Shown: positions 1 to 38,272, counted from the stretch's first letter. The stretch is DNA of 38,272 nt from Burkholderiales bacterium (GCA_947508055.1 CANNRR010000017.1:1-38272); one strand, 5' to 3'. The notes: a model not told the origin generated them from the sequence alone. Translations and numbers: made by a program.

Positions 1-2109
1 ACGGGGCAGGGCGCACGCGGCCTGTGCAGCTATCCGCACCCCTATTTGATGCCCGACTTCTGGCAGTTCCCCACCGGCTCCATGGGCATTGGCCCCATCA
101 GCTCGATCTACCACGCACGCTACATGCGTTACCTGACACACCGCCAACTACTGGACTGCGGTAGCCGCAAGGTGTGGGGCGTGTTTGGCGACGGCGAGAT
201 GGACGAGCCCGAGAGCATGAGCGCCCTCACATTGGCCGCCCGTGAAGGGCTGGACAACCTGGTGTGGGTGGTCAACTGCAACCTGCAACGGCTGGACGGC
301 CCGGTGCGCGGCAATGGCCGCATCATCGACGAACTGGAGAAGCTGTTCAGCGGGGCCGGATGGAACGTGATCAAACTGGTTTGGGGCAGTGACTGGGACG
401 GCCTGTTTGCGCGCGACACGACCGGCGCCCTGGTCAAGGCATTTGCGAATACGGTGGACGGCCAGATGCAGACCTTTGCCGCCAAGGACGGGCGCTTTAA
501 CCGCGACAGCTTTTTCGGCCAGAACGAAGAGCTCAAGCAATTGGCGCAGGGCATGACGGACGAGCAGATCGACCGGCTCAAACGCGGTGGCCACGATCTG
601 GTCAAAATCCATGCCGCCTACGCCGCCGCTGCGAAGCACAAGGGCCAGCCCACGGTGATACTGGCGCACACCAAAAAGGGCTACGGCATGGGCGCAGCCG
701 GCCAGGGCAAGATGACCACGCACAGCCACAAAAAGTTTGACGAGACCGATCTGATCGCGTTTCGCAACCGCTTCAACCTGCCCATGAGCGACGAGCAGGT
801 GAAGAACCTGGAGTTTTACAAACCCGCTGATGACAGCGCGGAGATGGTTTACCTTCACCAACAGCGCAAAAAACTTGGCGGCTACCTGCCCAAGCGCTAC
901 TCGGCCGCCCAGGTCATACCGGTGCCCGATATCACCAGCTACGCCCAGTTCGCGCTTGCTGCCAACGGCAAGGAAATGAGCACCACCATGGCCTTTGTGC
1001 GCATGATGGGCAATCTGCTCAAAGACCCTGCGCTGGGTCCGCGCGTGGTGCCCATCGTGGCCGATGAGGCGCGCACCTTTGGCATGGCCAACCTGTTCAA
1101 GCAGGTCGGCATTTACAGCAGTGTGGGCCAGCGCTATGCACCCGAGGACATTGGCTCGGTGCTGAGCTACCGCGAAGCGCTGGACGGTCAGATCCTGGAA
1201 GAGGGCATCTCTGAGGCCGGTGCCCTGGCCAGTTGGACGGCGGCGGCCACCAGCTACAGCGTGCACGGCCTGGCCATGCTGCCGTTCTACATTTACTATT
1301 CGATGTTTGGCTTTCAGCGCGTGGGCGATGCGATCTGGGCCGCGGCGGACCAACGCGCACGCGGCTTCCTGCTCGGGGCCACATCGGGGCGCACCACGCT
1401 GGGCGGGGAGGGCCTGCAACACCAGGACGGCACCAGCCACCTGGCAGCCGCCACCATTCCCAACTGCAAAGCCTATGACCCGGCCTTTGCCGGCGAGTTG
1501 GCCGTCATCATCGACCACGGCATGCGCGAGATGCTTGTGGAGCAGAAAGACGTCTTTTACTACGTCACCATGATGAATGAGAACTACGCCCAGCCGGATT
1601 TGCCCGAGGGTACAGCCGCCGATGTGATTCGTGGTTGCTATCATTTCAAGAGCTACTCACGCACAGCCGACGGGGGCCAGGGCTCTAAAACACCTGGAAA
1701 CGTCACCCTGTTGGGCTCCGGGGCGATTCTGACCGAGGTGATCAAAGCCGCGCAGATGCTGGCAGCCCAGGGTGTGGCGGTGGATGTATTCAGCGTCACC
1801 AGTTGGAGTGAACTGGCCCGCGAGGGGCAGGCGTGTGGGGTGAACGGTGCGGGTTCGGATGTGAATGCAGACGTTTCAGAGCCATTCATCGCCCAGCAGC
1901 TGCGCCAGAGCACCGGGCCCATCATCGCCGCCACCGACTATGTGCGTGCCGTGCCGGAGAGCATCCGCGCCTACTTGCCTCAAGGGCGCGCATACGTCAC
2001 CCTGGGCACCGATGGCTTTGGCCGCAGCGACACTCGGGCTGCGCTACGGGGCTACTTCGGGGTCGATGCGGCGAGTGTGGTGCGGGCGGCCTTGGGGAAG
2101 GCGGCCTGA
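1..2109 (+). CDS. Pyruvate dehydrogenase E1 component (homodimeric AceE-type) or closely related 2-oxoacid dehydrogenase E1, 5'-truncated by window edge
   Basis: The frame is open from base 1 (TGQGARGLCSYPHPYLMPDFWQFPTGSMGIGPI...). AceE-like motifs: GDGEMDEPES (TPP binding), NCNLQRLDGPVRGNG, HTKKGYGMG. The ORF-track start at 46 is an internal TTG/ATG. Confidence 0.9.
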   Translation, partial: TGQGARGLCSYPHPYLMPDFWQFPTGSMGIGPISSIYHARYMRYLTHRQLLDCGSRKVWGVFGDGEMDEPESMSALTLAAREGLDNLVWVVNCNLQRLDGPVRGNGRIIDELEKLFSGAGWNVIKLVWGSDWDGLFARDTTGALVKAFANTVDGQMQTFAAKDGRFNRDSFFGQNEELKQLAQGMTDEQIDRLKRGGHDLVKIHAAYAAAAKHKGQPTVILAHTKKGYGMGAAGQGKMTTHSHKKFDETDLIAFRNRFNLPMSDEQVKNLEFYKPADDSAEMVYLHQQRKKLGGYLPKRYSAAQVIPVPDITSYAQFALAANGKEMSTTMAFVRMMGNLLKDPALGPRVVPIVADEARTFGMANLFKQVGIYSSVGQRYAPEDIGSVLSYREALDGQILEEGISEAGALASWTAAATSYSVHGLAMLPFYIYYSMFGFQRVGDAIWAAADQRARGFLLGATSGRTTLGGEGLQHQDGTSHLAAATIPNCKAYDPAFAGELAVIIDHGMREMLVEQKDVFYYVTMMNENYAQPDLPEGTAADVIRGCYHFKSYSRTADGGQGSKTPGNVTLLGSGAILTEVIKAAQMLAAQGVAVDVFSVTSWSELAREGQACGVNGAGSDVNADVSEPFIAQQLRQSTGPIIAATDYVRAVPESIRAYLPQGRAYVTLGTDGFGRSDTRAALRGYFGVDAASVVRAALGKAA

Positions 2110-2122
2110 TGGCAATCAGGCC
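2103..2122. other. Perfect 8-bp stem hairpin GGCCTGAT-GGCA-ATCAGGCC overlapping the stop codon of the E1 gene
   Basis: Inverted repeat read directly. No clear T-tract follows on either strand, so terminator function is uncertain. Confidence 0.4.
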
Positions 2123-2240
2123 ACATGCCCGGATTTTCAGAGTTTGTTGCCGTGCAGACTCTTGATGTAAGGTATCACCGCACTAATTGTGGGTAGAACT
2201 CGTCGAGCAGTTGAGAGGCATCAATGAAGCGGCTCGGCTA

Positions 2241-3881
2241 TTAGCGCAGCGTCACCTCCATCACCACCGGAAAGTGGTCCGATGGGTACAGACCGTCATA
2301 CAGGTCGGTGATGACATGGTGTGACTTCACTTCTTGATCAGGGCTGACAAACAGGTAGTCGATTTTATTGCCGGGCTTCAGATCCGAACCAAAGCCATTG
2401 AATGTGATGTCCCCGCCAGTCGCTGGCGTACGCGTCGCTGCGGCAGCGTCACGCATCTGTAGGGTCAACGATTCGTAACCCTGAAAATTCGGTATGTCAT
2501 TGAGGTCTCCGGCCAATATTTTTGGTGTTTCGCCACTTAACCCGGCCACAACTCTTGAAATCAGCGCCGCGCTTTCTTCGCGGGCACGCGCTCCGATGTG
2601 ATCAAAATGGGTATTGAGAAAAATCAATCCCTGACCCGTTGTTCGGCTTTTGAGGTTGGCCACTGTTACGGTGCGATTTAATGCGGCGTCCCACCCGACT
2701 GACGGATGCTCTGGCGTACTCGATAACCACAACGTCTTGTAGGCGCTGATGGAAAAACTGGACCGACGCACGAATACGGCATTTATCTCTCCCTTTTCGG
2801 CACCGTCATCACGCCCTACGCCGACCCAGTCGAAATCACCCAGAAGTGCTGCCAGACTCCTGGCTTGAAACAACTCCATCTCCTGCAGACCCACCACGTC
2901 CACCCGGGATCGCCTGATGACGTCCGCCACCAAAAACTTTCGCCGGCTCCAGTGGTTGACATCGCTCTCATTCTCACAAGAGCCACAACGGATGTTGTAG
3001 CTCATCGCGCGGATTGATTGAGTCCGCTGCGCCGGGCGCAAGCGTGCATTCAGGAACTCCAGAGCCCGCGGGAACGACCCACGCCAGAACCCCCAATCGT
3101 GCCCTCCGTCGTTTACCTTCAGAGCAATGGCATTGGGTTGGTGCAGGCGCAATTTCTCAACCAATATGGCTGATTGCAAAGCAATGCCCAGATTGTCGTG
3201 ATCTCCCGCCTCGATGTAGAGTGGCACGATGGCGGCTGATTGCTTGTAGGTGTCCAGGAACTGGGTGTAGTGCAATGCCCCCCAGCGCTTTGGATCAAAT
3301 CGACCGGCTGTCTGGAACGGCGGCTGAGTTTGGGCCGTGGAATGCTCGGGCGGCAACGGATCGTAAATTGCCGGGCTAAGCAAGGCAGCTGCCACGAATG
3401 TTTGCGGATGTTTGAGCACCAGGTTCAGAGCACCATATCCGCCTGCGGAAACTCCGGCGATGAGGCGCTGTGCGGGCTTCTGTTGCACGCGGAAGTTGGA
3501 CTCTGCATGCGGCATCAGCTCCTTTATCAACGCCGATTCAGCCTTGACGCTTGCACCATCGACCCACCAGGCCTGGGGCTGCCCTGGCATGACAACCACC
3601 ATAGGCTGAATTTCTCCCCGCCTGACAAGGCCGTCTATCGTGTCTTTGACACCACCTTGCATCCACCACTCGTGTTCGTCGCCACCAGCGCCGTGCAAAA
3701 GGTAGAGTACGGGAAATTGTCGGTCGAGACGCCCATATTCATCCGGAAGATAAACCAAATATCGATATTCCCCGTTCAGAATTTGCGAATGAAACGCCTG
3801 CTGTTTGAGCTCGCCGCTACTGGCAGGGGGGCAAAATAATAGCAGACCAATGTGCAGCAAAGCGAGCAGAAAATATTGCAT
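2241..3881 (-). CDS. Secreted two-domain protein: N-terminal CE1/esterase D-like alpha/beta hydrolase fused to C-terminal endonuclease/exonuclease/phosphatase (EEP) domain
   Basis: Single 546-aa ORF. N-terminal hydrophobic signal-like segment, then LYLLHGAGGDEHEWW and nucleophile elbow GVSAGGYG, then EEP motifs MSYNIRCG, GLQEMELF, FLNTHFDHIG, LAGDLND, IDYLFVS and SDHFPVV. Confidence 0.85.
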   Translation of the reverse strand: MQYFLLALLHIGLLLFCPPASSGELKQQAFHSQILNGEYRYLVYLPDEYGRLDRQFPVLYLLHGAGGDEHEWWMQGGVKDTIDGLVRRGEIQPMVVVMPGQPQAWWVDGASVKAESALIKELMPHAESNFRVQQKPAQRLIAGVSAGGYGALNLVLKHPQTFVAAALLSPAIYDPLPPEHSTAQTQPPFQTAGRFDPKRWGALHYTQFLDTYKQSAAIVPLYIEAGDHDNLGIALQSAILVEKLRLHQPNAIALKVNDGGHDWGFWRGSFPRALEFLNARLRPAQRTQSIRAMSYNIRCGSCENESDVNHWSRRKFLVADVIRRSRVDVVGLQEMELFQARSLAALLGDFDWVGVGRDDGAEKGEINAVFVRRSSFSISAYKTLWLSSTPEHPSVGWDAALNRTVTVANLKSRTTGQGLIFLNTHFDHIGARAREESAALISRVVAGLSGETPKILAGDLNDIPNFQGYESLTLQMRDAAAATRTPATGGDITFNGFGSDLKPGNKIDYLFVSPDQEVKSHHVITDLYDGLYPSDHFPVVMEVTLR

Positions 3882-3910
3882 TCTTGATTCGAGCCAAGTG
3901 GCTCGTCCAG

Positions 3911-6900
3911 TTACCGCTTAAACGGCGTTGGTGCGACATCGCTTTTCATCCATTTGATGATCTCGGCACGAGCGCGATAAGGAACACTGCCGAAGCTTTT
4001 AAAACGGCCTTCGATATCTTGCAGGGAAGCCTTTTTAAAATCAAGTTCCGGCAAGGGATGCGCTTCGTCATTCATCACCAGACCCCAGTTCGATTTGAGC
4101 TGCCCACCCCTAAAACTCATTACCTTGTAGGACCAAACAGCGGCTGCCCAATTCTGGCTTGCATATGCATCAAAACTGGCTCGGGTGATTTGCCCACCCA
4201 GTTCGCCATCCAGGTCGGCCCAGGGCTGAAATTCACCCACGAATAATGGGGTGTCTGTCGCAACCATGCGGTCTTTCCACTTACAGAGACCGCTGCCTTC
4301 GGGCACACATTGCAGCCAGTTCTTGTGCACGTCCGCACCTGGCTTGCTCCATCCAAAATGCCCAGGATACGGGTGGGTTTCAAAGACAACGTTGTGCATG
4401 CCATGCTCACGGGGCTTGCCATATGCGCCTATTCCGTTGGGATGGTCTGCCAGGATGATGATGTGATGGGGGTCGATCTCCCGAATGCTCGCGTAGAGCT
4501 TCCTGCTAACCTCGGCCAACTGCACATCAGTGCTGCCCCAGGGCTCATTGAGCAGCCCATAGCCGGCAACCACCGGGTTGTCGCGGTAGCGCGCGGCGAT
4601 TTGCCGCCACAACCAGTCAGTGCGCCCCTGGTATTCGGCCGTTGTCCAGTAGAGATTTTGGTCGGCGCAGCCGCTGTGGTGTTCTTTGCCTTGCGCGCCC
4701 GCCGCGCCGTGCAAATCGAGAATGACATAGAGCCCGCGCGCCTTGGCCTGGGCAATTGCCCGGTCCAGGTAATGCCAGGCATCGGGTCGGAGGTGGCGTG
4801 GATTTTTTTCATCCTCGATCAGGCTCCAGATGAAGGGCAGCCGCACCATGTTCAAACCGAATTGGGGTATCAAATCCCAATCGCGGTCGGTGATCCAGTG
4901 GTCACGGAACAGTTTGATAAGGCGCTCGCGCTCCTGAAATCCGAATCGCTGATCCAGCACCACCTGCAGCGTGCACTGGTCATTGACTGCAGCGTTGTCG
5001 GCATAGCCCATCATCCAGAATTCGGGCAACAGCCAGTTGCCCAGGTTGACGCCCCTGAGCTGAACCGGGTTCCCGTCCGCGTTGATCCACTGTGTGCCCT
5101 GCGTGCGCAGCATCGAATGTGCATCTTCCATTAATTCAAAATTCGCGCGCAGGCGGATGTCGGTTGCGGACGCCCCAACCATCAGTTCGAAGTCACCAGG
5201 CTCCGCACCCCACTCCAATTTCGCGTTATAGAACGATAGCTTTTCGCGGTCTATCGTGAAGGTCACACGACGCGACTCACCCGCTTCGAGCCGCACTTTC
5301 TGGAAATCTTTCAACTCAAGAACTGGCCGCACAACGGACGCCACTTGGTCATGCAGATACAACTGCACAACTTCTTCGCCAGCGATCTTGCCTGTGTTCT
5401 TCAGTGTCAGTGATGCGGTGATTTTTTCGTCCCTGCGCATGCCGGTCTTGTCCAAGTGAAGGCCGGAGTATGCGAAGTCCGTGTAGCTAAGCCCGAAACC
5501 AAACGGATAGCGCGGGCTGCCCTGCAGGTCGATGTAGCCACTGACATAACCGCCGGCCTTGTCGCCGGCAGCTGGGCGACCGGTGTTGAATTTGTTGTAG
5601 TAGACGGGAATTTGTCCCTCGGTGCGCGGAAAGCTCATGGGCAACTTGGCGCTGGGGTTGTAGTCGCCTAACAGGACATCGGCAATGGCATTACCCGCTT
5701 CGCTGCCCAGCCACCAAGTGTAGAGAATGGCCGATACATTGTCCGCCACCCAGTTGAATACCAGCGGACGCCCCGCGTTGATCAACACCACAACCGGCTT
5801 GCCGGTAGCCTGCAGTGCCTTGACCAGTTCTTCCTGAACCCCTGGCAGACGCAGACTACTGCGGCTTTTGGCTTCGCCGCTCATGTCCCAGCGCTCCCCC
5901 ACGCTGACCACCACCACGTCCGCTCGCTTGGCAGCCTGGATTGCTTCTTCAAAGCCACTGCGATCCTCGCCCTCAATCTCGCTGCCTTTGGCATACAGCA
6001 ACTGGGTGTCGTTGGGAAGGTTGTTCTTGAGTCCGTCCCATTGCGTTACGATGAACTTCGAGTAGTCGACATCTGGCAGATTCACCGACCAGAAGCCATG
6101 GTTGTCCTTGACGGCTTTGACCATGGGACCAATGAATGCAATCGTCTTCACATTCCTGGACAGGGGCAGGAGCTTGTTGTCGTTTTTCAGCAGAACAATG
6201 CTTTTTGCGGCCATTTCGCGTGCCGCTTGCCGATGTGTTGTGTGTCCCACCAGGATCTTCTCGCGCTCGGCATTGCTAAAGCGAAACGGATCGTCAAACA
6301 AGCCCAGTTCGAACTTCTTGCGCAGCACGCGCCGCACGGAATCGTCCAGTACATTTTGCGTGACCTTTTTTTCAGTCAACAGCGCGGGCAAGTGGTCGCG
6401 GTAGGCATTGCTCTCCATATCCATGTCGCTGCCGGCGTTGATGGCCGACAGTGCGGCCGCTGGTTGGTCCTTCGCATAGCCGTGCGCCACCATTTCTCCG
6501 ATGGACCCCCAATCGGACACCACAAAGCCGGTGAACCCCCACTTGCCTTTGAGAATGTCGCGCTGGAGGTAGGCGTTGCCGGTGGCCGGAATGCCATTCA
6601 GGTCGTTGAAGGAGTTCATGAAGGTCGCCGCGCCCGCATCCAGAGCGGCCTTGAAGGGTGGCAAGTACGTCTCCCAGAGCATGCGCTCGCTCATGTCGAC
6701 CGCGTTGTAGTCACGACCACCTACCGCAGCGCCATAGGCGGCAAAGTGTTTGGCTGTGGCCATGACGGAGTCCAGATCGCCGAGCTTTTTGCCTTGAAAG
6801 CCCTTGACGCGAGCATAGGCAATCTTCGATGCCAAATAGGTGTCCTCGCCGGCTCCCTCCATCACACGCCCCCAGCGGGGGTCGCGTGCGATGTCGACCA

Positions 6901-7372
6901 TGGGCGCAAAGGTCCAGTGGATGCCACTGGCCGCTGCCTCGATAGCGGCGGTGCGTGCTCCACGCTCGACCGCGGCCAGATCCCAACTCGCGGCCTCTGC
7001 CAAAGGAATCGGAAATGTTGTCTTGTAGCCGTGGATCACATCCATTCCAAACAGCAGGGGAATCTTCAACCGTGACTGCATCGCCACTTCCTGGTACTGC
7101 CGGGTGGAGTTGGCTCCAATCACATTGAGTAACGAACCCACGTGACCATCGCGGATGCTTTTTTCTTGATCACCCTTGAAGGTGACCGGCCCGGTGGCCT
7201 GGGACTCGCCAGAGTATTGCGTGAGCTGACCCACCTTTTCCTGCACGGTCATACGCTGCAAGAGTGCCTCCACTTTGGCATCCACAGAATCGGCAGGAGC
7301 TGCATTGACCGACATTGGCGTACAGACATGGACAAGGCACAAGACGGCGCCCCATAGATTGACTTTATTCAT
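3911..7372 (-). CDS. Exported GH3 beta-glucosidase fused to C-terminal GH5-family (exo-beta-1,3-glucanase-like) domain
   Basis: Start reassigned to ATG at 7372 (MNKVNLWGAVLCLVHVCTPMSVNAAPADS, a signal peptide) because the upstream ORF start overlaps the ABC ATPase gene. GH3: KHFAAYGA, nucleophile FVVSDWGS, C-terminal FnIII-like region. GH5: RGVNLGNWLLPEFW, LDLHGAAGAQ, acid/base LLNEPWG, nucleophile FVGEFQPW. Confidence 0.88.
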   Translation of the reverse strand: MNKVNLWGAVLCLVHVCTPMSVNAAPADSVDAKVEALLQRMTVQEKVGQLTQYSGESQATGPVTFKGDQEKSIRDGHVGSLLNVIGANSTRQYQEVAMQSRLKIPLLFGMDVIHGYKTTFPIPLAEAASWDLAAVERGARTAAIEAAASGIHWTFAPMVDIARDPRWGRVMEGAGEDTYLASKIAYARVKGFQGKKLGDLDSVMATAKHFAAYGAAVGGRDYNAVDMSERMLWETYLPPFKAALDAGAATFMNSFNDLNGIPATGNAYLQRDILKGKWGFTGFVVSDWGSIGEMVAHGYAKDQPAAALSAINAGSDMDMESNAYRDHLPALLTEKKVTQNVLDDSVRRVLRKKFELGLFDDPFRFSNAEREKILVGHTTHRQAAREMAAKSIVLLKNDNKLLPLSRNVKTIAFIGPMVKAVKDNHGFWSVNLPDVDYSKFIVTQWDGLKNNLPNDTQLLYAKGSEIEGEDRSGFEEAIQAAKRADVVVVSVGERWDMSGEAKSRSSLRLPGVQEELVKALQATGKPVVVLINAGRPLVFNWVADNVSAILYTWWLGSEAGNAIADVLLGDYNPSAKLPMSFPRTEGQIPVYYNKFNTGRPAAGDKAGGYVSGYIDLQGSPRYPFGFGLSYTDFAYSGLHLDKTGMRRDEKITASLTLKNTGKIAGEEVVQLYLHDQVASVVRPVLELKDFQKVRLEAGESRRVTFTIDREKLSFYNAKLEWGAEPGDFELMVGASATDIRLRANFELMEDAHSMLRTQGTQWINADGNPVQLRGVNLGNWLLPEFWMMGYADNAAVNDQCTLQVVLDQRFGFQERERLIKLFRDHWITDRDWDLIPQFGLNMVRLPFIWSLIEDEKNPRHLRPDAWHYLDRAIAQAKARGLYVILDLHGAAGAQGKEHHSGCADQNLYWTTAEYQGRTDWLWRQIAARYRDNPVVAGYGLLNEPWGSTDVQLAEVSRKLYASIREIDPHHIIILADHPNGIGAYGKPREHGMHNVVFETHPYPGHFGWSKPGADVHKNWLQCVPEGSGLCKWKDRMVATDTPLFVGEFQPWADLDGELGGQITRASFDAYASQNWAAAVWSYKVMSFRGGQLKSNWGLVMNDEAHPLPELDFKKASLQDIEGRFKSFGSVPYRARAEIIKWMKSDVAPTPFKR

Positions 7373-7374
7373 AA

Positions 7375-7384
7375 GAAACGTTTC
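7375..7384. promoter_or_regulatory. Possible LacI-family operator core GAAACGTTTC
   Basis: Perfect 10-bp palindrome matching the core of the TGGAAACGTTTCCA sites elsewhere in the window. It lies between the ATPase stop and the GH3-GH5 start. Outer bases do not match the longer sites. Confidence 0.35.
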
Positions 7385-8471
7385 ACTTTGAAAGACTTCC
7401 CGTGGAAATACGCATGCCCGTCTGGCCATCAAACCAATGTGCATGCTCTTGCAAAAACTGCAACCCCACTACCTCGCCGACCCGCATTGCGATATGGGGT
7501 GCCGTGCGGGCGGTGATGTTCCCGGTCGCGGTCTTCGTCACGACAAACGTGTCGGCCCCGGTGGGTTCCACCAGTATCACCTCGCCGCGCCAAAGTGCAT
7601 CGGCGTTGAACTGAATGTGCTCTGGTCGCAACCCCAGTTGGACATCACCTGCCATTGGGCATGGCACGGGTGCGCTCCCACCTTGGAAGGAAAAGAGGCT
7701 TCCAGCCCTCGCAGGAACTGTGTGACCCGCTACGAAATTCATAGTAGGAGACCCGATGAAGCTGGCAACATAGGTGTTGGCTGGTCGGTTGTAAATATCG
7801 TCCGGTGTACCAATCTGTTGCAGGATGCCGTCTTTCATGACCGCAATGCGGCTGCCCAGAGTCATGGCCTCGATCTGGTCGTGCGTGACGTACACACTGG
7901 TGATGCCGCTGATCTGGTGCAGGCGCTTGATCTCTGCGCGCATTTCGACTCGCAGCTTGGCGTCCAGGTTGCTCAGCGGTTCATCGAACAGAAAGAGTTG
8001 CGGATCCCTTGCGAGCGCACGCCCCATAGCTACGCGTTGGCGCTGGCCACCCGAAAGCTGGGCGGGTCGGCGCTCCAGCAAATGCTCGATTTGCAGCATG
8101 GCCGCTACTTCGGCAATGCGTTTTGTGCGCGCATCTTTAGGGACCTTGCGCATTTCCAGGGCAAAGCCAATGTTTTCAGCTACGCTCATGGTCGGGTACA
8201 GCGCATAGCTCTGGAACACCATGGCAATGTCACGCTGGGCAGGCGCCACGCCAACCACGTTCTTACCGGCAATGCACAGTTCGCCTTCGCTGGGCTCCTC
8301 GAGTCCGGCAATGATGTTGAGCAGGGTGGACTTGCCACAACCAGATGGTCCTACCAGGATCAAAAACTCGCCGGGTGCAACCTCGATGTCAATGCGCTTA
8401 AGCACCTCGACCGCACCGGACCCCTTGCCATAAATTTTCCGGATACCGGCAATGTGTAATGAGGCTGCCAT
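7383..8471 (-). CDS. Carbohydrate ABC transporter ATP-binding protein (MsmK/UgpC/MalK family), importer 1
   Basis: Walker A GPSGCGKST, signature LSGGQRQRVAMGRAL, Walker B LFLFDEPLSNLDAKLR, C-terminal TOBE-like region. Confidence 0.93.
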   Translation of the reverse strand: MAASLHIAGIRKIYGKGSGAVEVLKRIDIEVAPGEFLILVGPSGCGKSTLLNIIAGLEEPSEGELCIAGKNVVGVAPAQRDIAMVFQSYALYPTMSVAENIGFALEMRKVPKDARTKRIAEVAAMLQIEHLLERRPAQLSGGQRQRVAMGRALARDPQLFLFDEPLSNLDAKLRVEMRAEIKRLHQISGITSVYVTHDQIEAMTLGSRIAVMKDGILQQIGTPDDIYNRPANTYVASFIGSPTMNFVAGHTVPARAGSLFSFQGGSAPVPCPMAGDVQLGLRPEHIQFNADALWRGEVILVEPTGADTFVVTKTATGNITARTAPHIAMRVGEVVGLQFLQEHAHWFDGQTGMRISTGSLSK

Positions 8472-8479
8472 AGCTATTT

Positions 8480-9334
8480 TTATCCCTTCACGGCACCAGC
8501 CGTGAGTCCCTTGACAAAATATTGACCGGCCAGCACGTACACCAGCATGGTGGGCAGGCCCGCAATCACGGCCGCGGCCATGTCCACGTTGTAGCTCTTG
8601 ACGCTACTCGATGTGTTGGCCATGTTGTTCAGCCCTACGGTAATGGGCTTGCTGTCGGCACCACTGAATGCCACGCCAAACAGAAAATCGTTCCAGATGT
8701 TGGTGAATTGCCAGATCAAAGTCACCATCAGGATGGGAGTCGACATCGGCAACACGATGCGCCAGAAAATGCGCCAAAAACCTGCTCCGTCCATGCGTGC
8801 TGCATTCACCAACTCCTTTGGAATGGCAGCGTAATAGTTGCGAAAAAACAGCGTGGTCCCGGCCATGCCCGCCAGGCAATGCACCAGCACCAGTCCAGCG
8901 ACCGAACTGGAGAGGCCCAGATAGCCCAGCACCTGGCTCATCGGCAGCAGCACCACCTGAAACGGCATGAACACCCCAAATAGCAACAGACCAAATAGCA
9001 GTTCACTGCCCCGAAAACGCCACATGCTCAATACATAGCCGTTGACGGCACCCCATGCAGTTGACAGCAGTACGGCGGGAACCGTCATGCTGACCGAATT
9101 CCAGAAGTAGGGCTGCAAGCCTCGGCAATCCACCCCGGTACAAGCCGCTGACCACGCGGTCTGCCAAGCGTCAAAATTGACGGAGCCGGGAAGACTGAGA
9201 AGATTGCCAGAGCGAATTTGCTCAGCGTCTTTCAGAGACGTAGTCACCATCACATACAACGGTGCAAGAAAGAACAGAGCGGCCAGCAACAGGACTGCGT
9301 ACAGCAGTGCGCGTGACAAGTACTTACCGATCAT
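8480..9334 (-). CDS. Carbohydrate ABC transporter permease (MalG/MsmG-like), importer 1
   Basis: Multi-TM protein with EAA-loop-like segment ELVNAARMDGAGFWRIFWRIVLPMSTPIL. Overlaps the upstream permease gene by 11 nt. Confidence 0.92.
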   Translation of the reverse strand: MIGKYLSRALLYAVLLLAALFFLAPLYVMVTTSLKDAEQIRSGNLLSLPGSVNFDAWQTAWSAACTGVDCRGLQPYFWNSVSMTVPAVLLSTAWGAVNGYVLSMWRFRGSELLFGLLLFGVFMPFQVVLLPMSQVLGYLGLSSSVAGLVLVHCLAGMAGTTLFFRNYYAAIPKELVNAARMDGAGFWRIFWRIVLPMSTPILMVTLIWQFTNIWNDFLFGVAFSGADSKPITVGLNNMANTSSSVKSYNVDMAAAVIAGLPTMLVYVLAGQYFVKGLTAGAVKG

Positions 9335-10205
9335 GGGGTTTTGAGCGCAATTCGCTGTAAAGGTAGGGGACCACGATGGCCGCCACCGTGGCCAGCATCA
9401 TGGTGGCACTGGCGGCACCCAGACCAATTTGTCCGCGCGTGAAACTCATGACAAACATGAAGGTAGCGGGTACATCCGTGGAAAAGCCAGGTCCACCGGC
9501 GGTGAGCGCCATGACCAGATCAAAGCCTTTGATTGACAGATGGGACAGCACCAAAATGGTGGAGAACACCACTGGACGCAAAATCGGCAAAATAATCCGC
9601 CAGTAGATGCGCGGGAGCGATGCACCATCGATCTGCGCCGCCTTGATGATGCTGTCGTCAATGCCACGCAAGCCTGCCAGGAACAGTGCCATGGCAAAAC
9701 CAGCGGACTGCCAGATACCGGCTATGACAACACAGTAAATAGCGGTATCCGATTGCACCAGCCAGTCAAAGTGAAAGCTGGACCACCCCAGGTCCTGCAT
9801 GAGCTTTTCTATGCCCATGCTGGGGTTCAAAATCCACTTCCAGGCGGTTCCGGTGACGATGAATGACAACGCCATGGGATACAGAAAAACGGTCCGAAGG
9901 AACCCCTCGGCTCGGACCTTCTGGTCCAAAAAAATCGCTAATGTGAGCCCCAATACCAAGGCTCCGCCGACATAGAGGACGCTGAAGATACCCAGATTCT
10001 TGAGCGCCACCCACCAGCGGTCCATCTCGAACAGTTTCTGGTATTGGGCCACGCCGACAAACTCATCGTAATTGGGCAGCATGCGCGACGCAGTGACGGA
10101 GAGCACACCGTTCCAAACCATCAGACCGTAGATGAAGGCGAACCCCAGGACAAAAGCCGGCGCAACGACCAGTTTGGGCAATAGTGATTCGAGCGAGCGC
10201 GACAC
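9324..10205 (-). CDS. Carbohydrate ABC transporter permease (MalF/UgpA-like), importer 1
   Basis: Multi-TM protein with EAA-loop-like DSIIKAAQIDGASLPRIYWRIILPILRP. Confidence 0.92.
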   Translation of the reverse strand: MSRSLESLLPKLVVAPAFVLGFAFIYGLMVWNGVLSVTASRMLPNYDEFVGVAQYQKLFEMDRWWVALKNLGIFSVLYVGGALVLGLTLAIFLDQKVRAEGFLRTVFLYPMALSFIVTGTAWKWILNPSMGIEKLMQDLGWSSFHFDWLVQSDTAIYCVVIAGIWQSAGFAMALFLAGLRGIDDSIIKAAQIDGASLPRIYWRIILPILRPVVFSTILVLSHLSIKGFDLVMALTAGGPGFSTDVPATFMFVMSFTRGQIGLGAASATMMLATVAAIVVPYLYSELRSKPHDR

Positions 10206-10238
10206 TACAGGTTTATCGAAGTAGCGGCTATCCTATCG

Positions 10239-11489
10239 CTACTTGGTTGCAGCGGCTTTTGCGATGTTTTTCATACCATCAGCGACCGAAATCCTGTCGT
10301 CTGACCAGAACTGACTGACGGCGTCCTTGATAGCACCTTCTGCGGCGGGCTTGATCGCCATGCCGTGGGCCACAGACGGCACCAGGCCTCCCACTTTTGC
10401 GGTGTCGACAAAATCTTTGCTCGACAACTTGGCGCACTCGTCAAATTTGCCCATGGCAACGTTCAAACGCACGGGGATGGAGCCCTTGTTGAGGTTGAAC
10501 ACCTGCTGAAAATCAGTGCCCATGATGGAAGCGGCAAGATCGTTCTGGGCTTTTTGTGCACCAGCATCCTTGAGTTTGAACATGGCGAACGAATCTACAT
10601 TGAAAGTGTACGCATTGCCACTGCCCGGCGCGGCAGCACAAAGGAAGTCTTTGCCAGGTGCCTTTGCGGCCGCCACAAACTCACCTTTCGCCCAATCGCC
10701 CATGAACTGGAAGGCTGCCTTGTCCTGAATGACCAGCGCGGTGGACAGATTCCAGTCGCGCCCGGGGGCTGCTGGATCGACGTATGTCTTGATCCGGCGG
10801 AAAGTTTCCAAAGACTTCTTCATGGTCTCGCTGGTGAGCGCCTTTTGGTCCAGCTTGACCAAAGCGTCTTCGTAAAACTTGGCTCCACCAACCCCCAGAA
10901 CCACCGATTCAAAGGTCGTGAAGTCCCAGATGTTCTGGCCGCTATGTGCTACCGCAATCAAGCCCGACTTCTTGATCTTGTCTGCCGCCAGGAAGAACTC
11001 GTCCCAGGTCTTGGGCATGCCAGTGACGCCCGCCTTCTTGAGCGCCGCAGCACTGCCCCATAGCCAATTGACCCTATGAACGTTGACGGGCACCGCCACA
11101 TAATTGCCCTTGTATTTCATAACGTCAGCGACTACCTTGGGCAACAGGCTGTCCCAATTTTCCGCCTTACCGACACTGTCCAGATTCGCCAGCACCCCTT
11201 CAGAAGCCCACTCCTGAATAGCCGGCCCCTTGATCTGGGCTGCCGCTGGCGGATTGCCGGACACGACTCGACTCTTTAATACAGTGGCCGCGTTGTCACC
11301 GCCACCGCCGGCTACAGCGAAGTCTTTCCAGACATGCCCTTTGGCTTCCATCATTTTTTTCAGTTCGGCAACCGACTTGGCTTCACCGCCAGAGGTCCAG
11401 TAATGCAAAACTTCAACCTGTCCAGCCGTTGCGGTGGTTACCACCGCAGCGGACACGAGTACCGCGGTCAGTCTTGATTTATTGAGCAT
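10239..11489 (-). CDS. Extracellular sugar-binding protein (COG1653/GtsA-like), importer 1
   Basis: MLNKSRLTAVLVSAAVVTTATAGQVEVLHYWTSGGEAKSVAELKKMMEAKG. Start reassigned from 11630 to ATG at 11489, which gives a signal peptide and keeps the operator and hairpin upstream. Confidence 0.88.
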   Translation of the reverse strand: MLNKSRLTAVLVSAAVVTTATAGQVEVLHYWTSGGEAKSVAELKKMMEAKGHVWKDFAVAGGGGDNAATVLKSRVVSGNPPAAAQIKGPAIQEWASEGVLANLDSVGKAENWDSLLPKVVADVMKYKGNYVAVPVNVHRVNWLWGSAAALKKAGVTGMPKTWDEFFLAADKIKKSGLIAVAHSGQNIWDFTTFESVVLGVGGAKFYEDALVKLDQKALTSETMKKSLETFRRIKTYVDPAAPGRDWNLSTALVIQDKAAFQFMGDWAKGEFVAAAKAPGKDFLCAAAPGSGNAYTFNVDSFAMFKLKDAGAQKAQNDLAASIMGTDFQQVFNLNKGSIPVRLNVAMGKFDECAKLSSKDFVDTAKVGGLVPSVAHGMAIKPAAEGAIKDAVSQFWSDDRISVADGMKNIAKAAATK

Positions 11490-11532
11490 GAATGACTCAC
11501 TTGTTTGAAATGTTTGTTGCATCCGGAAATTG

Positions 11533-11576
11533 AAAGGGTGCCCGCCGAAAAAACCACTAAACGGCAGACACCCTTT
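11533..11576 (-). other. 15-bp stem-loop in the 5'UTR of the importer-1 binding-protein gene
   Basis: Minus-strand RNA AAAGGGUGUCUGCCG-(14-nt loop)-CGGCGGGCACCCUUU pairs at 15/15 positions including two G-U wobbles. Confidence 0.65.
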
Positions 11577-11601
11577 CGCTCTCAGCGCAACGGTGATTGT
11601 G

Positions 11602-11619
11602 ATTGGAACCGTTTCCAAT
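11602..11619. promoter_or_regulatory. LacI-family operator candidate ATTGGAACCGTTTCCAAT
   Basis: Near-perfect 18-bp palindrome with central CG, upstream of the importer-1 binding-protein gene. Matches the sites at 19932 and 25632. Confidence 0.75.
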
Positions 11620-11703
11620 TGCATTAGCACTTACCCTAGTTCATGGGCGCAAATGGAGTCCTTCGGGGTCTCCATGCGCCCGGCGAAGAACCTGCCCAGG
11701 CAG

Positions 11704-13197
11704 CTACTGTTTTGGTAGCACTTTGGTGCTCGGTCCGCTTGCGTTCCAGACAAAGGTGGCGGCACTGCCAGGCTGCAAGCCATAGACAAAGGTCTGCCCT
11801 TGGGCACGCACGGAGAAGCGCCGCGCTGCGGGCGCTGAATTGAGCACGATCAGTGCAATGGAATGGTCGTCCGCATTCTCGAAGGCGACAGTTTCCAGGC
11901 CATCGACACCGGTTGTGGAGTCAATGCGGTGCGCACCGACACGCACAAAGCGGCTGGCGTGGGCCAGCGCGTAGTAGTCCAGATTGCGGGTGACTTCACC
12001 CGTTTTGGAGTTGATGATGACGATGCCGCGGCAGTCCGGGCAGCCGCCCTTGTGCGGACCGTAGTTCTCGTCCAGCGCCAGATTCCACATCAGTACGCTC
12101 TTGGCCCAGTTGCGGGTGGCCCCAATGACCAGGTTGCGCATGTTCCATGGGAAAGTCTCTTCCCACTTGGCATTGCCCTCGCCGCCGGAGCATTCAGTGA
12201 AATAGACATCCTTGTCCGGATAGCCGTTACGAATCCCCGACTGAACCGATGGGTCGCCCTTGTAACAATGCCAGGCAACACCGGCGACGTAGCCACGCGC
12301 CTTGGCGTTGCTCAGCACCTCAAGTGGTGCTTGCGGCTCGTCCCAGTTGTGGTCCCACTCCAGAATGCGGATATGCTTGGCACGCTTGGCAAACACGGGG
12401 CCCAGGTTCTCGCCAATGAAGCGAGCCCGACCTGGTGAATCAAAGCGCATGCCGGGGTAGTCCGGGGGCAGATAGTGCGGCTCGTTTTGCACGGTCACGG
12501 CGTAGAGCGGGATGCCCTGCGCTTCAATAGCGTCTGCAAACTTGCCGAAGTAACGGGCATATGCATCGTAGGCATCGGTCTTGAGTTCACCGCCAATCAG
12601 GCTGCCGCTGGTCTTCATCCACGCTGGCGCGCTCCAGGGCGAGGCCATCACCTTCAGATGGGGGTTGATCAGCATGGCCTGCTTGAGCACGGGCAGTACT
12701 TCGGCCTCCATGGGGGCGATGGAGAAATTTTCCAACGCAAAATCGGTCTGTCCCGCTGGCACATCGTCCAGAGAATAGTGTGAGAGCGAAAAATCTGACG
12801 CCCCTATCGTCAGCCGCGTGAAGCTGAAGCCAAGTCCTGGCGCAGCGCCAAACAGCTCTTGCATGAGCCGCTGGCGTTGGTCTGCACTCATGCGGTGCTG
12901 CATGAGCCATGCCGATGCGTCAGTGATATTGGCTCCAAACCCGACCATTTCCTGGTAGCGCCTGGTCGCGTTCACCTCAATGTTCAACGACAGAGGCGCT
13001 GCGCCCGTAAAACTCACCGGCGCTTCGGCAGATAGCAGCTTGGTCTTGTCGGTCAAGGTTACCCAGGGCCGAACAGTGCTGGCGGCGGCCGTGGTGGCAG
13101 CCAGCCCTTGCGTTCCAATCATGCCAATTAGCACCATGGCCACACTGGTCCATGCGTGCTTCCCCAGCTTCGGGTATTTCATCATATTGCTATCCAA
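11704..13197 (-). CDS. Exported GH30-family glycoside hydrolase (glucosylceramidase / endo-beta-1,6-glucanase-like)
   Basis: QEMVGFGANITDASAWLM, SPWSAPAWMKTSGSLIGG, acid/base TVQNEPHYLPPDYPGM, nucleophile region VYFTECSGGEG. N-terminal signal peptide. Confidence 0.88.
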   Translation of the reverse strand: MDSNMMKYPKLGKHAWTSVAMVLIGMIGTQGLAATTAAASTVRPWVTLTDKTKLLSAEAPVSFTGAAPLSLNIEVNATRRYQEMVGFGANITDASAWLMQHRMSADQRQRLMQELFGAAPGLGFSFTRLTIGASDFSLSHYSLDDVPAGQTDFALENFSIAPMEAEVLPVLKQAMLINPHLKVMASPWSAPAWMKTSGSLIGGELKTDAYDAYARYFGKFADAIEAQGIPLYAVTVQNEPHYLPPDYPGMRFDSPGRARFIGENLGPVFAKRAKHIRILEWDHNWDEPQAPLEVLSNAKARGYVAGVAWHCYKGDPSVQSGIRNGYPDKDVYFTECSGGEGNAKWEETFPWNMRNLVIGATRNWAKSVLMWNLALDENYGPHKGGCPDCRGIVIINSKTGEVTRNLDYYALAHASRFVRVGAHRIDSTTGVDGLETVAFENADDHSIALIVLNSAPAARRFSVRAQGQTFVYGLQPGSAATFVWNASGPSTKVLPKQ

Positions 13198-13235
13198 CTT
13201 ATAGCTGCATACGCAGGTTTTACGGGGTCTAAAGG

Positions 13236-14309
13236 CTATAAACGCTGTTCAGAGCCGCTGTCAAACAGTGACACTTTCTGAACATCCAGATCGAAGCGCA
13301 CGATCTGATCCATGGCCACACCCAGGCTGCCTGACACTACGCAGGAGAGTAGATTGCCGTCCAGCGCGATCCACACCACATGGTGATTGCCCATGGGTTC
13401 GATCAACGACACAGTACCTTCATAGGGCCCGTCGTTTTGCATCAAAAGACTCTCGGGGCGAATGCCTAGAACCACTTCTTGCCCATCTCGCACGGCGCCT
13501 TGCCAGGGGTAGGAACTTATATCCAGCGCGATGCCGCCACAGACAAAGCTTTGGCCGGTGGATGCAGGGTGCAGCATGCCGCGAAGCATGTTCATGGCCG
13601 GTGAACCCAGAAAGCCCGCCACAAAGAGGTTGGCAGGCTTCTCGTACACCTGTCCCGGTGAGCCAATTTGCTGGATGTGCCCACTGCGCATCACCACGAT
13701 ACGGGTGGCCAGCGTCATGGCCTCCACCTGGTCGTGGGTGACGTAAATCATGGTGTTACCGAGGTTCTTGTGAAGCAGTTTGAGTTCGCGGCGCAGTTCG
13801 GCACGCAACTTGGCGTCCAGATTCGACAATGGCTCGTCAAACAGAAAAACGCCTGCTTCGCGTACCAGTGCACGCCCAATGGCCACTCGCTGGCGCTGGC
13901 CGCCAGAGAGTTGCGATGGCTTTCGTTGCAGCAGGGTTTGCAATTGCAACATCTCTGCGGCCCTGGTCACCCTGCGCTCAATTTCGGCCTTGGGCGTGCC
14001 ATTGATACGCAGCCCAAATGACATATTACGCTCCACCGTCATGGTGGGGTAAAGCGCATAGGACTGGAACACCATGCCGATGTTGCGCTCAGTAGGGTCG
14101 GCCCAGGTCATGTCTTTGCCGCCAATGTCAATACGCCCATCGGCCACATCAATCAATCCGGCAATGCTGTGCAGCAGCGTCGACTTGCCGCAGCCTGAGG
14201 GCCCCAACAGCACCAGGAACTCGCCATCGACGACATCCAGGCTCAAGTCCTTGATGACCTCGTTGTCATCAAAGCGAATGCAAAGATTGTGAATTTCAAC
14301 GCTAGCCAT
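13236..14309 (-). CDS. Carbohydrate ABC transporter ATP-binding protein (MsmK/UgpC family), importer 2
   Basis: GPSGCGKST, LSGGQRQRVAIGRALV, VFLFDEPLSNLDAKLR, YVTHDQVEAMTL. Confidence 0.93.
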   Translation of the reverse strand: MASVEIHNLCIRFDDNEVIKDLSLDVVDGEFLVLLGPSGCGKSTLLHSIAGLIDVADGRIDIGGKDMTWADPTERNIGMVFQSYALYPTMTVERNMSFGLRINGTPKAEIERRVTRAAEMLQLQTLLQRKPSQLSGGQRQRVAIGRALVREAGVFLFDEPLSNLDAKLRAELRRELKLLHKNLGNTMIYVTHDQVEAMTLATRIVVMRSGHIQQIGSPGQVYEKPANLFVAGFLGSPAMNMLRGMLHPASTGQSFVCGGIALDISSYPWQGAVRDGQEVVLGIRPESLLMQNDGPYEGTVSLIEPMGNHHVVWIALDGNLLSCVVSGSLGVAMDQIVRFDLDVQKVSLFDSGSEQRL

Positions 14310-14321
14310 GTGTGAATCCTC

Positions 14322-15215
14322 TTATCCCTTGACCGCACCAGCTGCGATACCACGCACAAACCAACGCCCCGAGACGAAATACACCACCAGTGGCACCATG
14401 GAAGTCAAAATGGTGGCTGCCATGTTGACGTTGTACAGGCGTGTGCCGGTGGTCGTATTGATGACGTTGTTGAGCTGCACCGTCATGGGTAGGTTGTCGC
14501 GCCCGGCAAACACCAGACCCAGTATGTAGTCGTTCCAGACACCGGTGATCTGCATGATGGCCGCCACGATAATGATAGGGGTGGACATGGGCAGCATGAG
14601 TTGCAGAAATATCCTGAAAAAGCCACCGCCATCAATGCGTGCGGCCTTGAACAGCTCCTGCGGAATGGTCAGGTAGTAGTTGCGAAACAGCAGCGTCATG
14701 ACCGGCATGCTGAAGATAATGTGAATGACCACAATGCCGGGCAGTGAACCAAAAAGGCCCACGCTGGCCAGAATGCGCACCAACGGGAACATCATCACTT
14801 GCACGGGAATAAACGCACCCATCATCAAGATGCCAAACAATAGCTGTGAGCCGCGCGGACGCCAAAATGACAATGCGTAACCATTGAGCGCACCCAGCAT
14901 GATCGGAAATATGGTGCTGGGGATGACGATCCACATTGAGTTCGAAAATCCACCCCGGATCCCGTCACAAGAAACCCCGGTGCAGGCGGAAGTCCACGCA
15001 GCGACCCACGGTTCCACCGTGACACTCACCGGGAAAGCGAAGATGTTGCCCAGTCGAATCTCGTCCATCGACTTGAACGACGTCACCAGCATGATGTACA
15101 GCGGCATCAAAAAAAACAGCGAAGCTGACAGCAGGAAGGCGTAGATGCCGATACGCGCCGGGCTCAAGCGCCAGGGACGACGCGCCGGCGCAAGTGGCGT
15201 GGCTAGGGCGGTCAC
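14322..15215 (-). CDS. Carbohydrate ABC transporter permease (MalG-like), importer 2
   Basis: Multi-TM. EAA-like QELFKAARIDGGGFFRIFLQLMLPMSTPI. Start overlaps the previous gene's stop. Confidence 0.92.
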   Translation of the reverse strand: MTALATPLAPARRPWRLSPARIGIYAFLLSASLFFLMPLYIMLVTSFKSMDEIRLGNIFAFPVSVTVEPWVAAWTSACTGVSCDGIRGGFSNSMWIVIPSTIFPIMLGALNGYALSFWRPRGSQLLFGILMMGAFIPVQVMMFPLVRILASVGLFGSLPGIVVIHIIFSMPVMTLLFRNYYLTIPQELFKAARIDGGGFFRIFLQLMLPMSTPIIIVAAIMQITGVWNDYILGLVFAGRDNLPMTVQLNNVINTTTGTRLYNVNMAATILTSMVPLVVYFVSGRWFVRGIAAGAVKG

Positions 15216-16108
15216 TTCGACGCAACCTTCCTGGCAGCCCGACTGCGGGCGTAAAGGATAGGCGCCACCAGTGCTGCCACCGTGAACAGCAACACGATCG
15301 ACCCGGCAGAGGCCAAGGCGATATTGGCCCTGCCAAAAAGGTGGTCCATGATGAATTTCGCCGGCACCTCGCTTGCGGTGCCAGGCCCGCCCTGCGTCAT
15401 GGACACAACAGAATCAAATACCTTAACCACGGCCGTCAATAGCAGCACGAATACGGTGGCCACCGATGGCCCGATCATTGGCAAAACGATGGAGACATAA
15501 ACACGCCATGTCGGAATTCCATCCAGACGCGTTGCCTTCCAAATTTCTTCATCAATGCCCCGCAGGCCCGCCAACAGCATGGCCATGACAAGCCCTGATG
15601 CTTGCCAAACGGTGGCAATCACGATGGTGTATATCACCATGTCCTGGTCGATGATCCAGTCAAAAGTAAAGTCCTCATAACCCATTTGTCGCACGGCCTG
15701 CTGAAGCCCGTTGCCCGGATTGAGCATCCACTGCCACACCAAACCGGTAGCAACGAATGACATGGCGTAGGGATACAAAAACACCGTGCGAAAGAGCCCC
15801 TCACCCATCACCTTTTGATCAATGAAAACCGCCAACAAGAAGCCAATCAACATACATGCGGCGATAAACAGCACACCGTACAAGGCCAAGTTTTGCAGCG
15901 ACAGCATCCAGCGGTCGTTATTGAACAGGCGCACGTACTGTGCAAATCCTATCCACTCGTCCGATGGAAAGGTGCGTGAATTGGTGAACGATATTCTGAG
16001 CGACCAGAGCACCGTTCCCAGGTAGGCAACGATGACGGTTACAGCCATCGGCAACAATGCCGCCCACGACACAGCAAGCCGCAAGAATTGCCGGGGATGG
16101 ATCTTCAT
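15212..16108 (-). CDS. Carbohydrate ABC transporter permease (MalF-like), importer 2
   Basis: MKIHPRQFLRLAVSWAALLPMAVTVIVAYLG... with EAA-like DEEIWKATRLDGIPTWRVYVSIVLPMIGP. Start chosen at ATG 16108, 17 nt after the binding-protein stop. Confidence 0.9.
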   Translation of the reverse strand: MKIHPRQFLRLAVSWAALLPMAVTVIVAYLGTVLWSLRISFTNSRTFPSDEWIGFAQYVRLFNNDRWMLSLQNLALYGVLFIAACMLIGFLLAVFIDQKVMGEGLFRTVFLYPYAMSFVATGLVWQWMLNPGNGLQQAVRQMGYEDFTFDWIIDQDMVIYTIVIATVWQASGLVMAMLLAGLRGIDEEIWKATRLDGIPTWRVYVSIVLPMIGPSVATVFVLLLTAVVKVFDSVVSMTQGGPGTASEVPAKFIMDHLFGRANIALASAGSIVLLFTVAALVAPILYARSRAARKVASK

Positions 16109-16124
16109 GTAGAGAGTAGCACCA

Positions 16125-17360
16125 TCAGTTCGCCAAAGCGGAGGAGATGTCTTTTTGAACCTTCTCAACCGGTACGTTTTTATTCCAGTAGGCGGTCAAA
16201 ATATCATTCAACGCACCATTTTGGTCAGGATTCATGTATACCTCGCCATTGCCCAGCTGACGCGACTTGTCCTTCATGATGGCCAGTCCCTTTTGGGCAC
16301 AAATATCCATCTTGGACGAGTCCACATCTGTGCGAACCGGAATAGACCCCTTCTTGTTGCTGAACTCCACCTGGGTCGATGGGACCAGCATGATTCCAGC
16401 CAGCATCTTCTGGGCCTTGATGGCCTCTGCATTGGCGGTCTTCGGGAATACGAACACATCGCCTTGAATGATGTAGGCAGACTTTGGTCCAAATCCCGGG
16501 ATGCAGCCGTAGTCTTTACCAGGCAATTGATTGGCCAGTGCGAACTCGCCCTTCGCCCAGTCCCCCATGATTTGGACACCGGCCTTGCCGGTGATCAACA
16601 TCGCTGTCGCATCATTCCAGTTGCGCCCTGGCGCCGCCTTGTCGACATAGGATTGCAGACGTTTGAAATTCAACAAAACTTCCTTGAAGGCTGGTGACTG
16701 AATTGCCTTTGCATCGTGGTCGCGAAACACTTTCAGGTACAGGTCGGAGCCACCCACGTTTGCCAGCATCGCTGTGAAGACGATACTCTCTTGCCAGGGT
16801 TGCCCCCCGTGCGCCAGAGGGATCAACCCCGCCGCCTTGAGTTTGTCCAGAGCTGAAAATAGCTCATCGATGCTTCTGGGTTCGCTTGCAATTCCCGCTT
16901 GCTTGAAAGCAGACTTGGAATACCAGAACCAGGTCGGCATATGGATATTGACAGGCGCAGCATAGAAATGCCCCTTGACCCTGACCACATTGAGAACTGC
17001 CTCGGGCAAGAATTTCTCCCATCCATCCCTGGTGGCCACGTCATCTACGTTGTTGAGCATGCCCTGCTCAACCAGATCAAGAAACTGTTTCGAAGTATTG
17101 AACTGCGCCGCGGTTGGCGGGTTACCACCGACGATACGGTTGACGGCGACCGAACGGGCCTGCTCTCCCACTGCAATGGCCGTGTCAACCCACACGCCTC
17201 CTGCAGCGCTATAGGCTTCCGAAAACTTTCTCACTGCAGCGGATTCTCCGCCGGAGGTCCACCAGTGAATGACCTCTGCCTTGGGCCCTGCAGCATGGGC
17301 CACACCCAACCAGGACAGCAGGACTATCAAAGAGCCCATTTTTTTTGTCGCGCGTGACAT
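16125..17360 (-). CDS. Extracellular sugar-binding protein (COG1653-like), importer 2
   Basis: MSRATKKMGSLIVLLSWLGVAHAAGPKAEVIHWWTSGGESAAVRKFSEAY. Start ATG at 17360 overlaps the GH1 stop (ATGA-type coupling). Confidence 0.9.
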   Translation of the reverse strand: MSRATKKMGSLIVLLSWLGVAHAAGPKAEVIHWWTSGGESAAVRKFSEAYSAAGGVWVDTAIAVGEQARSVAVNRIVGGNPPTAAQFNTSKQFLDLVEQGMLNNVDDVATRDGWEKFLPEAVLNVVRVKGHFYAAPVNIHMPTWFWYSKSAFKQAGIASEPRSIDELFSALDKLKAAGLIPLAHGGQPWQESIVFTAMLANVGGSDLYLKVFRDHDAKAIQSPAFKEVLLNFKRLQSYVDKAAPGRNWNDATAMLITGKAGVQIMGDWAKGEFALANQLPGKDYGCIPGFGPKSAYIIQGDVFVFPKTANAEAIKAQKMLAGIMLVPSTQVEFSNKKGSIPVRTDVDSSKMDICAQKGLAIMKDKSRQLGNGEVYMNPDQNGALNDILTAYWNKNVPVEKVQKDISSALAN

Positions 17361-18727
17361 CACTGCACACCTCCTAAGAATGTCCGGTACCACTGGCCAC
17401 TGGCCTTCAAGGTGCGCTTCTGGTTTTTAAAATCTACATACGTCAAACCGAACCTTCGCAAGTAACCTTCGGCCCACTCAAAGTTGTCCAGCAAGCTCCA
17501 GGCGAAGTAACCTTTGACGGGAACGCCCATGCCAACAATCTTCTTCACGGCCAGCAGATGTCGTACCAGGTAGCTGCGGCGCTGAATGTCTTCAATTGAG
17601 CCCGCTTCGGTCACAACGTCGTCATAGGTCGAACCGTTCTCGGTTATGTATATCTCCGCCGGACCGTAGTCATGCGCCACGCGGTTCAGCAGTTCGACCA
17701 TGCCTTCGGGTGATACTTCCCAGCCAAATGCTGTTCGCTCGACATCTTTGGTTTCAATCACCCGTGTGGACATCACGCCCGCACCCGGTGCGTCAGTCAC
17801 AATCTCGGGAAAGTAGTAGTTGACGCCCAGAAAGTCTGTAGGCGCAGCAATGGTTGCAAGATCTCCGTCTTGAACCTCGGGTGCGTTCTCACCCAATATT
17901 TTCCAGATGTCTTCTGGATAACCCCTGCCATAGAGTGGATCCAGAAACCAGCGATTTCTCAGACCATCGTGGCGACGCGTTGCTGCAGCGTCCTGCATGC
18001 TTTCAGACGCAGGCTTCAGCGGGTGCAGGCTGAGTGCCGCCCCGATGCGGGCATTGGCAACGTTACGCCGAAGGACTGGTACTGCCAGGCCGTGCGACAC
18101 CAGCACGTTGTGACAAACCTGCAGGGCAGTTTTAAAATTCTTGATTCCAGGTGCATGCACGCCCTCATGGTTTCCATGAAACGCGGTGCACCAGGGTTCG
18201 TTGTGGGTAATCCAATGTTTGATGCGGTCACCCAAATGGTGGCTGACTACATCGGTGTATTGAACAAAGGCGTCCACGGTGTCACGGCTTGCCCAACCAC
18301 CCTGGTCTTGCAGAGCCTGCGGCAAGTCCCAGTGATACAGCGTGACCCACGGCTCCAAGCCACGCTCCAGCATCCCATCGACCAGCCGGGAGTAGTAATC
18401 GAGTCCCTGCAGATTCGGTGTTGTTCCTCGCCCCAGCGGAAAAATTCGGGGCCACGCGATTGAAAATCGATAGGCATTGGTCCCCAGATTGCGGGCAATA
18501 TCCAGGTCCTGCGGCCAACGGTGGTAATGGTCACAGGCAACGTCGCCACTGGACTGATCACGAACATGACCCGGTGTTGCGCAAAAACGGTCCCAGATTG
18601 ACTCCCCTCGGCCATCTTCATGTGCCGCACCCTCAATTTGGTAGGAAGAGGTAGAGCTCCCCCATCGGAAGTCATTCGCAAAGTCGCTGCGCCTGATTGA
18701 TGCGAGGTCTAAATGGTTGTTCAGCAT
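17360..18727 (-). CDS. GH1 beta-glucosidase (cytoplasmic)
   Basis: FRWGSSTSSYQIEGAAHEDGRGESIWDRF (GH1 N-terminal signature), acid/base WITHNEPWC, nucleophile IYITENGS. No signal peptide. Start uncertain (ORF opens at 18757; ATG at 18727 preferred). Confidence 0.93.
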   Translation of the reverse strand: MLNNHLDLASIRRSDFANDFRWGSSTSSYQIEGAAHEDGRGESIWDRFCATPGHVRDQSSGDVACDHYHRWPQDLDIARNLGTNAYRFSIAWPRIFPLGRGTTPNLQGLDYYSRLVDGMLERGLEPWVTLYHWDLPQALQDQGGWASRDTVDAFVQYTDVVSHHLGDRIKHWITHNEPWCTAFHGNHEGVHAPGIKNFKTALQVCHNVLVSHGLAVPVLRRNVANARIGAALSLHPLKPASESMQDAAATRRHDGLRNRWFLDPLYGRGYPEDIWKILGENAPEVQDGDLATIAAPTDFLGVNYYFPEIVTDAPGAGVMSTRVIETKDVERTAFGWEVSPEGMVELLNRVAHDYGPAEIYITENGSTYDDVVTEAGSIEDIQRRSYLVRHLLAVKKIVGMGVPVKGYFAWSLLDNFEWAEGYLRRFGLTYVDFKNQKRTLKASGQWYRTFLGGVQ

Positions 18728-18761
18728 TGTTATTGGTATCTCGTTTACAAATTTCACGCAC

Positions 18762-19772
18762 TCAAGTTTGAGCGATGGCTATTGATGATCGCCAGGTGAC
18801 GCTAACGGGAAATTCTCTGACGATGGAATGGTTCGAGCCGTAGCAACGATTGAGCAGATGACGCAGGGCATTCAAGGTGATCTCGCGCCACGGTATATGC
18901 ACCGATGTCAGTCTTGGTGCCGAATATTCAGCGCTGGCAGTATCGTCATATCCGAGCACAGAAATGTTCTGCGGAACAGATATTCCCATTTGCTGAAAGA
19001 ACGACAGGGCGCCTACCGCCATTTCGTCATTCGCACAAAACAGCGCGGTAAATTTGTTCCCGGACGCAATGAGCGCACTTGCTGCTGCCCACCCCCCCTC
19101 TGGGGAGAAATCGCTCGAGATGGTGGTGATTGCACTGGTGTCAATGCCATTGCGACCCAGCTCTGCCATAAAGGCCGCTATCCGCATAACGTTGTCTGGG
19201 GCACTCTGTGGTCCGGCGATCACCGCGAACTGCCGGTGTCGCAACTGCAACAGCGTTTGAGCCGCCAAGATGCCGCCCCTGGTGTGGTCTGCGTTGAAGC
19301 ATTGGTCGGGGGAATCTTCCAAATGAAAATTCAATGCAACAAGCATGTCTTTCTTGGGACCAATGGATCGAATATCGTCTTTCGTCAACGCATTGCTCAT
19401 CACCACGAGACCATCGCAGCCACGCTCAACCAAGAAATTCACGCCCTCAATCGCTTGCTGGCGTGCATCACCGTCACCGCATCCAAATGCGACAACCATG
19501 TGGAGTCCCGAGACACGCAGTTCCGTGTCAATGGTCTGAAGGATGGGCGTATAGAAGGTACCCTTGAGCAGGGGTATGTACACGCCAATCATTTGTGATG
19601 ACCCCGACAACAAGGTCCTGGCCGCGTGAGATGGTCTGAAATCAAGGGCCTCAATCGCCTGCTTGACTTTCAATGCTGTGGCTGCGGATACCGCGCCTTT
19701 GCCGTTGACAACCCGGGACGCGGTTCCGACACCTACACCGGCGAGCTGTGCTACATCTCTGATTGTGGCCAA
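18762..19772 (-). CDS. LacI-family transcriptional regulator
   Basis: ATIRDVAQLAGVGVGTASRVVNGKGAVSAATALKVKQAIEALDFRPSHAARTL (LacI HTH), then periplasmic-binding-like effector domain. Probable TTG start at 19772 preceded by GGAG; the ORF track opens further upstream at a GTG (19820). Confidence 0.9.
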   Translation of the reverse strand: MATIRDVAQLAGVGVGTASRVVNGKGAVSAATALKVKQAIEALDFRPSHAARTLLSGSSQMIGVYIPLLKGTFYTPILQTIDTELRVSGLHMVVAFGCGDGDARQQAIEGVNFLVERGCDGLVVMSNALTKDDIRSIGPKKDMLVALNFHLEDSPDQCFNADHTRGGILAAQTLLQLRHRQFAVIAGPQSAPDNVMRIAAFMAELGRNGIDTSAITTISSDFSPEGGWAAASALIASGNKFTALFCANDEMAVGALSFFQQMGISVPQNISVLGYDDTASAEYSAPRLTSVHIPWREITLNALRHLLNRCYGSNHSIVREFPVSVTWRSSIAIAQT

Positions 19773-19931
19773 TATCCTGCTCCGTATTGAAATTCTGAAA
19801 ATGAGCGAGCCTTGATTCACGCTTGGCGGTGCGGTTCCGCATCGAATTCTGCTGTGCCCTTGTCACAAATGGGATTGCGACGCTGCGAGCACGCCTGGCG
19901 GTCACCACATACAATTCAAAAACACCCGAAC

Positions 19932-19945
19932 TGGAAACGTTTCCA
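19932..19945. promoter_or_regulatory. LacI-family operator candidate TGGAAACGTTTCCA (perfect palindrome)
   Basis: Perfect 14-bp palindrome in the divergent lacI/gdpd intergenic region. Confidence 0.8.
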
Positions 19946-20081
19946 TCCAGAGTAATGTAGCACCGGAAAAGTTCATTCATTACCCGGGAATTCCCTATAG
20001 CAGAGTATGTGATGTCGATTAGCCGTACACAATAACATGTGGCTACTATGGCGTCCCATCGTCCAATTTCAGAGGCAATAT

Positions 20082-21095
20082 ATGCGATTTTTTGGTTCGT
20101 CTGGTTTCCGCGGTGGACCTGCAATTCTCGGTTTGACCGTCGCTCTAACCCTTGCCGTCGTGATGCCGACCACCCATGCGTTTGACATGCAGTCACATCG
20201 CGGTGGTCGGGGATTGCTTCCAGAAAACACTTTGGCTGCGTTTGAGAATGCGATTCGCATGGGCACAACCACTATTGAGCTCGACATCGCCATCACGTCC
20301 GATGGCATTCCCGTGGTGTCGCATGACCCAGCACTCAATCCTGCCTACACCCGTGACGCCAATGGGCAATGGCTCACCCGGCATGAACCACTGATCAAGA
20401 ACATGACACTGGCTGAAGTTCAGACCTATGACATTGGTCGACTCAACCCTGGACACCCTTACGGTAGGGAGTTTCCAGAGCAACAACCGCGCGATGGGCA
20501 GCGCATTCCGGCATTGGCGGACCTCTTTAAACTGGTCAACGACATGGGCGCACAAGACCTCCATTTCGACATGGAGACCAAGATCAACCCGCACCAGCCC
20601 AATAACACCTTAGCGCCAGAAGATTTTGTAAAAACCTTACTCAAAGTGATACATGAAGCCGGTATGACGCGGCGTGTGATGGTGCAAAGCTTTGACTGGC
20701 GCACACTGGAGTTGCTCCACGCATTGGAACCCGATATACGCACCATGTACCTCACGGTCGAGTGGGATGACTTCAACACCGTACGTGACCCCGCATGGAC
20801 GGCTGGACACAGGATTCAACAGTTCAAAGGTTCGGTACCACACATGGTTCGGGCATCTGCCGGCACAGCGCCGGGCATTATCTGGGCTCCCAACTTCAAA
20901 AATCTGACGCCTGAGCTGACTAAGACAGCCCAGTCGCTTGGCCTGCAGGTCATCCCCTGGACCGTGAATGACAAGCCGCAAATGGATCGCTTGTTGGGCT
21001 TTGGTGTTGATGGCATCATCAGCGACTACCCAGATCGTCTGCGCAGTGTCATGGCAGAAAGAGGCATGGCGCTACCCAAGGGCGTTCAAAAGTAA
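20082..21095 (+). CDS. Exported glycerophosphodiester phosphodiesterase (GDPD family)
   Basis: MRFFGSSGFRGGPAILGLTVALTLAVVMPTTHA signal peptide, then SHRGGRGLLPENTLAAFENAIRMGTTTIELDIAITSDGIPVVSHDP (GDPD core) and C-terminal VDGIISDYPDRL. Start ATG 20082 preceded by GAGG. Confidence 0.92.
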   Translation: MRFFGSSGFRGGPAILGLTVALTLAVVMPTTHAFDMQSHRGGRGLLPENTLAAFENAIRMGTTTIELDIAITSDGIPVVSHDPALNPAYTRDANGQWLTRHEPLIKNMTLAEVQTYDIGRLNPGHPYGREFPEQQPRDGQRIPALADLFKLVNDMGAQDLHFDMETKINPHQPNNTLAPEDFVKTLLKVIHEAGMTRRVMVQSFDWRTLELLHALEPDIRTMYLTVEWDDFNTVRDPAWTAGHRIQQFKGSVPHMVRASAGTAPGIIWAPNFKNLTPELTKTAQSLGLQVIPWTVNDKPQMDRLLGFGVDGIISDYPDRLRSVMAERGMALPKGVQK

Positions 21096-21121
21096 GCACG
21101 CCAGCACGGTGCCTGACCAAT

Positions 21122-22633
21122 TCAATTGACTTTCGCCGCGCAGTGCTTCGAAATGTATTCGGCGTGGGTGGGCATAACATCAACGCACTTTTTGATCACC
21201 GATTGGATGTCTCCCAGGAATGCGGTAATTTCGTCTCTGCTGCGCAGATCAACAAGCGGGTGATATCCCTGCGGACGAATGCCCTGCCCATTCATTACCT
21301 GCACCCAGCTCAATTCGGCAAATAGCTCAGAGCCCTCGCGAAATACGCGTCCATTACTGGCATACAAATCGATTTTGTGCTGCAGAGTTTCCGGTATCTC
21401 CATACTTTGGCAATGCCGCCAGAATGGTGAATCATTCCGCTGCGTGGCCTTGTAGTGCAAGATGATGAAATCGCGAATGCGCTCATACTCAAACTGGGTT
21501 TGTTTGTTGTATTCCGCTATGTCGGCCCTATGAAATCCAGAGTTGGGAAAGAGGCTGATGGTGCGCAAAATTGCGGATTGAATCAAATGAATATTGGTCG
21601 ATTCGATCGGCTCAAAAAAGCCACTCGAAAGTCCGATGGCGACGCAATTTTTTCGCCAGGTTTCCTGTCGCCGACCGGGAACAAATGGTATGTAGCGCGG
21701 ATCAGCCAACTGCTCGCCATCAAGGTTACCCAATAAGACCGCAGTGGCTTCGTCCTGGTCCATGAAACGGCTTGAGTAGACGTGTCCATTGCCGATCCGA
21801 TGTTGTAAGGGAATGCGCCACTGCCAACCCGCCGAGCGGGCTGTTGATCGCGTGTAAGGTACCAATGGCTCTACCGAAGCACAAGGTACCGCAATGGCAC
21901 GGTCACAGGGCAACCAGTGTGACCAGTCTTCGTACGGAACTTGCATCGCCGTCCCGATCAGAATAGCACGTGTGCCCGAGCAATCAATGAAAAAGTCGCC
22001 GGCTATTCTTTCACCGCTTTGAAGGACGACGGCTTCAATGAATCCGTCAGACTCCCGCAGCACGGTTTCCACAATGCGGCCTTCGGTCCGAACCACACCG
22101 CGCTGCTCGGAAAGGGTGCGCAGATATTTGGCGTAGAGTCCGGCATCAAAATGGAAGGCGTTGGCGATATCCCCCAGCGGGGAATCTGCCATTTCAGGAA
22201 CGCTTCGCATGTATTTTGAATATTTTGGTGCAACCGTGTTGATTGAGTAATCACCCAGACCAGATTGCAACCCCTCCTGATGCATCTTGAGCCAGTAGTG
22301 GTGGCATGCGACGGTGCCTAGTTCCTGCCCGATTTTGCCGAAACCGTGGATATAGGCTTCACCCAAACTATGCCAATTGACAAATTCAATCCCCAACTTG
22401 AATGTGCCTTGGGTCTGACGGAGAAACTCGTCTTCATCGATCCCTAACGCACTGTTAAATACTTTGATTCCCGGGATGGTCGCTTCACCAACCCCGATTG
22501 TGGCAATCTCATCGGATTCCACCAGTTGAATTCGGTAATGCTCGCCCAGAAGTTTCGAGAACGCGGCGGCCGTCATCCAGCCCGCCGTGCCACCACCCAC
22601 AATCACAATATTCTTCACCAGCTCGATTGCCAT
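21122..22633 (-). CDS. Flavin-dependent halogenase, tryptophan-halogenase family (PF04820-like)
   Basis: FAD motif IVGGGTAGWMTAA, halogenase motif WQWRIP (WxWxIP), catalytic-Lys context QGTFKLGIEFVNW, catalytic-Glu context GFFEPIESTNIHL. Start at MAIELVKN, ATG 22633, with AAGGGGA upstream. Confidence 0.9.
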   Translation of the reverse strand: MAIELVKNIVIVGGGTAGWMTAAAFSKLLGEHYRIQLVESDEIATIGVGEATIPGIKVFNSALGIDEDEFLRQTQGTFKLGIEFVNWHSLGEAYIHGFGKIGQELGTVACHHYWLKMHQEGLQSGLGDYSINTVAPKYSKYMRSVPEMADSPLGDIANAFHFDAGLYAKYLRTLSEQRGVVRTEGRIVETVLRESDGFIEAVVLQSGERIAGDFFIDCSGTRAILIGTAMQVPYEDWSHWLPCDRAIAVPCASVEPLVPYTRSTARSAGWQWRIPLQHRIGNGHVYSSRFMDQDEATAVLLGNLDGEQLADPRYIPFVPGRRQETWRKNCVAIGLSSGFFEPIESTNIHLIQSAILRTISLFPNSGFHRADIAEYNKQTQFEYERIRDFIILHYKATQRNDSPFWRHCQSMEIPETLQHKIDLYASNGRVFREGSELFAELSWVQVMNGQGIRPQGYHPLVDLRSRDEITAFLGDIQSVIKKCVDVMPTHAEYISKHCAAKVN

Positions 22634-22646
22634 GTTTATCCCCTTC

Positions 22647-22688
22647 AAAAAAAAAGGTCCCTGTCGCCAATTAGACGACAGAGACCTT
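22647..22688 (-). terminator. Rho-independent terminator/attenuator between TonB receptor and halogenase genes
   Basis: Minus-strand AAGGTCTCTGTCG-TCTAATTGG-CGACAGGGACCTT followed by a T-run: 12/13 bp stem, 9 T's (22647-22655). Confidence 0.8.
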
Positions 22689-22701
22689 ACCCGCGAAAAG
22701 C

Positions 22702-25542
22702 TTAGAACTTGTAGGTTACGCCAATCAGCGTTTGGCGACCATAGGTGTGGTACTTCTCCGGCATTAGACGCTTCAAAGGATCTACCGAATCGTCATTTAA
22801 CATGGTCCGGTAAGGCGTGTCATTCAAGTTGTTAACTTGCAACAAAATAGACAACCCCTTGTACGCACCGGTCTCAAAGGAGTAGCCAAACTGCAGATCG
22901 GTTAGCGTTTCCTCTTCAATCGTAGCCAACGACGTATCAATCCAGGTGGCACGCACTTCCGTCACAAACTGTGAACGATAACGCTGCCCAATACGTGCCT
23001 GGAAGCCATTCTTTTCATAATAAGCAGTCAGGCTTCTGACTTGACCTGACAGACCTTCCATTGGCTTGGTGAGATCACGGTCGCCGTTCTTGTTTTTCTG
23101 TCCAGGAACATCGCTGCGCGTATTGGACAGACTACCGATGACTCCAAAACCATCCAAACTAGAACTCAACAAGGCACCGTCCAACGCAACGCTGAACTCG
23201 GTACCCTGAATGATGCCACCGGTGCCATTCGCCGGTCTCGTGTATTCACCGATGAGGGTCTTTGCCGAGGCAAGGTTTGGCAACCCGGCAAAGTTGTAGG
23301 CGTAATCGGTCTGGCTATAGATGGTTGAGTGCAGTCGCTTCTCAAACACCGCAGCGGCCACATAGCTCCGTTTGCCGAAGTATTTTTCCACCGACAGGTC
23401 AAGCGCGGTGGCACGCCAAGGCTCAAGCCCCGGATTGCCACCACTAGCGCTAGGCATTCCGGCCTTGGCGCCAGTGGTCGCGATCGAAACGCCGCCCATC
23501 CCGGCGCGCATTGCTTCCATGTCCGGCCGGGCTACGACCTGAGCTGCGCCAAATCGAACCAAAGTATTGGCCGCCACGTCCGCAGCCAAATTCAGGCTGG
23601 GCAACACATCCGTGTAGTTCTTCCCGCCAGACTGCGGTACCGCTACATTCTTCACGCTGTCCCACGCCACCCCGGTTGAAGTTTGATTGGCCTGAACCAC
23701 CTGCACTCCAAAGTTGCCACGCACAGGAACGCCAGCACTGAAGTCCAGGCCCAATTTGCCAAACACGGTAGTTACTTTTTCCTGTACACCCCATACGCGG
23801 CCGGGCGCCTGGTCGGCTCCATCTACAGTCTGGTTGAGGAGGTTGCTGGCCAGCAAATCGCGCATATCAAAACTGACTAAAGCAGGATTACCGGCAAATC
23901 CGAGATTTGCTGGGCTTTGCAGTATGCCAGCCGGGATCGGCGCACAGAAGCTACCATCCGTGAAACAGGACGTGCCATTCTTCAAGGAATAGCGAACCTG
24001 GCTGCTATCGTTGTCCTTCTTGCGATCGGTATAGTTCACCCCACCTTCAAAATTACTGACGGGTCCCCATTCCAGATCACGCTTCGCTGACAGGCGTAAA
24101 GACTGCATTTCATCCGAAACAGTAATCGGTGAGCCGGCTCCCACCCTAGGAATACCATTCACCAACCCCCACGCCCCTATTCCACGCAATTGTATGGCGC
24201 CCGGAGCCGCCCAATTGAGCGTCGTAGGGTAGCGCGATGTGCCATTTCCCGTCTCGTTATAGAAGTTGGTGAAGCCCGATAGTGCCGTAGGCGACGCGGT
24301 GATTTCACCCTTGAATTCGTCACGTGTTGCCTTGGAATAGCTCAGATCTGCCTCTGTCTTCCAGTCGCCCAGTTTGATTTCATTTTTCCAGCCCAATGCA
24401 GTGATCTTGTCTTCACGCTTGCCATAACGCGTCAGCATGTACGGATCCACATTGGACACGGTGCCGGTTTGCATGACAGAGCCACCGGCCATGTCAATGG
24501 TCTTGTAATTGCTGAAAATCGGACCGCCGGAGACTGGCGCACCTGGTGTTCCATTGCCACTCCAGTCAGGCATCAGGTTGACTTGAAACTCACGCCCTTG
24601 AGAAGCCTGGGAAAACTTGGAGTAATACAAATCCACGGTGCTGCGCACATCTTTGTTAGGCCTGAACTCGAGTACACCCATGAGTCCATCCCGGACCGAA
24701 GTAGTCGACACCACGCTCGCATCAAAACCTTGCAAAGTACTGGGTGCCTTTTTGTCATCTACATTCTCAAGTCCACGGAAGCCACCCCACCAGATGGCTG
24801 AGTTCCCCCACCACCATGAATTTTGGTGTTTTTCCTGTCCAGGGCTGTCCAAATGGGCAAAACCCAGCGCGACACCGATCGTGTTGTCGGCGAACTGGTC
24901 GATATAGGAAGCACTAAGGCGCGCGCCATTGGCGGTTGTTCCGGCGATCTGCGCTCCGTTGCTGGTGGATTCGCCACGCACATTCACACTCATCTGACGA
25001 CCCCGCAAGTCCAGAGGACGTACGGTCTGCATGTTCACGGTGCCAGACAAGCCCTGCGAGCCTAATGCCGCATCAGGCGTTTTGTACACGGTGGCCGAGT
25101 TGATCAACTCGGACGGAAACTGATCGAACTCAACAGAGCGCCCACCGGCGGTAGAGGCCAACTCGCGCCCGTTGAGCAAGGTCAGACCAAATGCGGGTGC
25201 CATGCCACGAATCGAGATGCCCTGCGTGCGACCGTCCACACGCTGTCCAGCTAAACCCGGCAAACGGGCCAATGACTCTGCAATACTTACGTCCGGCAGT
25301 TTGCCGATGTCTTCTGCCGTCACAACCTCCACGATCGAGTCGGAATTCTTCTTGATGGCAATCGAGTTTTCGATACTTCCACGAAGTCCGGTAACCGTTA
25401 CGGTGTTTAGGCTTGCCTGTTGAGCAAAGGCGGCGGTCGAGGTAAGAAGCAGAGTCGCGCACGCCGCAGCAACCGGACTGATGCGCAAGCGCGCACGCTG
25501 CTCAACCATGCTCTCACGCCGCTGACTGACAGAATTGTTCAT
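22702..25542 (-). CDS. TonB-dependent receptor (TIGR01782/Xanthomonas-Caulobacter carbohydrate type)
   Basis: Signal peptide, then plug domain LNTVTVTGLRGSIENSIAIKKNSDSIVEVVTAEDIGKLPDVSIAESLARLPGLAGQRVDGRTQGISIRGM and typical C-terminal beta-strand ending in F (TLIGVTYKF). Confidence 0.93.
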   Translation of the reverse strand: MNNSVSQRRESMVEQRARLRISPVAAACATLLLTSTAAFAQQASLNTVTVTGLRGSIENSIAIKKNSDSIVEVVTAEDIGKLPDVSIAESLARLPGLAGQRVDGRTQGISIRGMAPAFGLTLLNGRELASTAGGRSVEFDQFPSELINSATVYKTPDAALGSQGLSGTVNMQTVRPLDLRGRQMSVNVRGESTSNGAQIAGTTANGARLSASYIDQFADNTIGVALGFAHLDSPGQEKHQNSWWWGNSAIWWGGFRGLENVDDKKAPSTLQGFDASVVSTTSVRDGLMGVLEFRPNKDVRSTVDLYYSKFSQASQGREFQVNLMPDWSGNGTPGAPVSGGPIFSNYKTIDMAGGSVMQTGTVSNVDPYMLTRYGKREDKITALGWKNEIKLGDWKTEADLSYSKATRDEFKGEITASPTALSGFTNFYNETGNGTSRYPTTLNWAAPGAIQLRGIGAWGLVNGIPRVGAGSPITVSDEMQSLRLSAKRDLEWGPVSNFEGGVNYTDRKKDNDSSQVRYSLKNGTSCFTDGSFCAPIPAGILQSPANLGFAGNPALVSFDMRDLLASNLLNQTVDGADQAPGRVWGVQEKVTTVFGKLGLDFSAGVPVRGNFGVQVVQANQTSTGVAWDSVKNVAVPQSGGKNYTDVLPSLNLAADVAANTLVRFGAAQVVARPDMEAMRAGMGGVSIATTGAKAGMPSASGGNPGLEPWRATALDLSVEKYFGKRSYVAAAVFEKRLHSTIYSQTDYAYNFAGLPNLASAKTLIGEYTRPANGTGGIIQGTEFSVALDGALLSSSLDGFGVIGSLSNTRSDVPGQKNKNGDRDLTKPMEGLSGQVRSLTAYYEKNGFQARIGQRYRSQFVTEVRATWIDTSLATIEEETLTDLQFGYSFETGAYKGLSILLQVNNLNDTPYRTMLNDDSVDPLKRLMPEKYHTYGRQTLIGVTYKF

Positions 25543-25552
25543 TGTTTATCTC

Positions 25553-25605
25553 CTATGGGTCACAAATATTGGGTTCCGCGCCTACGAGGTTGTCGTCGCC
25601 CATAG
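25553..25605 (-). other. 7-bp perfect inverted repeat (CTATGGG...CCCATAG) flanking the ribosome-binding site of the TonB receptor gene
   Basis: Minus-strand RNA CUAUGGG...(39 nt)...CCCAUAGGAGAUAAACAAUG. The 3' arm overlaps the first two bases of the AGGAG SD. Confidence 0.35.
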
Positions 25606-25631
25606 TGCAGCAATTAAATCCAGCTAAATCT

Positions 25632-25649
25632 ATTGGAACCGATTCCAAT
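25632..25649. promoter_or_regulatory. LacI-family operator candidate ATTGGAACCGATTCCAAT
   Basis: 18-bp near-perfect palindrome, about 90 bp upstream of the TonB receptor start. Same family as the sites at 11602 and 19932. Confidence 0.72.
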
Positions 25650-25975
25650 GAGGTCCACTTTAGCACCAGTTTCCAAACCCCTTGGTCGGGAAATCCCTAA
25701 CATTTGGCAATTAACTGAACTTCGACCAAGAATTTGATCTGTGCACCATGCTGATGCAAGAGTGACGATGACCTGTACCAACTGGTCGCACGAGCCCACG
25801 ACTGGTGCAGATTTGGATCCGGGTAAGGGTAATTAATCGATTTTTCTTGCGGTAAGGTGTTGCTTTTGCACATCGTTCGAATTGAAATGCAGTTTTTCGC
25901 CCTGTGCAAGCGCTGGCAGTTTTGCGTCATCGATTGACTTCTGGTTGCGGATTGAGGAATTCACGATTCCGTAGT

Positions 25976-26003
25976 GGACCGGAATTTTGGTAAAAATTGG
26001 TCC
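25976..26003. promoter_or_regulatory. Imperfect inverted repeat GGACC(GG)AATTTT...AAAATTGGTCC upstream of the nag operon; possible regulator site
   Basis: 11-bp arms with a 2-nt bulge, located 42-75 bp upstream of the candidate HPr-EI starts. Confidence 0.35.
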
Positions 26004-26077
26004 TGTAGTGGGCTTTTTGCTATACATTTGCCAATTCGCCGGAAATGCACAACCCACACGTCACTTTTCAATGCACC

Positions 26078-28132
26078 ATGAATTCAACTGAAGAACAGGT
26101 ATTGATCGGTGCAGCGGTCGTCATCCCCAATCTTGCAGGTCTTCATGCACGCCCCGCCTCCATGCTGGCGGCACAGGCCAAGAAATTCGCGTCAACCATT
26201 CGAATTGTCAGAAACGCTGACGCAGTCAACGCAAAGTCGATTGTCGCCATCATGGGACTTGGCTCACAGTGTGGAGATAGCATCAACGTTCAAGCAATAG
26301 GGGCAGATGCTGTAGAAGCCATCCACGTGCTAACCGCGTTACTTGCCAGCGGTTGCGGTGAGAGTCAAACGGACCAGAGTACCGAACCCCACCACGTAGA
26401 TAGCCCAGTGACTCGCGGCATCGCGACTGCACCCCATCAAATAGCCGGCGTTTCGGCTTCGTCCGGCTTGGCGGTGGGTCGCATTGTGCAGTTTAGGCAT
26501 GCAGCCATGGAAGTCCCTGAGCACGGTGGAACACCGGCCCTTGAGCGACTGCGATTCAACGCGGCGCTACTAGAAGCGGGAGTCCAAATCGACACGCTAA
26601 TGGTTGAGATCGGCGACACAGCGGAGTCCAAGATACTCAAAGCACACCAGGAACTGCTTGGGGACCCAGACCTGCTGAAGTTGGCCGCGGAAGGTATTCA
26701 GCAAAGAAAGAGTGCGGGATTTGCCTGGCGCGCAGCATTCTTGCAATATGCAAGTCGGCTTGAAGCTCTGGAGGGCAATCACAATGCCCTGCTGCGTGAG
26801 CGTGGTAATGACATTCGCGACGTCGGGCGTCGGGTATTGGGGCAACTCGTCGAGGGGAGTCATCCCAGTTTCGAATTGCCAGAAGGTGCGATCCTGATAG
26901 CATCCGAACTTACGCCATCAGACACAGCATCATTCGATCGCAGCAAACTATTGGGTTTTTGCACCACCACGGGAGGCCCGACCAGTCACGTGGCAATACT
27001 GGCAAAGTCTTTTGGAATCCCCGCATTGTGTAGCATCGACGAAAGTGCGTTGAATCTGGCCGAAGGCACCTTAGTGGTACTTGACGGCACTGGCGGATTA
27101 CTTAACGGTCAACCGACAATTGCCGACATTGAGCAAGCACAGGCGCGCATAGTCGAACTCAACGCCAAAAATCAGCAAGACCGTTTGAACGCCAATGCGC
27201 TTGCCCTTACCCGAGATGGACATCGAATCGAAGTAGTTGCCAATGTGCGCAACGCGCAGGAAACCATGGAGGGGGTGGCAAACGGAGCCGACGGCGTCGG
27301 ACTTCTACGGTCGGAATTCTTGTTTGACGACAGGGACAGCGCGCCCACAGAAGAGGAGCAGGCGACCGTATACGCTGCCGTGGCAAACGCCCTGGGACCC
27401 GACCGGCCGTTAGTCGTTCGCACTTTGGATGTGGGGGGCGACAAGCCCTTGTCCTACCTGCCAATACCGAAAGAGGAAAACCCCTTTCTTGGTTTGCGCG
27501 GGGTGCGAGTCAGTCTTGATCAGCCAGCATTCTTCCGTACACAATTAAGAGCCATCCTGCGTTGCGCAGGACTTGCAAAGCTGCACATCATGTTTCCCAT
27601 GATCGCCACGCTGGAAGAACTGCGACAAGCAAAGTCGATACTGGCAGAAGAACGTTCAACATCAAACGCCGCTGACGTTCAGGTGGGCATGATGATCGAG
27701 GTTCCGTCTGCTGCAGTCTTGGCGGAGCAATTTGCGAGGGAGGCCGACTTTTTCTCGATTGGCACCAACGACCTGACCCAGTACACCCTGGCAATGGACC
27801 GAGGGCATCCAAAGTTGGCACAAAAAGCCGATGGTTTGCATCCAGCCGTTTTGAAGATGATTGCACTGACCTGCGACGGTGCTCACAAACACGGTAAGTG
27901 GGTAGGTGTTTGTGGGGGACTGGCGTCCGATGCGCTGGCTATCCCGGTGCTGATCGGATTGGGCGTCGTTGAACTCTCTGTATCCGTGCCGGCCGTACCA
28001 GCGGTCAAGTCCCTTATCCAGCGGCTTTCCATTCTTGAATGCGAAATGTTGGCACAAGAAGTCATCCAAATGGGAACAGCGACCGAAGTGCGCGCCCGCC
28101 TAACGGCCTTTGCCAGTACAAAAGAGGAGTAA
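26078..28132 (+). CDS. PTS HPr-Enzyme I fusion protein (GlcNAc PTS phosphotransfer component)
   Basis: N-terminal HPr (AGLHARPASMLAAQAKKF, NAKSIVAIMGLG), then EI (GGPTSHVAILAKSFGIPALC, LLRSEFLF, VCGGLASD). Start could be 26045 or 26078. Confidence 0.92.
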   Translation: MNSTEEQVLIGAAVVIPNLAGLHARPASMLAAQAKKFASTIRIVRNADAVNAKSIVAIMGLGSQCGDSINVQAIGADAVEAIHVLTALLASGCGESQTDQSTEPHHVDSPVTRGIATAPHQIAGVSASSGLAVGRIVQFRHAAMEVPEHGGTPALERLRFNAALLEAGVQIDTLMVEIGDTAESKILKAHQELLGDPDLLKLAAEGIQQRKSAGFAWRAAFLQYASRLEALEGNHNALLRERGNDIRDVGRRVLGQLVEGSHPSFELPEGAILIASELTPSDTASFDRSKLLGFCTTTGGPTSHVAILAKSFGIPALCSIDESALNLAEGTLVVLDGTGGLLNGQPTIADIEQAQARIVELNAKNQQDRLNANALALTRDGHRIEVVANVRNAQETMEGVANGADGVGLLRSEFLFDDRDSAPTEEEQATVYAAVANALGPDRPLVVRTLDVGGDKPLSYLPIPKEENPFLGLRGVRVSLDQPAFFRTQLRAILRCAGLAKLHIMFPMIATLEELRQAKSILAEERSTSNAADVQVGMMIEVPSAAVLAEQFAREADFFSIGTNDLTQYTLAMDRGHPKLAQKADGLHPAVLKMIALTCDGAHKHGKWVGVCGGLASDALAIPVLIGLGVVELSVSVPAVPAVKSLIQRLSILECEMLAQEVIQMGTATEVRARLTAFASTKEE

Positions 28133-28136
28133 AACC

Positions 28137-30176
28137 ATGAACATCCTGGGTTATCTACAAAAGATTGGCCGCGCACTCATGGTGCCCGTTGCCACCTTGC
28201 CAGCGGCTGCCATCATGATGGGCGTGGGGTATTGGCTGGACCCCAATGGCTGGGGCTCATCCAACGCGACAGCGGCACTCCTGATAAAAGCCGGTGGAGC
28301 CATTATCGACAACATGTCGATACTCTTTGCTGTTGGCCTGGCATACGGGATGTCCAGAGACAAGGACGGAGCCGCTGCCCTGGCCGGCCTGGTGGGGTAC
28401 TACGTATTGACCACCATTTTGTCCCCCGCAGCGGTTGCACAAATCCAGGGCATCCCCCTTGAAAGCGTCCCCAAAGCCTTTGGGAAAATCAACAATCAGT
28501 TCGTCGGAATATTGACCGGGGTGATTGCCGCTGAACTGTACAACCGTTTCAGTCAGGTGGAGTTGCACAAGGCACTGTCATTCTTTAGCGGTCGCCGACT
28601 GGTTCCTATCGTTACTTCATTTGTCATGATTGGTGTGGCCTTCGTGCTGATGGCGGTTTGGCCGATCATCTATGACAGCTTGGTCGTCTTTGGAATGAGT
28701 ATCAAGGATATGGGGGCCATGGGTGCCGGCATATACGCATTCTTTAACCGTTTACTCTTGTCGGTAGGCTTGCACCACGCCTTGAATTCGGTATTCTGGT
28801 TTGACGTAGCGGGTATCAATGACATACCGAACTTTATGGCTGGCGCGAAATCGTTGGCCGAGGGCAAAGCTGTCATTGGTGTAACCGGCATATACCAGGC
28901 CGGCTTCTTTCCAATCATGATGTTTGGACTGCCAGGAGCAGCTCTGGCGATTTATCACACCTCAAAGCCTGAGAACAAGCCGCGTGTGGCATCGATCATG
29001 CTGGCCGCTGGATTTACATCCTTCTTTACCGGCGTGACAGAACCTCTCGAATTCTCATTCATGTTTGTCGCGCCACAACTCTATGTTCTGCACGCATTCC
29101 TGACCGGTTTGTCAGTCTACATTTCAGCCTCCATGCAATGGATTTCCGGCTTTGGTTTCAGCGCTGGATTAGTTGATATGGTGCTGTCCACTCACAATCC
29201 ATTGGCCAAAAATTGGTACATGCTAATTGTTCAGGGTGTGTTCTTTTTCGGCATTTACTATGTTGTGTTTCGCACTGCAATTACGACCTTGGGACTAAAG
29301 ACCATGGGACGCGAAGACGACGATGTCAAACCCACCCATGCAATTCACACCTCCGTCTCGGGGAGTCTTGCGGATTTGGCCCGCGCCTATGTTGGCGTTA
29401 TTGGGGGAGCCAGTAACGTCGTGAGCATCGATGCGTGCATTACACGACTGCGATTGACACTCAAGGATGCGGAGATAGTTGACTCGGTAGCGGCCAAAAA
29501 TTTGGGGGCTAGCGGAGTGATAAAACTCAATCAGAAAAATTTACAAATCGTAGTGGGGCCACGCGCTGAACTGATTGCCGTTGCAATGCAAGAGGCAATT
29601 GCGGGAACGTTTACCGCACTCCAAGGCAAGCCCGACGCGCAAGTTCCCAACTTGGCCAAGTCCGCGGATGTGAACGCAGTGGCAACGCCTGCCGCGTTGC
29701 AATATCCAGGTGAAATTACTCTGTATGCACCAATAACCGGAGATATTGTTCCCCTTGCGCAGGTTCCAGACGCTGCTTTTTCCAGCAAAGCGGTCGGCGA
29801 TGGAATTGCCATTCGTCCGACAGAAAATGTGGTGGTGGCTCCTTGCGATGGCAAACTGGCCAACATCTTCAATACGAACCATGCCTTCGCCATCGTGACA
29901 GACTCTGGCGCCGAAATCATCGTCCACATTGGGGTAGACACAGTCAAGCTGCGCGGTCAGGGATTCAAGCGCCTGGCATTACCCGGTAACGTCGTAAAAA
30001 TGGGAGACCCTATTTTGGAAATCGACCTTGCCTACTTGGCAGAACATGCCGTGTCAACTTTGAGCCCGGTGGTGTTATCCAATGCAGATGAGTTTGGCGC
30101 ACTCTTTCAGATTGCAAGTGGCCCGATTGTTGCTGGCAAATCTGTGCTATTCAAATTCAAAGCCAGAGAGTTCTAA
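28137..30176 (+). CDS. nagE: PTS N-acetylglucosamine transporter EIICBA
   Basis: EIIC membrane domain (MNILGYLQKIGRALMVPVATLPAAAIMMGVGYW), EIIB Cys site DACITRLRLTLKD, EIIA-Glc-like C-terminus with IIVHIGVDTVKLRGQGF. SD GAGGAG upstream. Confidence 0.92.
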   Translation: MNILGYLQKIGRALMVPVATLPAAAIMMGVGYWLDPNGWGSSNATAALLIKAGGAIIDNMSILFAVGLAYGMSRDKDGAAALAGLVGYYVLTTILSPAAVAQIQGIPLESVPKAFGKINNQFVGILTGVIAAELYNRFSQVELHKALSFFSGRRLVPIVTSFVMIGVAFVLMAVWPIIYDSLVVFGMSIKDMGAMGAGIYAFFNRLLLSVGLHHALNSVFWFDVAGINDIPNFMAGAKSLAEGKAVIGVTGIYQAGFFPIMMFGLPGAALAIYHTSKPENKPRVASIMLAAGFTSFFTGVTEPLEFSFMFVAPQLYVLHAFLTGLSVYISASMQWISGFGFSAGLVDMVLSTHNPLAKNWYMLIVQGVFFFGIYYVVFRTAITTLGLKTMGREDDDVKPTHAIHTSVSGSLADLARAYVGVIGGASNVVSIDACITRLRLTLKDAEIVDSVAAKNLGASGVIKLNQKNLQIVVGPRAELIAVAMQEAIAGTFTALQGKPDAQVPNLAKSADVNAVATPAALQYPGEITLYAPITGDIVPLAQVPDAAFSSKAVGDGIAIRPTENVVVAPCDGKLANIFNTNHAFAIVTDSGAEIIVHIGVDTVKLRGQGFKRLALPGNVVKMGDPILEIDLAYLAEHAVSTLSPVVLSNADEFGALFQIASGPIVAGKSVLFKFKAREF

Positions 30177-30220
30177 CTTCCAAACGGCAGTACACAGGGC
30201 AGAATCACGATGAGGTTCCG

Positions 30221-32761
30221 ATGCAAATAGTATTTTTGAGACGTGCTGTGCGCTCAGCGTGGGCAATGGTGGCTTGGGCACTGTGTGTTGTTTCTGGTGT
30301 GCAAGCGGCGAGCGCTGATGGCGGACCATTGCTGCAACTGCGTTGGGAAGTTCAACGCAACGTATTTACAGCAGAGAGCCCACAGGGGCGTTCCATTGCA
30401 GCTATGACGCTGACAAATCGCGGACCTGTTGCATTGGCCGCTCATGGTTGGGCGATGTATTTCAACTGCGTAGCAGGGGTTGACACAACACCAGTCGACG
30501 GGCCATTCACCATCGAGCGGCTCAGTGGAACCTGGTATCGGTTTAGACCCAACGCGAGCTTCACCGGACTTGGTATAGGGCAAACATCGCAACTCGTCGT
30601 TGTCCACCCGGAGGTCATGGTAAAAACCGCGAAGGCGCCGGTTGGCCCTTACATCGTTTTTGACGCAAATCCAAAAGTCGGATACGCCATCAGGGACTAC
30701 GAAACAATGCCATTCACGCGGGCAGAACAATGGGACCATGGCCCCAAAGATCCAACCCCGATCATTACCCCAGAAATAACCTTCGAGCGCAATGCAAGCA
30801 TTGCAGATTTACCGATAGATTCTCTACCGCCCATATTTCCAACACCCCGCGCGCTCGAGCAACGACCCGGAATGTTGACGTGGACCAGCATGCCTCGAAT
30901 TGTCAGCGGAGCGGGCCTTCAGCGGGAAGCGGCTCTTGCCAAGTACTTGCTAACACCGCACTTTCGGGACTCCATTGCCAGCCACCGGATGCCTGACATT
31001 CATCTGGCAATTATTCACTTGAAAGGGCAGAGCTCCTCAGAAGCCTACAAGCTCAATATTCATCCGGTGAAGGGTGTCACGCTGACTGGCAATTCAGCCC
31101 AGGCTGTTGCCTGGGGACTGCAGTCGCTTCGCGAAATGCTGCCTACCCCCATACATGGTAAGCCGGGATTGACGCTCAAGGCCATGCACATTGAAGACGC
31201 TCCCCGGTTCCCGTACCGTGGCTTTCAACTTGACGTCGCACGCAACTTTCAACCCAAAGCCGAGGTGTTTCGACTTCTGGACCTGATGGCTCGCTACAAG
31301 CTGAACAAGTTTCACTTTCACCTGACCGACGACGAAGGTTGGCGGCTCGAGATACCAGGGCTTCCAGAACTCACCAGCGTCGGGGCACGGCGCGGTCATG
31401 GGCTGGGCACAGTCGAGCACTTGCAACCGGCCTACGGATCCGGGCCTGATGTGCGTGATCCCTATGGCAGCGGCTTCTATACCGGGTCGGAGTACCTTGA
31501 AATATTGAAATACGCCGCCGCACGGCACATTGAAGTTATCCCCGAAATTGAAATGCCAGGACATGCACGCGCTGCAGTCAAAGCCATGGAAAGCCGTTAC
31601 CAGCGACTTGAGAAATTGCATGCGGCCAATGCACGGAAATTTTTGCTTAACGACCGTCAAGACCAATCTGTGTACAAGTCACCGCAGTTGTACACCGATC
31701 ACGTCATGAACCCTGGCCTCACTTCAACCTACACGTTTATTCAACATGTCGTAGCGCATGTCGTCCATTTGCATCGCAAGTCGGGTGTGCCATTGCGCAC
31801 CCTCCATGTCGGTGCCGATGAGCTACCCAATGGTGCTTGGGAAAAGTCACCTGCTGCCCAAGCACTGATGCAACGCGAGGGATTGGCCAACACGGCAGAA
31901 GTCTGGGACTATTTCTACACCCGTGTTGACGCCATGCTGCGCAAGCACGGGGTCGTTGCATCAGGGTGGGAGGAACTCGGTGCGCGCAAGGTCAAATTGC
32001 ATGGCGCAGACAAACTGATCCCCAATCCGACATTCATTGGACGCGGCTTCACGCTGTATGTCTGGAACAACCTTGACGACGCCGAGGATCTGGCATACCG
32101 CATGGCAAACGCCGGGTATCGAACCGTGCTTGCTCCTGCGACCAACCTTTACTTTGACATGGCGTACAACAAGAATCCGGATGAGCCTGGTGTTAACTGG
32201 GCTGCTTACACAGATCTCGACAATGTTTTCAGTTTCGTGCCGTTCAACTTTGTGCATACTGCCGGGCGAGACGGTCTGACCGACTATGGTCAGAAAAATG
32301 TGCTGGGTCTGGAAGGGACCCTGTTCTCTGAAACCGTGCGAAGTTCGGAAGTTATGGACTATCTATTGATGCCTCGCATGTTGGCGTTGGCAGAGCGCGC
32401 GTGGGCCGCGGACCCAGCGTGGGCCCAAGAAACCGATGACATTAAGGCAAAGTTGCTCTACTCCCATGCATGGTCTGTTTTTACCAATCAACTTGGCAAA
32501 TTGGTGTTGCCAAAACTCAATGCTGAACTCCCCGGTGTTTTGTATCGGATCCCGCCCCCCGGTCTCAAAATTGAAAGCCAAAAAGTGTTGGCAAATCACC
32601 AAACGCCAGGGGTTACCCTTCGGCACACCGCAGATGGTACAGAGCCGAGCGCTTCAAGCGAAATCGTCAATGCGCCCATCGCTGCGAAGTCAATCATCAA
32701 GGTTGCCGCATTTGACAGCCTGGGACGCAGAGGCCGCGTTTCCCAGATCGACAATCGATAG
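30221..32761 (+). CDS. Exported GH20 beta-N-acetylhexosaminidase
   Basis: Signal peptide, N-terminal chitobiase-type domain, GH20 core PRFPYRGFQLDVARNF, KLNKFHFHLTDDEGWRLEI, EIEMPGHARAAVKAM, catalytic HVGADELPNGAW. Confidence 0.93.
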   Translation: MQIVFLRRAVRSAWAMVAWALCVVSGVQAASADGGPLLQLRWEVQRNVFTAESPQGRSIAAMTLTNRGPVALAAHGWAMYFNCVAGVDTTPVDGPFTIERLSGTWYRFRPNASFTGLGIGQTSQLVVVHPEVMVKTAKAPVGPYIVFDANPKVGYAIRDYETMPFTRAEQWDHGPKDPTPIITPEITFERNASIADLPIDSLPPIFPTPRALEQRPGMLTWTSMPRIVSGAGLQREAALAKYLLTPHFRDSIASHRMPDIHLAIIHLKGQSSSEAYKLNIHPVKGVTLTGNSAQAVAWGLQSLREMLPTPIHGKPGLTLKAMHIEDAPRFPYRGFQLDVARNFQPKAEVFRLLDLMARYKLNKFHFHLTDDEGWRLEIPGLPELTSVGARRGHGLGTVEHLQPAYGSGPDVRDPYGSGFYTGSEYLEILKYAAARHIEVIPEIEMPGHARAAVKAMESRYQRLEKLHAANARKFLLNDRQDQSVYKSPQLYTDHVMNPGLTSTYTFIQHVVAHVVHLHRKSGVPLRTLHVGADELPNGAWEKSPAAQALMQREGLANTAEVWDYFYTRVDAMLRKHGVVASGWEELGARKVKLHGADKLIPNPTFIGRGFTLYVWNNLDDAEDLAYRMANAGYRTVLAPATNLYFDMAYNKNPDEPGVNWAAYTDLDNVFSFVPFNFVHTAGRDGLTDYGQKNVLGLEGTLFSETVRSSEVMDYLLMPRMLALAERAWAADPAWAQETDDIKAKLLYSHAWSVFTNQLGKLVLPKLNAELPGVLYRIPPPGLKIESQKVLANHQTPGVTLRHTADGTEPSASSEIVNAPIAAKSIIKVAAFDSLGRRGRVSQIDNR

Positions 32762-32773
32762 ACAAAGAAGTAC

Positions 32774-33517
32774 ATGAGCCAAGACGACATATTCGAATTT
32801 AGTCCCGACCCACAGGACAGTACTCCGATCTACTTGCAACTGGCACGAAAGCTAGGACAAAGTGTTCGTGATGGTCGGTTCAAACCCGATGAGGCGTTGC
32901 CGTCCGAAAGGGCACTATCCGAGGGGCTGGAATTGTCCCGGGCGACCGCCCGGAGCGCCATTGACCAATTGGTCGAACAGGGGCTCGTGATCAGAAAACG
33001 TGGATCCGGCAATTACATTGCCCCTCGCCTTGAGCAGCCGCTGGTGCACCTGACCAGTTTTTCGGAGGAACTCAAACGGCGCGGTTATGAGCCATCATCC
33101 CGTTGGCTGGGGCGTGAGATGGTGACCGCAAAGCTCGATGAGCAACTTTCGCTGGGACTGCCCACAAATGCCAAGGTTGCCCGCCTGGAGCGTCTGCGAT
33201 TAGCCGATGACGTAGTCATGGCCTATGAGGTTAGCGTGCTACCCCATTCGGTCCTGCCTGAACCCCACCTTGTGGAAGGCTCCTTGTATGAGTATCTCGC
33301 CCTGTCGCAGCAGATTCCGGTTCGCGGTCTGCAGCATATTCGGGCTCTGAATGCCCAGTCACTTCTGGCTACGCGATTGGGCATTCCTGAAAACCAGGCG
33401 GTACTGTTCATTACTCGAATTGGATACCAGTCATCGGGACGCGCAGTGGAACTTACCCATTCCTATTGTCGAAGTGACTACTACGATTTCGTAGTGGAAA
33501 TGCGGCGCGACGAATGA
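32774..33517 (+). CDS. nagR: GntR-family regulator with UTRA domain (NagR/NagQ/YvoA-like)
   Basis: DSTPIYLQLARKLGQSVRDGRFKPDEALPSERALSEGLELSRATARSAIDQLVEQGLVIRKRGSGNYI (GntR wHTH) plus UTRA-like C-terminus. Sits inside the nag operon. Confidence 0.88.
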   Translation: MSQDDIFEFSPDPQDSTPIYLQLARKLGQSVRDGRFKPDEALPSERALSEGLELSRATARSAIDQLVEQGLVIRKRGSGNYIAPRLEQPLVHLTSFSEELKRRGYEPSSRWLGREMVTAKLDEQLSLGLPTNAKVARLERLRLADDVVMAYEVSVLPHSVLPEPHLVEGSLYEYLALSQQIPVRGLQHIRALNAQSLLATRLGIPENQAVLFITRIGYQSSGRAVELTHSYCRSDYYDFVVEMRRDE

Positions 33518-34632
33518 TGCGGATCCAGGGCAATATTCTGACGCCCACGGGGTTCGTCCGTGGGGTAATTGGTTTTGGTGCAGATGGTCGGATCAGGCAC
33601 CTGACAGGAGACCCTATAGACGAACAGCAAGTGCGGGAGTCCAAGGCTCCGTGCATTATTCCCGGATTTGTTGATCTGCACGTACATGGCGGGGGGGGGT
33701 ACGACATCATGGAAGGCGGCGATGCGCTACAGCGGGTCTGCCAGTTACACGTGCGTCACGGCACCACGGCCTTGCTGGCCACAACAATGACCGCCCCGGA
33801 CCATGATTTGCAAATGGCGTTTGGCGCCATGCGCGCATCGCGATCTGAGCCCGGCATCCGCAGCGCGCACGTGCTCGGCGTCCACCTGGAAGGGCCCTTC
33901 ATCAACCATGAGAAGTTGGGAGCCCAACCCGACTTCACTCGGGTGGTGAAAACTCAGGAGTTGATGCGGTTGCACGAAGTATTTCCCATCCGTCTCATCA
34001 CCCTGGCTCCTGAAGTACCGGGCAATATGGAACTGATTGACTCCCTTTGTGCAGCTGGATTCAGGGTGCAAATTGGTCACACGCTGGGAACCTACGAGGA
34101 AGGACTAAAGGCCTTGTCGAAAGGTGCCAGCGGATTTACTCACCTGTTCAACGCCATGACGGCGTTGCACCACAGGGCTCCCGGCATGGTGGGTGTGGCA
34201 CTGGCACATGCCCAATACGCCGAAATAATCCCTGATTTGATTCACGTCCACCCGGGTGCCATTCGGGTTGCACTGCGGTCCATACCGGGACTGTTCTGCG
34301 TGACAGATTCGACTGCCGCTGCGGGAATGCCTGATGGCCAGTACCGACTTGGCCGCCACACTGTCACCAAATGTTTGGGTGGTGTGCGTCTTGACGATGG
34401 AACCCTTGCTGGCTCCACATTGACCATGGATCAGGCATTTCGCAATCTTGTACTTGAGTTGGGTTTGCCGTTGTCTGATGCCTCCAGGCGTGTTTCAACG
34501 CATGCTGCCGATTACATCGGCATCGCCGACAGGGGCCGCCTTGCCATAGGGGGCTGGGGCGATGTTGTGGTGTTAGACCAGGATCTGCAATTAGTGGATG
34601 TGTACGCGGAAGGAAAATCACTTGCCAACTGA
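33514..34632 (+). CDS. nagA: N-acetylglucosamine-6-phosphate deacetylase
   Basis: PGFVDLHVHGGGGYDIMEG metal-binding motif, HLEGPFI, GHTLGTYEEG, THLFNAM, CVTDSTAAAGMPDG. Overlaps the nagR stop (ATGA). Confidence 0.94.
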   Translation: MMRIQGNILTPTGFVRGVIGFGADGRIRHLTGDPIDEQQVRESKAPCIIPGFVDLHVHGGGGYDIMEGGDALQRVCQLHVRHGTTALLATTMTAPDHDLQMAFGAMRASRSEPGIRSAHVLGVHLEGPFINHEKLGAQPDFTRVVKTQELMRLHEVFPIRLITLAPEVPGNMELIDSLCAAGFRVQIGHTLGTYEEGLKALSKGASGFTHLFNAMTALHHRAPGMVGVALAHAQYAEIIPDLIHVHPGAIRVALRSIPGLFCVTDSTAAAGMPDGQYRLGRHTVTKCLGGVRLDDGTLAGSTLTMDQAFRNLVLELGLPLSDASRRVSTHAADYIGIADRGRLAIGGWGDVVVLDQDLQLVDVYAEGKSLAN

Positions 34633-34633
34633 T

Positions 34634-35644
34634 ATGCTGCTCGAAGCGCTTGAAGCACCACACACAGTGGCGCGTCAACTTGCCAATGACGAAAAAAAAT
34701 ATACAGAATTTGGCGATTTTCTGCGTGCGCACACGCCCAACTCCATGGTGACTGTGGCACGCGGAAGTTCAGACCACGCCGCCCACTATATGGCGTATCT
34801 GATCATGTCACGTGTAGGGCGACTGGTTACCTCCTTACCGATGTCGCTGATCACGCTGTACCACTCTCAGATCGATTGTTCAGGACTTGTTTCCCTGGCG
34901 TTTTCACAGTCCGGGCAAAGTCCGGACCTTGTGACACCCACACAGTTTTTTTCACAACGCGGTGCCTGCACGGCAGCCTTCGTCAATAAGCCTGATTCAC
35001 CTCTTGCGTTGGCATCCAAGTGGGCATTCCCGCTGCATGCGGGCGACGAAAAAAGCGTTGCCGCCACCAAGAGCTTTATTGCACAACTGGTAGCGGGCGC
35101 ACGCGTAGTTGCGGCCTGGACGCAGGACCCCGTCTGGATAACAGCGCTGGCCGCTCTACCAGATGCCCTGGGTCGTGCGGCGGTTCAGGATTGGTCCGAA
35201 GCAATCGAAGTTCTGCGTGGGGTGGATCGCCTGTTCGTGATTGGGCGTGGCACCGGTATGCCAGTAGCACTGGAGGCCGCCTTGAAGTTCAAAGAAACTT
35301 GCGGCATACAGGCGGAAGCGTTTTCGGGCGCCGAAGTCAAGCACGGTCCCATGGCCATCATTGACGAGGGCTACCCCCTGCTGGTGTTTGCCCCACGGGG
35401 CCCAGCGCAGGTCGGGTTGCTGGCCTTGGCCGATGAAATGCGTAGCCGCGGTGCACGGGTGTTACTCGCGGCACCAGAAAATACACCCGGAGTGAGTCTG
35501 CCAATTTCCGAAACGGCCTTGGCAGATTTGGATCCCATTTCGGCTATACAGAGCTTCTATCCGATGGTTGAATCGCTAGCACGCGCCCGAGGTATGAATC
35601 CTGACCATCCTCCCTTTCTGGCCAAGGTGACTCGCACCAACTAA
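34634..35644 (+). CDS. SIS-domain glucosamine-6-phosphate deaminase (NagB-II / GlmS isomerase-domain-like)
   Basis: VARGSSDHAAHYMAYLI, SQSGQSPD, AGDEKSVAATKSFIAQL, GRGTGMPVALEAALKFKETCGIQAEAFSGAEVKHGPMAI. Two SIS domains without a glutaminase domain. Confidence 0.9.
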   Translation: MLLEALEAPHTVARQLANDEKKYTEFGDFLRAHTPNSMVTVARGSSDHAAHYMAYLIMSRVGRLVTSLPMSLITLYHSQIDCSGLVSLAFSQSGQSPDLVTPTQFFSQRGACTAAFVNKPDSPLALASKWAFPLHAGDEKSVAATKSFIAQLVAGARVVAAWTQDPVWITALAALPDALGRAAVQDWSEAIEVLRGVDRLFVIGRGTGMPVALEAALKFKETCGIQAEAFSGAEVKHGPMAIIDEGYPLLVFAPRGPAQVGLLALADEMRSRGARVLLAAPENTPGVSLPISETALADLDPISAIQSFYPMVESLARARGMNPDHPPFLAKVTRTN

Positions 35645-35684
35645 GGCCGTCTGCAGCACAACTTATATACCTGTTGAGAGACAT

Positions 35685-36383
35685 ATGAAACTATTTCAAA
35701 TTTTTCTATCTAGCGCACTGGCTCTTTTGTCATGGGGTTCTTCCCATGGTGCAGAGAACGCGGCCCTCGACCTCGACTGGGCCAAGCTCAATGCCTATCG
35801 ATCAGCCAATGCCCAAATACGCCCCCTGGCTGAAGGGGAGCGCAGGGTTGTTTTCATGGGTGACTCCATTACTGAATTCTGGTCAAAATCCCAGTGGAAT
35901 TCCGCTCACATCAACCGTGGCATCAGTGGTCAAACCACACCCCAGATGCTGCTTCGGTTCCGACAGGACGTGATCGATCTGCATCCAAACATTGTGGTCA
36001 TCCTGGCCGGGACCAACGATGTTGCCGGCAACACCGGGCCGGCGACCAACGAAATGATTGCGGGAAATATTGCGTCCATGGCGCAGCTTGCGCAGACCAA
36101 CGGGATCAAGGTTGTACTGGCATCGGTATTGCCTGCTTCAGGGTTCTATTGGAACCCCGAGGCCAGACCCGCACAACAAATAGTCGGACTCAACGAGCAA
36201 ATCAAGGTGATGGCCAAGCGCTATGGCTGTGTCTATCTGGACTACTTCACCGCTATGGTCAACGCGGATTTGGGACTGAAGCGTGAGTTCTCGGAGGATG
36301 GTGTGCACCCCAACGAAGCGGGCTACATCACCATGTCCAAGCTGGCTGAAAATGCCATCACAGCGACGTTCAGTGCCAAGTGA
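35685..36383 (+). CDS. Exported SGNH/GDSL-type hydrolase (PAF-acetylhydrolase/acetylesterase-like)
   Basis: Signal peptide, then FMGDSITEFW (block I), VVILAGTNDVAGNTGP (block III), DGVHPNEAGY (block V). Confidence 0.9.
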   Translation: MKLFQIFLSSALALLSWGSSHGAENAALDLDWAKLNAYRSANAQIRPLAEGERRVVFMGDSITEFWSKSQWNSAHINRGISGQTTPQMLLRFRQDVIDLHPNIVVILAGTNDVAGNTGPATNEMIAGNIASMAQLAQTNGIKVVLASVLPASGFYWNPEARPAQQIVGLNEQIKVMAKRYGCVYLDYFTAMVNADLGLKREFSEDGVHPNEAGYITMSKLAENAITATFSAK

Positions 36384-36390
36384 GAATTCC

Positions 36391-37506
36391 ATGAGCCAAC
36401 TTTCGGTTCGGTCGCACTCGATCGACACCATGCGAGGGATGACCCTGGCATTGATGATTATCGTGAACATGTCGATCAGCGAAGAGAAATCCTACGCACC
36501 GCTTCTCCATGCGGTCTGGCATGGGCTGACGCTGACGGACCTAGTTTTTCCTACCTTTCTTTTTGTTGTTGGGACGTCCCTGAGCTTTGCGATGGACAAG
36601 TACCAAAGCTTGGGCAATGCCGCTGTGCTGAAAAAGGTCTTTACCCGAACGGTGCTCATTTTCTTGTGCGGATATTGCCTGTACTGGTTTCCATTCTTTC
36701 AAATGGACAAGGCGGGTGAGTGGGGCATCATTCCTTTTGAAAACACCCGTATTCTGGGAGTACTCCAGCGCATCGCTCTGAGCTATGGGTTGGCCTCGCT
36801 CATCGTTCACTTTGGTAAAACGCGTGGTGCTGCTCTTTACAGCGTTGCAGCGCTTGTGGGCTACTGGTGGATCATGTTAGCGTGGGGTGATTACACACTG
36901 GAAGGCAATGCTGCAATCAGACTGGACAAGCTGGTGCTGGGCGTCTCCCACATGTACCGGGGCGAGGGCGTACCATTTGACCCTGAAGGCATCTTGGGTA
37001 CCATCCCTTCGACGGTCAATGTGATTGCGGGCTACCTTGCTGGCCGCTTTCTCCGCTCCCGGGGCGCCAATTTTGAGGTTGTCGCCAAATTGCTGATGGT
37101 CGGCGCTGTCGCGGTCGTCATCGCCTTGGCATGGAGCGGGCTATTCCCTCTCAACAAGAAACTGTGGACCAGTTCCTACGTGGTGTGCACCATCGGCATT
37201 GATCTGTGCGTCCTGGGAGTCTTAACCTACATCATCGACATCGCGTCGGTACGCAAGTGGACTTGGTTTTTTGAGGTCTTTGGAAAGAACACCTTGTTCA
37301 TTTACTTGCTAAGTGAAGTTGGCTCTTCCATATTCTGGATTGCGCACGTTGGCGACAAAGCGCTGTTCGACTGGCTGTACCTCAGCGGCTTTCAGTGGTG
37401 GGCAGGCGATAAGAATGGCTCTCTTGTCTTCGCATTGGTGTTCATGATGCTCTGTTGGTGGGCGGGTTACGTGATGGACAGAAAGCGTATATATATCAAG
37501 CTGTGA
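36391..37506 (+). CDS. nagX: NagX/HGSNAT-like transmembrane acetyltransferase (COG4299)
   Basis: RSHSIDTMRGMTLALMIIVN and HAVWHGLTLTDLVFPTFLFVVGTSLSF resemble the eukaryotic heparan-alpha-glucosaminide N-acetyltransferase core. Multiple TM helices. Start at ATG 36391. Confidence 0.85.
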   Translation: MSQLSVRSHSIDTMRGMTLALMIIVNMSISEEKSYAPLLHAVWHGLTLTDLVFPTFLFVVGTSLSFAMDKYQSLGNAAVLKKVFTRTVLIFLCGYCLYWFPFFQMDKAGEWGIIPFENTRILGVLQRIALSYGLASLIVHFGKTRGAALYSVAALVGYWWIMLAWGDYTLEGNAAIRLDKLVLGVSHMYRGEGVPFDPEGILGTIPSTVNVIAGYLAGRFLRSRGANFEVVAKLLMVGAVAVVIALAWSGLFPLNKKLWTSSYVVCTIGIDLCVLGVLTYIIDIASVRKWTWFFEVFGKNTLFIYLLSEVGSSIFWIAHVGDKALFDWLYLSGFQWWAGDKNGSLVFALVFMMLCWWAGYVMDRKRIYIKL

Positions 37507-37793
37507 GCCGCTGCAGCGAGCTGCATGTGGGAGCTTTATGCAGCACATGTCGGTGGGAACGCCGCCCCGCTCGAGGTCGTGCGAATCGGCACAATCGAGA
37601 ACCAATGCAGTACAAAGACGGTGTCTGACACGCCTTTCAAAACCAGTTCGGTCGATGAGGGTGGTGCGGGAAAGGTGAGGGTTTTTCCCCAGGCTGATAC
37701 TGCTTCTACGGGGTGATACTTGATCTCTTGGCATTGAAAAAGCTGTCAATTTATCCGTTTGCTCGAATTCAATTGAGATCAGGGTGTTTTTGA

Positions 37794-38272
37794 ATGACAG
37801 AAGTCACCATCGTATTTGCCGACCTCACTGGTAGCACCGGACTGTATGAAGCGTTGGGCAACGCGCAGGCCACCGAACTGGTGACCGGCGCCACGCAGCG
37901 CCTGGGCGTGATGTGTGAGTCCCGCGGCGGGCGCGTGTTCAAGTATCTGGGTGATGGCGTGTTGGTTTCCTTTGAACACAATACGGCGGCCGCGCAGTGC
38001 GTCATTGAAATGCAAAGAGCTCATACTGAGCGCATCAGGAGTATGCCCGGCAAAATGAAAATGATGCTGAAGATTGGGTTGGCCCGCGGCGAAATTGTTG
38101 AGAAAGATGGCGATTGTTTTGGTGATCCGGTAAATGTCGCCTCAAGGCTGTGCGATTTGTCGGGGCCCGAGCAAATACTTGCGACCGAGAATGTCATCGA
38201 GCAACTGGCTACAGACGTTGACGTGCGCGCTCGCAACCTGGGAGCGATGAGCATTCGCGGACGGGTCGAACC
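37794..38272 (+). CDS. Class III adenylate/guanylate cyclase, 3'-truncated by window edge
   Basis: Frame from ATG 37794: MTEVTIVFADLTGSTGLYEALGNAQATELV...GGRVFKYLGDGVLVSFE...GLARGEIVEKDGDCFGDPVNVASRLCDLS. It is open to the window end and was not in the ORF track. Confidence 0.88.
   Translation, partial: MTEVTIVFADLTGSTGLYEALGNAQATELVTGATQRLGVMCESRGGRVFKYLGDGVLVSFEHNTAAAQCVIEMQRAHTERIRSMPGKMKMMLKIGLARGEIVEKDGDCFGDPVNVASRLCDLSGPEQILATENVIEQLATDVDVRARNLGAMSIRGRVE

Follow-up and report, generated by a model that had tools for sequence, protein, structure and literature searches.

A halogenase gene behind a TonB-dependent receptor gene in a probable beta-glucan regulon of a Burkholderiales bacterium

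The gene pair and its surroundings

A stretch of 38,272 nucleotides from a Burkholderiales bacterium (GCA_947508055.1; hereafter the window) carries a gene for a flavin-dependent halogenase (FDH) of the Xcc4156/BrvH type directly behind a gene for a TonB-dependent receptor (TBDR). Both lie on the minus strand, receptor first and halogenase second, and 68 bp separate the stop codon of the receptor gene from the ATG of the FDH. With a TTG start included, the FDH reading frame covers 21122-22648 and encodes 508 amino acids; the ATG at 22633 is the likelier start, since the Shine-Dalgarno (SD) motif GAAGGGG precedes it, and gives a gene at 21122..22633. The product matches PF04820 with 638 bits over 455 of the 458 profile positions (1-455), that is, at full length, and no signal peptide is apparent on it. 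It contains the motif GGGTAG, the lysine K84 (in TFKLGIEF), WQWRIP at residues 275-280 and the glutamate E349 (in FFEPIES). K84 and E349 are invariant in close relatives. More widely, the catalytic lysine is retained in 181 and the glutamate in 178 of 190 FDH sequences (about 95%), a set that includes one short fragment, and the departures fall mostly within multi-FDH arrays, usually as one altered copy per array. These features establish that the predicted protein is intact, FAD-dependent and a member of the tryptophan-halogenase family in its Xcc4156/BrvH branch, and agree with the earlier note on this DNA, which had held the halogenase to be intact rather than degenerate.

The receptor gene (22702..25542, minus strand) encodes a protein of 946 amino acids that scores 573 bits against TIGR01782 (TonB-Xanth-Caul; cut-off 310) and possesses a Plug domain (PF07715). 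An AF2 model of the receptor (pLDDT 83, pTM 0.84) was recognized by Foldseek as a TBDR fold. By score, plug domain and modelled fold, the protein qualifies as a TIGR01782 receptor, and it belongs to a glucan-locus clade here called P1. The gap between the two genes is filled by an intrinsic-terminator-like hairpin with a 15 bp stem and a T-run (22654..22688, minus strand), after which the space before the ATG holds the SD motif alone, too little for a promoter.

To the left of the pair lies a beta-glucan locus, whose features listed here with coordinates are all on the minus strand. It comprises a LacI-family regulator (18762..19820; best of the LacI-family models, 212 bits), a GH1 beta-glucosidase (17360..18757; TIGR03356, 624 bits), two ABC systems, one of them a sugar transporter assigned from profile matches (13236..17393; binding protein, two permeases and ATPase), a GH30 glycosidase (11704..13197; PF02055, 134 bits), a two-domain GH3-GH5 glycosidase (3911..7444; PF00933, PF01915 and PF00150) and an esterase. 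A LacI-type operator, TTGGAACCGATTCCAA, precedes the TBDR gene (25633..25648), and operators of the same type lie upstream of the LacI-GH1-ABC operon (19931..19946) and close to where the second ABC binding-protein gene begins (11603..11618), no strand being assigned to any of them. The palindrome TTGGAAMCGWTTCCAA occurs at 25633, 19931 and 11603, a count reached by 0 of 100 shuffles. These shared operators suggest that the TBDR-FDH pair is probably part of the beta-glucan regulon. In two relatives (G013 and G025), an FDH ortholog (76-79% identical) is flanked by MalK and GH30 inside the beta-glucan operon (loci L037 and L032), and in G013 a receptor gene heads the gene run that holds this ortholog.

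To the right of the pair is a GlcNAc PTS locus. Membership of the FDH in this locus was considered and rejected, since the PTS genes run divergently and the operator links the TBDR with the beta-glucan side. No biosynthetic or secondary-metabolite cluster genes were recognized among the annotated neighbors of the FDH, which are glycan uptake genes. The locus therefore has the composition given in the earlier note, namely a halogenase paired with a TonB receptor, set among sugar genes and away from any biosynthetic cluster.

Halogenase and receptor genes in other genomes

PF04820 matches in the window's genome number exactly two, as do TIGR01782 receptors above the cut-off, and match and receptor are adjacent in both cases (2/2). 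In a genus sample of 37 genomes, all 6 with a full FDH were among the 8 carrying TIGR01782 receptors (Fisher p 1e-5, kinship being ignored). Scanning GTDB genomes yielded 80 loci, spread over alpha-, beta- and gammaproteobacteria; in most of them a TBDR lies immediately upstream in the same orientation. For 20 of these genomes every FDH was listed, which amounted to 142 matches (up to 15 per genome) in 114 clusters, and flanks were fetched for the clusters left unresolved by the first listing. A TBDR abuts 73 of the 114 clusters, where intervening SapC, Cupin_8 or DUF6445 genes are permitted, and lies within 8 kb of 105; about 9 have no TBDR within that distance. By our own estimate, adjacency within 0.7 kb would arise by chance in about 5-7% of cases, a figure based on about 1,076 first-look TBDR candidates in 92 Mb, or approximately one TBDR per 85 kb. 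The pairing is general and far above chance, and the co-occurrence check on PF04820 and TIGR01782 receptors proposed in the earlier note is thus strongly positive.

Oxygenase-like Cupin_8 and 2OG-FeII_Oxy_5 genes are recurrent in FDH-TBDR units, as are DUF6445 and SapC genes of unknown function. No description of such a module was found in the open literature, to which the search was confined (paywalled work lay outside it), and the word “TonB” is absent from the papers on both Xcc4156 (PMC7336383) and BrvH (PMC5945002). The latter reports a second FDH upstream of BrvH (PMC5945002).

Terminator hairpins are found in 37 of 61 TBDR-to-FDH gaps but in only 11 of 98 other same-strand gaps (Fisher p 6e-11). 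Among the controls, they are present in 3 of 61 base-shuffled gaps, in none of the 17 gaps from an FDH to another gene and in none of the 11 from another gene to an FDH. Three of 11 gaps from a TBDR to a gene other than an FDH also contain a hairpin, which suggests that receptor genes in general may account for some of the excess. The enrichment in TBDR-to-FDH gaps points to a low dose of enzyme, with read-through probably supplying the FDH at a small fraction of receptor abundance. Taken together, the pairing and the usual transcription brake before the FDH suggest that the enzyme serves the receptor system.

The receptors can be divided into the sharply bounded clade P1, which includes that of the window, and others, of which the non-P1 class “P2” is heterogeneous (mixed). 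Mapped on a tree built from 189 FDHs, the receptor class switches 9 times, compared with 57 times in shuffles, and a crude sugar-locus label changes 15 times vs. 28 when shuffled. Within genomes, FDH identity showed no difference between pairs with same-class and pairs with different-class receptors. P1 units occur in starch and maltodextrin loci (with GH13, GH97, GH31, glucokinase and phosphorylase) and also in beta-glucan loci (with GH1, GH3 and GH30), while the non-P1 receptor classes co-occur with GH43 and GH9, and units span xylan and cellulose loci too. Because the sugar genes vary in this way across FDH-TBDR units, a single imported or glycan-borne aromatic is unlikely as the common substrate of the enzymes.

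Candidate substrates of the enzyme

What, then, might the FDH modify? The proposal of the earlier note, that it acts on a host or algal aromatic imported by the receptor, sits poorly with the spread of the FDH-TBDR unit over starch/maltodextrin, beta-glucan, xylan and cellulose loci, and with the presence of up to 15 FDH matches in one genome. Phenolics can be carried by plant and algal glycans, and an FDH that adjoins a receptor could meet an aromatic borne by the imported glycan, such as ferulate or a phenolic aglycone. Against this, starch and maltodextrin loci, where no aromatic substituent is expected, are also served by the unit, the enzyme appears to be cytoplasmic, and FDH-TBDR units have no constant esterase or aromatic-degradation gene; we regard such a substrate as very improbable. 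A tentative possibility that deserves to be kept in view is a free small-molecule substrate, an indole or phenol either made by the cell or imported, which would be halogenated when glycan uptake is induced, e.g., to give a signal or defense compound. It is consistent with the LacI-type operator common to the pair and the glycan locus, and free indole is brominated in vitro by the Xcc enzymes and, weakly, by BrvH, which is inactive on Trp (PMC5945002; PMC7336383). However, the linkage of the FDH is tightest with the receptor and not with any constant aromatic-metabolism gene. No such gene is recurrent among the named neighbor clusters, and the FDH matches, up to 15 per genome, are mostly beside TBDRs and across unrelated sugar loci.

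The chemistry could also be other than halogenation, as the earlier note allowed in naming a non-halogenating flavoenzyme. The FDH weakly matches two flavoenzymes that modify proteins, LodB (28 bits) and QhpG (24 bits). Together with the oxygenase-like genes co-located with FDH-TBDR units, these matches would fit a flavin monooxygenase acting on a protein, where it would hydroxylate an aromatic residue as these two do in quinone-cofactor maturation. Those matches are far under the curated cut-offs (400 and 240, respectively), the residues K84 and E349 required for HOX-based halogenation are retained in about 95% of relatives, and Xcc4156 and BrvH do halogenate indoles in vitro (PMC5945002; PMC7336383), which makes a monooxygenase unlikely. 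Finally, the linkage might reflect co-regulation or joint transfer alone, the FDH doing no work on the receptor system. Modules do move between loci and some receptors of the clade have no FDH, but the adjacency is kept in alpha-, beta- and gammaproteobacteria alike and irrespective of receptor class, the FDH phylogeny tracks receptor class, and a terminator between the two genes is a conserved feature. Linkage of this kind seems quite improbable.

The reading preferred here, to which we assign a probability of about 0.38, is that of a cytoplasmic FDH dedicated to the receptor system, whose target is a polypeptide, perhaps the receptor, modified on an aromatic side chain. The enzyme would remain in the cytoplasm, obtain FADH2 from a general reductase and halogenate, or possibly hydroxylate, an aromatic side chain of a polypeptide of the uptake system. 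The first candidate substrate would be the receptor itself, before export. A little enzyme would then modify an abundant receptor, in keeping with an FDH that is reached solely by terminator read-through behind the receptor gene.

A target residue was sought among the P1 receptors. Trp458 of the window's TBDR falls within a long loop, probably extracellular, of the AF2 model. It was present in 63 of 63 paired receptors of a first sample and absent from 4 of 7 unpaired ones; in larger samples it was found in 115 of 116 FDH-adjacent P1 receptors, while among 29 unpaired receptors it was kept in 9 and absent in 20. On the tree, W at this position changes 2 times vs. 7 changes of FDH adjacency, so nearly all receptors without it represent one loss. 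It persists in lineages without an FDH, and one paired receptor is without it. Given the two tree changes and its retention in unpaired receptors, Trp458 is unsupported as the modified residue. None of the other aromatic receptor columns separates paired from unpaired P1 receptors; the most different column, G318, is non-aromatic, and the window's receptor has E there. In the wider samples, no FDH adjoins about one third of the P1 receptors, which makes the enzyme accessory, and some of the genomes concerned have no FDH at all, so the receptor fold can do without it. The more specific version of the preferred reading, in which the partner TonB receptor is the protein whose aromatic residue the FDH halogenates or hydroxylates, prior to export and at a dose set by the intergenic terminator, is best treated as doubtful.

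Were that version true, a whole class of outer-membrane sugar receptors would bear an enzymatic halogen-type modification. Protein modification of this kind would be new to nutrient uptake, and the enzymes would supply peptide halogenases. For the halogenases of the Xcc4156/BrvH branch, of which structures and in vitro activity are available, the travel with TonB receptors and the conserved place behind a terminator point to where a natural substrate should be sought.

Comparison with known halogenases and sugar uptake loci

The best PDB matches of the FDH are 6y1w (547 bits), 9luq (533 bits) and 6frl (478 bits). The first of these, Xcc4156 of Xanthomonas campestris, is the closest solved relative and aligns over residues 9-505, free of gaps through the cap-loop and C-terminal region. 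Judged by alignment, the window's FDH would have a short cap loop and an open substrate site. The active site of Xcc4156 itself is open. BrvH (6frl), a Brevundimonas-type FDH whose site is likewise open, is more distant. With their open active sites, Xcc4156 and BrvH accept indole but not free Trp, and bromide is preferred or used exclusively (PMC7336383; PMC5945002). Their native substrate is stated as unknown, and the authors suggest peptides, as for MibH (PMC7336383; PMC5945002).

The tryptophan halogenases PrnA and RebH have the fold, FAD motif and catalytic Lys and Glu in common with the window's FDH, but their matches stop near residue 430-433 and the region of the free-Trp substrate cap is unaligned. 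In this comparison by alignment, no long cap loop of the PrnA/RebH type, contacting the amino and carboxyl groups of Trp, was found in the FDH. PrnA and RebH differ further in belonging to a biosynthetic cluster, of which none was recognized among the annotated neighbors here. MibH (5uao), a peptide tryptophan halogenase with an open site, whose substrate is a Trp residue inside a peptide, serves as a functional model only: it is distant from the window's FDH (192 bits), and lanthipeptide genes were not recognized in the window. FDH-type sequences are also common in viral contigs (PHROG 2928) at about 28-35% identity, and were dropped as a clue to function as too distant.

The locus as a whole resembles the CUT loci of Xanthomonas and Caulobacter, in which a TBDR, glycosidases, a regulator and an inner-membrane transporter are likewise joined by a common operator, and the same set of genes under apparent common control makes it a CUT-type locus. 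To our knowledge, an FDH lies outside the usual definition of such loci. Compared with them, the extra feature here is an FDH fixed behind both the receptor and a terminator.

Genes flanking the halogenase in the window

A glycerophosphodiester phosphodiesterase gene (20037-21095) is placed between the flavin-dependent halogenase (FDH) gene and the LacI operon of the beta-glucan locus, on the strand opposite to both. Two single ORFs of the window combine distinct domains: an esterase domain is fused with an Exo_endo_phos domain at 2241-3881, and GH3 and GH5 domains share one ORF of 1177 amino acids at 3911-7444. The region 26045-37506 is a GlcNAc/chitin locus, made up of genes for an HPr-EI fusion, an EII transporter, GH20, GntR, a NagA-like amidohydrolase, a SIS protein, a GDSL protein and an HGSNAT-like protein.

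Recurrent partners and FDH arrays

Units in which a TonB-dependent receptor gene is paired with an FDH gene recurrently include SapC (PF07277), Cupin_8 (PF13621), DUF6445 and 2OG-FeII_Oxy_5 genes, seen among others at the FDH loci L136, L210, L078, L105, L206 and L228. Two to five FDH genes can be arrayed (L099, L115, L122, L124, L131, L138, L139, L146, L183, L194 and L240), and usually one copy lacks the catalytic Lys and/or Glu while remaining nearly full length. Such altered copies are possibly retained as non-catalytic partner subunits.

Viral relatives

Viral contigs are rich in FDH relatives of approximately 28-35% identity (L388-L467; PHROG 2928).
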